From the NCBI GenBank assembly GCA_031763025.1, contig JASSKH010000006.1, positions 455,380-519,379 of the forward strand: a stretch of 64,000 nt of DNA, read 5' to 3'. The notes below the pieces were generated by a model that had not been told where the DNA came from, searched no databases, and saw nothing but the letters and a program-made list of their open reading frames with translations. Shown in pieces: positions 1 to 64,000 of this stretch. The stretch is from Macrocystis pyrifera (Eukaryota > Sar > Phaeophyceae > Laminariales > Laminariaceae). The position numbers and the translations under genes are program-made. Numbering within the stretch: the stretch's first letter is position 1; each line of letters starts with the position of its first letter.

Positions 1-362
1 TGAAGTCTCGACCCGGTCCGTTCGGGGCTTGGTCGACGTTGTGGCGATAAAAAGCGGTGCAATTGGTCGCGGTTAACAGCGTTGCGGTCGTTGTCTTGGC
101 CGCCAATAAGACCATCAACAACACCGCCCATCACTATCGTCTTCCCATCATAAGCGTCGCAACCACCAGAATCGCCGCCAACGCTGACAACGCTAGCATC
201 ACCACCAACACATCACCGGCAAAGCACACCACAAACCATGACCATCACCATCAACACCATCGTAAGCATCGTCTTCGCCACCATTCACCACCCTCCATCA
301 ACAAACAACATCAACACATCGCCAACACCACCACTACCATAACTACCAGAGCCATGACTCAC

Positions 363-3300
363 AGCACAGATATTCTCCAGTTCCATATTATCGAACAGGC
401 CGTCCGTTCCCAGGATAATGATGTCGCCCGGCCGCACAGGAAACGAGGTGTTCACGGCGTCTCGCGGGGTTTCAAAGTTGGCGTTATCCTGGACCGAACG
501 AAAAACAGGGATCGTGAAAAACAACGCGCAAGGTAATTCGGAATGTGGGATTAGGTGGAGGGGGAGGGGGGGGGGGGGGGGGGGCATGATGCGGTAGGAG
601 AGTACGAAGTATAAACCTTATTGTTTATGAGGCGCTTTCCTCACCTCAGTAGCTCTCGATACGAATCTCACCCAAAACCCTGCCCTTGAAGGGAAACGCT
701 TGTGCAACCCGATGAACAAACGGGGGGAGTCATATTCGGTCATTCCTCAGCGGAGCAGCCTTACGACATATGGAGGGTGACGGGGGGGGGGGGGGGTTCA
801 GGGCTGTTCACCGGTCGGGTGAAAAACAAGCGGGTCGGGTCGGGTCCGGTCGGATCGGGTCCGGTCGGGTCGGGTCGGATCGGGTCGGGTTAGGAAAGGC
901 TGACCCCACCCAATCGAAAAAATGAAAACCTCCTGACCCGACACGACCCAACCCAGTACATCTCGAACAGTACCTGACCCAACCCGCGGGTCAGGTCATG
1001 CCCAGGGAGGAGCCCCTACGAGATGGAATAACACACAATAGACAAAGTGCCAACGCCGACACTGCCTACACCAGCAACAACACCATCACCACCTCCACCG
1101 CCGACGCCGTCAACATCAACGCCAACATCACACCACCACCACCACCACACCACCAACACCAACACAGCACCAGCACCAACGCCAACAACATCACCAACCC
1201 CAACCCCAACACCAACACCAACACCAACACCAACATCAACATCAACACCAACACCAACACCAACACCAACACCACACACTTACACGATCCCACATAGTCA
1301 CCGCCAACACCACCACCACCACACCAACACCACCACCAATAACACCAACGCCCACACCAACACCGACACCAAACACCAACGCCAACACCAACACCAACAC
1401 CAACATCAGCGCCAACACCAAACCAACACCAACACCAACACCAACAGCAAAACCAAAACCAACACCAACACCAACACCAACCCTACAATCCCACATAGTC
1501 GCCGCCAACACCAACACCAACAACAGCAGCAATAACAAACCAACACGACCACCACCAACAACACAAACACCCAACCACACTGAGCTATCCTTTCACTTGC
1601 TGTAAGCACGAATTCGATCAATAGGAGCGATCCCAACCAGGCATACGTAGCCACAACGCGGCACCCGTCCCCTCTCTCCCTCACCTCGTGTACGTTGGTG
1701 TAGCCGAACTGGTACGGGAGGTTGAACGACCGCAGTTGCTGCTGAGAGATGAACGCCAGCCTCAGATCGGAACTGCGGCGCCAGAAAAAAAAAAATACAC
1801 ACACAAAACGAACGCAAGACATGACATCAACACAAAACACAACAAAACACAAAACAGCAAAACAACAACAAAAAACCAACGAACACACAATATGAACAAA
1901 AGAAAACAATAACAAACGAAGGCATAAACATAAAAGCAGAAAAACTGTTTCTTAAACGCCAAAGCGGTCCACCAAAACCACTCAAACGGCGGGCGCACGG
2001 AATACACACACATCATAAGCGCCAAACAGTACACACCTGATTTAAGCAAAGTACACACCACGGTCTCGGAGTAAACCACAGTTTGATGACGGCACTGGTC
2101 AGAGACAGGCCCGACTAAGGTGCAAGAAACGAACCGGGTTCGAACCGGTACACGAAAACTTGAGAAATAAGAACGAAGTGTGGACAGGGGTTTCCTCTCG
2201 CTCTCCGGGGCACTAAAAAAATAAAAAAAATAAAAAATAAAAAGGTAACACACCACGGTACATGCGCAGAAAAACGCAAAAAAAAAAAAAAAAAAAATCG
2301 ATCCGAGCGAAAAGCACGAGCGAGTCACCAGAAACCGAAACCAGGAAACGAGAAAAGGAAGAAAAAAAAAAAACGCGTGCAGGCAAGCAAACAACCCTTG
2401 ACAATAACAACGAACAACGAACAACACATTCCCACCCAGCAAGAGCCAGAAGAGGCTGTTTGTAGGTACATCTAAACAACTAACGCGCAACCGCAGCAAC
2501 ACCCCTCCCTCCCGACTTCCCTTGGAGGGGTTTACTACGATAGACGCTCATCCCATATTCTCTGAGGGTTTTCGCCTTGACCTTAAGGAGCTCCATACCT
2601 CAGCCGAAAACTGACTTCAGCAAAGACTCAAACTACATCACGATAAACAAATCCCATGGCCCCATGGAAGTATGCAAAAAACGTCATTTTTCGAAACGAC
2701 ATTTTTCGGCATCATTCCGACGATTTTGGGTTAAGGAACCCCGTGTTTCAGAAAAAAATATCGCGGGAATGTGCTACCTCTGCCGTAGCACGCGCCTCCG
2801 ACGCTTGGCGACAACCCGCGCAGGAAAGCGGTACTTATTGCATTCACAGCGCCGATCCGGTGGCGGCATGTCCCACTCGGGCACCGGCACCAACATCGCC
2901 CACCCCCCTCCCCCCTATATAGGTCGGGTTGGGTTGGCGTCGGTTGGCAACGACACCGTGAAACATGCAGCTCATTGCGTGAGCGCTGCAGCAGACAACC
3001 AGGGTACCGTTTTTTTTTTTGTCTTCTTGTTTTTTTGGCGGTCGGTCACAGCTGGCGATCGAATGATAGATCATTTGGGCGGGGTGGAGCACCTTTGCTC
3101 CGCACGAGGGGAATAATCGCACCACGTAGTGTGTACATGGTAAGGCATCCACGAGGCAGTCACATGGTACCCCCCTTACTACTGTCTCTGGAAATGGCCA
3201 CACCGGAAATTCAGGTAGCTCATTGAAGCTGTCATCCATGTGCGAGGCAGCATCACAAGCGGTTATTTGTAAGAAAAAGGTCACCCTCCCTTTCATGCGA

Positions 3301-3441
3301 CTTGTTTAACATCTCACGGTGCTTTTCGCTTGGTGTGACCAATGTCTCTCTGGGGGTTGAAAAGCCGACGAGTCCTGTCCAGGCATTGTAGGGATGCGAG
3401 GGTATATGGCCATACGACTACGGTCATGCACGATATCGGGT

Positions 3442-3491
<50 letters not shown>

Positions 3492-6286
3492 TCCTCCAGG
3501 GCCGATTCCGTCGGCCCTCTTGGTCAACAAATGCAACAATGTCGGCGTTTCTTATGTAGCATTTGTGCCTCCGCACGGACAAAACGATTTCGGTCGACGG
3601 ACACTCACTCCCTGAGGTACCGCGGCGTCCTCTTCTCCCTCATGTAGCCGGCAACGTCCGAGTCGATGTGCCTCAACACCACCACTCCGCAGTCGCCGAT
3701 GTTGCTGAACGTCAGCTGCTCCAGGTCGTAGTCCAGAGCCGCCACGCACGCGGTGCTGCTCCCCACCACCTGTGTTTGGAAACATGAATAACATGACGTA
3801 ATACATAGCGTATAGTCTGATACCATACAGTGTCAGGCCACACCGTCAAGGCACGCCATGTTTAACCACATGTCATGTCATATCATACCACGCCTAAACC
3901 ATATCAGTACCATATAGTACCATTAAACAAAAATACCATACCATGCCATACCATACAACACCGGACCATACCATACCGTACCATACTATACCGTAACAAA
4001 CCATACCTAACGATACCATACCGTACCATACCGTACCATACCGTACCATACCATACCACACCACACGTCACCATACCATACCATAACATACCATGCCGTA
4101 CCATACCGTACCGTACCGTACCATACCATACCATATCATATCATACCATTTCATACCATACCACACCATACCATACCATACCATACCGTACCATACCATA
4201 CCATACCATACCATACCATACCATATCACACCATACCATACCACACTATACCATACCATACCATACCATACCATACCATACCATACCATACCATACCATG
4301 CCGTACCATACCATACCATGCCATACCATACCATACCATACCCAAAATCTCTAACAGCACGCAACTACAGTACGAGTATCGTGAAGACAGTCGCACAAAA
4401 AAAAAAAATGGACCGCATTAATTTCGAACAAGGGAGACACGAAAAAAACGGAAGAAACACCCAAGAAACGCCAAGAACAAAACACAAAAGGAGAAAAAAA
4501 ACGGAAAACCACGAAACTCAGAAGAGGAGAAAAATTGAATAAACCCAGAAGAGAAAAAAAGGCGGTAGCGCAGGTGGGGGGCGGGGTGCGAGGGCGGGGG
4601 CGTACCTTCTCCCCGATGGTGTACTCCCACGCCGCCATGAGCACCTCGTGCGGCTTGGGAGGAGGGGGGGGGGGGTGACCCTCACCCCCTATCCCGGAAC
4701 CCGGCGCCGTGCTCAGTATGTACTCCCTTGCCCAGTGCATGAGGCGGTAGCTGGAAAGATAACCAAGCGAACCAAACGAAAACGAAAGCACAACAGCGCC
4801 CATAAGGTATGCATACATCAAGATACGAAGGATGACACCTTCAACCTGCGGGCGCTCATTCCGTCTCTTCATATAGTTTCGAGCACTACATTGAAAAACA
4901 AAAAAAAAGTGTGTATTATTCCCCTTTCTGTTTCGCCGTTTGCGGCCCGCCATCTTACATCCTATTACGGGGGGCCATAGTAAATAGGACCTGCGGTACA
5001 CACAAAAACCTACCAGGTATATATGTACCTACTCTTGCTAAAAAAAATTGGTCCTATTTACTATGGTCTCCCGGAATAGCATATATATCGTGTTCTCGTT
5101 GTCTACAATAGTGCGCGAAGGAGGTTAACCCCCTTAGACCTGCCGTCAAGTTTTACGGACAAACTGCTTGGAATTTGACTGGAAGGAGGGAGGCCGGCAA
5201 GTCTGTCGGTCTCTCTGTCGGGCTGTATCGTAAGAGTTATTCGCCAAAGGCTGGGAGTGAAACAACCCCCGCATAAAAAAACGGCCAGTCGGCCGCAGTC
5301 GGTGCTTCCTCCTCCTATGACTCCTACGAAATCCTAGCGGAGCCGCCATGTCGGCAGTAAGCGAAGATGTCAGCAGACGTAATAGATGCCACATTTTTTT
5401 GCCACCGCGCATCTGGGATTTTTGCGTTATCTTTGGTGTTTCCCCCCAAATTATGTTCCCACTTCCGAAAAGGGGGGGGGTGGGGGCGCGTCTTCTCGCC
5501 AACCATACCTAATGGACAACCTATAAATATATATACAAAAATATGTTCACGTGCATACACCAACACAGTCCTAACGCTTCTTTTGGCCCCTCCCCCTCCG
5601 CGCCCTCTCAATTTCGAACGCACCCAATAGCCATTGCCCCCGCAAGCCTCTACCCTACAACCACCTCAATCACTCAACAGCCGACACAACACGAAAAAAA
5701 AAAAAGTAGCAAAACGAACACAAGACACACCCAGACCAATCAACAAACACAGCAAAGCCAAAAGGAAGACACCCCAAAAAATGAAACACACAGAAAGTGC
5801 AGAGCAACACAAAAAAAAACACACACATACACACACTACACAACACACGAAAACAAACGCGAAAACAAACCTTAAGAATGACCTCAAACCAAACACAACA
5901 AAAACACCAACCCACACACAAAAAAAACATGAAAACACGAAACAAAACGCAAAAAAAAAAAAGGGACCATAGTAAATAGGACCAAATATTGTTACAAAAA
6001 ATAAGTAAATATATAGGTTTTTGTGTGTACCGCGGGTCCTGTTTACTATGGTCCCCCGTGAAAAAAAAGGTGAAAAATACTAATCAGTAAACAAAAACGC
6101 CCACACTCGTCCTCCCCTCCCACGCACCTGAACTCCCGCGGGTCCACTCCAACCTTCCGCCACGAGCCCACCCCGTCCGCCAGCCCCACGTAGTTTACCG
6201 TGTCCGTCGTCGGGGTGGGCCAGGACACGTCCAGCACGAAGTGAGCGTCCTCGCTGAGCGTGGGGTCGTCCGCGACCTCAAGGTGC
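363..6286 (-). CDS. PPTC7: PTC7-type PP2C phosphatase, split gene, incomplete at both ends
   Basis: Five GT-AG exons join in phase on the minus strand: 6286-6128, 4750-4606, 3769-3609, 1772-1685 and 488-363. They show PP2C metal-binding and core motifs in order: LSEDAHFVLDV, then GLADGVGSWRKVGVDPREF (family usually GVGGW), then VVGSSTACVAALD, LTFSNIGDCGVVVLR, YQFGYTNVHE, and PGDIIILGTDGLFDN with the metal Asp in DGLFDN. The family (yeast Ptc7, human PPTC7) is a Mn/Mg-dependent Ser/Thr phosphatase of the mitochondrial matrix linked to coenzyme Q and mitophagy control. The second exon carries a Pro-rich insert made by a C-run. The first exon here starts in split-codon phase, so an upstream exon with the start and any targeting peptide is missing. 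The last part with the final PP2C motifs lies before position 1. Family assignment is firm; function follows from the family. Confidence 0.92.
815..990. repeat. GGTCGG/GACCC nanosatellite with inverted halves
   Basis: GGGTCGGGTC-type units (818-895) followed by complementary GACCCGACACGACCCAACCC (935-990). Confidence 0.7.
1040..1560. repeat. (ACCAAC)n-type low complexity
   Basis: Degenerate CAACAC/CACCAA repeats in a PTC7 intron; all six frames are open and meaningless. The next exon lies at 1685-1772. Confidence 0.85.
2912..3489 (+). mobile_element. poly(C)-SINE, near full length with 47-base C tail
   Basis: Runs from the AT-rich lead and head (GGTTGGGTTGGCGTCGGTTG) through an internal T-run (about 3009) and the body (AGGCATTGTAGGGATGCG, ACGACTACGG) to GGGTAC and 47 C (3443-3489). 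It has no ORF of its own. It lies in an intron of the PTC7-like gene, opposite to the gene. Not tRNA-headed as far as I can see. Confidence 0.75.
3870..4345. repeat. (CCATA)n/(CCGTA)n microsatellite, about 475 bp
   Basis: Pentanucleotide array in a PTC7 intron. A degenerate complementary TATGG array occurs at 32170-32410. Confidence 0.9.
4965..5078. mobile_element. MITE, TTACGGGGG family
   Basis: Inverted ends CCATAGTAAATAGGACC and GGTCCTATTTACTATGG; A/T-rich middle with AAAAACCTACCAG. Confidence 0.75.
5963..6060. mobile_element. MITE, TTACGGGGG family
   Basis: Ends ACCATAGTAAATAGGACC and GGTCCTGTTTACTATGGT; middle AAATATTGTTAC. Confidence 0.75.
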
Positions 6287-6360
6287 CTGTCCAAACAGTA
6301 TTACAATATTACGGGCGGCGGCAATGTGTTTTTAAAGGGTTTGGAAGGGCAATGAGGGAA

Positions 6361-6363
<3 letters not shown>

Positions 6364-6422
<59 letters not shown>
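6364..6422. repeat. 59-base G-run
   Basis: Uninterrupted G homopolymer just upstream of the first PTC7 exon seen here. Neither flank clearly shows a SINE or LINE end. It has quadruplex potential if DNA is single-stranded. Confidence 0.9.
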
Positions 6423-6427
<5 letters not shown>

Positions 6428-7008
6428 AAAAACCGAGCGAGTGGAAAATCGTTCAAAGCAGGTTGGTGTATGTACATCGACGTACTATTTATACAGCACC
6501 CATATAGGGCAGTTCATCGATTGCCACTTTTGATGATCTACCTTACATTTTTCAGGCAGACATAAGATAGATTGCCGATCGGTGTGGTCCGGCCTAAATA
6601 TCACATTGCCGGGGTCGGGAGCCGCACAAATCTGCACAACATCCTACTCGGTACGCAGCAGCAACTTTTCTCGGTTGGATCTGAACGACACACGCAAAAC
6701 CTGCAAAAAAATATCGGACGGCAGGTCATGATCTATACAGATGATCCACGGACCTCTCAAGGGTTTGGGGCGACAGTGGAGAGTGGGTACGCGGCGGGGA
6801 GACGGGGAGAGGGGGGACAGGGTGCCTGCCGTAAAAAAAACGTGAATTAGCGAAACATGGTTCCAAGTACGTTCGCATACGCCCAAGTACTATCAATACA
6901 TACTGCACAACTCTGTTCTACGCAACTATTTTTCCAAGTTCCACGGTATCCCCAAAATGGGTGTGTGGCTTATATAGGGGTTTCAACATATAGAGAAGCG
7001 GCGGCGGC

Positions 7009-7047
<39 letters not shown>

Positions 7048-7048
<1 letters not shown>

Positions 7049-7315
7049 ATGCTCTGCCGTTGACAAAAGGTGAAGATGGTTAATCTTACGGTTGTTGGAA
7101 GGGTCTATTTTACTTCGAGAGCGGCAGGCGGTGGGGGGTGGGCTCGGGGGGCGGGGGTGATGTGCAGCCGGCAATACATTTGATGATATTTAGTTTCAAT
7201 CCTCCGAGAGCAGGGGGGGGGGGGGGGGGGGGGGGGGGGGTGCTCTGCCGTCGTCAAAAGCGGAAATTCATCAGATGGATTTTAGGGCAATATTTTACTT
7301 CGAGAGCGGCAGGAG
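7048..7315 (-). mobile_element. Third poly(C)-tailed repeat, two copies
   Basis: Two related 75-85 bp units (7048-7133 and 7241-7315) both begin after a long G-run with a CTCTGCCGT core and end in TTTTACTTCGAGAGCGGCAG. They share no visible sequence with the LINE or the SINE apart from the C tail. Confidence 0.5.
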
Positions 7316-7329
7316 ACGGGTGGGGGGGG

Positions 7330-7403
7330 TATACTCATGTCATGCATGGACATAGTCGTATGACCACAGATAGACCTCGCATGCCTACAATGGAATGGAG
7401 ACG
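7330..7403 (-). mobile_element. poly(C)-SINE 3' fragment
   Basis: Diverged SINE 3' end in reverse (ATACTCATGTCATGCATGGA, CCTCGCATGCCTACAATG) between G-runs. Confidence 0.55.
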
Positions 7404-7429
7404 GGGGGGAGGGGAGGCGGGGGGGGGCG

Positions 7430-8014
7430 TACTCATTTGTTACTTGCGTTAGTCATTTGACCCTTGACCACGCATCCCTTTCGAGAAGGAGCACCGTTCC
7501 TACTCCTAATAGAGACACCTCCAACAATTGGGCGCTCATTACGTTGTTTCCAAATATTACATAGAAACTTTTTGCTGATCTTATCCCCTTCCTGTTTGGC
7601 CTCCTGTGGCCACCATCTATCTCCTAGGATAGCGATCGTTTTCTCGCTGCTATTCATAGTATCAAACTCCTCCATGTCACATTTGTCTATTTCCCTCATC
7701 ACCTCTTCCAACACATCCCGTTCCTCCTTGAATATTTCACATTCTCCTACTATGTGAGTTCTACTCTCTATTGCTTTGTCACATGGGCACATCTGTGCAT
7801 CTACTTCCTCCTCCTCCCGGTTACTGGTAAGCCTCCTTCTTTCTGGCAGGTCCGGGTCCCCTACACGAAAGCGCAGTTTCAGCGTTTTTGCGAAGTCCAT
7901 TGGGCCATGCAAATGCGTTTTCATTCCTATTCCTTCCCTCAATCCCCCGTATATCTCCAAGTGTTTTTCCGATTCCACCTTGTTTCTTAGCGCTAGCCTT
8001 TCCCTTCTTTCTAT

Positions 8015-8016
<2 letters not shown>
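7430..8016 (-). mobile_element. poly(C)-tailed LINE, 3' end with reverse-transcriptase C-terminus
   Basis: The minus frame encodes about 195 residues ending at a stop near 7433. It includes RFRVGDPDLPERRRL, then the zinc knuckle CPCDKAIESRTHIVGEC that typifies non-LTR reverse transcriptase tails, then ISKKFLCNIWKQRNERP. Directly after the stop the element ends in GAGTACG and a C-rich run (G-run on the plus strand, 7401-7428). The 5' side is cut off at a 30-base G-run (8017-8046), so the copy is 5'-truncated and sits inside an older C-tract. This is the longest copy of the family in the window. Confidence 0.75.
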
Positions 8017-8046
<30 letters not shown>

Positions 8047-8047
<1 letters not shown>

Positions 8048-8111
8048 GGGGGTGTACTCGATGGGAGAGATGTACTCGATCTCACGCATGGCCGTAGTCG
8101 TATGACCATAG

Positions 8112-8112
<1 letters not shown>
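8047..8112 (-). mobile_element. poly(C)-SINE 3' fragment, about 65 bp
   Basis: Contains TGTACTCGAT twice, then ACGCATGGCCGTAGTCGTAT. It is bounded by G-runs 8017-8046 and 8113-8152. Its leader matches the copy at 52708, so both come from the same subtype. Confidence 0.65.
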
Positions 8113-8152
<40 letters not shown>

Positions 8153-8154
<2 letters not shown>

Positions 8155-8417
8155 CTTTTTATCATGCATGGCCGTAGTCGTATGATCGTAGACCCTCGCA
8201 TCCCTACAATGCCGGGACGGAGCGCGTCGGGTTTTCACCGACTAGGCAGGCATTGCTCCCACCAAGCGCAAAGCGCCGTGAGGTGTCCGGCGAGTAGCAA
8301 AGAGGGTTAAGTGCATCTCATCAATACTAAGAAACGCTTGTGGGGCGGACTTGCACATGGATGGCAGCTCCAACGACACAAAGAAATTTCCAGCGTGGCC
8401 CCTTCCAGAGACAGCCA
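8153..8417 (-). mobile_element. poly(C)-SINE, 5' truncated
   Basis: Reverse copy of the 3' half (ATCATGCATGGCCGTAGTCG to GACAGCCATGGGAGCGA), ending at another G-run. It lies just 3' of the CBS gene's stop codon. Confidence 0.7.
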
Positions 8418-8454
8418 TGGGAGCGAGGGGGGGGGGGGGGGGGGGGGGAGGGGC

Positions 8455-9176
8455 TCACCGGTGTTCCCTCGTGTTAGCCGAGACGAGGCCGTCGGGCGTC
8501 TTGTGGGGGTGAGGCAATGCCACCGCCCCTACAGAAGCGGAGAAGTTCTGCTTCCACCCCTCACGGTTCTGCCCTGGGTCAAGCCCGACTCCCTGCAAGC
8601 ACGAGCGCAGGGCACAGCCGGTACCAAACACACAAACGCCAGGGCAAACGCCAAGGCAGTCCAAGCGGCGCAAGCACGGCAAGAAGGATAAGCAGGGTAA
8701 AAAAGACCAGCACCAGCAGGGCAAGCAGCGCAAGCAGCACAAGCAGCACACGGAAGCACGCCCGTACACACGGGGGGGTGGAAGGGGCGGAGGGAGTGAG
8801 AGACGGAGGGAGGGCGCCGGCAGGGTCGGGGAGAAAGGGGGGACGCGTTGCCTACATCTGGTGAGATGTTTTCGACCAGTTTACCCTCTTTACCTCGCAG
8901 ATACTTGTAGTAGTTCAATCCTGCAACGAAAACTGCCCAACTGCTGCAAGGCCGATTGTTTTTCTGCGACGTACGTACAGGACACACGAAAGACACGCGA
9001 ACGGACGAACAAACCCTATCAAAAACACTGAGTCCGCCTCTCTCTCTCTTTCTCTCTCCATGTAATTATCGACCTTACCTTCTCTCTCTCTCTCCCCCCC
9101 CCCCCCCCCCCCTCTCTATGGTGATACGACTACGGCCATGCATGATAATGAGTACACCCCTCCTCCTTCTCTCTCG

Positions 9177-9225
<49 letters not shown>

Positions 9226-9341
9226 TCCTGCTCTCCCGCTCGGTCACTCGCTATATCAATTGCCTTGTTCTCCCTCCTGTCACTCCCTCCCTCGACCCCC
9301 CCCTCCACCCCCCGCCCCCACCACAATGCACGACAGTGAGG

Positions 9342-9382
<41 letters not shown>

Positions 9383-12300
9383 ACGGGTCTACAGTCATAC
9401 GGCTACAGCCATGCATGACATGAGTATACCCCCCAGTCTCTGCAGCACATGGTTTACCTTAGGTAGGCCCTTCCTTTGGCTGATGTTCTTCATGTAAGCC
9501 TTCTTGCCGCCCAGCTCCTCCATGCTGAAGCTGAAGTCGCTGATGTCATTCACGTTTACGATCCCCAGCACCTTCCCCTCCCACACAACGGGGAGGTTGC
9601 GAACCTGGCACAGACGAGGACGACGAAAGAGCAGACGAAAGGATTCGCGAAAGGCTGTGAAGGGAAGAAGGGCCGAGACGACCAAAAGGATTTGGCAGAG
9701 GCTGGGTATTGAAAAAGGCTGGCGAAACGATCGCGGAGGCTATCTAAAAAGGCTTTTGGGGGGATTGCGAAAGAGTATGGAAGGAGTGTCTGGGGACGCA
9801 AGCATTTGCGAAAGGCAGGGGGAAGGAGTGCCAGAGGGCGAAAATGATTTTGTGAAGGCCTCTTTTTTGGAGTGCCAGAGGACGAGAATAATTGCGAAGG
9901 CTTATGAAAGGAGTTCGGGAGGGACGAAAGGATTACGACAGCACGAAAGGACTACGAAATGAATCCCGAGGACAGAACGAGTACCAGGTATGACACCGTA
10001 GCCAAGAAAAATAATACGACAAAACGAAGGTAACACGAGAGGACGAAAAAACGTGAAGGAAGGAGTACAAAACCACTACGACGGAGACGAAAGGATCGCG
10101 AAAGGATCGAGAAAGGATCGAGAGCAGGGACATGCATACTACGAAACGGTTGCGAAAGGACGAAGGACATACCAAACGCCTCCAAAAGACAGGACTTCGA
10201 ACGGAGGGGGTCATCACGAAAAGAGGCACTTCAGAGGCATACGATGTACCCATGCTCGTGCATGGCCGTAGCCGGTTGATCATAGACCCTCGCACCCTCA
10301 CGATGCCGGGACGGAGCAGCACATCGGGTTTCCACCGACCAGTCAGGCATACCCCCCCGCAGCACCAAGCGCGAGGCGCCGTGGGGGGGGCTGGGCGGGG
10401 CGACGTACGCACACCACTGCTACATACCTGGTATGCACCTACCTTGAGCTCGGACATGACGAGGAGGCACTGGTACAAGCTATCCTTGGGGGAGCAGTAG
10501 ATCATTCGACCCAGAGGGATCATGAACTCGTGGGCTTTCGTCTTCAGGCCGTCCGCCTTGCTCGGGTAGCGAGCCAGCTCTCCCAGAAGGTCTCTCGACG
10601 TGAACATCCCGATCACCTCCTGGAGACGTGGGGGAAGAGAGGTGGGGGGGGGGGGGGGGGGGGGGACTCATGTCATGCATGGCCGCAGTCGTACGGGCGG
10701 AAGGAAAGGGGGGGGGGGTGGGGGGGGGTGGTATGCTCCACATCATGCGTGGCCGTAGTCGTATGACCACAGACCCTCGCATCCCTACAACGCCGGGACG
10801 GAGCACGTCGGGTCTTTTCACCGGCCAGGCAGACATTGCTTGTTGCACCGAGCGCGAAGCGAAACTTGAGGTGTTCGGCGAGTCGCACGAAGGGTGAGCT
10901 GCACCCTACCAAGAACCGCTTGTGAGGCGGACTTGCATTTATATACGCATGACAGCTGCAATGGGAGGGGGGGCGAACAATGTTGGGGCAGAAGAAGGGT
11001 GGATGGGAGGCACACGCGACGACAAATATAAAATGGGGGGGGGGGGGGGGGGGGGGAACGGTGTAGAGGAGGGGCGGGTGGGGGTGGCGAGTGGGGAGGG
11101 CGGGGGTAGCAGGAGGACTCGAGCGAAGGCGATTCCGAAACTACCCGCAAAAGCCGGAAGGCGTTAAACCAACAAATAACCTTAAGCATACCGTGCTCTA
11201 TACCAAACCCCAAAGACCCTTGTGGCAGGTGAAAAAAACTCTATGACCGGACACCACAGCAATCAGGACCCCGTCCTATACAGACAAAAACCTATATATT
11301 CCACTATTTTTACCAAGCATACTTATTCCTGATTACTCTTTGTTCCCCCAAAATACGAGAGTATGAACGTGAGTCTACAAATCGGGTGTAATAATTCTTC
11401 CGCAAGGCGGACATATCACGACATATCTATCTATCTGTAGATCATGTAGGTCATAGCCTGACGAGAGAAGATGTTGTGCACGATCTGTGCACGGTACAGA
11501 TCTATTCGAGGAAACACGTCCTCGATCACGCAGGTTACGACACGGCTCCCACCCTCCAAGACGAGCTAGATCACACAAATCAGGACTGTATACATCTGTC
11601 CTGCAAAGATCAAAATCATGGAAGTGGGGATCGATCCTCTGCCAGAGGTGTGTAATATTTTGCGCGCGGCCTCGATGTGCATGCCCCTCCTCTCGATCAT
11701 TTCGCGATCCAGTTCGAAGAACGCGCGAACGCAGTCTACTTCCTCAATGTCTAAACGCTTTGGTCTGTCAAGCTTCTTACCTTCCTCCTGTTCACGACGA
11801 CGAAAGAGGTGACCTTCTGGTTCACGATCGCGGTTATCGCCTCGTCCACCGTGCAGTCGCCCGCACCTAGAGTGCCGTTTCGCCGAATCAGCCAATCATG
11901 CGGTCGCAATTTAATCCGCCGGTCGGTCGGTCGGTCGATCGGTCGGTCGATCAGTCAGTCAGTCAGTCAGTCAGTCAGTCAGACAGTCAGTCAGTCAGTC
12001 AGTCAGTCAGTCAGTCTTCAGTCAGTTCGTCGGTCGGCCGGTCAATCAACCAAGTCAGTAAGTCTGTTAGCGCTTCGTGTTTCCTCTCTGCCCGTTCACG
12101 CAGACTGTCTGTTTCCTGAAATCACACCAGTAGCGCACGCCCCGCCCAGCCCCACCCCTCGCCCCGAGACCCCCCGCCCCACCTCCAACTGCTGCCTGAG
12201 AAGCGTCTTATCCCTCAGGATGTCCTTGGCCTTGAAGCCCTTCAGCCACCGCCTTGTCATCTCCCTGCTCTGACCATCCGCGTCATCCTCCCCCAGCTCG

Positions 12301-12832
12301 TCCTCGCTGTCCCCCTCCGATCGTCGATAGCGAGCCGAGCCCCTCGCGGCCGCCACGGCATTCTCCGGGGACGCCCTCGCCCTGACCCCGTCCTCGTTTC
12401 GTGATTGGCCGGCGCCGCGCCCGCTGATTGGTTCCTTTGGAGAGGGCTGCTGGCCGATACAATAAGGAACGATACAATGAGTTGCGTTTGCGAGGGGTCG
12501 AGGGGGGGGGGGGCAAGGGTCAGGACAACAAAAAGCAAGCAAGCAAGACAAGGAAAAGGAAAAGGCAAAGCAAAGGAACGGCGAACGCTACAGTAAGCAA
12601 TACAAGAACAGCGTAAAAAAGGCGCAGGGAGGCCCGACCAGAAAACGGGTACGCATAGATAGGGAGAAAGGAGACGATCAAGCAGGACGGCAAGGAAATG
12701 CCGTGGGCGGTCCCCGGGTCCTCCGATCAACCCCAGCAGCGCCCGAAAAAGAAAAAGAAAAAGAAAAAACAGAGACGCCGCATACCAGAAAGGAACCACA
12801 AAACCAAACAAAACCAAAACACAACGACGAAG

Positions 12833-12879
<47 letters not shown>

Positions 12880-13852
12880 CGCCTCAGCACCACCGCCATC
12901 AACCAACAACGCCACACGCACCGCCAACGTTAACGCCAACACCACCGCCAACATCACAGCATCGACGCCAACACGAGCAAACAGCATACAAATACCAACA
13001 CCCACAACGCACCACGACAACCGCAACATCAACAGCCAGCGCCAACGCTAACACCAACCACAACGCCTCATCTCGAAACGTAGAGGGGAGCGGTGCAGAC
13101 CCTTCGGGCTCAATAGCGCCTGACCGGTGGAGGCTCTCTACTGAGCAACTAATAATATAGTGTACCGGATACTCCGATACCTTTACTACTCCATTAACCC
13201 TGAGGCTATTGACCCCACTAGGAGTGCAGTCCCCTTTGGCGACATACCACTACACTTTTTCCAAGTATTACGGGGGTCCATAGATAATAGGACCTATGGT
13301 CGTAGTCTGTGACCACACAGAGCTCGTATCTTTCTAGGGTGAACAATCAGCACGGACACTGGGCTTGCTGGATGTGGACGAGTAGAAGAACGTTCAATGT
13401 GAAGAACACACACACATGGTATACATAAAAACCTATATATTTACCTATTTTTACTAACAATATTTGCTCCTGTTTGTTATGGTTCCCCGTAATACTAATA
13501 CTAAAGGTATTTTGTCCCCAAAAACGGGACTGCTGTAGTACTACAGTAAAATGGTTGATAGCGCGTAGGGTTGCGCGAACTACACTTTTTCAAGTTCATG
13601 TTTCGGATGAGTTATCGAGCTCCTCGTGCAAGGGGCTCAGGAAACAAAAGGCAATACCCCTAACCCAATAAAAGGGAGGTCAAGACGAAACTGAAGCCTC
13701 ACCTCCACCGGGGCGGCCTCCTCCGCGGGTTCCGCTTTGACCCGGTGAATGTACCTCAAGTACTGCTCGGGGGGGTTGCTGCTGGCCGACGCAAACCCGC
13801 GCCGCCGGTAGCCCGTTCCCCCGCTCGACGAAACGCCCCGTGCCGCTCCCAC
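8455..13852 (-). CDS. Paired CBS-domain protein, probably mitochondrial
   Basis: Exons on the minus strand: about 13852-13703, 12434-12183, 11866-11781, 10619-10443, 9604-9458 and terminal 8592-8455 (stop TGA at 8457-8455). CBS 1 begins with KAKDILRDKTLL, continues CTVDEAITAIVNQKVTSFVV and closes with EVIGMFTSRDLLGEL. CBS 2 reads HEFMIPLGRMIYCSPKDSLY, VMSELKVRNLPVVWEGKVLG and VNVNDISDF. A CBS pair usually binds adenosyl ligands and senses energy state; plant CBSX3 is a mitochondrial relative in layout. The first exon has an RRRGFASAS stretch that looks like a matrix-targeting cleavage site, but its open frame (up to about 13960) has no ATG, so the true start is unresolved. Exon 3 from its CTAG acceptor needs one extra base to keep phase with exon 2, so a tiny exon or other boundary is missing there. 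The last exon (GVGLDPGQ onward) is inferred from splice phase and acceptor quality. Confidence 0.86.
9116..9222 (+). mobile_element. poly(C)-SINE 3' fragment
   Basis: Only the last 45 bp (ACGACTACGGCCATGCATGA, ATGAGTACACCCC) plus pyrimidine-rich sequence and a 46-base C-run (9177-9222). Preceded by another C-run. Confidence 0.65.
9383..9437 (+). mobile_element. poly(C)-SINE 3' fragment
   Basis: About 50 bp of SINE 3' end (ACGGCTACAGCCATGCATGA, GAGTATACCCCC) placed directly after a 40-base C-run (9343-9382), near a CBS-gene exon. Confidence 0.6.
10243..10388 (-). mobile_element. poly(C)-SINE fragment
   Basis: Reverse fragment (CATGGCCGTAGCCGGTTGAT, GCCGGGACGGAGCA, CACCAAGCGCGAGGCGCCGT) in a CBS-gene intron. 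Confidence 0.6.
10727..10972 (-). mobile_element. poly(C)-SINE, 5' truncated
   Basis: Reverse 3' half with G-rich flank. An extra 30-bp SINE tail (10665-10693) lies inside the same G-tract, showing stacking. Confidence 0.65.
11275..11357. mobile_element. Degraded MITE, TTACGGGGG family
   Basis: Keeps ACAAAAACCTATATATTCC and TTTTTACCAAGC from the family middle; ends decayed. Confidence 0.45.
11920..12020. repeat. (GGTC)n then (CAGT)n microsatellite
   Basis: Tetranucleotide arrays in a CBS-gene intron, 60-160 bp from exon 12183. Confidence 0.85.
13268..13497. mobile_element. MITE split by a nested insertion
   Basis: Left end TTACGGGGGTCCATAG at 13268; right half TACATAAAAACCTATATA to GTTCCCCGTAATA; 120 bp of (AC)n repeat between them. 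Confidence 0.7.
13301..13416 (+). mobile_element. (AC)n-tailed repeat nested in a MITE
   Basis: TCGTAGTCTGTGACC to the AC run, flanked by ATGG on both sides and inserted in a TTACGGGGG MITE (13268-13497). Confidence 0.65.
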
Positions 13853-14713
13853 CCCCGCCCCCCCCCTCTGCGCGGCCGACCCTGCCTCTGTGCGGTGACG
13901 AAACCACCGCCGCCACCGCCACTTCTGCCGAGGCTCAAGCCCCGCCGCGGCGGCGGACAGCTAACAGAGGCGCCAGGCGCTGACGACAACGAGAACGATG
14001 TCGACGACGCTAACGAGGACAACAGGTGGCGTTGCTCGCTCGCAACCGAAGCTATCGGCGTCACTTTCACCGTCGCCCCGACCACCGCCGCCGCCGCTCT
14101 TCTGCGGCCGCTGCCGCTGCCAACGCTCCCGCCGCCGACCGCGAGGCGTGGCGTGTCATCGGAAATCACGCATGACGAAACCAGATGACGATGGGCAGAA
14201 GAGGAGGAGGAGGAGGAGGAGGAGGAGGAGGAGGAGCGGTGGGGATACCAGTAGGGCGGCTGGGTTTTTAGCTCCGCTCCTACTGCTGCTGCTGCTGGAG
14301 GTGGTCCTGCTAGTGGTGGTCCTGCCGCTTTCGGGCGTGATGCGAAGGGGAGGTAGAGGCCGTCGTCGCTGCCGCTGCCGCTGCCGCTTCCGCTTCCGCT
14401 TCCGCTACTGTTGCCCGAAAGAGGGAGGTGCGCACGCCCTGCCGAGAGACACCTGTTGTTGATTTCGCGTCCGTTTGAAGTGGAAGACGGCGGGAAGGGG
14501 AGGAAGCGTGGGGAGGTGGGGTACGGCAACGAGCACAACAACGACGACACCTCATGAAAGTATACACCCCCTTATCCGGGAGAACGAACATCTCGCGGAG
14601 CCGTGTCTAAACTTCGGTATTGATCTATTAATAGATATTCTTTTCAAAAGGCAGTATCGCAATAACAGTTTTATTGTTGTACAAGAGGCGGAAGGGGGGC
14701 GCGGGGGGGGGGG

Positions 14714-14922
14714 GTAATCGTTGTCGCGCATGGCCGCTCGCAGTCGTATGACCATAGACGCTCGCAACCCTACGATACCGGGACGGAGCACCTCGGGTCT
14801 TCGCCGACCGAGTAGACATTGCTTGCACCAAGCGCGAAGCGCCGTTAGACGTTCGGCGAGTTGCAATAGGGGTGAGCTGCACCCTGAAATACCAACAACC
14901 GCTCATGAGGCGGAGTCCGGCA
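14714..14922 (-). mobile_element. poly(C)-SINE, 5' truncated
   Basis: Reverse 3' half after a G-run (GCATGGCCGCTCGCAGTCGT to CAACCGCTCATGAGGCGGA). Confidence 0.65.
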
Positions 14923-15419
14923 CCTTATGCGTACTTTCGTGTTCGTGGGTGACAGGGTCCAAGCACTTGCGTGGCAGCGGCAAGCTGAAGCGCTAAAAAG
15001 ACGTGTTGCGGCAAGCCGGATATCGCCTTCGCCGAGTGTTACGGGAAACAACCACTCCAACCAAAATGATGAGCAACAGCTACCCCGGTACAAGCAGTGG
15101 TCCTCCGATTCAACAATTTCGAGTGGATTGGACCAGGTAACTCGGCGTGACACGAAAACAAACTACTTCGAACTGCTGTGGTATCTGATATTTTTTTCCA
15201 GCAGTGTACTGTATTATAGTAAAACGTAAGACCATGCTTCAACGGCGGAACGTAGTGATCAAGACCAACGTTTTCTCACTAAAAATACTGGAATACTTCG
15301 TATCTGTTACAGTTTTTTTTTTTAATATGATGGGTCTTGATCAGTATGGTATCATATCTCGTAGTAGAGATAAATAAGACCACCAGAATTCCATGTCCCG
15401 AGGTGTATTGTTTCATCAC

Positions 15420-15735
15420 TTATACTTTCCAGCCTAGTTCGTACGAGGTTTTACCCTCAGCGATCTTCTGGACAATCCGTGGTCACAGGTGTCGTCCCTT
15501 CTCCCCCCGGTACGTGCCCCTTATTTTTTGTCGCGCATATGTAGGGTTCAGCATTCCCACTGCTCGTCGATTTTTCACCGAATGTAGCTGACGCACGCTA
15601 CCGCGCTTTCCGCTACTCAATTTTTACGCAAGAGAAAGTCCCTACGAGCATGCACTCGGCGAGACTCGAACCCCGGTAACATAATAGCGTGGGCGCAACG
15701 CAGCAGTATCGCGTGTGTCACTTATGTACTGCGCC
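15420..15735 (-). mobile_element. tRNA-derived SINE
   Basis: Read on minus, a tRNA-like head with an A-box-like GGCGCAGT and a B box GGTTCGAGTCT (plus 15671-15681) leads into a body shared with 63350-63605 (GACACCTGTGACCACGG; CCAGAAGATCGCTGAGGG). Stems do not pair as a functional tRNA. Confidence 0.6.
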
Positions 15736-18700
15736 AGCGCATACCGGGGTATTCATCTATATAAAATATCTCCGTACTGGCGAACTGTGCTAGCATCGAA
15801 AACTATTAATAGTAATAATACTATAATAATGTACGAGTACGAACACCTGCAAGCAGAAGAAGCAAAAGCAAGAAGCAAATCAGCGACAGCCGGCAGCGAG
15901 CAGCATGTTGCAAGCAGGTACTGCGTACTTGCCGCGGCAGCGATAAACACAGCAGCAAGCAGTGCTGTCACACTCAGCATTTACAGGCACCGTGAGTTCA
16001 AGGGGGAAAACGAATAAAAGCGACGACTAGGGGGTTAGAGAGCACCCAGCCACCTGGTCGAATGAGGCTGGGTCGCTGGCTGCTGGGTGCCGAGACATCA
16101 TGAACTAGGGGTCGTACAAAATTTAAAAGGGATGTGACCGAACGGACTCCTCGGGCACCTTGCGCAGATGATCGAACATTCAGATATTCTGGCATTCAGG
16201 GCGGACGACGACGACCAGCAGGCAGTACGTAGCGAGTACGAGGAAAGCTACACGATGCCACATACTCGCCACGAAGGTACCACGTACAGCTCTGGAGGCA
16301 AATATAAGGGCCGCTTTGTTGTATTATTAATGTCAAAACGTTCCTTACATATGGGGCAGAGTGGCCCTGTACAGGCGGCTGGCACGTACCACCGCACCTC
16401 TGGCAGAACTTTCGACGCGAGCTCTCGGCCCTGTGTCCCAGAGCAAAGGTAAGAGGTTTGACACATTCATACTTTGCTTTTTTTTGTTGCCGAGCTATTT
16501 TTCAGCCCTGATCAGAGATATTGGAGTCTGTCCTCTGCCTGCGACCACGGACTGCATACTGTAGTACTGCTGTGGCGACAAGTTAATGTGAGAAAAGAGG
16601 TGGGCACTTTTGAAAAAAAAAAAAGAAGAAGTTTAAACCGGTGTTTGGAAACCCAGCAGGCTTGTTCGAGTAGTCGGTTTTTGAAAAGTTTTGAAAAAAA
16701 AAAAAAAACACGCGTGTGTTTTCATGCCGGTTAAACCGATTAACCGGAAACCGGATGAAACCGGAAAAAAACGGGAAAAAAAAAAAAACGGAAAACCTAT
16801 TTAAACAGGCAGAATCGGGCATATTTTAAATTGATTTTCGCCAAAATAAAACCATTACCAGTTTACTATTAACAGACTGCCTGCACAGCAGCAGTTGCAG
16901 GGCTTGTGTTAGCAGAGCATGTTGCATACTACCAACCTGGTACCCTGGTGGGGGTTGCATCAAGCCCAAGCTCTGCTGGCATATTTTATAAATATTTATA
17001 ATATTTTTAGGAAACTTACGTAAAGGGTTCCTAGACTCGTTCACCAGGTACCAGGTATATTATACGATGTGCACAATGCATATACAAGGGGACATGTGTA
17101 TGTGACTATGTGTGTTGTGTGTGCTGTGCTGTGTGTGAAGGTGACGCATTTGACTCTTTGTTTTCTTCAGGAGACGATATCCAGCGAACCCCATACTTAA
17201 GGATGATCACGATTCAATCCGAAACCAAGCTGACAACCAGCTTTTTGTCACGCTTTTTTCGCTGGCACGCACTGCCGAGGTGTGGAGCAAGATGGCCAGC
17301 TAACCAATGCAATTTAGAGTTACAGCAGTCCACAACACGAAATTCACACGGCAGCGACTATCTGTCTGTTGGGACATACGAGCAATCCATCGCGAAATTG
17401 TTTGTGACACGCTGCCGTTTTGGCACTTTTACAACATATTTGCACGCTGACCAGAAGGCTTCTCTGTTTTTTACCTGTGGATGTCAGGATAATTAATATG
17501 TAGGTGCTGCTGGTTCGTTCAGGTGGTGTAGCTTCTCGGGGTGTTGGGTGTGGGCGTTGCCAGCTATAAATAGGGGGCTGTCATAGTCAACGTCCCCCCC
17601 CATTTGTTCCGGTGGCGTTTACAGGTTATATGATGTCCATGCAGGTCGGTGCCCTGTAGAAACTACTGCTGCTGCTGCTGATGCTGCTGTAGGGGTGGGT
17701 GTTTCACTTTATTACTACACTCGAACAGCTGACTGCTGTTCGGTGCTCGATAGTCTTCGGGGGGGGCGGGGCACCGATGCAAAGTCAAACGAGAAATAAT
17801 CGATAAATTACTCGCCAGCTGCTGTTTCTTTTGGTCCCACGCAGTGCATCGTCGCGAGACCTGTAATTTTCCTGTTCTCTTTTTTGTTGTTTCTTGTGAT
17901 ACATGACCACGGCGGTCCATGCCGACTTTGTTGTGTAAAACCCTGCCAATAAAGGGCATCACCATTGTATACCAGGAACACCTTATATGTATCAGTTATG
18001 CAGTTGAGCTCGTCGAGCCTGCTGCACGTCCCCCATGCCTCAATCTATTGTAGAGATTGTTACATCACCAGAGCAGCACGAGAGCGTTGAAGCCCTACAC
18101 AAATATAGTATATACTATTAACTATTAACACCAGGCGGCAGGTGTACGGACGGTACCGTGCTACTGCTGTATACCTCAGGACATAAATAGATAGGCAAGG
18201 TCTTGTTTTCATTTCATGAAATCACGTCACCCCGTCCGTACCACTACGTGGTGTTATGGCAGTGAGTGCCACGCCACCTCCTCTTATGGTCGCACGCCAC
18301 CAGTAGCTCGGAATCCACATAAACAGCACGTATTTTGGACGCAAAACTGCCGGGCGGTTCAATGATATGGAGGCGTTTCACTTTAACATCCGCTTCGAAA
18401 CCGGTTTTCGGGAAACCGGTAAAAACCGGGTTAAAACACCCGGTTTTATCCGGTTTTCGTTTTCAGTACGTACGACGCCTCGTTATACGGTTTTCGTTTT
18501 TTTTTTTTTTTTTTTCCTGCGTAAGGTGCCCACCTCTTCGTGAAAAAACAACAACAACAAACAACTGCGGTACATACTGTTGCTGCTGTATCATCTGGTT
18601 CATACCAATAGACACGCACACAGGTCACTAAATTTTACGGCCGTGGTGACAAGAGAAACAGCAGAGAGAGGAGATAGGAAGCATGGGTATAAAAATAACG
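15736..18700. other. No gene recognised
   Basis: Holds a short palindrome (16040-16092, GCACCCAGCC...GGCTGCTGGGTGC), AACCGGTT-rich clusters (16730-16770 and 18395-18460) and a 128-codon frame (17110-17496) preceded by a decent acceptor (TTTTCTTCAG at 17161-17170), with no family match. Confidence 0.5.
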
Positions 18701-18702
18701 CT

Positions 18703-18809
18703 ATTGCGGGGAGCCATAGTAAATAGGATCAAACATTATTGGTAAAAATAGGTAAATATATAGGGTTTTGTATCTACCGTAGGTCCTATTTACTATGGTC
18801 CCCCGTAAT
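18703..18809. mobile_element. MITE, TTACGGGGG family
   Basis: Complete copy: GCCATAGTAAATAGG to CCTATTTACTATGGTCCCCC. Confidence 0.75.
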
Positions 18810-18984
18810 GGGGCTGATCTGTAACGTCACGCGGCTAGCGTGTCTACAGGGCTATTTGTCTACCAGGTGCCGGGTACGTATTCGCTTTAGTGTAGGAACA
18901 AGAGCAGATTCACACCTCAGTCCGACCCTGAGTCTGGCTGGCTCTGGAAGCCTGCTCCCTACAATCGCGCACTGCTACTGCTGT

Positions 18985-19018
<34 letters not shown>

Positions 19019-21420
19019 AGCTGCAGCTGCTGCTGCCGCTGTGGACACTCTTAATACGATCACTGCACCATAAAGGAAGCTCTGCATGGCCATCCCCTCC
19101 CTCCCTGTAATACTCTTGGTTACGTAAATACTTCTGAGTCCTGACTGCTGCTACATACTGGTCCATGGCGGTCAGCCAGCCACGTGCGACGTGAGAGCGT
19201 GACAATTTCTTGCTCGAAATAAAATGAGTGAAAAAGGTGCGACGAATATTCACAGCAGTGTATCGTGGACATCGTACACGCTATCACTATGTACCGAAAT
19301 ATAATGACCACTCGTCGATTAATATTTCATCAAACCGTTTTTTATAATTAAGGACGGTACGTACTCCTCACTTACGTACACAAAAACGAGGACAACAATA
19401 ACAACACCAGTAATAACTCCAGAATATCGCCGGCGAAACAGAACGATGTCCGAACCACACTCCACCCACACCCGAACACCGCGCGCACCTGTGAGCCTGG
19501 GTCGAGATGTGAAGAGCGAGGCTTCCTTGCCTGCCCCGCGCCACGGCCATGCGCTTCCCACAGGAGAAGGTACTTTTCGGCCTGTCTTGACGAGACTTCA
19601 CCAGGCAGGATAGAGACCAAGATGCAAAAAACAAATCAGTAGAGGTTTTTTCGACACAACCCACGCCTCACAAAGCGTGTCAGCGGCGACTACGTTGCCG
19701 AGATATCGGCCGGAGTCTTGCCGCGAGAACAACAAAAACACGGTTCCACCGCAAATATTCGGAGGATGTCCACCGTGATAATGAGGAAAGACTGGCTTCA
19801 GCTGCCCCACGAGTGCTGGCCCTCGGCTGTTGCGTTCGTGACGTAAAAGTTTTGATTGCAAGATGTTTATATTTGTGAAGGTTTTTTAGCGATTTTGAAG
19901 GCGTTCGAGTTCTCGCTTTATGTTCGGTCACCAACCAAAAATCAGAAGACAGCCAACAGCCTCCCACCCTCAGTGCTGTGCTGTGCTGCTGTGCTGTGCT
20001 GCTGCCGTGCTGCCGTAATAAGCGTCTCCTTGGTATGGTTTACATGTGGATATGTCTAGCGATTGAGCAGATGATTTTTGCTCCTGCCATGGAGCATGGA
20101 ATATTGTAGTGGAATAGTGCCTTGAACTTCGTGCTTGGTTTTCATCATGAAAGGAACTTTCGAACCTTCAACATGATCCATCATGACCATATGGAAGCCG
20201 GTACCAGAGGTACGAGACATCTCAAGCCTAATAACGCTGTATAGCACTGCTGAACTACAGCAGTAGTACCTGGATTTAAGGGTGTCTTGATACGTGTCAA
20301 GTTCGCGTACCGGTGATGCCTGTGTATTAGTTGTGTGCGATACTTTGGCCACCTCTAAAATTTAAAACTCGAAATAAAAATAAATACAAAAAGAGTCGTA
20401 CTCGTGTGTGTCCGCGTTGCCAATATCGCACACACAAGCCCAAGCCATCCACACTGCCTGAAGTTTCGCGGCAAATGGAGCGGCGCAAAGCACACGCGCT
20501 CAACCAGCGATGCGTGAATACTGCTCGTAATACAACAGCAGCAATGCTGTACGTAGGATCGTAGCATGCATGCGATACTACTACTACGGCGGTCTACCGC
20601 GCGGTGCTACACACACAGATGTGTGACGGAAAAGCCAGTGGAGGCATGGCATATATGTACCAGTCGGCATACACGTATGAATATACATATCATATCTTAT
20701 CACGTATTAATATTAACCCGTGATCCTGTGCATCTAAAACATTCGAACCGGGTCTTGTCGATACCTGTTTGTCCAGCACGGACAGACAGCAGCAGTTGAA
20801 AGTACCCGCGGGTACCTCGTGGGTGATGAAATGTTGCACTGGTCTGCTTGCTGGCGCACGTACTTTTCGTCTGCAGAAAAAAAAAACACAGGGCACCTGT
20901 CTGTGTGACTCGCCGCACAACAAAAAATGAAACATGAAACAACCCCCAACTCAACGTGTGCACTTCACTTGCGGACAGCTACATACAACAGCTCCTCACA
21001 GGACATTACAGCTCGCGGAATCGAGAGATAGAGATGCTCCAGATGCGGTGTGTGTGAGGTTGTCTGGTGCGCCAGACGGCAGTCAGCCGTAGGCAGCCAG
21101 AAACGACTCAAGAGGTGTGTTTTCGTGCAGTCGAAGTTGCGAAGGAGTCGTAGCACAAAATCTCGCCAGAACGCTGACAATTGTGTTTACCTTCACGCGC
21201 GGGGGCATACTGCTGTGTAGGACAATGAATTATGGCCACATCAACGATGAAGGAATGACCTCCACAAGGTAAAAGCTTGCTGTTCTCTTGGCGGATGATG
21301 TACTCGTATCTCTTTTCGAGTCGTCGTCGAATACACTTCCCGAGGCAAAACTCCGCTCCGATGATATATATTACGTACCTGCCACCCTTTCGTACGCGAG
21401 GCTCTCAAGTTGATCCCCCC
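18810..21420. other. No gene recognised
   Basis: CTG run at 18985-19035. A minus reading near 19700 gives GKTPADISAT, reminiscent of an ankyrin repeat end, then a stop. Otherwise nothing seen. Confidence 0.5.
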
Positions 21421-21423
21421 GGC

Positions 21424-22010
21424 CCGAGGCTCTCAAGGTGATACGCTGCGAGAGCATCGAAACGACCATTCGTAAACGGCGGCTCTTCTTTCCGGGGGGG
21501 GGGGGGGGGCACGGCAAAGCAAGGAGCAATTACCCAGTCGGGTAACGTTCGAGACAATGGCTGGTGGGGAGAACCCGAGACCTGGCGGACAGTTTAAGAC
21601 TTGGCATATAGATGCATAGTCGAAGACTTTAGGGAGTTCCGACCTACCGAAGGGTCAACGGAACTTGCCCCCTTTGTGTTTGGATTTGAGACCACACTGT
21701 GGTCCGCGCTTAAAAGGCGGGGAAGTGGTACCGGGGGATCCTCGAAGCAGCCGAACGGTTCATGGTGAGGTGGTACGAGGATGAGGCTGAGCTGAGTAGG
21801 CAGCGCCGCGCATGCGCCGTGGGTGGTGTCCAAGGGAATGGGGGGAGGGGGGGCAACAGGAGAAGTGACAGAAAACCCGACCAAGGGAATGCGGGGACAG
21901 GGGGGGACAGGGGGAGTAGAAGGGAAACTGCGGAGGAAGAACGTAGGAAGGAGATGGCAGACAGGGTAGCAAGGCACCAGGCCGACTATTAATAGGAAGT
22001 AGAAAACATG
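21424..22010 (+). pseudogene. Decayed second copy of the same LINE fragment
   Basis: Nucleotide match to 30571-31140 (GCATCGAAACGACCATTCGT; GTAGGCAGCGCCG), with frame breaks. A G-run at about 21495-21512 replaces the part of the frame encoding AGAVVR. The last 76 codons (from 21762) are still open to TAA (LSRQRRA, DRVARHQADY). Confidence 0.65.
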
Positions 22011-22189
22011 CCTATACTACTCGTGCCACCAACTGGCGCAGCTGGTTCGAACGTGCTCTTCCTTTGTTTTTTTTCTTTCATCTGTGAGTTTTCATTTCTT
22101 TTCTTTCTCTTCCTTTCTTCTATTGATGATATGCCTTAAAGAAGTCGCGTGGCGTGGGTGGATGACAAGTCTGATTTGCTTGTTTCGTA

Positions 22190-22330
22190 TTGTCTGACGC
22201 CGAGGGGAGGGGCATAGTTGACGAACGCAGGACGGAGACGGCAGGCAGGGTAGCAAGAGGTACCAGGCAGACCAGCAGGGAGAACCTGACTATGCTACTC
22301 GTACCACAAACTGCTGCCGCTGCCTGGAGG
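22190..22330 (+). pseudogene. Third, short copy of the LINE 3' end
   Basis: GGCAGGGTAGCAAGAGGTAC and CTACTCGTACCACAAACTGC match the LINE ends at 21957-22050 and 31095-31170. Confidence 0.55.
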
Positions 22331-22469
22331 GTGCTTTGTGCTTGGGTTTGCCTGTTATTTTCCCTTGGTTCTAACGAGTCTTCCTCTGCTTAAGTAGTGG
22401 TGTTTTCTTCTTTTTTGTTTTTTCCAGCTCGTTGTTTTCAAGTGTCTGCCACATCCCCTGAGGGGCGGC

Positions 22470-23005
22470 ACGACAGTTTGTTTCTTTTTTTCTTTTTCTT
22501 TTTCTTTTTCTTTTACTCTTTCGCTTTGTCTTACTTGTTTTTGTTTTTTCTTTGTTTTCTTTCGTTCCTCTATTTCATATAATGTGTATGTCGTGCCTGT
22601 CGTATCCAGTATGTATGATGACATGATATTGCATTGTCCACTGTCCTTGCTGCATACGTGGCAACGTAGTATCTCTGTTGTTGTTGTTGTTGTTGTTTTC
22701 TTCACATTAAAACGTTCTTTCTACGCGTCGACATCCAGCACAACCAGTGTCCATGCCGATTCTTCAAACCTAGAGAGATACTCGTACAAGTTCTGTGGTC
22801 ACAAAGCTACGCCACAGAGATACTACGTTGCCACGTATGTAATGCAATGCCATGTCATCATACTGCGTACGACAGGCACGACATACACATTCCATGACCT
22901 AGAGAAACAAAAAACGAAACAAAGAGAAAAAAAACAAAAACAAAAACAAAGACAATTCGAAAGAGAAAAGAAACAAAAAAAAAGAAACAGCGTAGTTTTG
23001 TGACC
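22470..23005. repeat. Inverted-repeat (hairpin) element
   Basis: Arms of about 85-100 bp pair: 22580-22680 (GTGTATGTCGTGCCTGTCGT...CGTAGTATCTCTG) with 22817-22896. The T-rich flank (22480-22580) opposes an A-rich flank (22900-22985). The loop holds a reverse fragment of the (AC)n repeat (22694-22815). Confidence 0.65.
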
Positions 23006-23067
23006 ACAGAACTTGTATCTCTCAAGGATTGAAGAATCGGCACGGACATGGTTGTGGTGGACATACG

Positions 23068-23230
23068 AAGGCTATTAATGCATTACGGTGTGTTATCTCT
23101 GTGTCGTAGTCTGTGACCACAGAGCTCGTATCTTTCTAGGGTGAAGTATCAGCAAAGACACTGGGCTTGCTGGATGTCGACGAGTAGAAGAACGGTTTAA
23201 TGTGAAGAACACACACACACACACACACAT
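23068..23230 (+). mobile_element. (AC)n-tailed SINE-like repeat
   Basis: GGCTATTAATGCATTACGGT, then CGTAGTCTGTGACCACAGAG, ATCAGCAAAGACACTGGGC, ending in an AC run. It closely matches 31566-31725. Confidence 0.6.
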
Positions 23231-23456
23231 CGATGGGTGGAAAGGAAGATTTAATGTAGAGAACACGCACATCTGCTATAATAATAAGTTATTGGGCCCA
23301 AAAAAGGGCGAAAAATACAGGAAAAAAAAAAAAAAAAAAAAAACTCCCGTCACACGACCTGGTCAGGATGCTTGTAAATTAACATCAATGCTTCTAAAGC
23401 TTCGAAATACGAATCGTGATTGCGAATCCCTCCCTATAGTCGTATATGTATATGTT

Positions 23457-25629
23457 TGCACACCCTGGACAATAGACAATAGTCCAATAGTCTATTAATA
23501 GCTTCCTATTGCAATTGACTGTCTATTGTGGTCCCTAAAATTCCAGTTAATTGAAAGGCGTCGAGCTCTATTATCCAGACAATTTCTATTAAGTGACCCC
23601 TACCTGACCCTATTGTCCAGACAATTTCACTTTATAGGTAGTCTCCGTAATCAATGGTCCGGACAATTCCAATTAATGGACCTTCTCCTAAATAAATTGT
23701 CCGGCCAATTCCAATTGACAGACTGTCTCCTGAATCAATTGTCTCGACAATTCCAATTGACAGCCGGCCCCCCGAAATAGTTGTCCGGACAATTTCAATT
23801 AGTAGACTGACGCCAAAAGTATTTGTCCCGACAACTCCAAATAGTAGACAGTCTCACAGATCAATAGGCTCGACAATTCCAATTTATACACAGTCTCCAA
23901 AATCAATTGTCCGGACAATTTCAAATAGCAGACTGCTTTCTAAATCAATTGTCCGGGCAATTCCAATTGATAGACAGTATACAAAATCAACTATCCCGAC
24001 AATTTCGCCTAATACGAAATCTCCTAAACTACTTCAGACAATGCCATCATTGGTGGGCAGTCTCCAAATTAACTGCCCGTACATTTTAAAACAACAGTGC
24101 ATACGGATTACCTTGTTTCGTGAAAACTTATTTGAATGATTTACATCTGAGCACATGGGCTAAGCGGTATCAAAACTTCCTACCTGCGGAGATAAAATAC
24201 AAAACTAACGTTGAGGTGTCCCGCCCTTTTCTGCTTATGCCTTGGACAATAGACCTATCAATAGACTATTACCCCTACAGCAGAATCACGAAGTTGTCTA
24301 TTAATTGGAATTGTCCGGGCAAGTGATGTCATACACTGTCTAGCAATTGAAATCGTTTAGACAATTGATCTCGGATACTGTCTAACAATTGGATTTATTC
24401 GGACAATTGATATCGGGCACAGTTTAACACTGTTTAACAATTGGAATTGTCCAGACAAATAATTTTGGAGACTCTCTATCAATTGAAGTTGCCCTGACAA
24501 TTGATTTCAGAGACTGTTCATTAATTGGAATTGTCTGAACAATTGATGTTTGGTGCTTTTCAATAATTGGAATTGTCCAGACAAATGAGCTCGGAGACTG
24601 CCTAACAATTGAAATTGTGCTGGCAAATGATTTCACAGGCTGTCTATTAATTGGAATTGCTTGAACGATTGATATCGGGTGATTTACATGAATTGGACTT
24701 GTCGGGGCAACTGCTTTAAGATACCGTCTATTTATTGGAATTGTCCGGACAATGGGATTCGGAAGCGATCTACTAATTGGAATTGTCATGACTATCGAGT
24801 TTAAGAGGGCTCTGTTATTTGAAAGCTGGCAGCTACTTGTAGGACTACATTTGATCTGGTCAGTACACAACAGTACCACCATGCTAGTATTATTGCCTCT
24901 ACAACAGGATCGGGAACTTCCCTCAATACGCAATCATTTGCAAGGTTCTTTATTGTGCCATATTACGAGTAGTATCAATTCAATGGGGAGTGTCTCTATC
25001 ATAATACAATAAACTACTAACTGTAGGTACACGGCCATGACATTTATCGAGCAATTGATTTCTTGCGCGGCATTTGAAAAGAATTGTGCCGACAGATCCG
25101 TTTGGACAATTCCATTTAATTGACAGCACCCGATATCAATTGTGCGGACAATTTCAGTTAATAAGCTGTTCAGATAAATCCAATTAATAGACAGCTCCCG
25201 AAATCAATTGTCGGAACAATTTCAGTTAGTGAACAACACCCGAAATCAATTGTCTGGACAATTCCAATTATTGGATAGCACCCGAAATCAGTTTGCTGAA
25301 TACTTCCAATTAATTGGCAGTCTCCACAACCAATTGTTTGGACAATTCCAATTCATAGACAACACTCGAAACCTATTGCTCACACAATTCCAACTAGTAG
25401 ATGGTATTCGAAATCAATTGCCTGGACAATTCCAATTCATAGGCAATCGCCGAAAACAATTGCCTGGCCAATTTCAATTAATGGGCAATCGCCGAAATCA
25501 ATTGTGTAGACAATTTCAATTAATAGACAGCCACCAAAAACAATTGTCAAGACTAATCCAATTAACACACATCCTCCTGAATCAATTGTAGACAAAATAG
25601 ACTATTGAAATCGTAATTGTCCAGGGTGT
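23457..25629. repeat. Foldback-like array of about 51-bp units
   Basis: Units carry the palindromic core CAATTGTCCGGACAATT plus CAATTGATAGACAG. About eleven forward units (23530-24110), about ten reverse units (24290-24800) and about ten forward units (25090-25620). The whole is bounded by CACACCCTGGACAAT at 23457 and its reverse complement at 25629. Being 17 codons long, the units give long repetitive open frames that are not genes. Confidence 0.7.
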
Positions 25630-25689
25630 GATATGTTGACGAAGTGCCTAAGCGCTGGTGCTTGCCGATGCACATTCCTGAGGGTGCTA

Positions 25690-25812
25690 TTCCGGGGGAC
25701 CATAGTAAATATGACCTACGGTACACACGAAAACCGGTAACAGGCATATATTTACCTATTTTTACTAACAATATTTAGGTCCTAATTAATTTGGTCCTAG
25801 ACCTCCGTAATA
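25690..25812. mobile_element. MITE, TTACGGGGG family
   Basis: Left end ACCATAGTAAATATGACC is good; right end is altered (CCTAATTAATTTGGTCC). It lies next to the end of the foldback array. Confidence 0.65.
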
Positions 25813-25959
25813 GCATCCTCTTAAGGTCATACCAGGTATATAATATAAACAAATTATTACGTACGGGTACGTAAATCGTCTTCTTGTCACGAGAAAAAAA
25901 TGCTCGGAGTGTCACAAGGAGTACCCTGGGCTGAGTATTTGATCGATATTTTACCCCTA

Positions 25960-26090
25960 TTATAGCTCAGTAGGTAACACCTTCACATTTGGCGTCGACG
26001 AGGTCCGAGTTAGTATTGGATCATTTTTTGAGTTCGTATTTAAGTAAAAAGTAAGACTAAAAATAAAGAGATGTGAGGCTACGTTTGTGG
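25960..26090 (+). mobile_element. tRNA-like sequence, probable SINE head
   Basis: TATAGCTCAGTAGGTAACAC is an excellent A box and GAGGTCCGAGTTAG a degraded B box about 35 bp later; the rest does not fold as a tRNA. Followed by A-rich unknown sequence. Confidence 0.4.
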
Positions 26091-26289
26091 GTTTGTCATG
26101 GGGTGGTATTAAACACCTCTCACTGCTGTATAAGTATCGGTCGATTTTCGCCTCGCCCCCGTTGATAGGATGGTGGGTCGCTTTTTTTCTTCTTGTATAT
26201 TCTCCCCCCTAGCTTGTGGTAGGACGGTGTGGTTTTCGTTGGCTTTTTCCCTGCCCCTTACGGGTATAGGCCTATTTTCTTTCCCGTTT

Positions 26290-26425
26290 TATCTTCGCGG
26301 TATCTTCTCGGCTTCGTTTGCCTCGCTGTTCAGAGGATGTGGGAGCGTGTGCTTTGAGGAGAGCCGCGTCTCTTTGGTTCGTGCTCTTGAGCAGTTCGTG
26401 GAACCGGGTTTCCACTAAATCAAGC
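26290..26425. repeat. Dispersed repeat, copy 1 of 2
   Basis: TCGGCTTCGTTTGCCTCGCT to GGAACCGGGTTTCCAC; pairs with 28310-28415. Both read on minus as a similar peptide (RFHEL...LLK.H..TS), suggesting an old transposon ORF. Confidence 0.5.
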
Positions 26426-27390
26426 TCCGTGTTGTTGCTGCTGTTGCCTTCAGATGAAACAGGTGTTTCCACCCAACGACACTACGCCCAGCGTCCGTCT
26501 TGATGCTGCATCCTATAGAGAGATCCAAGGTATGTGCTTGAATGCAGACGGCACTTTTACAGAGAAACCCAAAATTATCCCAATTGGAGTAAAAAGTAAG
26601 CACACATACATGAGTTGCCTCAACGCACGGGGTGCGAAAACGAAACGACGAACTCAAAACGAAGAGAATAAGAACCAAAAGACAACGCATAAAAAGCAAA
26701 CATGATCCTGAAAATAATTATTATTGCTATTAGGCTTGCCATCCGACAAGGTGCAGCATGAGCTTCACCGTTGATCGATCAAAACATTCCTGATATTATT
26801 TTTTTTACAAAATACAAAATAAGCAAGAATACAAGAACCAAAAAAGCCTGCCAGAGGAACAGGCGCGCGGTGAAGAGGAAAGCACATGCCTGCTGCACGG
26901 ACGAAGCAACGTGAATAGGATAAAGAGATTGGAGTAAGAGGTGTGGGGGGGGACAGGTTGTGGGAAAGGTTCGTAGAACGGTCATCGCACATGTACCCAT
27001 GGAAGATACAGGTGCCACATCTGAGAATCTTTCCGAGCACTGGGAGAACTGGGCTTAGTAACCTGAGCATTCTTGAAGTCGAGACGGGCCTTGTTTGCCC
27101 GTCCGAACCTCACTCAACCCCTCTCTTCTCCACGCTGCTAACTCAACGTGGAGGGCTCTCTCCTTGCCCCAAATATAAGAAAGAAAGCGTGCAGCCTTCG
27201 GTAGCAGGCTTAAGCTACCACGTCACTGGGGACCTTTGAAACTCTACGAAAATAGGAAGTCCATATTCGCGACCTTGATTGGATTGATTCGGACTCACGC
27301 TGAATGCGAAAAAATACGTGATTTTTATATTCTTTGTTGTACTTGAGGAAATACAAAGAGAGGGAGAGATAACGAAAGAGCACCGTCGTG

Positions 27391-27774
27391 ATGGATTCGA
27401 CCGAGTTCGGCCTGACCGCCTCTCGAAAGCGGAGCATAAAAAAGAAAGAGGGCAAACACAAGAAACAAGCGGCCAAGGGTACCCCGGCGAGACACCCACG
27501 ATCGTCACATCCCACGACTAATCTCGATGCTGTCGCCGAACCAGACGGAGGCGAAAAGAGCAACGAGTCTAATCTCGATGGTGTCGACGGAGACGAAAAG
27601 AACAACGAGTCTGCGGAAGAAACTGAACCAGAAAACTCTTTTTCAATCGCAGAAGACATCATCGCAGCTGCTGCGACGAATGGTGTCACGTCTACTCTTC
27701 GAAAGATAATGGCAACGAGAACGACTCCCAGTAGGGAGTCCACACATTTGGAGAGGAAGAAAATAAAAAGATAA
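27391..27774 (+). CDS. 127-codon ORF, unknown, Lys-rich then acidic
   Basis: An ATG at 27391 opens a frame that begins MDSTEFGLTASRKRS, is very basic up to about residue 40 (KKKEGKHKKQ), then has an acidic near-repeat (EKSNESNLDGVDGDEKNNES), an Ala-rich stretch and a basic end ERKKIKR before TAA. Composition resembles a nuclear or chromatin-bound tail more than translated repeat. No family was recognised. It lies between two related repeat pieces (26290-26420 and 28310-28415), so it could be an internal ORF of a mobile element. No splice partners were identified. Confidence 0.35.
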   Translation: MDSTEFGLTASRKRSIKKKEGKHKKQAAKGTPARHPRSSHPTTNLDAVAEPDGGEKSNESNLDGVDGDEKNNESAEETEPENSFSIAEDIIAAAATNGVTSTLRKIMATRTTPSRESTHLERKKIKR

Positions 27775-28309
27775 AAAAGAGAGAAATAAGGCAAACAAGC
27801 AAGAAAATCGTACAACAGGGAGGCGACTGTAAGTATAGGGTAGATAGGTTATTCCCGTCCCTGCTACAACTGTTATGATACTGCTTTGTATGAGAGGTTG
27901 AAAGCCCGGTAACCGATATTTATCTTTTTTGTCGTTTTCCTGGACTTTGGGAGGTATTTTTTTTTTCTGCTCGATGTGTCTCTGGTTTGTTTTCTTTTTA
28001 ATGGGCTGGGTTGGGGATGTGTTTTTGCGTATTTTGTCCTGCCTACGCCCCCCGCTCAGTGTCGGGACTGGTCTAGGTAATCGGCCGCTCATTTGCGGCC
28101 CGGGACGCGTTTTCAGAGTTGTGGGCTGGGTTTAGGTGGTTCTTGCCGTGTTCCGTGTTATTTTGCTTTTCGTTTCCGTATTCACGTCGCTTTTCCATGC
28201 ATCTTCCTCGCCTCCCACCCCCCGTGCGGGCGGCATGGCGATGGCTTTCATGGACGATTTCTTCCTGCCCCTTGAGGCTGGGCCTTCCCTTCTTCTTTTT
28301 TTTTACGTA

Positions 28310-28415
28310 CTATGCCGGCTTCGTTGCCTCGCCGTTCAGAAGTGTGGGAGTGGGTTTTGAGGAGCCGCATCTTCGACTCGTGTTCCAGTTCGTGGAATCG
28401 GGGTTTCCATGAATT
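28310..28415. repeat. Dispersed repeat, copy 2 of 2
   Basis: CGGCTTCGTTGCCTCGCCGT to GGAATCGGGGTTTCCAT; see 26290. Confidence 0.5.
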
Positions 28416-28494
28416 TCCCATAATTCTGCATATACGGCTCATCAGAGTGGGCTAGTCTTATGATACTGCTTTGTATGAGGTTAAAAGCCCGGTA

Positions 28495-28740
28495 ATTACC
28501 TGGGTTCAGGCACTGGGAACATATTTGTAGTACTTGGAAGGCGCATCTTAGATGGAAAACCTTGGAGGGGTTTTCCAGAGACGCACGAGCTTGGTCTCAG
28601 TCTCCGCGTGCACGAAAGGAATAAAACTGCTCTTCTTCTATCTCTAAGCAAGCAACACACGTGAGTACCAACGAGTATCGACTTAATAGGCAGACCTGTC
28701 CAGGGATACAGAGTGTCCCGCCTGCTTGATCTTAACATAA
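28495..28740. repeat. Dispersed repeat, second family
   Basis: Homologous with gaps to 29320-29580 (GGCACTGGGAACATA / GGTATTGGGAACGTA; CACGTGAGTACCAACGAG / CGCGTGAGAAACAGCGAG). The GATACTGCTTTGTATGAG lead recurs at 27876. Confidence 0.5.
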
Positions 28741-28886
28741 CGCCAAAGTCAGGGACCTCTCCACACGGTCTGCCATCTCCCTCTTTCCTCTCGTCGACTG
28801 CGGTGTCAGGTGTCAGCACCGCCGCTGTCGCGCCCCCCCCGTACCAGTGAATAAACCAGCAATAACCAAAGAAAGCTACCATTATT

Positions 28887-28994
28887 ATACGGGGGAACAT
28901 AGTAAATAGGACCAATTATTGTTAGTAAGAACAGGTATTTACATGTTTTTTTTTGTGTTTTCCGTGGGTCCTATTTACTATGTTCCCCGTAATA
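28887..28994. mobile_element. MITE, TTACGGGGG family
   Basis: Complete: TACGGGGGAACATAGTAAAT to TTTACTATGTTCCCCGTAA. Confidence 0.75.
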
Positions 28995-30289
28995 CCTTGC
29001 ACCTGGTAAAATTTGGGGCTGCTGTCACATGTAATTTTCACAGGTTAACTCATTGGTCGAAGCGGTACGTTGGCACACGATTATCCATTTCGTTTCTGCA
29101 ATCATCGACAGCGGTATCGGTACTGCTACCCCCCCTCCCCTTCCCGTTTTCCTTGTCGCCATCACTCGTGGCGTCCTCTGCTGCGTGGCTTTGCCAGCTC
29201 CTCTCCTCTTCTTGCATCTGTACCATCTCGCCATGAAACAGTCCGCCGCTTCGTATACTTCTGCATTTGCGGCTCTTCCGAGTGGGCAGGTGTCAGGGTA
29301 TTTTTAGCCTGCTTTGAATGGCCGGTAAACGCCCGAGTGCAGGTATTGGGAACGTACTGAATTTGCTTGGAAGGTGTATTTAGATAAGAAACCAGGGGGT
29401 TTCAGGCCGAGAATTTCGCGAGCCCTGGTCTTCCATCGTGCTGAGATTACAAAAACTGATATCTTCTAGTTCGACCTATTTTCTAAACGATCAGCACGCG
29501 TGAGAAACAGCGAGAACATACATGCTCAATAGACACAACCTGGCGAGGGATGCTCTGTGTCCCTCTCTGCTTATCTTCTTGAACGCATGTACATGTGCCG
29601 AAAACAATGTACGTGTGCGGGAATTGTGTCCGTTTCACCGCAGGACCCATCCCCTGCGACAGGGCTTACAATATGAACGCTTTCTTTATCTGAACTGTTA
29701 TTGCCCTCGACGAAGTGCATTCGAGCGCTGTTCTCCGTTTGTTTGTTGTCGTTTTTTTGTGAAGTCGCAGTTGGAGTTGGTGAGAGTGACGAGAGAGAGA
29801 GAGCACATTGTAATATTATTTGGTAACAAGCTTCTTAACATTTTATTTTCGTGCGTTTCGTCTCCCTGAATTCGGAAAATGAACAAGTACCTGCTCTATT
29901 TCCAGTACGATTTTTGTTTATTATGCGTCCCACCAAGTCCCACTGAAATATCATCGCCCCAGCGTGCAAGTGTATGTATCAAGGTACCAGGTATTCATTA
30001 CTCGTATACAAGTACGTACCAAGTACGAGTTTATTTATTCATTTGAAAAAAACTGCAGATCGAAGAGAAGGGGGAAGGGGGGAGAGGGCACTCGCTCGCA
30101 TGTCATATTACCAGGTGCAATACACTGATCGGTATTGGAATTGATAAGCGTGAAACATGCTGTTGTAGTGCATAATATTCGTATCAATATCATAGGCCGG
30201 TGGACTGCCTATCGAGAATCGCACCCGAGTTACTATTGCGTTTAGAGCTGGATTATTGACACGAGTACAGCTGTAGTACGTAGCTTACT

Positions 30290-31270
30290 GCATAACAATC
30301 TCCTTCGAAATCGAGCGACGAATCCGTCTGATGCGGGCATGCCTCAAACGGTATGGTCCGGAACTGTACGATAGGACGAACGCACCGCTTATTCTGAAAG
30401 TCCGGATGCTGAAGGCCGAGGTGATTGAGACCTTGCTGTACGGGTGCGTGACGTGGACCCTCAATGCGGACCACTTCGCCAAGCTTCGATCAGCCCACCA
30501 CGAAGTCCTTCTGCGAGTCATTGGTTTCCAGCGCCGACTACGCACCGACCACACAACCCTCTCGTATGCGAAGGCGCTCAGGATAACACGATGCGAAAGT
30601 ATCGAAACGACCATCCGTAAACGGCGACTCTTCTTTGCGGGGGCTGTGGTGCGGCAACACGAGGGGCGATTGCCCAGTCGGTTGATGTTCGGGACGATCG
30701 CTGGTGGGGGGAGCCCGAAACGAGGCGGGCAGCCCAAGACTTGGCCTAGGGCCATTGCTGAGGACCTTAGAGTGTTCAAAGCCACCGAGGGATCAACGGA
30801 AGACTCCCCCTTAGTCTTTGGAGTTGGGACCGCACTGTGGCCCACTGCAGCAAAACAGACGGGAAAGTGGTACCGGGGAATCCTCGAAGCAGCTGAACAG
30901 TTCATGGGCAGGTGGCACGAGGCTGAGGCAAAGCTGAGTAGACAGCGCCGTGCATCCGCTGCAGGTAGTGTTAGAGGGAATGGGGGGAGGGGTAACAGCA
31001 GGAGGGGTAGAAGGAACACCGTACAAGTGTATGGGGGCAGGGGGGGGAACAGGAGGAGTAGAAGGGAAACCGCGGTAGAAGAGAGTAGCAGAGAGACCGC
31101 AGATAGGGTAGCAAGGTACCAGGCCGACTAATAGGTTGGACGTTTCTTTGCTGCTCGTACCGCCAACTGCTGCGGCCGTTCGGTATGCATTTTGATTTGT
31201 TTCCCTTCTTATCCTTATGAAAGAAATACTACATAGTGGGTGGGTGACGAGCGTATTCTGGCCCACTCAC
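30290..31270 (+). mobile_element. LINE reverse transcriptase C-terminal fragment, intact frame
   Basis: The frame is open from before 30331 to TAA at 31131. It reads EIERRIRLMRACLKRYG, LKAEVIETLLYGCVTWTL, LLRVIGFQRRL, ESIETTIRKRRLFFAGAVV, which is the post-catalytic region of a non-LTR retrotransposon reverse transcriptase (the tail of endonuclease/RT polyproteins). The catalytic YADD part is absent, so it is 5'-truncated. The C-terminus is Gly/Arg-rich (GNGGRGNSRRG). It is unrelated in sequence to the poly(C)-LINE and has no C tail. Confidence 0.75.
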
Positions 31271-31565
31271 TATTGCTCTTGTTACTTAGTTAAGTGTTCA
31301 CCGGGATGCATAGTCCCCTTTTTCCCTCTCGTATCTTTCCCCTTGCACGTCCCTTTTGGCTCGTGCTCGGGGTAAGTATGTATGTGTCTGAGCTTTGGCT
31401 TCCCATTTTATTTATTTATTTGGGATTCTTCTCCTTTTCTTTTCTTTTTCTTGTTCTTTTTCGGTTTGGTTTCTTCGTTGCTTCTCTTTCTTTATGGTGT
31501 ATTTTGGTTGCTGGCGTATGTATGTATGTTGTGTCGGCCGCACCTAGTGCGAAGGCATGGTATTG

Positions 31566-31725
31566 CGTAGGCTATTAATGCATTACGGTGTGTTATCTCT
31601 GTGTCGTAGTCTGTGACCACAGAGCTCGTATCTTTCTAGGGTGAAGAATCAGCACGGACACTGGGCTTGCTGGATGTCGACGAGTAGAAGAACGGTTTAA
31701 TGTGAAGAACACACACACACACAGT
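31566..31725 (+). mobile_element. (AC)n-tailed SINE-like repeat
   Basis: Near-identical to 23068-23230 through the AC run, followed immediately by a diverged second copy (31726-31885, GTCGACGGGTAGCAAG). Confidence 0.6.
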
Positions 31726-31885
31726 AATGAGTAGTTTTTATCTGTGCCGTAGTTTTGTGACTTGACAGCAGAACTTATTGTTGTACCCTATCTAGGATTG
31801 AAGAATCGGCACGGGCACACTGGTTGTACTGGATGTCGACGGGTAGCAAGAATGGTTAAATGCGAAGGACACGCACACTTCACAG
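31726..31885 (+). mobile_element. (AC)n-tailed repeat, diverged copy
   Basis: Same order of blocks as the preceding copy (CGTAGTTTTGTGAC, GATTGAAGAATCGGCACGG, GGATGTCGACGGGTAG), with indels. Confidence 0.55.
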
Positions 31886-33100
31886 ACGACAATACCTACA
31901 TGCTAGTCTTCCTGTGATCTTCGGTGTCGAGTTTCGAATCTTGAGCTGCAGCAGCGGTGTACGGCGGTAGCAAAATTTAGTGTCTGCGATATTTCTGCTC
32001 ATGATGACCTAACGAGCATCTTTCGGGGTTCTGCGTTCTCCGGTTCGTTTTGTTTTGTTTGTTGTTGCACATCCTGACCCAGCAAAAACATATCTTAACC
32101 TCACTTACCACCTCATCACATTGCACCTTCAACGGATGCTCTTCTTGTGTGTACTTGATGTGATATCGTATGTCGGCATATGGTACCTGGCATGATGGTA
32201 CTACGGTTTGATATGCTATATGGGAAAACTTCGGTATGGGATACGGGATATGTTGGTGGTATGGTTTATCGGAAAAAAAACACCATATGTGGTATGTTTA
32301 TGTTGGCGGTATGGTACGGGGAAAACACAGTATGTGGTATGGTACGTTGGCGGTATGGTACGATGTTGTGGATATATTTTATGGCTAAATTTGCCTGGTG
32401 GTATGGTATGTTTCAGTATACAAGGTCCGCAAGGGTCGAATACGTCGTACGAATATCATCTGCAGCGACCTTTTATATCGACCATTGGAAAGTGTTCGAA
32501 AATATAATCCATGCGGACAGACAGACGGACAGACAGACAAGTTTGCAATTACCGCAGCTACTCAGTTTTACAAACTGAGAACTGAGACTCAGTTCCACAT
32601 ACTGAGAACTAGCGTTACGGCCGCGGCTCCGCCCTTGGCGCTGGCCCTGCGTTGCCCATAGTTGTTTGTAAGTACATGGACATAGTACAGTACTCGCAGA
32701 GTGCTATGATGTACTGCTCTGAACAGAAATGTATGAACTCCCTTGCCGGGTGGCATCGACCCGGCGAGTCCGGTAGAAGCCTCCACACACCTCGGTCAGA
32801 CAGATGATCGACTCCCATTTCATTATCAAGATACGTTAAGGCAGATGTATCACCCGAAGCTGTCCAATCTACAACAAACAGAAGCCCATGTTGTGCCGGG
32901 TGGGACCCGGGTAACCGGCGTGATCCACACACATACAAGTGGTAGCGCATGTTTCCTGTGATGGATCCGCCGTGCTCTGCATGTCTTGCACAACCTCTCA
33001 CAAGAAGGGCAGGTGAGGAACTAGATGATCTATAGTCGATAGATAAATAGATCAGATAAATCGTCATCTACGTATCGGTCCGGGGCGTGAAACTATACAA

Positions 33101-33184
33101 CACCGCTCTGTCCCAAAATATAAGGAACAATTTTATATGATTTTAATACGAAATATTTCCTTATTTTTTGGGACAGAGTGGTGT
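33101..33184. mobile_element. MITE, CCACTCTGTCC family
   Basis: About 83 bp; ACCGCTCTGTCCCAAAATAT and its inverted partner GGGACAGAGTGGT. Stowaway/Tc1-mariner style. Confidence 0.7.
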
Positions 33185-33391
33185 GTCAGACGCGTCCTTC
33201 GACAGAAGGGTACGTGGGACGTATCACTTTTATTTTTGCCGAGTTTTCTCCGATTTTTTTTTCGGAGCCCGTCTTGGCTGCTAAAAACTAACCCGGTATC
33301 ATCCCAGATTCTTGTGTTGCAATTCATATCCGCTCTATGTATACCCCTATTGTAGAGCCATGGGAGTGTTCATCGGGCTATCACCCTTTCA

Positions 33392-33530
33392 AGACCGCAG
33401 TCTCGTTTGGGGCACAAAGCACTCAACTTTCAAGTAGTTTGTCCCCAAAACGGGGCTAACCTTTAGTCCTACTCCTAACAGTCCTAGACTGGAAAATTTT
33501 GTCACCAAAGTACTTTTTGGGTTAGGTAAG
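33392..33530. mobile_element. MITE, TTTGTCCCCAAAA family
   Basis: GACCGCAGTCTCGTTTGGGG and TAGTTTGTCCCCAAAACGGG, with a further half-end (TTTTGTCACCAAAG). Confidence 0.55.
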
Positions 33531-33791
33531 TTCGATGGTAATACGTCGTACGCTATACAACTACTTATGAGGGAGGGGGAGGGGGGGGGGTTCCGTAATC
33601 AGCCCCCTTGATGGACTAAAAATAACACGTACCTCCCTTAAGTTTGCGAACGATACCAGGTATTTGGTTCTGAGTACTATTTTCCGGGAGACCATACAGA
33701 AGTACTCACAACCCACCATCGTATAGACAAAAGCCATACTGGTACAATACAATATTATATATTCCAATATAATACTTATCATTAGCATATT

Positions 33792-33900
33792 ATTACGCGG
33801 GACAATAGTAAATAGGACCTACGGTAGACACAAAAACCTTTACATTTACCTATTTTTACTAACAATATTTGGTCCTATTTAATATGGATCCCCCGTAATA
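33792..33900. mobile_element. MITE, TTACGGGGG family
   Basis: Complete, with TA on both sides; right end GGTCCTATTTAATATGG. Confidence 0.75.
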
Positions 33901-34632
33901 GGTCCTGATAACTACAGAAGTATGTTTCCCCCCCCCGGAAATATTCGGGCTTCCGCCGTGGGCACTGACTGCACCGCTCTGTCAACGACGCACGCTAGAG
34001 CGCCCCTCACTGCTGACCGATGAATGCCGCATGATGTCGAAACTCTGCAGCCACAGCAGTAGTACATCTATTAATAGTAATAATAATAGGAACAGACGCC
34101 TGTTGACCAAGCGGGACACCACGAAAATGCTTCGTACCACAATAAAATTATTTGACCGGGGGGGGGAGGGGCGGGGGGGGGGGGGGGGGGGCTACAACAA
34201 CAGCGATATTAGAACGAACCACTGCGGGAGGTTATCACAGTAGACCTCTTACGCTGCTCGCGTCCATCGTCATTCTACTGGTTTACGTACAACACACCCG
34301 GATATGTATTACCTCGTATGCGTGTGGTACTGCGTAAACCACAGATGGGCCATGGCCCTCTTCATGCCACCCACCCCTAGCAAGACGCCTCACTAGCGCA
34401 GCCCTGGCCCTGAAAGGCAAAATTGATACCGGTAGGTACCAGGTACTCGGTGCCCCACACCAACACGTACCACGTACAGTATACAGAGCAGGTGCTCAAC
34501 TTAGAGGCAATGATACTACCCAATAAAGTACGGTATCAAACACTCGTACAGCAGTAGATCAACTGAGCAACACCCGATCAGGTACTAACTAAACTTACCG
34601 CAAACTTGCTCATACCCCCCCCCCCCCCCCTG

Positions 34633-34708
34633 TGCTCCGTCTCGAAAGGGATGCGTGGTCAATGGTCAAATGACTAAGGCAAGCAACAAATGAGTACCCC
34701 CCCCACTC
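34633..34708 (+). mobile_element. poly(C)-LINE 3' fragment
   Basis: About 68 bp of the LINE 3' end (TGCTCCGTCTCG, GGGATGCGTGG, GACTAAGGCAAGC, ATGAGTAC) followed by eight C. It is preceded by a 15-base C-run, so it lies inside an older C-tract. Confidence 0.7.
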
Positions 34709-34953
34709 CCCAACGTAACCCCTCCTCCTCTCCCCCCTCTTCCCCCTCCCCAGTCAAAATACTCGTAAAGTAATTGAGCAAGACCCTACCAAGTACTGAC
34801 TAAACTTACCATTAACCTCCCCCCCCTCACCGAGTATACCCCCCCCCCCTCCCTTATCCTCCCCTTCCGTCCCTTTTCCCCCTCCCTCAACCCTCCCCAC
34901 CCCCCCCCCCAGTCCTCAGGCTATGGTGGACGTACATTTGCAAACGACCCGGC

Positions 34954-35147
34954 TCAGTAGATAAACGACCACAACCGCAGGCCGAAGTCCCCGCGGCCCG
35001 ACCTCGACGCTAATGCCGCCAGGATCGGTCGCTTCGGGTGAAACTTGGCGGAGTTAAAGCCAGCCGAATCTAGGCCCACCGAATCGAATGAGTGGGCGTT
35101 CGCCCCGGTCTCCACCTCGGCCTTACATGGAAGGTAGGCATGTACGG

Positions 35148-35178
<31 letters not shown>

Positions 35179-38100
35179 CGGGGGGGTGTACTCAGTGTTT
35201 GCTAGCGTTAGTCAGTTGGCCATTGACCAGGCATGCCTTTCGAGACGGAGCACCGTTACTACTCCTAGTAGAAACACCTCCGCGAGCGGGCGGGGGAGGG
35301 GGGAGGTACTCATTTGTTGCTTGCCTTACAGTACGCAATTGACCTTTGACCACGCATCCCAGACATTGCTTGCACCAAGCGCTAAGCGCCGTGAGGTGTT
35401 GGGTGAGTCGCATGAAGGGTGAGCTGCATCCTACAAAGAACCGCTTTAGAGGCGGATTTTCTTGCATATGAACGACAGCATCAATTAATTGATTTAATTT
35501 TTGGTGTGGCCGCTTCCGGAGACAGCAATGGGGTTACTCTGTAACTGCCTCGTGGGTATCGCATCATCCCCCCTGTGCGGAGTGAAGGTTCTCCCCGCAC
35601 AGAAATGATCTAACTTAACCGCCAGCCGTGGTTACCGCCAAAAAAAAAACAAAACAAAAAAAAAAAACGGTACCCTGGCTGTCTAGCTGACGCAGTGAGA
35701 GGAGTGTTTTACACCGTCGTCGCCACCCGACGCCAACCCAACCAATATTTATACCAGGTATATAAAATAGCGTCGGGGGAGGAGGGGGGGGGGGGAAGGG
35801 AAAGTCAGCAATTATTATTGATAACAGATCGGTGGAGGCGTATTGGGGTAGGGATGGGGGGGGGGGGGGGGGGGGGGGGGGGTTTGGGGGGGGGGGGGGG
35901 GGTCGCCCCACTGTGCGAAACCAAAGCTACTCATGCTACACCAGTATACCAGTACGAAACCCTCGGGTTTTCAAGTCAACCACATCCCGAAGGGGGACCT
36001 TGTATCAGCATGCGCTATATAGCTATCAGACAATGCTAGGCCAGCCACCATGCCACGGAACCGTGGCCGTGAGCGAGCCTGCCGTTGGGGGTTTGGACTC
36101 ACGACTTGCACGGGTGCGTCGAGCATGCTGATCGCCAGGAATTGCCCATCCGGACTGAAGCTCACGGACCGGACGCCCCCCCTACAGTAGTGTTTCAAAA
36201 GCCGGCAGAGAGAGAGAGAGAGAGACCCGCCGCAGAAGCACGAAACAATTGAACGGGATACAACGGCACAACCGAACGAAAAAACGAAGGGGAAAAAGAA
36301 AACGAAAAGACAAGTGAACAAAAAAAAAAACCGGGGGGCGTGCCGAACGAACGCACATAAGAAGGAACAGGGAAAGAAAAGCGTGGTACGTGCGTATGTA
36401 TGTAAGGGAGTTTTGATGCCGCATGGCAGAGAAAACTGGCACACAGAGAACAAGCGGTCTGACCAACAACCGACCAATCGATTGTCCCAACGAATCAGTG
36501 TATGAACGAACGAACGAACAGACCAACGAACAGACGATTGACCGACCGACCGATTGTCCAACCAAAGCGAAAAAGATGAAACGAAACAAAAACAATGGGC
36601 GAGCGAGCGAGTTGAGTGGCGAGATAAAAAAAGAAACATTGAAAAACGACACCTCAAGGGTAGACGAAAAAACGTTAAAAAAAACGGCACCCCACCTTTT
36701 CGGGGTCGGGGGTCCCAGACAGGGGGGGTATTTCCTACAGATTTACCTAGGGTTTCTAGGAGCAAAAGTAAAAACCTGGCCTACTGGAAAAAATGACATA
36801 AAACGGTACACCCGTGATTTTTTTGCCAGTTTACGGTACAATAAGAATCCAAACAAGGAAATAAAGGTACACCAAACCCTAGTTAGATGACGCTTGCTGT
36901 CAAGGTATACTTTTTTTCTGACAAAACATCCATGTCCATCCGTCCGAGTAACAGAAATGACAATAAACGGTACACCAGTGTATTTTTGCAAGTTTACGGT
37001 GCAAAAAAAAAACCCGAGGTAATCAGGGCACACCAAACCCAAGCTAGATGACGTTTTATGTCATGGTTTACCTTTTTCTCGTAAAAAAACAATGTCTGGT
37101 GTAGCTTATAATTACGAACAGAAACCGCATTCATGAATACAAGCGCCTTCTCGTACTCGTATTCAGACGAATAGTCAAGCGTAGCTTATATTTATAAAGA
37201 AATCATATTTCGTTTCGTGTGCGTGCGTGTACTCAGAGCACGGCACCGCGGGCGAGCCCTACGCCGTCCCGGGTGTCAGCGGGTGCTGGCAGATAGAAGG
37301 GGGGTTGCAAGGAGCGCGGTCGCCGTTTTCGTGGCTAGGCGTCGCGTGTGTCCCGAGACACGAGGGAAACATGAATCGACCGTGTCTGGTCTCCATCTGT
37401 GGAATTGTGGATATAATTGTAAGGTCTATAAGGGTCATTCGGGATTGCAATATAATATTCAAGCGGTGCTTATTATTGCGACCAAGCTGAATTTCACAGA
37501 AAGAGCTACGCAGTCTGAACACCAACTTTGTCGAGCTGGCGAACGAGGGCCATGGTGAGCATCGGGCTTCACACGAGGCGGGCGACGGGGCTCACTGTGG
37601 CAGAGAGGGAAGAAAGTTTTACCCGGACCGAATCGGTGGTGATGTGGTCCCGAGACGGGCGGGCGGCGTACGAGGCTGAGAGAGAAGCTCTGCTGCTCGA
37701 TATTTTCTTTTTGACCGCTTCAAGGTGTTCCAATCAGGCAGAAAATTACTACATGAAAGGGGACGGGGATTTTTTTCTTTCCGAAAATTTCGGTTTCATT
37801 TTTATTGTTTGTGCGGTGCTGCTGTGCCGTGCTGTGATTTCCCTTGCGTACATACAGCATATCAAAAGAAGGAAAAAAGTACCCTACCTGGGGTATGTAC
37901 GTATGTACGGCTTACGGCTTTCGGTTTGTTCTCCTGAATGAGCATGTGGAGCTCTTGGCTTTCACAAATCACCTGGTTACACCTGATTGTTTGGACCGTC
38001 TGTTGCGTCCCATTCTCGTTCATGAATACAAGCGCTTTCGTACTCGTGCTCGTACTCGGTACTTCAAAATCACTGGTACTCGGGAGTCAACGACTGAGTC

Positions 38101-39944
38101 CCGATGACTGGGCACAATGGTATACTCTGCCGACCTTCTAGTTTGCAGTATGCAGTTCTCGTGCCGCTGCTGCATTTTCACTCCTACCCAGAATGCACCT
38201 GACCTCTGCAGTATAGTGTTAATTGTATCGCTGCTGCTTTTTTTCGCTCCTACCCCAAATGCACATGCATGTTATTGTTTCTGGCCGACGTCTTTGCGAA
38301 CGTATCGTTCCTGCATTTAGGCCGCTTTTTTAAGCCCGACCAATCCCTGAACTTTCCATGCCTCCGTCCAACCTTGTATTAATGGTAACACCTAGGGTTT
38401 CCCTGCTCTACAACTGTGAAAAAATAGCTGTGACATCTAAGGTTTCGTCGGATTCCATCTTTGCAAGCGGGGTAAGATAACTCCGACCGCGCCTACTACC
38501 GGCTAGGGTAATAGGGAATTATATATATGTGATGTCAACAATCCGCAAGGAGAAAGCGAGGGGATTCATGAGCAAACCAAAACAAGCCGTCTGGGCGCGT
38601 GCGTGCGTGCGCCCGAGGACGGTCAAACCCTTTCGTCGACGCATGGCATGGCATGGCGCGACGCGACGCGACACGACAGTCAGACAGCGCGGCGACGTAC
38701 TTGGCCGATTCGCTTTGGGCAGTGCCACCAGCGGCATCAGCAGCAGCAGCAATAACCATTAGGTTGCGTCCGACAGCCAACCATGTTGCTCATATTTACA
38801 GCTACATGTGGGTCTTATTATAGCTAGCCTCAAAAGAAAAGGCATGCCTTCAATAATGCCTGAACTGCCCTGTTTTCGGAAGAGCGTATCCGAAGCGCTG
38901 TTTATCATGCCCATCTTTTCGCGAGGTAAAGAAAGGCACGCCCAAAGGCCCCTTTCGAGCGACGGCAAAAAACGCCGTCAGTCTGGAGCCTCCGAAAACC
39001 AAGGCATAGGAGATACAAGGTATACATTCATAGAGGATAACAGCCCTTCTACAGCAGTACCACCACCAGAGGTCTGCTGGCATCCAGAGCACCTCGACTC
39101 CTGTGAAATCACAACAACCGCCCGCTGAGTGGTACCATGCCTCGGAAAATCGAAAACCATACGCTGTGATACAAGTAGGCGCTCGCTAGCCTGCAAGACA
39201 TATATATGCCTTGATCCTCTCTGGATGTCAGAGAGGAGAAAAATTGGCGGCAAAAAAGCGCGTGATTTTACAGCAACCGCTCGCACCGCGTGATGGGCGG
39301 ATGATATTCTACAAAATGGTGTCCGGCTGATACAATGGTTGATGCGAGGACCCGCACGGCACGGCACGGGGGCAATCGACACCAAAGTTATCAACCATTG
39401 TTTCAGTCGATATGTTCAGGGGTCCCAAGGGTTTTAGTTAAAAAGAACGCCTGAGCGGCCTTTCCCTTGCTGGAAGAGCGTGCCTGTTGCATGGCGCACA
39501 GCTTTCGTGCCTATCTCTCTCGCCCACCCTCTTTAACCGCGGCAAAAAGAGGCTTTTCAAGCGACCGAGAATAACGCCGTGATATGGTCTGGGAAGCTCC
39601 CAACACCAAGAAACAGCCTGCGTCGTCCGTGGCATGTGCTGTGTTGCGCAAGATATAGGCGTTTTACCCCGTGCAGGAAAACGACTCGACAGTTCTCGGT
39701 GTGGAATGTGCCCTGGGGGCGCTCAAAAGGTTTCAGGCATGCCTTACGTAATGCAAGTTTTTCAAGGCATCTGTCTCAATCAGATGTACACGTTTTAAAG
39801 CACGTTTCGACGTTTCAGGCATCTCTAAACCCATCGTGCCTTGTATCTGATTAATTAAAAACTAACACTGCGGCGCGACTATCGTATCCTCACGTGCCTA
39901 TAAGGCCAGCGCCTTGTTACAGCTTATCAAGTGTCGAGGGAAAA

Positions 39945-39981
<37 letters not shown>

Positions 39982-42900
39982 AACGAAACGGAACCAACTG
40001 GCGGATACATCAGGAGTACATAAAGCACCTCGGTACACGAGGAAGACTAAAAACAAAAATCTCCGACAAATAAAGGCAAAAACATCCACGAAACCACCAA
40101 GCAGAAATAGGGCAGCCCCGTGGCGACTTCTAACTTTTTCGCAGCAAAAAACAGGTTGAACCTATGTAAATACCGGCGTCACACGTATCAGCGTTAGCAT
40201 CAGTGTTGGATATCGTATCGGACGATTCGACATTTATCGAAATATCAAGTACCAGGTATCAAAATATCGAACTATCGATGTTTATACCGTATTGAAACCA
40301 TGTTTTGTCCCTCCCATCCCCTGTGGCCTCTCCTTGTTCCATATTCAGATACCGGTCGAAAACTCCTCGCTGTATCAACGAAATCGTATCGATTCGTTTT
40401 TCTTTGTTCATCGGTATCGTATCGTGTCGATTTTTTTTTTATTGTGCGATATGTATCTAACGTAAATCGGCGTAGACAGGCCGCTAAGAAAAACGCCTCT
40501 GTTTGCAGGCGATAAGTCGATACAACACAACGGAAGCGCTACTCTTAGGGGTGGGAATGGGTTCGTTTTTTCAAGTACATAAAAAAAAAAAATGTTGCAT
40601 GGTCGATATCTGGGAAAATAAAAGCTGTAGGAAATTGACCAATCCGTGATCGGGGAAAAACACGCTTGTCCACCAAAAAAAATCCGTTCGATGATGCTGC
40701 CTCTCAAAAATAAAATAAAAGGCAGTGCCGGCATCGACGTCGCTGCATTGAGCTGTATACGAGCTGAAAAAAAGTCAGTCTTGCTTTTTTCACGAAACGT
40801 GCTGCAGGACAGTGCACAACCAACCCCAGAGCGTAGAGCAGCAGCGTAGACACGAACGCGCGAGCGTGAACGCATCGCACGTTCCTGGTGGACCCTTGTG
40901 ATTGGCGGCTGGCAGCACGAGAATGCTGCTCTCCCTGTGAAACACATCTTGGATAGATCAAGTCGCAGTACGTGGTCCTGGTTTACTGCTGGTGGGCACA
41001 TGTAAACAAGAAGAACATACCCACACACAGCATTGACATTCGGCTGCGCGTTGCTATGCTGCACTTCGCCGAGGCCGGGATTTCGACGGCGCTGCCTGCA
41101 CCTCCGTGGAAGCGTGCCCCCTCTCTAGCTCACGGGCAAGTTGTTGCTGTGCGTGCAGCTACTAATAGACTTGAGCCTTGCGGCCAAGGCTGCATTAACC
41201 ACGCGCGTGAAGTTCTGCATGGTGCTGCTTGTATGTACTCGTACGTACCTACCACTTTGTCCGGAAATGTAAGGGACTGTTTATTTTCATATTTATACTT
41301 AAGCCATTCCTATAATTCCGGACAGAGTGGTACGGTTGAGTATTTTTACTCGATCGTTTTCTCACGTGAGACAACAGTGATGCATTCGCATCTGACCGCT
41401 AGTGGTGACTCGCTTCCCGCTGCATCAAAGCCCGATCACAGATGGTCTTCGCTGCGGAGGTGATTGCGGGTGTGATGGCGATCGCTCGGCGTGCAGCCGC
41501 GTTCATGTCTGACACCGTTTGCCCGATAATGAAGACTGGACGTCCTTTTTTTATCTCTGGATATTTATCGTCGAATTTCCCATCAACAATTGGCTCATCA
41601 AAAGAGGGTCAACTGCTGGAGCAAATTTCTTGTCGGCTACTCGTCCGATTCAATCGAGCTTTGCATTGCTGGGTGCGCAAAGTCATGGCGGAGGCGCTGA
41701 CTCGTCAAGTTTTTTTTAGTACTGCCAAGTAGTTCTTCCCTAGACAAAAATATACAAAAACAACCTGAAAATCGAGTTTAAACAATATTTCCACAAACAC
41801 AGACGGAAAAAAAAATCTGCAGATCAAAGCACAACGAATCACCGGCTCATTCTCCATTGATGGGATGTGTCTGTCGAACGCTATAGTCCAATTCGTTTCC
41901 TGTACGGATAAATAAGTTTAAATAAGGCATTCGGTGCTACACGTGAACGTAGTCTAAAACCAAGCACATGGGGTGGTGGCAGACTATTTTCAAATTTTGT
42001 TTTTTCGAATTTTTTTTCAACAAATTGTCGAATAGACTCGACATTTTTTTTTTTCGTGTGAACGAATCCGTTTCCATGCCCAACTGCGCTGTGCGGACTC
42101 ACTCGCAGTCGATGGTCCGCACGCACACGAAATGCTCCATTTCCCAGAGCGACACAAGCCCGTCGAGCCCTCCGCAAGCCAGGTACCTTCGAGATAAGGG
42201 GCGAAGGGAGAGGGTTGGGCAGAGGGGCGGGGGGGGGGGGGAAGTACTCGTTTGTTGCTTGCCTTACAAGGAATTTGACCAAATGACCGCGCGTCCCATT
42301 CGAGACAGAGCGGGGAAGGGGCACGCCTGAAGCACGGTGTGTTGTTGTACTGGCAGGCATCTTACCTTGGGTGCACTACCACCACCATGGTGCTTCAAGT
42401 CCAGCCAGGCCCTTCAACTGCCGTCTCTTTCCTACACGTCGTTTCTTGAGAAGAAACTGATGTTGTTTAACTACTAATACTGGTTTCATCCATACTCTAA
42501 CCCTGTAGTATACAGCAGAGGTGTACCCCGGCGAGTATCGGTCACAAACGGGTACATACTCGGATAGTTCTGAAAGAGAAAGCCGAACCCGTTTCGCGGG
42601 TAACCCGGTTTTCAGAAAAATAAAAACGGGTTCAACGGGTACTCGGGTAAACCCGGGTACTCGTTTTTCGTTTACGGCCATCAAGGGGCACCACAAGAGG
42701 AGGACAGGGTGTACTACGATTTGATGTCGAAACGAAAAATATAACCATCAACCGGCAATAAGAAAGCATCGGGTATTCAAGAATAATGCCAAGAGACTAC
42801 AACTAAACGCGATCAGCTTTTGCCTAAATATGTGTGCTTTTTCATGATATACATACACTACAGTGAACCTGGTACTGTTTCGCGCAGCTGCACACCATGA

Positions 42901-45900
42901 TGAGTATATGTACAAAGATAAAGAGGCATGCCGTACGAGTGCAGCGCGCGGCATATGTAGTCTATGGTTCGCACGCGAAAAGGCAGACACCCATATGGCG
43001 TACGAGTGTAGCGTGTGGCATATGTAGGCTATGGTTGCACCGCGAAAAGGCAGATAGATACCGACATCTACGCCCCTGAAGTGGGCACATCAACGAATGT
43101 GGCGAAAGGCAGGTTGACCAGATGTGCGCCATAGTAGGTGGCGTTCCCAAGTCTTCCATGATAGGCAGGTGCCATGGCTCAAGCAAAAAAAAAAGGCATG
43201 CCTATGTTGACCCCAAGGATATCGAAGAGATCAACACGACAGGCACGCGTGTAGAACAAAAACAAAATTTATGGACCGGTCACGGATCCCGTTTTCTGTC
43301 GATTTGAAAGGTTTCTAGAGATATTGTGAGGCATTCTAAGCGGGGGACATGTCACACATACGGGTACCCGGGTACTCGAAATCGCGGGTTTTGGTCACGG
43401 TTTTCCCCATCCGGCTTGTACCCGCCGGGTACCCGGGTTTCGATCATCCGGGGTACATACAGCTCAAGTATACACCACTCTGCACCCACAACACAAGGAC
43501 TACTGTGTGGCAGGGCTGTGAATCGCTTGTGTTTACCGAATTTTTTTAACATCGGTTTTCGGCGCGCAGGTGATAATCCGACGTGTCGGCGAGTCCGGCT
43601 GAGTGAGTGAGTCCTTAGCTTTGGATCTTTGTTTCTTTTTTTCTTCTAATAAATGTGGGTTGAATCCTAACCCAAGTCAAGCAAATCGGGACGATGTTTT
43701 GCCCATGTTTCGCACGTATCACAAAAAAACATCTCGCACGTGTCACAAAAAGAAACGTCTCGATTTTGCCAAGTTGCCGATTCCGATCGAATGGTTTACT
43801 GGGCGAATCGGCTCGGACTCACACACCCATACCGTGTAGGTACTACCGTAGTACGACTATGAAACGACCATTTTTTTTAACGTCCAGATTGACACTTCTT
43901 ACGCGCTTCCTGTACAACGATTTATGTTGTGCATGTACGGTATTGCATATTTCGGCTGCTTGCTCGCCGCTGCCCTTGCAACAGACACACGAAAACCACG
44001 ACAAAAAAACTAGAACCTAACGCGTGCGAGTTGCACGCAAACGCAAGAATCGCCACGTACTGTAGGTACCAGGCATATTATCTGCCTCTCTTCGGCGAGG
44101 AGTCACAGCAGTACATCAACAGCAGTGTGCCAACTTTTTGACTGGCGTGCGAAAGAAAAAGAATGGGAACGTCGGTCGCCGCCCTCGCGAACAGAATAAA
44201 CAAAAAACAAAACACAAACACAAACACAAACACAAACAAACCAAAACCTAAAGTGACGTAAAGAAACATACCGTAACGTAACGCGTGCGAGTTGCACAAA
44301 AAAAAGGCAAAACAGTGATACATACTGTTAATACTACGTAAACCAGCCAGAGGTTTTGCAAATCTGGAGGGATTCGTTGGCGGTATCTCAGAACGGCTGC
44401 AGGGTCAGGTGTTCAAGTACAGAGACCACTACACGCGAGTGCGTTGCAGCGACCGGGACTGGGGGAAGCTGAGCCGCCGCGAGGTGGAGTCGTTAGTCGC
44501 AGAGGGAAGGCCTTCCTTCTGCGTAGGCATCATTTTGTCTCGTCAGCGGGAGCTACTGCGGTAGACCAGCACCACTGCCCCGAATAACGCACAAGCACGA
44601 GGACGAGAACATCGATCGGTCGCTTCCTTTGATTCTCAATCAACGGAGGGCTGTGCCAACAGGCTCGTCGTAAAATGTTATTTCTCATCTTGGCACGTGC
44701 TTGCTCGTGCCTCACAGGTCTCAGCCAGGGGTACCCGGAGGAAACAGTCTCCTAAACGTGTAAGTGTGGTGAGCTTAAGCTTTACTTTTACCAATCCGCC
44801 GGAGGATGAAAATTAAAATAAAAAAGTATCCAAAACCACACACAAGCACCGCAATTTCCAACGCGCAGGCAAGGGGGAGGGGGGGAGGGTGTACTGGTGT
44901 ACTCGATGTAATGCATGGTCGTAGTCGTATGACCATAGACCCTCGCATCCCTACAATGTCGAGACGGAGAACGTCAGGTTTTCACCGACAACGCAGCCAT
45001 TGCTTAGCGGGGAGGGGGAGAGGGGGGTTATTCGATATCATGTATGGCCGTAGTCGTATGACCATAGATCCTCGCATCCCGACAATGCCGGCAAGGAGCA
45101 CGTCGGGTTTTCACCGACCAGGCACAGACACTGTTTGCACCAAGCACGAGGCGAAACGTGAGGTGTTCGGCGAGTCGCATGTAGGGTGAGCTTCATCTTA
45201 CTAAGAAACGCTTGTGCGGCGGACTTGGGCATGGGTGGCAGCTTCAATGAGTTGGTATATTTTCCGGTGTGGCCACTTCCAGAGACAGCAATGGGGGTAC
45301 GATGTAACTGCCTCTTTGGGTGCCTTACCATGTGCACTACGTGATGCGATCATCACCCTTGTGTGGAGTAAGGTCCCCCACCCCGCACAAATGACCCATA
45401 ACTCACTCGATCGCCAGCGGTGACCGACCGACAAATAAAAAAAAGAAAGGTACCCTGGTTGTCTAGCTTACGTAGTCAGCGGCATGTTTTACAGTGTCGC
45501 TACCAACCGACGCCAATCCAACCTAGATATATACATATACTAATAGTATATAGTGGGAGGGGGTACACGGTGTTACGCATGGCCGTAGTCGTATGACCAT
45601 AGACCAAGCATCCCTGCATTGCCGGGATGGAGCACGTCGGGTTTTTACCGACCAGGCAGACATTGCTTGCACCAAGCGCGAAGCGAAACGTGAGATGTTC
45701 GGCAAGTCGCATGAAACGTGAGCTGCATCCTACAAAGAACTGCTTGTGAGACGTACTTGCACATGGACGACAGCTCCAATGAGTTAATTTATTTCCGGTG
45801 TGGCCAAGCGTAGGCAGGTGGGGGGGGGGGGGGGGGGGTCATACACGCGAAAACACCTTTACAGGTTAATTGTCACTAAGTTAGGTTCGGATTGGCGGTT

Positions 45901-48900
45901 CCCAATCGAGTTCAGGAGAAAAACGGGTAAAAAATATTCTTGCGACAAAAAAATGCAAGGTACGAAACGTAGTAGGCAGGGGGGGAGGATAGGCTGCCAT
46001 GTGACTTCCGGGTCTGGGTTTTCAAGATCGGAAGGGAGAAAGAAAAAAAGGGCGGAGACAATAAATAGGAACGGAACGGAAATAACAAAAAACAGCAACA
46101 CAAAAAAAAAAATCTCAAATCTTGACCCCAAGTTCGATCGTCCTTAATACACGCATGTCGTAACCTTCTTCGGACTTACTTCAAACAGGGAAAACACTGA
46201 CGGTGTAAGAATTGCCGATTGCAGCAACGGTGATCGTGTGTGTGGGGTGATGGGAATTGGTGTCCGAGTTGCGATGGTTGAATGCAAAGAATCACACGGC
46301 ACGGCGGCAGGATTGGCGTACCTCATGTACTGCTGGGTGCAGGCTGGTCGTACCAGATTATTGATAGCACCAAAATTCATCATTACGGTGCCTGCGCATA
46401 ACATTTTCGTTGACCAAGGATTTCCGTCGGAAAGATAAGTTATAATGGAAAACCTTCCGGCATGCGCATAATCGGGGACGAAAAAACGATAAATATTGGA
46501 CAATTATGTTGGGAAAAAAAACATTTGCAGCAGCGGCAGCACTTGCAGGACGAGCAGAAGTCGTGCAAGCTGTAGTGCCCACCTGCAGCTGCAAGCAGCA
46601 GCAGCATGCAGAAGCAAGCTGCAGAACTAGTACGTAGCAGCAAGCACCCACAGGGAGAAATGCGGTCTATCCTGCGCTCCTCGACACTCGCTGCGCAAGC
46701 AACGCCGCCACAACGAGAAGATCGCTGTCCTTCTTCTTCGTTGTCCTCTCTGCCCGAGAAGGGGCCATTGCGGCGAAGATCAGGAGCGTGGCGGCAAGGG
46801 TGCACGCGTTTGCAGCAGCGCTTGTTTGCAGCAGCGCGTGCTCACTGCAGTGCTCACTTGCCGCAGCGCTTGCAGCGACAGCACTGCTGAAGCAAGCAGC
46901 ATACTTCATTGCAGCAGCAGCAGCACACTATATGCAGTAGCAGTAGTCCGTGACATGCAACAGCAGCAGCAGCAGCACACTACATGCAGTAGCAGTAGTC
47001 CGTAACGTGCAACAGCAGCAGCAGCAGCAGCAGCAATTCTTCTCGCAAAACCTCGCGGTTAGCAAACAAGACCCGAGGCCACTCTCGTGGCAATCTCGGC
47101 CAATCCTAAGCGTTCGGAGAGTTTTCGGCGAACAGAATGCAGCGGTCGAATCTAATAGGACACAAATATGGCAATACAGCAGCATAATATGCTATAAAAA
47201 AATGCATCATAAGTTTGTCATATTTGTGCACATTTGATTAGGCATTTTGATTGGTCGACGGCAATGGAAAAACAGATAATAAGCAAATTTCGTAATATTT
47301 TATTTTGCGCAGGCACGGCGGTGGTATTGTTGGGGTTGCGCTTCCTTCAAAGAGGACCGTAAAGGGGTAAAAAACATATTTAGGGAACAGCAGAGCAACT
47401 CATAGCGTTGACCTTGCTCTACAGCGCATTCGCAAGTACGAGGACGAGAACATCGGTCGTTTCGCTTGACCCATGACCGGACGAGGAAACAAGACCAAAT
47501 CACCATCCGCATCACAGCACCAAAATCATTTGGTGTGCTTCACGATAAAAAGAGAGGAAAGGGAAGGGCGTGAACGAGCAAGAGCCTTGAACAACACCAC
47601 CACCGCCAACAACAGCATCGACAACACCATGAACAACGACGAAATGGTTCATGACAGCAACATAACAGCAACAACAACAAAAAAAAAAAAAAAAAAAACA
47701 CCATCACCGCCAACGTTAAAAAAAAATCCACATCACCGACAACAAAATACGGCATTATCGTCAACAACACCAACAGACATCAACGCAACAAACACGTCAT
47801 ATCGCCAACAGCAACAGCTCACACCAAAAAGAACACCACCACCACCACCACAACCATCACCACCACCAACTGTAACATTGACACCATGGTGACAACAATA
47901 GCAACATCGACACCACCACCACCACCACCACCCTCAACCCTTGTAGGACCGCAGCCCCGTTCTTGGGACAAATTACTTGGAATTTGACTGATTTGTCCCC
48001 AAAATGATACTGCACTTCTAAAATGGTCAACATTGTCACCAGCATCAACACCAAGCACAGCAGCACCAACACCAAAACCAAACACCAACAAGAGCAACAT
48101 AAAAAAAAACACACCAACAGCAATGACAGCCTTTTAACAATAACAGCAACAGCTCGCACCAAAAAAGGACACCGCCACAACCACCACCCCCACCTACTGT
48201 AACGTTGACGCCAAGGCGACAACAACAGCGACATCAAACACCAACACCACCACCACCACCACCACCACCCTTAACAATGTCACCAACATCAACACCAAGA
48301 ACAGCAGCACCAACACTACACCAAACACCAACAAGAGCAACATAAAATAAAACACACACACCAACAGCAATGACAGCCTTTCAACAATAACAGCACCAAA
48401 AGGACACCGCCACCACCATCACCGACGACAAAAAAAGTACGCACCACCACCAACAACACCAACAACTACTGTAACACCATCGACGGCGACACCGAATCTA
48501 TCAGCAACACCCACCACCAACAGCAACACCGAAACAAACATATCACGAACACCGAATCTATCAGCAACACCCACCAGAAGTAACACCAACAACAAACATA
48601 CCAAAACCGAAAACAACACCACGGCCAACAGAAACAACAACAAACCATCAGCAACACCACCAACACCAACACCACCAACAAAAACAACAGCACTCCCACC
48701 TGTTGAACGGATCGATGTCCAACCCGTGACACGTAGCCGTGTGGGCGGCCGGCGTGGACTTGACCCGAGCGAGGGCCTTCGCAGGCCCGAAGGCCATAAT
48801 CTGGATCGCCGAACGGGGAAGGGAGGCGGATCGGGGCGAAAACGTGTGCGGAACGGACAAGACAAGACAAAACGAGCATTCTTACGGCGGTACACCAACC

Positions 48901-51864
48901 ACCATGACGGGATGGCACAGTAAGCGGAACCCACGATGGGACCCGAGGGTACACACACAAAAAAAAAAAAAAAAACGACGCCCCACCTTTTTTTGTTTTT
49001 AGCCCCCGACAGACAGGGGGGCGTACTCATTTGTTGCTTGCCTTAGCCATTTTACCATTGATCACGCATCCCTTTCGAGACGGAGCACCGTTCCTACTCC
49101 TAATAGAGACAACCTACAACAATTGGGCGTTCATTGCGTTGTTTCCATAAATTTCATAGAAAATTTTTGCTAGTCTTATCCCCTTCCTGTTTGGCCTCCT
49201 GTGGCCACAGACAGGGGGGGGGGGGGGGGGGGGGGGTTCTGAAACCAAGCACAACAACACTGGGAAAAACAAAACATGTTTCGTTCAATTTCTGACGAAA
49301 AACAAAAAAAACCCCAACCCGCTACCTTGTAGTTTGTTGTTTTCGATCCCCGACATGGTGACGAGTGTGGCTCCGTGTTCCGTTTTTTTCTCTTCCTCTT
49401 TTTTGTGTACCCCTGTATCCTCTTATATCGTATGTCCCACGTTTGCACACCACATTTGGGGGACCATAGTAAATAGGACCTACGGTAAACACAAAAACCT
49501 ATACATTTACCTATTTTTACTGGCAATATTCGGTCCCATTTACTATGGTCCCCCGTGACATATTCTCCCCTTATGTATGTAGAAGTCGCCGACTAGATAT
49601 TAGCCGGCTAGGTGGGTTCCATGACTGTTACGGGGGTCCATAGTTAACAGGACCTATGGTATACATAAAAACCTATATATTTGCCTATTTTTACCAACAA
49701 AATTTGGTCCCGTTAACTATGGACCCCCGTAATAGTGTACACGGCTGTGAGCTGACCACGTACAAGTCGCCGACTAGCTACTAATTGACTACGGAGTTTC
49801 CATTATTTAGTATTCAGGGCTGTGAGTTGGCAGACTAGAAGTCGCCGACCAGTTATTGCAGTAGTTGGCTGGGTGGGTCTCATGAGTAGTATATAGGGCT
49901 GTGATTTGGCCGACAGTAAATCGCCGACTATTAATAGTTACAAGTTGGCAATAATAGGTAGGCATGACGCTTAGTTGCGCGCGGTAATGTGCGGAATTCT
50001 GCTCCTTAGTACCCGACTTGGCTCGAATTGCGTTTGGGCTGTTAGACCTATGCCAATGGCAACGCGAAGTCCAAAAGTTTTCTAGCGAAAATATTACTTT
50101 AAAAAAAAAAACAGCCGATAATATCCTCTCGTACCGCCGCTGTGGGAAAAAAGGGAAAACATGTTTGATTTTTTTCTACTTTTTTTTTCTAACGGCTGCA
50201 GGCGGCGCAATTTGTTTTCTCTCGTTCCAAACTGTCAACACGCTGATAAAAATCAGTTCGTGCGACGATAGATGCTCGATCTCGACATAGACTCAGCCCA
50301 TGGCCAACCCGCTTGGTGTCGGGCAAGGCCAACGAGTATGGATAACGGCATCGAAGATAGAAAGTGAATACATGCTCTAGGGGGCGAGAGCTTGCCGGCG
50401 GCGTCCTGCGGTATCCTCCCAAACATGAAAAAAAACCTGTTTTTTTGCCATTCGAGACGGATAGAGAAATCTTGTCTTCTGTTTTGCACACACCAGCGGC
50501 TAACTGTTTTTTTATTGCACGCCTGGCCAGCGCCCGCCGCACGTCACTGACCATTGTGTGAAGACGGTGACCCAAGGGTGGGTCGGAGCCCCTAACGAGC
50601 GCACTCCGTTCAGAATTCCTGACGCAATCGTTGGTTTTGTCGATCGATGTCTGTCGAAGACTCGGAATCTCGCCGCTTCGAACCAAAGATCGGCCCGAGT
50701 TTTTCTCAAGCCGATCTTGGCCCAACATCGGCCCCAAGGTTTGCTTTTTTCGGGCTTTTCCAAATGTTGGGAACTTTTTTATATTTTTCTAAACGTGCCC
50801 ATCGGAAGCGTGTTCAAAAATGTTTTGGCGGGTATCTTTGGAATTCAAACTTTTTATCGATACTTCGCTTTCCCATCGGCATAGGTGTTACTAGGAATAT
50901 ACGGGGGGGAAGGTCAGTTATCAATAGTTTGGCTAACTTCGCCACACCCCAATAATTCAACTAATCCCACTAAGAACTATTAGTATTACGGGGGTCCATA
51001 GTTAACAGGACCAAATATTGTTAGTAAAAATACCTAAATATATAGGTTTTTATGTATGCCATAGGTCCTGTTAACTATAGACCCCCGTAATATTAGTAGT
51101 TGTCAAGTCAAGTCCAGCCGACTCATCACGACCCGCTGCCGAACACCACTCTCGACACCACCGTGCCGGCTCCTCTTCCTCTTCCTCTCTTCCTGTCCTC
51201 GACAAAACACACAGCGATTTAAGAAACACCATTCCTTCCTCGCTTCCTTTCCCTCCGTTCGTCTTTCCTTCCCCTCCTCTATTTCTTCCTCTCTGTAAGC
51301 AGGAAAAAATAGGCAATACGCCTTCCTTCCTTCTTCCTTCCTTTGTTCCCTGTTTTTTGTTTTCTTGTCCCTTCCAACCTTCAACATAATACACAAGAAA
51401 TAATAGATCATCAATAAGAAAATCTCGGCAAGAAACGAGACCAAGAGAAAAAAATAAGAAAACACAAACAAAACCCACGAAAAGAAAAACAAAATCACGT
51501 TAAATGTTTGGAAACAAACCAAATCAGGAAGACGAGAAAACCGCAAGCGAGGAAATAAAAAACTTGGAAACCCACCAACCAAACAAAGAAGCAAAAACAC
51601 ATCATACGCAACGAAACGAAAAATACGAAGGAAACACGAAAAGAAGCCAAACAAAACGGATCAAAGACAACAAAACGAACAGATAACGAACCAAGCGAAA
51701 ATAAACAAAGAAAACAAAAAGAGAGAATATAAGAAAGATACTCACGTCGATCGTTCCCTTCTCGGAAGAGTTCATGATGTACTCCCCATTGGGCGACCAT
51801 TTGTAGTCATGCACCGCGAACGGAAACTTCACCTGTGGCCAGGCAGGCAGGAAGGCAGGCAGGA

Positions 51865-51915
<51 letters not shown>

Positions 51916-52639
51916 CGGGCGGGAGGGCAGAGGTCCCAACCATGCGCCGCCCAGCCGGGGGTAAGAGGGGAAGAGCGTGAGCGGGAGAGTGGAGGAGGCA
52001 GAGGGCGGGCCGGGTGGGGGGGGGGGGGGGGGGCGTACTCATTTGTTGCTTGCCTTAGTCATTTGACCATTGACCACGCATCCCTTTCGAGGCGGAGCAC
52101 CGTTCCTACTCCTAATAGAGACACCTCCAACAATAGGGCGCTCATTAAGTTGTTTCCATATATTACATAGAAGCCGGGGGGGGGGGGTACTTTTATCATG
52201 CATCGCCGTAGTCGTACGGCCACAGACCCTCGCATCCCTACATGTCGACCCGGAGAACGTCGGGTTTTCACCGACAAGGCAGTCATTGCTCGGCGGGGAG
52301 AGGGGGGGGGGGGGTACTCGATATCATGCATGGCCGTAGTCGTATGACCATAGACCCTCGCATCCCGACAATGCCGGGAAGGAGCAAGTCGGGTTTTCAC
52401 CGACCAGGCACAGACATTGTTTGCACCAAGCACGAGGCGAAACGTGAGGTGTTCGGCGAGTTGCATGAAGGGTGAGCTGCATCGTCGCTTCCGAGGCGGA
52501 CTTGCACATGGATGACAGCAATGAGCTAATTTATTTCCCGGTGTCGCCACTTCCAGAGACAGCAATGGGGGAGGGGGTGTACTCGATACCATGCATGGCC
52601 GCAGTCGTATGATCATAGACCCTCGCATCCCTACAATGC

Positions 52640-52708
<69 letters not shown>

Positions 52709-55036
52709 GTACTCGATAGGAAAGATGTACTCGATCTCACGCATGGCCGTAGTCGTATGACCATAGACCCTCGCATCCCTACAATGCCGGGACGGAGCAT
52801 GTCGGGTTTTCAACGACCGGGGGGGGGGGGGGGGGGGGGGGCATGGCAACGCTGAATCTTCCACGTGATAAAAACGAAGGCAAGTACCGGAGGGAGAGAA
52901 AGGAAGACCATCTGTGACCACGGCATAAAACAGAGAGCTTGGAAGCCAGAGTGATGGTGAATGAAAAAAAAAAAAAAAATCGACGAGTACATAGGCCCAA
53001 TGGAATCAAGTATGGCCACGAGTTTCCTGTAAGTCTGGTGCAGGGCGAGATATAGGGGCATGCGTGAAAAACGAACCAGAATTGGCATCCGGGCACACGG
53101 GGTACTCCACAGTGCATACGCTATGCACGCGCACCAAACACGCCCTTGCCTTTGAAGCCCTTACCTGAAGGTCCCCCCCTCTGACCCTAAAATATATATA
53201 TATATATCTGGCGTATGTACCTGTAGGTTGGGTTGGCGTCGGTTGGCGATGACGCTGGAAAACACGCCTCTCACTGTGTGAGCTAGAGAGTCAGGGTACC
53301 GTTTTTTTTATTTCATTTTTTGTTGGTGGTCTCCACGGCTGGCGGTCGAGTTAGACCATTCGTGTGCGGGGAGAATCTTAACTCCGCACAAAGGGGGTGA
53401 TTGTATCACGTAATGTGTACCTGGTATATGGTAAGGCACCCACGAGGCAGCTACACAGTAAACCCAATGCTGTCTCTGGAAGTGGCCACGCCAGAAAATA
53501 AACCAATTCATTGACGCTGCCCAGCCATACGCAACAAAACCCGCCTCCAGCGGTTGATGGTAAGATGCAGCCCACCCTTCATGCGACTCGCCGAACACCT
53601 CACGTTTCGCTTCGCGCTTGGTGCAAGCAATGTCTACCTGGTCGGTGAAAACCCGATGTGCGCCGTCTCGGCACTGTCAGGATGCGAGGGTCTAAGGTCT
53701 TACGACTACGGCCATGCATAATATCGTGTATATCCCCCCCCTCTCTCTGCTATTATTTATATATTATATATGGGTTGGGTTGGCGTCGGTTGGCAACGAC
53801 ACTGTAAAACATGCCGCTCACTACACGTAGTGAGCTAGACATCCAGGGTACCGTTTTTTTTTTTTTTTTTTTTGGCGGTCGCCCACAGCTGGTCGTCTAG
53901 TTAGATCCTTTGTGCGAAGTAAAGAACCTTTACCCTGCACAAGGGAATTGATCGATTCACGTAGTGTTCAAGGCAAGGCACCCAAGAGGCAGTTACATGG
54001 TACTCCCATGTTGTCTCTGGAAGTGGCCACACCGGAAATTAAACTAACTCATTGAAGCTGTCATCCATATGCAAGTCCGCCTCACAAGCGGTTCTTAGTA
54101 GGATGCAGCTCACCCTTCATGCGACTCGCCGGACACCTCACGGCGCTTCGCGCTTGGTGGAAGCAATGTCTGCCTGGTCGGTGAAAACCCGACATGCTCC
54201 GTCCCGGCATTGTAGGGATGCGAGGGCCTATGGTCATACGACTACGGCGATGCATGAGATCGAGTACACACCCCCCCCCCCTCTCTCTGCACGCTCTCTC
54301 AACGCTATCTCTCACCGACTTGAGTTTCTTTTTCGTCCGGATGTCGTAGATCCCGAGGATGTCATTGTCCATGTTTTTCTCCCTGCGCGTGCTCCTGGTG
54401 GTCCATAACGAAGAGAGGGAGAGATACAGAGATATACTGCTGTTATCACACACATATATAGAGGGCTAGATCTGTGAGTCGAGACGACTTAGCCCCAAAC
54501 TGTAGTAGTCAATACTCGGGCTAGAACAGTAGTTAGTCGCTTCCCGGAGGTACCGACCACCCGCCACCACCGCCACCCCCACAACAACACCACCACCACC
54601 ACCACCACCACCACCACCACTACCAGCACCAGCACCACCAACACCATCAACACACCACCACCACCACCACCACTACCAGCACCAGCAGCACCAACACCAC
54701 CACTACCAGCACCACCAACACAACACCAACACCGCCAACGCCAACACTACCACCACCAACGCCAACACCACCACCGCCACCACCACTACCAGCACCACCA
54801 GCATCAGCAACACCGACACCACCAACACCAACACCAACACCATCAACACCAACACCAATTTAACTACAACCACTACAACTACCACCACCACCACGAACAC
54901 CGCCACCGCAGCCGGCGGCAAATTGTACGCACCCCATGGCGATGTAGTGCCCATCGGGGCTGTAAGTGACGCTGAGGTTTTCCCCGTCAGAGATGTGTTC
55001 CTGCACGGGCCTGCCGGGGGTGCGCACGTCCCAAAC
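34954..55036 (-). CDS. THOC3: THO complex subunit 3 (WD40, TEX1), 5' end not found
   Basis: Seven exons join in perfect phase on the minus strand: 55036-54933, 54394-54316, 51832-51746, 48800-48700, 42186-42103, 36181-36103 and 35121-34954 (stop TGA at 34956-34954), giving 233 residues. The order matches THOC3: VWDVRT, ENLSVTYSPDGHYIAMG, ILGIYDIRTKKKLKS, VHDYKWSPNGEYIMNSS, HTATCHGLDIDPFN, YLACGGLDGLVSLWEMEHFV, VRSVSFSPDGQFLAISM, then AEVETGANAH and FHPKRPILAALA. It should fold as the C-terminal part of a seven-blade beta-propeller that works in the THO/TREX complex, coupling transcription to mRNA export. THOC3 proteins are about 350 residues, so the first WD repeats (ending in a GDKTVR-like strand just before VWDVRT) lie upstream of 55036 and I could not find them. 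Introns are 0.5-6.5 kb and packed with repeats. Confidence 0.92.
35185..35283 (-). mobile_element. poly(C)-LINE 3' fragment
   Basis: About 100 bp of LINE 3' end in reverse, directly after a G-run (35152-35177 on plus). Reads GTACTCAGTG, then GAGACGGAGCACCG on the plus strand. Confidence 0.65.
35306..35762 (-). mobile_element. Chimera: SINE body fused to LINE 3' end
   Basis: Plus 35306-35360 is the LINE 3' end (TACTCATTTGTTGC, GACCACGCATCCC). From 35361 the sequence is the body and head of the poly(C)-SINE in the same orientation (AGACATTGCTTGCACC onward), running to its 5' head at about 35750 (GACGCCAACCCAACC). Read on minus, a SINE 5' part switches to a LINE 3' tail, skipping the SINE's own 3' end. 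Confidence 0.65.
36795..37085. repeat. Tandem duplication of about 157 bp
   Basis: Units start AAATGACATAAAACGGTAC (36795) and AAATGACAATAAACGGTAC (36955), in the DNA between two THOC3 exons (intron). Confidence 0.7.
37090..41245. other. THOC3 intron DNA, no gene recognised
   Basis: CAG run at 39948-39971, a repeat of CATGAATACAAGCGC (37133 and 38020), diverged repeats around AACGCCGT (38968, 39572). No supported coding sequence. Confidence 0.5.
41250..41332. mobile_element. MITE, CCACTCTGTCC family
   Basis: TACCACTTTGTCCGGAAATG to CCGGACAGAGTGGTA; TA duplication at both ends. Confidence 0.7.
42241..42312 (-). mobile_element. poly(C)-LINE 3' fragment
   Basis: Short reverse copy of the LINE 3' end (GTACTCGTTTGTTGCTTGCC on plus) beside a G-run at 42230-42240, close to a THOC3 exon. 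Confidence 0.6.
42921..43065. repeat. Tandem duplication of about 75 bp
   Basis: GTACGAGTGCAGCGCGCGGC and GTACGAGTGTAGCGTGTGGC start the two units. Confidence 0.65.
44319..44564 (+). CDS. Coding-like fragment without ATG, unknown
   Basis: The plus frame is open from 44319 to TAG at 44562-44564. From about 44358 it reads like real protein: FANLEGFVGGISERLQGQV, FKYRDHYTRVRCSDRDWGKL, SRREVESLVAEGRPSFCVG. Composition is balanced and free of repeat. There is no ATG in the frame. It sits in the 6.5 kb THOC3 intron on the opposite strand, so it may be an exon of a nested gene, a gene fragment or part of a transposon. A related 40-bp stretch following it (about 44592-44635) recurs at 47420-47462. 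Confidence 0.3.
   Translation, partial: YILLILRKPARGFANLEGFVGGISERLQGQVFKYRDHYTRVRCSDRDWGKLSRREVESLVAEGRPSFCVGIILSRQRELLR
44889..45010 (-). mobile_element. poly(C)-SINE 3' fragment
   Basis: Reverse 3' end fragment, truncated at a G-rich tract. The next SINE copy follows directly. Confidence 0.65.
45026..45548 (-). mobile_element. poly(C)-SINE, near full length
   Basis: Reverse full copy from ATTCGATATCATGTATGGCC to the head (ACCGACGCCAATCCAACC) and the AT-rich lead. Confidence 0.7.
45555..45815 (-). mobile_element. poly(C)-SINE, 5' truncated
   Basis: Reverse 3' half (CACGGTGTTACGCATGGCCG onward) inserted right beside the AT-rich 5' lead of the previous copy. Confidence 0.65.
46910..47035. 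repeat. CAG-rich tandem duplication, about 58-bp unit
   Basis: TATGCAGTAGCAGTAGTCCG and CATGCAGTAGCAGTAGTCCG; embedded in CAG runs. Confidence 0.65.
47570..48690. repeat. CCA/CAA-rich satellite with block duplications
   Basis: Trinucleotide-rich DNA directly beside a THOC3 exon (48700-48800). A block of about 300 bp (CAAGAGCAACATAAAA, CAGCAATGACAGCCTTT) is repeated at 47870-48140 and 48160-48390. Confidence 0.75.
47942..48030. mobile_element. MITE, TTTGTCCCCAAAA family
   Basis: GACCGCAGCCCCGTTCTTGG to GATTTGTCCCCAAAATGATA; inserted in one unit of a duplicated CCA-rich block whose other copy (about 48270) lacks it. Confidence 0.65.
49018..49205 (-). mobile_element. poly(C)-LINE 3' fragment
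   Basis: About 190 bp matching the LINE end at 7430-7610 (TACTCATTTGTTGCTTGCC, GAGACGGAGCACCG, CCCTTCCTGTTTGGCC), including the end of the reverse-transcriptase frame. A G-run (49207-49236) marks the truncated 5' side. Confidence 0.7.
49457..49558. mobile_element. MITE, TTACGGGGG family
   Basis: Complete: GGGGACCATAGTAAATAGG to TTTACTATGGTCCCCCGT. Confidence 0.75.
49575..49960. repeat. GTCGCCGACTAG tandem repeat
   Basis: Four degenerate units (near 49585, 49765, 49838, 49920), one interrupted by a MITE. Confidence 0.65.
49628..49733. mobile_element. MITE, GTTAAC subtype
   Basis: Both ends carry CCATAGTTAACAGGACC or its complement. It is inserted in a tandem repeat of GTCGCCGACTAG units. 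Confidence 0.75.
50985..51093. mobile_element. MITE, GTTAAC subtype
   Basis: TTACGGGGGTCCATAGTTAA to TTAACTATAGACCCCCGTAA with flanking TA. Confidence 0.75.
51836..51918. repeat. (CAGG)n microsatellite at a THOC3 splice acceptor
   Basis: GGCAGGCAGG array begins 4 bp upstream (minus) of exon 51832-51746, so it replaces a normal pyrimidine tract with CCTG repeats on the coding strand. Confidence 0.8.
52034..52172 (-). mobile_element. poly(C)-LINE 3' fragment
   Basis: About 140 bp of LINE 3' end between two G-runs (52017-52033 and 52175-52187), the first member of a stacked chain of retroposons. Confidence 0.7.
52187..52300 (-). mobile_element. poly(C)-SINE 3' fragment
   Basis: Reverse 3' fragment (TTTATCATGCATCGCCGTAG) between G-runs; second member of the chain at 52.0-52.85 kb. 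Confidence 0.65.
52313..52566 (-). mobile_element. poly(C)-SINE, 5' truncated
   Basis: Reverse 3' half (TACTCGATATCATGCATGGC to AGAGACAGCAATGGGG); third member of the chain. Confidence 0.7.
52576..52641 (-). mobile_element. poly(C)-SINE 3' fragment
   Basis: A 65-bp SINE end that stops inside ACAATGCC, replaced by a 66-base G-run (52642-52707), the longest in the window. Confidence 0.65.
52708..52819 (-). mobile_element. poly(C)-SINE 3' fragment
   Basis: A SINE end with the same doubled TGTACTCGAT leader as the copy at 8047, then truncated at a G-run (52820-52841). Confidence 0.65.
52845..52975 (+). mobile_element. tRNA-SINE body fragment
   Basis: Headless, diverged piece of the same SINE body (GTGATAAAAACGAAGGCA, CTGTGACCACGGC) ending in an A-run, beside a G-run in a THOC3 intron. 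Confidence 0.5.
53216..53745 (+). mobile_element. poly(C)-SINE, near full length
   Basis: Complete copy from an AT-rich lead and head (GGTTGGGTTGGCGTCGGTTG) to CGTGTATATCCCCCCC. Internal T-run at about 53301. Tandem with the next copy in the same orientation. Confidence 0.75.
53772..54292 (+). mobile_element. poly(C)-SINE, near full length
   Basis: Complete copy with an AT lead, head, an 18-base T-run near 53856, the ACCTCACGGCGCTTCGCGCT body and a GAGTACACACCCCCCCCC end followed by CT repeats. It ends about 20 bp from a THOC3 exon (54316-54394). Confidence 0.75.
54560..54900. repeat. (ACC)n-rich low complexity
   Basis: Trinucleotide-rich DNA filling most of the first THOC3 intron seen here, 33 bp from exon 54933. 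Confidence 0.8.
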
Positions 55037-55310
55037 CTTTCGCGGCAGCGGCAGCAGCATCAAGAGGCGGGCAGAAAAAAGGGCTTGCGTTAGTGGCCCT
55101 ATAGTATTCATGTTAATACCCTGTGCTGGTTGTACCTGGTATCAAAATATTAATATACAAACGTTCCTATATTTTGTATGTGTTATTCCCATTTTTTATT
55201 TTTTGTTTTCAGCAGCTGTGAGCCCGGGCAATGCGGGTGGGTGGAACGAATTACATGACTTAGAACACGTTAAATTCAAGACTACTGTAAGCTATTTTTT
55301 CAAGTACTAT

Positions 55311-55399
55311 TACCAAATACTGTTAGTAAAAATAGGGAAATATCAAGGTTTTCGTGTGTATCATACCGTAGGTCCTGTGTACTATGGTCCCCTAAAATA
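55311..55399. mobile_element. MITE, left end lost
   Basis: Keeps CTGTTAGTAAAAATAGGG and GGTCCTGTGTACTATGGTCC only. Confidence 0.6.
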
Positions 55400-55612
55400 A
55401 TGTATTCATTTGTTCTCCCAGAGGACTACGTACAAAAAAAGCGGCAGTAGCAGCAGTAGCAGCAGGAGCAACAGCAACAACACGGGCGGCAGCATGAAGA
55501 GCAAACATCAGGAGCAAGCAGAGAACGCAAAAAATCAGCGGCAATAGGTACGTATCATGGCAGAGAATGGTAATAGCAAAAGTTGTAATTGTACTATTAA
55601 CACTAACGCCTT

Positions 55613-55690
55613 TAGTACTGCCGTCCCGTTTAGGGGACACACTACTTTGAATTCGAGTGGTTTGTCCCCAAAATGAGACTGCAGTCCTCA
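55613..55690. mobile_element. MITE, TTTGTCCCCAAAA family
   Basis: GTCCCGTTTAGGGGACACAC to GTTTGTCCCCAAAATGAGAC, about 75 bp; half copies at 5138-5180 and 13506-13545. Confidence 0.6.
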
Positions 55691-55867
55691 AAGGGTCAAC
55701 ATACCTATAATATATATACAAGGTTCCCCTTCGGGATATGGGTAATGTAAAATCCCGGGGGCGTCGCAAGGCGAAAAGGGAGTCACAGGTAACACCCGTA
55801 TAGCTGTTCTTGGCGGAAACGGGAGCCATGGGTTGGCGTATTGCTCGAAGGAAGGAGTAATATTAAT

Positions 55868-55974
55868 ATTACCGGGGACCACAGTAAATGGGACCAAATA
55901 TTGTTAGTAAACATATGGAAATATATGGGTGTTTGCGTGTACCGTAGGTCCTATTAACTATGGTCCCCCGTAAT
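55868..55974. mobile_element. MITE, TTACGGGGG family
   Basis: TTACCGGGGACCACAGTAAAT to TTAACTATGGTCCCCCGTAA; mixed end types. Confidence 0.7.
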
Positions 55975-56253
55975 AATAGTCGGCAGGAACTGAGCACTTC
56001 TCTTCCTTGTGTGGACACTGCACTACTACATGCACGCGGTACCATCGACCGGTTGACTACTAGACATTTATAAAACTCAACAGAGGGTGATATTTGAACT
56101 CCTTGCGCCGAATTCAATATCGTGATTTTCGTACACGCAAATCCCTCAATATAAAACTCAATATCGGGTTTCTTGCCAGAACAACGTGAGATAAAACATT
56201 GGTGAACTAAAAATAGGCGGCAAGTAAGTGCACAAACACGTACAACATCGCAT

Positions 56254-56931
56254 ATGGGCTGGAGGACGTCGCTGCTGCTGCTGCAGCTGCTTCTCTACGT
56301 AGCTCGGCATGCTACAGCGCCCGCGTACACCATGGATTTGGCTCTTGGCATAGACGATGGCGCAGCTCGAACGCGTCTCGTGCTCGTGCTGAGACGTGTC
56401 CGCCAAAAACTAGAGGTCGGGTTGGCGCTACCCCGCTTGTTGCATGATGAGGTGGGGCGTGCGGCGTTGGGGACATGGGTTTGGGGCAACTCCGGCAGAA
56501 AGACGCCCAGCCAGAGCACTGGATGCTGTGCTGGTGCCGCTGAACCGGGGCATCCCGTGCATCCCGGCCGCCTCTCCCCGACCAAGGGAGCACCCGTCTG
56601 CCGCACTCATTCAACCAAGTCGTGGCGGCCACCACTGCAGCTGCTGCTGCTGCTGTTGTGGTGCTTGCTGGCAGGGTATTGCTCGGATGACCGAGTAAAG
56701 GGGACAGGCTGTTTCCAATTTTGTCTGCCAAATTCGGCTCTACCAACAAAAAAGAGAACACAAATATATGTTTGGGGTAAAAATACCTCAAGCATATATT
56801 TGTGTGTTGCGGACCACGTATGGCGAAAATATCGCCTATACCGACGTCCGTGTAAAACCTTTGAGGCACACAATTTGGCTCTAAATGTCAAATATCGCGA
56901 TATTCTTGAGTTTTATATATATATATACTAA
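56254..56931 (+). CDS. 225-codon ORF with signal-peptide-like start, unknown
   Basis: The ATG at 56254 is followed by a hydrophobic leader (MGWRTSLLLLQLLLYVARHA) of typical signal-peptide form, partly encoded by a CTG run. The middle is Arg/Leu- and Pro-rich; the last 80 residues are AT-rich DNA ending in YIYIY from a TATA run. The opposite strand is also open for 185 codons, and the CTG and TA repeats can create such frames by chance. It overlaps no recognised family. It may be a real secreted protein, an exon, or chance. Confidence 0.2.
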   Translation: MGWRTSLLLLQLLLYVARHATAPAYTMDLALGIDDGAARTRLVLVLRRVRQKLEVGLALPRLLHDEVGRAALGTWVWGNSGRKTPSQSTGCCAGAAEPGHPVHPGRLSPTKGAPVCRTHSTKSWRPPLQLLLLLLWCLLAGYCSDDRVKGTGCFQFCLPNSALPTKKRTQIYVWGKNTSSIYLCVADHVWRKYRLYRRPCKTFEAHNLALNVKYRDILEFYIYIY

Positions 56932-56944
56932 ACCGTCACTACAC

Positions 56945-58080
56945 ACTACCTCTACTGCGCAGATGTTGTACAGGTAGAAGCAACATGCACCCTACAAGAT
57001 ATTATTAATACCTGGTACACTACTGCGACTACTAACTATACTACTACAAAGCACTACTGCTGACCAAACCCTCATACAATTTACAGACAACCTCAAAACA
57101 GAGAGGTCATATAACCACGCGGTACCACGGATGGGGGCATGACTGCTTTTATACTGTTACTGCACACCACCAATAATACGTAGATAGATGCAGTACAGGT
57201 AGAAGCAGCATGAATAAATACTGCACTACAATACCTACTACTACTACTACTGTTTGTTCCTATAATACTAAAGCTTCCATACAACGACGACGTAGCATGC
57301 AAGCGGTACCATGAGTTGGGGGCATGACTACTATATATGCTGCCACTCTTTATTTAATGTACATCAATCAATACAACTACTACGCAGATGGATGTACTGC
57401 TGCAGTAAAAAAGGTAGAAGCAGCGTGCACGCTACAAACTACCTGGTACTATAATACTACTACGACTACTCTCAATGATGGTTTTGTAAATGTACAGGCT
57501 ACCTATTCTATACGGTTGAGGGCATCTACTGCTAATGGCCACAGCGGTACCATGAGTTAGGGGCATGACTATTATCAATAATACTATACTATTGTTACTT
57601 TTAATGTAAACCACAACGACTACGCAGATACATGTACTGTGTATGTAGTAAAGGTAGAAGCAGCACGCACGCTACAAACTACCTGGTACTATATACTTTT
57701 TCTATTTTTTTTTATCCTCTGGCGGATTGGTAAAAATAAAGCTTAAGCTCACCACACTTCCACGTTCTAATTTCGTGTGGTGTGTCAATTTAGCTCATCG
57801 CTCCCGTTGTAACATCAGAACAGGCTGCTGTTACCCCTGGAGTTCGGGCACGTTGACCCGACCCGACCCCCGACAGGAGAAGGTGCGGTAGAGATAGCCA
57901 CCAGGGAGAGTAATCTCTCCCGGGTAGTGTGGGACTTGCGCGAGCTCACCCACTTACAAAAACCGAGGCTATGAGGCCTCCCCGCCGGACTTGTAATACG
58001 ACTACTCTGTAATAATGATGATTTTGTGCATGTACAGGCTACCTATCTGTTCTAGACGGTTGAGGGCATCTACTGCAGCA
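56945..58080. repeat. Degenerate tandem repeat of about 190-240 bp
   Basis: Recurring blocks GTAGAAGCAGCATGCAC, GCTACAAACTACCTGGTACT, GTACAGGCTACCTAT and GGTTGAGGGCATCTACTG. One interval (57710-57790) carries a sequence whose reverse complement is at 44752-44815. Confidence 0.65.
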
Positions 58081-58084
58081 TGAT

Positions 58085-59318
58085 ATCGGCCAGGTCGCAG
58101 CAGCAAGCAAAGGTAGACGGGCCGAGGTAGCCAGTTTTGTGTTCACGTATGTGCTCGATGTGAGGTGTGTGGCGTACGTCAAAGGGCTAAGTGAAACATG
58201 TACGACGCTCGACAGACGTGTATTGCTCCTCCTTGCTGCTGAGGTTGATAAAAAGCGAGCGATTTCAATTTTTTGTGGTTTTCAACGCAGAGAAAGCTAG
58301 GCAGAGAAAATTCTCGTGCTCGCGCGGGTTGATTATATTGTTGACTGCTGCGAGCTCACGGGTAGGTTTCCAAGCCCATTGCACCGAAAAAAAAGAGCAC
58401 GAGACCACGATCACTCGATTGCTCGACCTGGTGAATACTGCACATACATGCTATACAAACACTGCTGTTGTACTGCTGCTGCTGTTGTAGTGCGCACCGT
58501 GGCTGCACGCTGCTTTTGAAATACGGAGCAAGTGTGAGCTCGTACGAATCGTCGTCCTGCCCCTGCGCAGCACATCTTTCTTTCTCGAGATTATGTATGT
58601 AAGTGTTCGTCCCTACTTCCTAGGTTGACAGGAATCACGGCACACACACGCACACACACAAAAAAAAAAGCGCTATCCGTGGCCGTCACCAAAGGGAGAG
58701 AGAGCTTGATGAAAAACCTGTTGCTGTGCCGTGGCTGCCTCTGTAGAGAGCTCGAGGGACGGTGTGATCAGACATGATACAGCAGCAGAGTAGCAGCCAG
58801 AAATCTTTTAAATTGTGGGGTCTCCAATGTCCTGCTTGGCTCCAACAGGTCGGAATGATTCCCCGTAGTAACATATATCTGGTAGAATATGTACTGTTAT
58901 TATAATGGGTATATACGCATGTGGGTGGATGAAAATAGTAAACCGAGGACTTGATTCACTATTGGTGGTGTGAGTACACGTTTTTTCCTTTTCAGGAGAC
59001 ATACAAAAAAATCGGCAGTAGCAGCAGCAGCAGCAAAAGAAGCAACAGAAGAAGCAACAGCATCACGAGCAACAGCCGAAAAAAAAACAGGAGCACCAGC
59101 GTTAACACCAGCAGCAGAAAAGTCAGCAGCAACAGCATCAAGAGGAGCAGCCGCAGACAAAAAACGAATAAGCACCAGCAACAGCAGCACCAGCAGCACC
59201 AGCATTAGCAGCAGCACCAGCATTAGCAGCAGCACCAGCAGAAGGAGCCAGAGTCGTACTCGCTCTCACCGGACTCAAACAGTGCACGGAGGTGTTTACC
59301 CCTAAAAAAAAACTATTC
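58085..59318. other. No gene recognised
   Basis: CAG-rich stretch at 59020-59235 giving Ser/Ala frames; nothing else seen. The missing THOC3 5' exons could lie here but I found no WD40 motif on minus. Confidence 0.4.
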
Positions 59319-59319
59319 T

Positions 59320-59433
59320 ATTACGGGGGACCATAGTAAATACGACCAAATAGTGTTCGTAAAATAGGTAAATATATACCTGGTAGTTTTTAATGTATAC
59401 CATAGGTCCTGTTAACTATGGACCCCCGTAATA
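59320..59433. mobile_element. MITE with one end of each subtype
   Basis: Left CCATAGTAAATACGACC, right GGTCCTGTTAACTATGG; TA on both sides. Confidence 0.75.
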
Positions 59434-59536
59434 GTCTCTCCAGTAGAAAAAAGAAGCAGTAGCAGCAGCAGAAGTGTGCTGCAGGCACTGGGGGCGTTTT
59501 CACTCCCACCCGACTAAAAAACAAAAACCCCATGTT

Positions 59537-59600
59537 ATTACGGGGGACCATAGTAAATACGATCTATTGTGCACACAAAAACCTATATAAATACAACTAT
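59537..59600. mobile_element. MITE, left half
   Basis: TTACGGGGGACCATAGTAAA and CACAAAAACCTATATAAAT, then unrelated sequence. Confidence 0.6.
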
Positions 59601-59970
59601 GATTACGATTTTTGGGGTCGGTGTCACTTGCTAGCTCTTGGGGAACAGACCAACTGATAGACAGCTCTTCGCAAACAGCCCTTCTTTGAAACAGCCGAAC
59701 AGCCAAACAGCCAAACAACCTTTCTTCTTCTTCCGCAAACTGCCAATCAATAGACAGCTCTTCGCACGGCGCCTAAAAGAGGCGTCTCGCCTTCGACGAA
59801 TGGCATAGATAGGTAGGTGCAGCTGTCGGCGGCCAAGCTGCTGCTGTCGGTGGCGAACCTGCTGGTGCTGCAAGCCCCGCCTCTCCCTTCTCCACGCCCC
59901 CCTCCTAAGCTCATCTCCCCCTCGTCGAGACGCGTGGTCCTCGCCCTCTGGCAAGAGAGCGGCAACGACA

Positions 59971-61987
59971 AAGACCGACCTGGTGCCGGCTGTTGTTTGC
60001 GACCAGTGCACGGACCAGCACTTGGTCAAGAACTCCGCGCCTGGTGGCAAAAACGTGGCCTTCGCCACCTGCAAGGATCTCACGTGCGCTGGTGGCGGGA
60101 TCATCCTGACAGGGCAACCGACTGCGAGTTCTGTGCTCGCCCGATCAAGGAAGGGACTGTCTCGTACTCCCTCGAGACTGCTGACGGTGGTGAGTGTCTT
60201 ATGTCTATTGTGCATGCTGTATGTTGCCAGTACGTGTTTTGGGGGTTTTAAATTGCCTTTTTGCATACAAACCTACGTCAAAACGTTTTTTTTTTTTTGA
60301 CTCATCCATGCTCGTTCTTTCCCCTTCGTGCGTTGCGTCGGCTCCTCTTACACACAGTGCACGCGAACGCGCACATGCACAACTGTTTGCGGGACGTGAA
60401 CGAAGGAACGGAGGATTCAGCTGTCGCCGTCACCGCTGCACCGAACGACGTGAGTGCTGCTGCTACTGTGGTGCATTTTCGGTGCATGCACACGATTTCT
60501 GTGTGTACATGTTTTGGTGACCCTACGTACTCATTTTTTGCTCGTTTTCGGCTGCCGCTGCTGCTGCTGCTGCTGCTGCTGTCAGCGCCACGCCATCAGT
60601 GCTGCTGCTGCTGTGCACCTGCTTCTCCTGTGCACTCGCTGCTGCTGTAATGCTGCTGCGTTGTTGCCGTGCTGTGCACCTGTTGCTCCTGTGCACTTGC
60701 TGCTGCTGTATGCAGTGCTGCTGCGTTGTTGCCGTGCATCATGCTGGAAGCGTACATATTTTCGGATCGTCAATTCCGTAGGTTTTGCGATGGCGGCATA
60801 CCAGGGTACATGCTTTTTTTCTTCCTTATTTTCATATCGTTGCTATGCTGCTGCTGCTGCTGCTGCTGCCAACGCTGCGGTGATTCGTTGCAGCTTCTGC
60901 TGCTGCTAATGCTGTAGCTGCTTCTGCTGCTGCTGCTGCTGCTAATGCTGCCGCAATATCCACTGAATGTTCGTATGTACTCGGATTACTGTTTTTCTTG
61001 GTCGTTTTTGTACCCAAATGGTTCTTTTGATACGTGAAAAAATATTTTGGCGTTTTGCTCCTGCATTTTGCGTACGTATTGCTTTTTCTCGTTTTGGGCT
61101 TGGTTATTTTCATATCGTTGCTATGGTGCTGCTGTGGTGCTGCTGCGTTGTTGCCGTACATCATGCTGCACTTGTGTGTGTACATATTTCGGTATCGTCA
61201 ATGAAATTCCGCAGGTTTTGCGATTGCGGCATACCAGGTACCAGGGTACATACTTTTTTTCTTCCTTATTTTCATATCGTTGCTATGCTGCTGCTGCCAA
61301 CGCGGATTATTGTTTTTATTGGCCGTTTTTGTACCCAAAAGGTTTTTTTGATACGTAAAAAAAATATTTTGGTCGTTTTGCTCCTGCATTTTGCGTACGT
61401 ACTACTTTTTCTCGTATTTCGTATTGTTGCTATGCTGCTGCTGCGTTGTTGCCGTACAGCATGCGGAGGTGGGTCTATAGTGAGGTACCAAAAATACTTT
61501 TCGGACGGCCTCGGGGTACATACTTTTTTTCTCACTTCTTTGCATATCGTTGCTCTGCTGCTGCCAACGCTGTGGTGATCCGTTGCTGCTTCTGCTTCTG
61601 CTGCTGCTGCTCTGCTTTTAGTGCTGCCGCAATATTCACTGAATGTTTGTATGTACTCGGATAATTGTGTTTCCTGGTCGTTTTGTGGCGCTGCTGCGTT
61701 GTTGCCGTACATCATGCTGGACATGGTTTGTGTGTCTATTACACTTAAACTTGTGCGTGTGTACATATTTCTGTATCGTCAATGATTTTTTTTGTGGTGC
61801 TGATGCGTTGTTGCCGTACATCATGCTGGACGTGATTTGTGTGTGTACTGTACTACACTTGTGTGTGTACATATTTCTGTATCGTCAATGAAATTACGTA
61901 CTTGCTGCTTCTGCTGCTGCTGCCGTCGTATAGCAAGCGATTACGTACTGCTGTTGTGCCGCTGTAGAGCAGTACAAATAATGAACT

Positions 61988-62021
<34 letters not shown>

Positions 62022-62579
62022 CCCGCCATTCCCTCCACGCCACTCCCGCCCCGCGCACCCTATGTTTACTTCGACCAGGTCCGTGGCAAGTGCTGCAACT
62101 GCCGCCTGACGGACTCCACCATCAAAGACGGAGGCATCATCATCAAGCGCAAAAAGACTCCCTTCCATTTCTCCTGCTCCAGGGCTTCGCGGAATTCCGA
62201 AGCAGTACGCCAAGCAGATTGTCGCCATCCAGGACGAACGAAAGGAAACAAATTGTTTCCCACATTTCCCAAAATCACGATTATTTCTTCCTACACATAT
62301 CCAATGGGTTCAACAGCGAACAGATCCACATTCTGGGCCTCCCGCCTCGTTACTACAGCAGCCTGGAAGACTATTTACATATCATGTCTCATCCAAACTC
62401 CTATGCTGGCTACATCGAAATCGCGGCCGCCCAGCAACTATACAACATTTATTTCCATAACCGTTGTCGTTTCCGGCACTGCTGCTTTCTCTCCTGTCCC
62501 AAACCTTCCTTTAAACAACAGCCTGTATGTTGTATATCATCCACATGCCAAGCACTACTCCACTCTCTCTCCACACTGA
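59971..62579 (+). CDS. Cys-rich LIM-like zinc-binding protein, possibly broken
   Basis: Three plus-strand segments look coding. About 59971-60189 holds CDQC (Cys codon at 59998), FATCKDLTC and, in another frame, CEFCARPIKEGTVSYS, ending at a GTGAGT donor at 60190. Exon 60358-60449 joins in phase (HANAHMHNCL) and ends at GTGAGT. From 62079 phase is kept: KCCNCRLTDSTIKDGGIII and TPFHFSC, where CxxC, 21 residues, then HxxC fits half a LIM finger. After 62182 the sensible reading changes frame again (LRGIPKQYAKQIVAIQDER). LIM fingers are protein-interaction domains. Either the gene is decayed, the sequence has indels, or exon borders differ from mine. The CAG at 62180-62182 after a pyrimidine stretch could be a real acceptor. 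The start upstream of 59971 was not found and the stop is uncertain; 62579 is the end of one open frame. Confidence 0.4.
60719..61900. repeat. Imperfect tandem repeat in LIM-like gene intron
   Basis: GTTGTTGCCGTACATCATGC recurs near 60728, 61146, 61445 (GTACAGCATGC), 61697 and 61808, each followed by GTACATATTTC.GTATCGTCAAT-like sequence. CTG runs between them give Leu/Ala-rich false frames. Confidence 0.65.
61989..62018. repeat. Roughly 30-base C-run
   Basis: C homopolymer 60 bp before the last LIM-like exon, possibly serving as part of a pyrimidine tract. No retroposon end was seen beside it. Confidence 0.8.
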
Positions 62580-62787
62580 TGAAAGATGTTTATTCTTATT
62601 ATTAGCCGAATGTCATTCTTACTCTTGCGTCACCCGATCTTACGTTTCACATTACATTCATAAATAAACGCGATTGTAGTTTTTAACACAAATACATGTA
62701 GTTTGGTTGGCTTTGGGCTATGACGCCAATTAACTGCAGTTATGTGTACAAGAAACGACGGAATACCCACTCCGAAGGAAAGCCTTG

Positions 62788-62850
62788 TATTTACCTATTT
62801 TATTTTTACTGACAATATTTGGTCCTATTTACTATGGACCCCCGTAATAG
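62788..62850. mobile_element. MITE, right half
   Basis: TTTTACTGACAATATTTGG and TTTACTATGGACCCCCGTAA only. Confidence 0.6.
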
Positions 62851-62893
62851 TTGCTGTCACGACTCCACAGCGGTACAGAGACATCAACGATAT

Positions 62894-62975
62894 ATCACTC
62901 TGTCCCGAAATATAATCACATTTTAGTTAAAAAAATTAGTCTAAAATAATTTCTTATATTATGGGACAGAGTGGT
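62894..62975. mobile_element. MITE, CCACTCTGTCC family
   Basis: ATCACTCTGTCCCGAAATAT to ATGGGACAGAGTGGTA. A single end (ACCGCTCTGGCCAGGAATA) recurs at 63172. Confidence 0.7.
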
Positions 62976-63349
62976 AGTAAGTAAAAGGGAAAAAAAAAAA
63001 CAAGGCAGGCCTAGATCAACAGGAACATGAGAAATTCGGACAGTCGTTATACTCGTACTCAAGTTAAGCGTACAACGCACCGACCGCACCGACTCTCGAA
63101 AAATAAATCCAGCCTGTACCAGCTTTCCTGTTTCTTATCATGTGTCCCGTTCTGTAGCACATGCCTTATACCGCTCTGGCCAGGAATATAAGCTACGTTT
63201 GATATTCATAGCAGAGTCCTATTGTTGCCTATCCCGTTCAGATTGACTAATCGGGCTCCTTAACCCAACATCGAGTTTTTCTACCGTACTCTTCGTGATA
63301 TCTACATCGATAGATACGTTTTTTTAATCATCACTTTTACTTTCCAGTG

Positions 63350-63610
63350 TAACTCGTTGTATGTACCCTCAGCGACCTTCTGGACAAGCCGTGGTCACAG
63401 GTGCCGTCCCTTCTCCCCCCCGGTGCGTGCCTTCATTTTTATCGCGCACAGGGTTCATTCAGCTTTCCCACAGCTCGTCGATTTTCATCGAATGTTGATA
63501 ACCGCCAATCATTTTCTTCACGCAAGAAAAATAAGCACTCGGTGAGACTCGAACCCACGAAATTGATGATAGTAGGCACGTGGACAACCTACCATGCCAC
63601 CGGGGACGCC
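63350..63610 (-). mobile_element. tRNA-derived SINE, better-preserved copy
   Basis: Minus-strand head with A-box-like TGGCATGGTAGG and B box GGTTCGAGTCT with a pairing T stem (GTGGG/CTCAC), followed by the same body as at 15420. Acceptor stem halves do not pair, so it is a SINE rather than a tRNA gene. Confidence 0.65.
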
Positions 63611-64000
63611 GGCTGCTGTCGGTTATATATGGCTGTAAGGATATGACCGTATCTCCATATTTCACAGTCATTGCCCATCGTAGTTGGAAATGGTATACTG
63701 CATACATTGTACGAATATGTATACCTGGTACATATATCATATGTAAAAATGCGTGCTCTCCATCTGACTTAACCCTGTCGGGACTGGGAGATTGCTATAG
63801 TAAAAACCCTTTTGAGACCTTCAGAGAGGAAAGTTGACATTAAAAAAAATATACAACGATTTCAGCAACAAACGGCCACTGCGTGATCGGGGGGATGATT
63901 CAACACAAAAAAAAAAAAAAAAAAAAAACAGCTGGGCGCTCACGCTCCTCGCAGACAACCGATAAAACCAAAAATGAAAAAAAAAAAAAAGAAGTGCTCG

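Follow-up and report, generated by a model that had tools for sequence, protein, structure and literature searches.

A LINE and a short SINE-like element of the brown alga Macrocystis pyrifera share a 3' end and have C-runs at both of their junctions

In the 537-Mb genome of Macrocystis pyrifera (GCA_031763025.1), the copies of a LINE and of a shorter, SINE-like family end in a common stretch of 65-80 bp that is followed by a run of C. C-runs are found at both junctions of these elements and in a fixed orientation, some of the insertions are flanked by target-site duplications, the copies nest in one another, and the stop codon of the LINE lies within the shared tail. The features were first seen in a stretch of 64,000 nucleotides (contig JASSKH010000006.1, positions 455,380 to 519,379 of the forward strand), referred to here as the window, which forms part of the genome of 537,376,219 bp in 223 contigs. 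Judged from the DNA alone, copying of the short element in trans by the LINE would be the simplest account of the shared end and the C-tail. As a whole, the data are probably best explained by a form of target-primed reverse transcription that uses poly(C) and a G-run where L1 uses poly(A) and a T-run.

The tail of the LINE reads GCTCCGTCTCGAAAGGGATGCGTGGTCAATGGTCAAATGACTAAGGCAAGCAACAAATGAGTAC, and that of the SINE-like element contains the same blocks in the same order, with differences in the loop and in the 3' stretch. A local alignment of the two tails scores 74, against a mean of 20.1 (sd 4.0) and a maximum of 42.5 in 2,000 mononucleotide shuffles; both tails are short, but chance is already excluded as the cause of their likeness at this score and, with the motifs in identical order, convergence has a negligible probability. 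Exact copies of a 64-mer of the LINE tail number 926 genome-wide and those of a 43-mer of the SINE tail 4,250, while the reversed control gave 0 in both cases. The pattern GTAC-N-C14 occurs 14,115 times in the genome vs 776 times for its mirror image, C14-N-CATG. Among the fetched copies whose sequence extends to the end of the tail, a C-run of at least 5 nt lies within 45 nt in 53/57 LINE and 99/106 SINE copies. A first-pass annotation of the window had proposed the common end and the poly(C) tail from eight LINE and SINE ends; all of these, and the motifs quoted for them, were found in the window, and both the alignability of the ends and the presence of a C-tail on both families are borne out by the score and the genome counts. 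To the LINE tails given there, at 7430(-), 34634-34696(+), 49022(-) and 52035(-), those at 35188(-) and 42244(-) are added, and at least 10 more SINE tails accompany those at 3391-3442(+), ~45029(-), 53730(+) and 54267(+) (Table 1). A hairpin of 5 bp, UGGUC-N4-GACUA, is present in the minimum-energy folds of both tails; no covariation was detected over 37 LINE and 52 SINE hairpins.

Table 1. LINE and SINE-like copies in the window (positions within the 64,000 nucleotides; Cn, a run of n C on the strand of the element).
Feature	Position	Strand	Details
Near-full-length SINE-like copy	2926..3442	+	followed by C47 (3443-3489)
5'-truncated LINE	7429..8016	-	open C-terminal frame ...GAPSRKGCVVKGQMTNASNK-stop, TGA in tail; begins after C30 (8017-8046)
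5'-truncated SINE-like copy	8159..8423	-	C40 tail (8113-8152); C22 upstream (8427-8448)
Tail-only LINE copy	34634..34696	+	GCTCCGTCTCG...GAGTA; C16 before (34615-34630), C8 after (34697-34704)
Two adjoining LINE tail copies	35188..35360	-	joined to 3' side of SINE-like copy (35360-35751)
Tail-only LINE copy	42244..42311	-	C13 tail
SINE-like head-to-tail array	44899..45806	-	
5'-truncated LINE	49022..49208	-	5' side: C23 (49214-49236) and TGTCT (49209-49213); 3' flank: C6 (49016-49021) and TGTCT (49011-49015), giving a duplication beside the C-run
5'-truncated LINE	52035..52172	-	C18 tail (52016-52033); adjoins C-tail of a SINE in the same orientation (C12, 52176-52187)
SINE-like head-to-tail array	52193..52821	-	C-runs up to C66 between copies
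SINE-like copy 1	53226..53730	+	C8 tail (53734-53741)
Full-length SINE-like copy 2	53751..54269	+	inserted at C-tail of copy 1; C11 tail (54271-54281); duplication TCTCTCTGC after the C-run on both sides (53742-53750, 54282-54290)

When the window copy 7429-8016 was used as a protein query, 16,839 candidates were obtained, and the 150 of these that were scored are 89-100% identical to it. The longest open frame among the copies fetched and translated spans 870 aa (L039), and the longest frame listed elsewhere reaches 1,137 aa. The reverse transcriptase (RT) was recognised in locus L037 as RVT_1 (PF00078, E=1.2e-30), and an R2 protein (E=1.5e-19) heads the PDB matches of the LINE protein, followed by an RNA-directed DNA polymerase (8c8j) and L1 ORF2p; a Cys/His cluster was read by eye in the ORF. 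In other LINE copies, an endonuclease-like region precedes the RT ORF in the expected place, in two adjoining pieces. It matches two APE-type families, PF03372 at E=8.5e-4 and PF14529 at E=2.3e-4, in each case below the curated cut-off, and the motifs GDFN, SILDF and TDHCLI were identified in it by eye. Summed coordinates give the LINE a length of at least about 4.1 kb between the left end of the L079 reference and the tail. The ORF ends with a TGA inside the shared tail, within ATGAGTAC, and the shared module corresponds to the last 19 codons plus the stop; it is thus both coding sequence and 3' end. Among the 30 best C-terminal LINE loci (L009-L038), GAGTACG followed by at least 8 C was found in 18. 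In a further eight loci (L011, L013, L016, L022, L027, L028, L033 and L036), the C-run follows a variant ending or stands in a sequence that escaped the regular expression, L015 carries only C3 after its tail, and L017, L026 and L034 were missed by the tail expression, a separate junction analysis giving C19 for L017 and C25 for L034. Both 5' truncation and target-site duplication were found for the LINE, the duplications in a minority of copies.

The short element is about 520 bp long and starts near TATATGGGTTGGGTTGGC. It contains an internal T-run, whose longest stretch ranges from 4 to 39 T in 33 full-length starts. Its size and tail are those of a SINE, as it had been called in the first-pass annotation, but the label does not extend to a Pol III head: ARAGORN found no tRNA in the 64-kb window, no Rfam family reached the gathering score in window 53400-54400, the A and B boxes are no better than those of shuffles, and a run of at least four T is present in 33/33 full-length starts. 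On the negative ARAGORN and Rfam searches and the shuffle-level boxes, a Pol III origin of the short element is not supported. The missing promoter features would also suit a short family that is a mere deletion derivative of the LINE and not an independent SINE, as would the grouping of a comparable Ectocarpus element with the LINEs in the main text of its description (PMC12477816). In the one 5' region compared, however, the 2.5 kb upstream of the LINE in L086 match the SINE reference in the T-run only, and derivation by deletion appears somewhat unlikely. In L006, L007 and the copy at window 14914, the SINE 5' part runs into ...AAGGTGCC; these copies probably represent further subfamilies, in which the same tail is joined to a different head. 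Elsewhere in the genome (G000 C125:1504375-1622775), exact SINE starts without an upstream C6 are spaced ~9-14 kb apart in a single orientation and may belong to a large tandem array whose units each contain one SINE.

The 5' junctions also carry C-runs. A run of at least 6 C lies within 25 nt 5' of the start in 45/62 LINE and 56/93 SINE copies, compared with 262/9,480 control positions, and in 42/57 and 52/86, respectively, when nine known duplicate loci are left out; for the LINE copies in loci L009-L038 the figure is 22/25. G-runs were found upstream of none of the 155 element starts (0/155), and A or T runs of at least 6 nt upstream of 0/62 LINE and 4/93 SINE starts. Genome-wide, C6 is located 3-28 nt upstream of 706/812 minus-strand full-length SINE starts, against a background of 434/12,800 (3.4%). 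For variable-gap patterns, minus-strand counts alone were used, since the plus-strand numbers (5,310 here and 356 for the module-edge starts described below) tally one locus repeatedly. Because 5'-truncated LINEs also follow C-runs, the upstream run belongs to the flank and not to the element. The C-run had been regarded in the first-pass annotation as a tail; it is a tail on both families but not a tail alone, the C-runs of the 5' flank and the target-site duplications marking it as a target as well. There are 27 copies, out of 125 with a 3' C-run, that have no C-run of at least 5 nt within 40 nt on the 5' side, and some of their 5' ends are not true ones (other SINE subfamilies).

These frequencies come from a non-random sample of loci. 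L009-L038 and L072-L085 were taken from the top of two protein searches, L042-L071 are the first 30 of the 4,250 places of the SINE 43-mer, some of them on near-identical small contigs, and L001-L008 the first places of an initial genome look-up; near-duplicates were partly removed from the 155-copy set. The counts of k-mers, C-runs, GTAC-N-C14, module-edge starts and SINE starts with an upstream C6 cover the whole genome.

Target-site duplications that flank the element together with its C-run, proposed as a check in the first-pass annotation, do occur. For a prefix test, the 155 copies were narrowed to the 100 that have at least 4 C near their 5' end as well as a C-run by the tail, and at least 7 nt are duplicated after the C-run in 7/100 of these insertions (mean 0.29 and maximum 3 in 2,000 shuffles). 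One of the 100 is the second window SINE, split from a merged hit and included manually, without which the count of duplications of at least 7 nt is 6/99. An earlier spacer-match test gave 13/59 eligible copies (mean 3.9 and maximum 10 in 1,000 shuffles); it did not capture full-length SINEs, as these begin ~14 nt before the reference start. Duplications are seen in the window at LINE 49022 (TGTCT) and at the second SINE, and elsewhere in L034 (GGTCCCGAG), L017 (GTACCAGG), L040 (GAGGT), L025 (GCCCGC) and L049 (TTCTACT), and the duplicated stretch may extend 1-3 nt into bases that also open the element. A non-C duplication visible in only 7 (at least 7 nt) to 11 (at least 4 nt) of 100 insertions counts against the model of target priming at C-runs.

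Neighbouring elements no more than 60 bp apart have the same orientation in 35/35 cases, and those at 61-1000 bp in 41, with 19 in opposite orientation. A C- or G-run separates the close neighbours in 31/35 pairs; some of the 35, of which 4 have no such run between them, may be pieces of one element, and the counts of C-runs of at least 5 nt in this analysis include some C5 runs of MITE insertions. The 5' C-run follows the same-strand tail of another element in 43/117 copies, near-duplicates included, compared with 10/1,304 for the G-run control, under a loose rule that asks either for the end of another element at most 110 bp upstream or for a one-mismatch occurrence of a tail motif. The nine known duplicate loci were left out of the neighbour counts and kept in the 43/117. 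Nesting takes the form of same-orientation insertion into the tail of an older copy, as exemplified in the window by the SINE pair 53226-54269.

Many LINE copies consist of the tail alone. The start falls in a 4-nt window at the 5' edge of the module in 12/62 LINE copies, two of which (L044 and L052) are near-identical loci. Across the genome, C5 lies no more than 3 nt from the module edge in 245 minus-strand matches, vs a total of 2 on both strands for a position 27 nt upstream. In the fetched loci, the two 20-mers compared, at the module edge and 27 nt upstream, are present 41 and 29 times, so that copy number is unlikely to explain 245 vs 2. Such copies would be accounted for either by drop-off of the RT at the bound module or by C-rich microhomology at GCTCC.

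The proposed mechanism involves two elements, a LINE whose endonuclease region is APE-like and its non-autonomous partner of ~520 bp. As the module of 65-80 nt is shared by both families, it is most likely the part recognised by the LINE RT. The RNA, or the first cDNA strand, would bear a poly(C) end, and the endonuclease would nick the G-strand of an existing C-run; the freed GGGG-3'OH could then pair with the poly(C) and prime the first strand. A cut in the other strand a few nt 3' of the C-run would duplicate (C)n together with some 5-10 nt. That duplication structure is present in seven insertions, and the order of the steps is our reconstruction. Each insertion preserves one C-run and creates another, and new copies settle head-to-tail in older C-tails, as the nesting observed shows; the first strand would often stop at the 5' edge of the module, which could account for the abundant tail-only copies.

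The weakest step of this model is the element-borne contribution to the 3' C-run, which is nevertheless favoured. In 22/32 LINE copies, the 3' run exceeds the 5' run in length (P=0.015), and longer 3' runs were noted by eye beside short tracts, namely C3 and C7 in L056 and C4 and C15 in L081. The C-run might instead derive from the target only, with an RNA that ends in GTACG or GTACA, an endonuclease that targets C-runs, and slippage that alters the 3' run. Equal medians of 12 (5') and 12 (3') over 94 pairs would be in line with this view, as would the SINE copies, whose 3' run is not significantly longer (24 longer and 17 shorter of 45, P=0.54); the lengths of the 5' and 3' runs are uncorrelated (rho -0.01). 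The excess of longer LINE 3' runs speaks against it, and so do the 3' runs of L056 and L081, which exceed their short 5' tracts, although post-insertion slippage could also lengthen 3' runs at tracts of C3-C4. A purely target-derived C-run is considered doubtful. An opportunistic, endonuclease-independent insertion at breaks in fragile C/G tracts is improbable: C-runs are indeed very frequent in this genome, but the strict orientation, with neither upstream G-runs nor inverted close neighbours, and the short duplications are better suited to a strand-specific nick. Taken to its full extent, target-primed reverse transcription at C-runs would make the LINE a C/G mirror of L1, with a poly(C)-ended RNA, an endonuclease that opens the G-strand, its own C-terminal coding sequence as recognition module and, judged from the tail-only copies, the 65-nt module as minimal mobile unit; together with its parasite it would have helped to fill the genome with self-perpetuating C-run sites. 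This wider picture is judged about as likely as not.

The genome contains 93,041 C-runs of at least 14 nt, compared with ~3 expected in random sequence of 25% C, and exact GTAC-N precedes 14,115 of them (15%), a lower bound that misses decayed tails. In the window, a script assigned the 38 C-runs of at least 10 nt to tails (15), 5' flanks (11, 5 of them both) or neither (17). As one run of the last group, ATGAGT-C22, clearly belongs to a SINE tail, the corrected tally is 16/38 at tails, 22/38 at tails or 5' flanks and 16/38 at neither. The statement that the tails account for most of the long G/C runs was thus too strong. Many C-runs do lie away from the element ends, and yet the enrichment at the ends is far above the 3.4% background. 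The unusual density of C-runs in this genome may stem in part from LINE and SINE insertion, alongside other sources. Clustering of the C-runs that are not beside these elements gave two local groups and no third dispersed C-tailed family. Window 7011-7330 (-) contains a pair of short units bounded by TGCTCTCG...CGGCAGAGCA, each of them followed by a long C-run (C28 and C37); they represent a C-tailed or C-run-flanked repeat without visible relation to the shared tail. In L014 (-), head-to-tail units of ~50 bp, AAAGCCTGCACCGTA...CGTTAAACACAGGA, with C-runs between them, occupy positions 79-420 and 2485-2600 and flank a LINE insertion.

The poly(A) tail of human L1 pairs with the nick site TTTT/AA. 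Under the proposed model, the elements of Macrocystis resemble L1 in that a homopolymer tail is matched to a homopolymer-like nick site, and differ from it in the use of C/G instead of A/T and in having a specific 3' module beyond the homopolymer. A close likeness by description is found in another brown alga, Ectocarpus, in which RTEX-N1_Ec32, a non-autonomous element of ~600 bp with more than 6,000 copies and a 5' part given as of undetermined origin, conserves its 3' end with the autonomous LINEs RTEX-1 and RTEX-2_Ec32 (PMC12477816). The interpretation as a LINE/SINE-like pair is sound as regards the shared 3' end, and a pair of this kind was already on record. In contrast, no mention of a poly(C) tail, of C-runs as targets or of nested copies was encountered for the Ectocarpus elements, and the terms 'homopolymer' and 'C-rich' are absent from the main text of that paper (PMC12477816). 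UnaL2 with the eel SINE and the TS SINE with an RTE element likewise combine a 'stringent' shared 3' end, of about 100 nt for TS, with a terminal repeat, which is TGTAA in UnaL2 and TTG in TS, as opposed to the C-run found here (PMC3747384). The plant and green-algal LINE tails consulted in the same source comprise (A)n, CA, CAA, CATA, TAA, ATT, CCAT and others, with no (C)n among them (PMC3747384).

Nested LINE clusters are known from Zepp of Chlorella and Coccomyxa (PMC3446292). Zepp is described as having an (A)n tail (PMC3747384) and one cluster per chromosome (PMC3446292), whereas the present elements involve C-runs and are spread over many contigs. A simple-sequence target is shared with Togen, specific for (TG)n, and with other microsatellite-specific non-LTR elements; the clades of the Togen type are reported to carry a restriction-like endonuclease (PMC4640811), in contrast to the APE-like region, a sub-threshold match, and the C homopolymer of the LINE studied here. 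Shared-tail LINE/SINE pairs, nested LINEs and microsatellite targeting are thus already known from these sources. No poly(C)-tailed or C-run-targeting LINE or SINE was encountered in the open-access literature searched, which probes such an absence only weakly.

If the model is correct, homopolymer pairing in target priming would be separable from anything special to A and T. A poly(C) LINE/SINE pair also raises the question of how the RNA gains its C tail, and the module of ~65 nt could serve as a natural minimal template for target-primed reverse transcription in vitro. Both families tend to land in existing C-runs, so that each copy can leave a site for the next. Assemblers and repeat annotators would then have to treat C-runs as possible element junctions.

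Other repeats were also noted. A palindromic, MITE-like repeat of ~95-125 bp with GGGACCATAGTAAATAGGACC-like ends is located at window 4971, 5963, 13394, 18710 and 33799, with further copies at 49460, 49634, 50992 and 55875, and in L074 a copy of it interrupts the LINE, with flanking ends resembling TATTAC...GTAATA. Window 23528-25589 holds arrays of a 42-bp tandem repeat, both direct and inverted. Finally, motifs of the EsV-1-7 domain (PF19114), which according to PMC12477816 has expanded in the brown algae and is known elsewhere mostly from giant viruses, are abundant in the genome, in keeping with a brown-algal host, with at least 150 matches over the cut-off among 1,585 candidates and 0/14 control genomes showing any.
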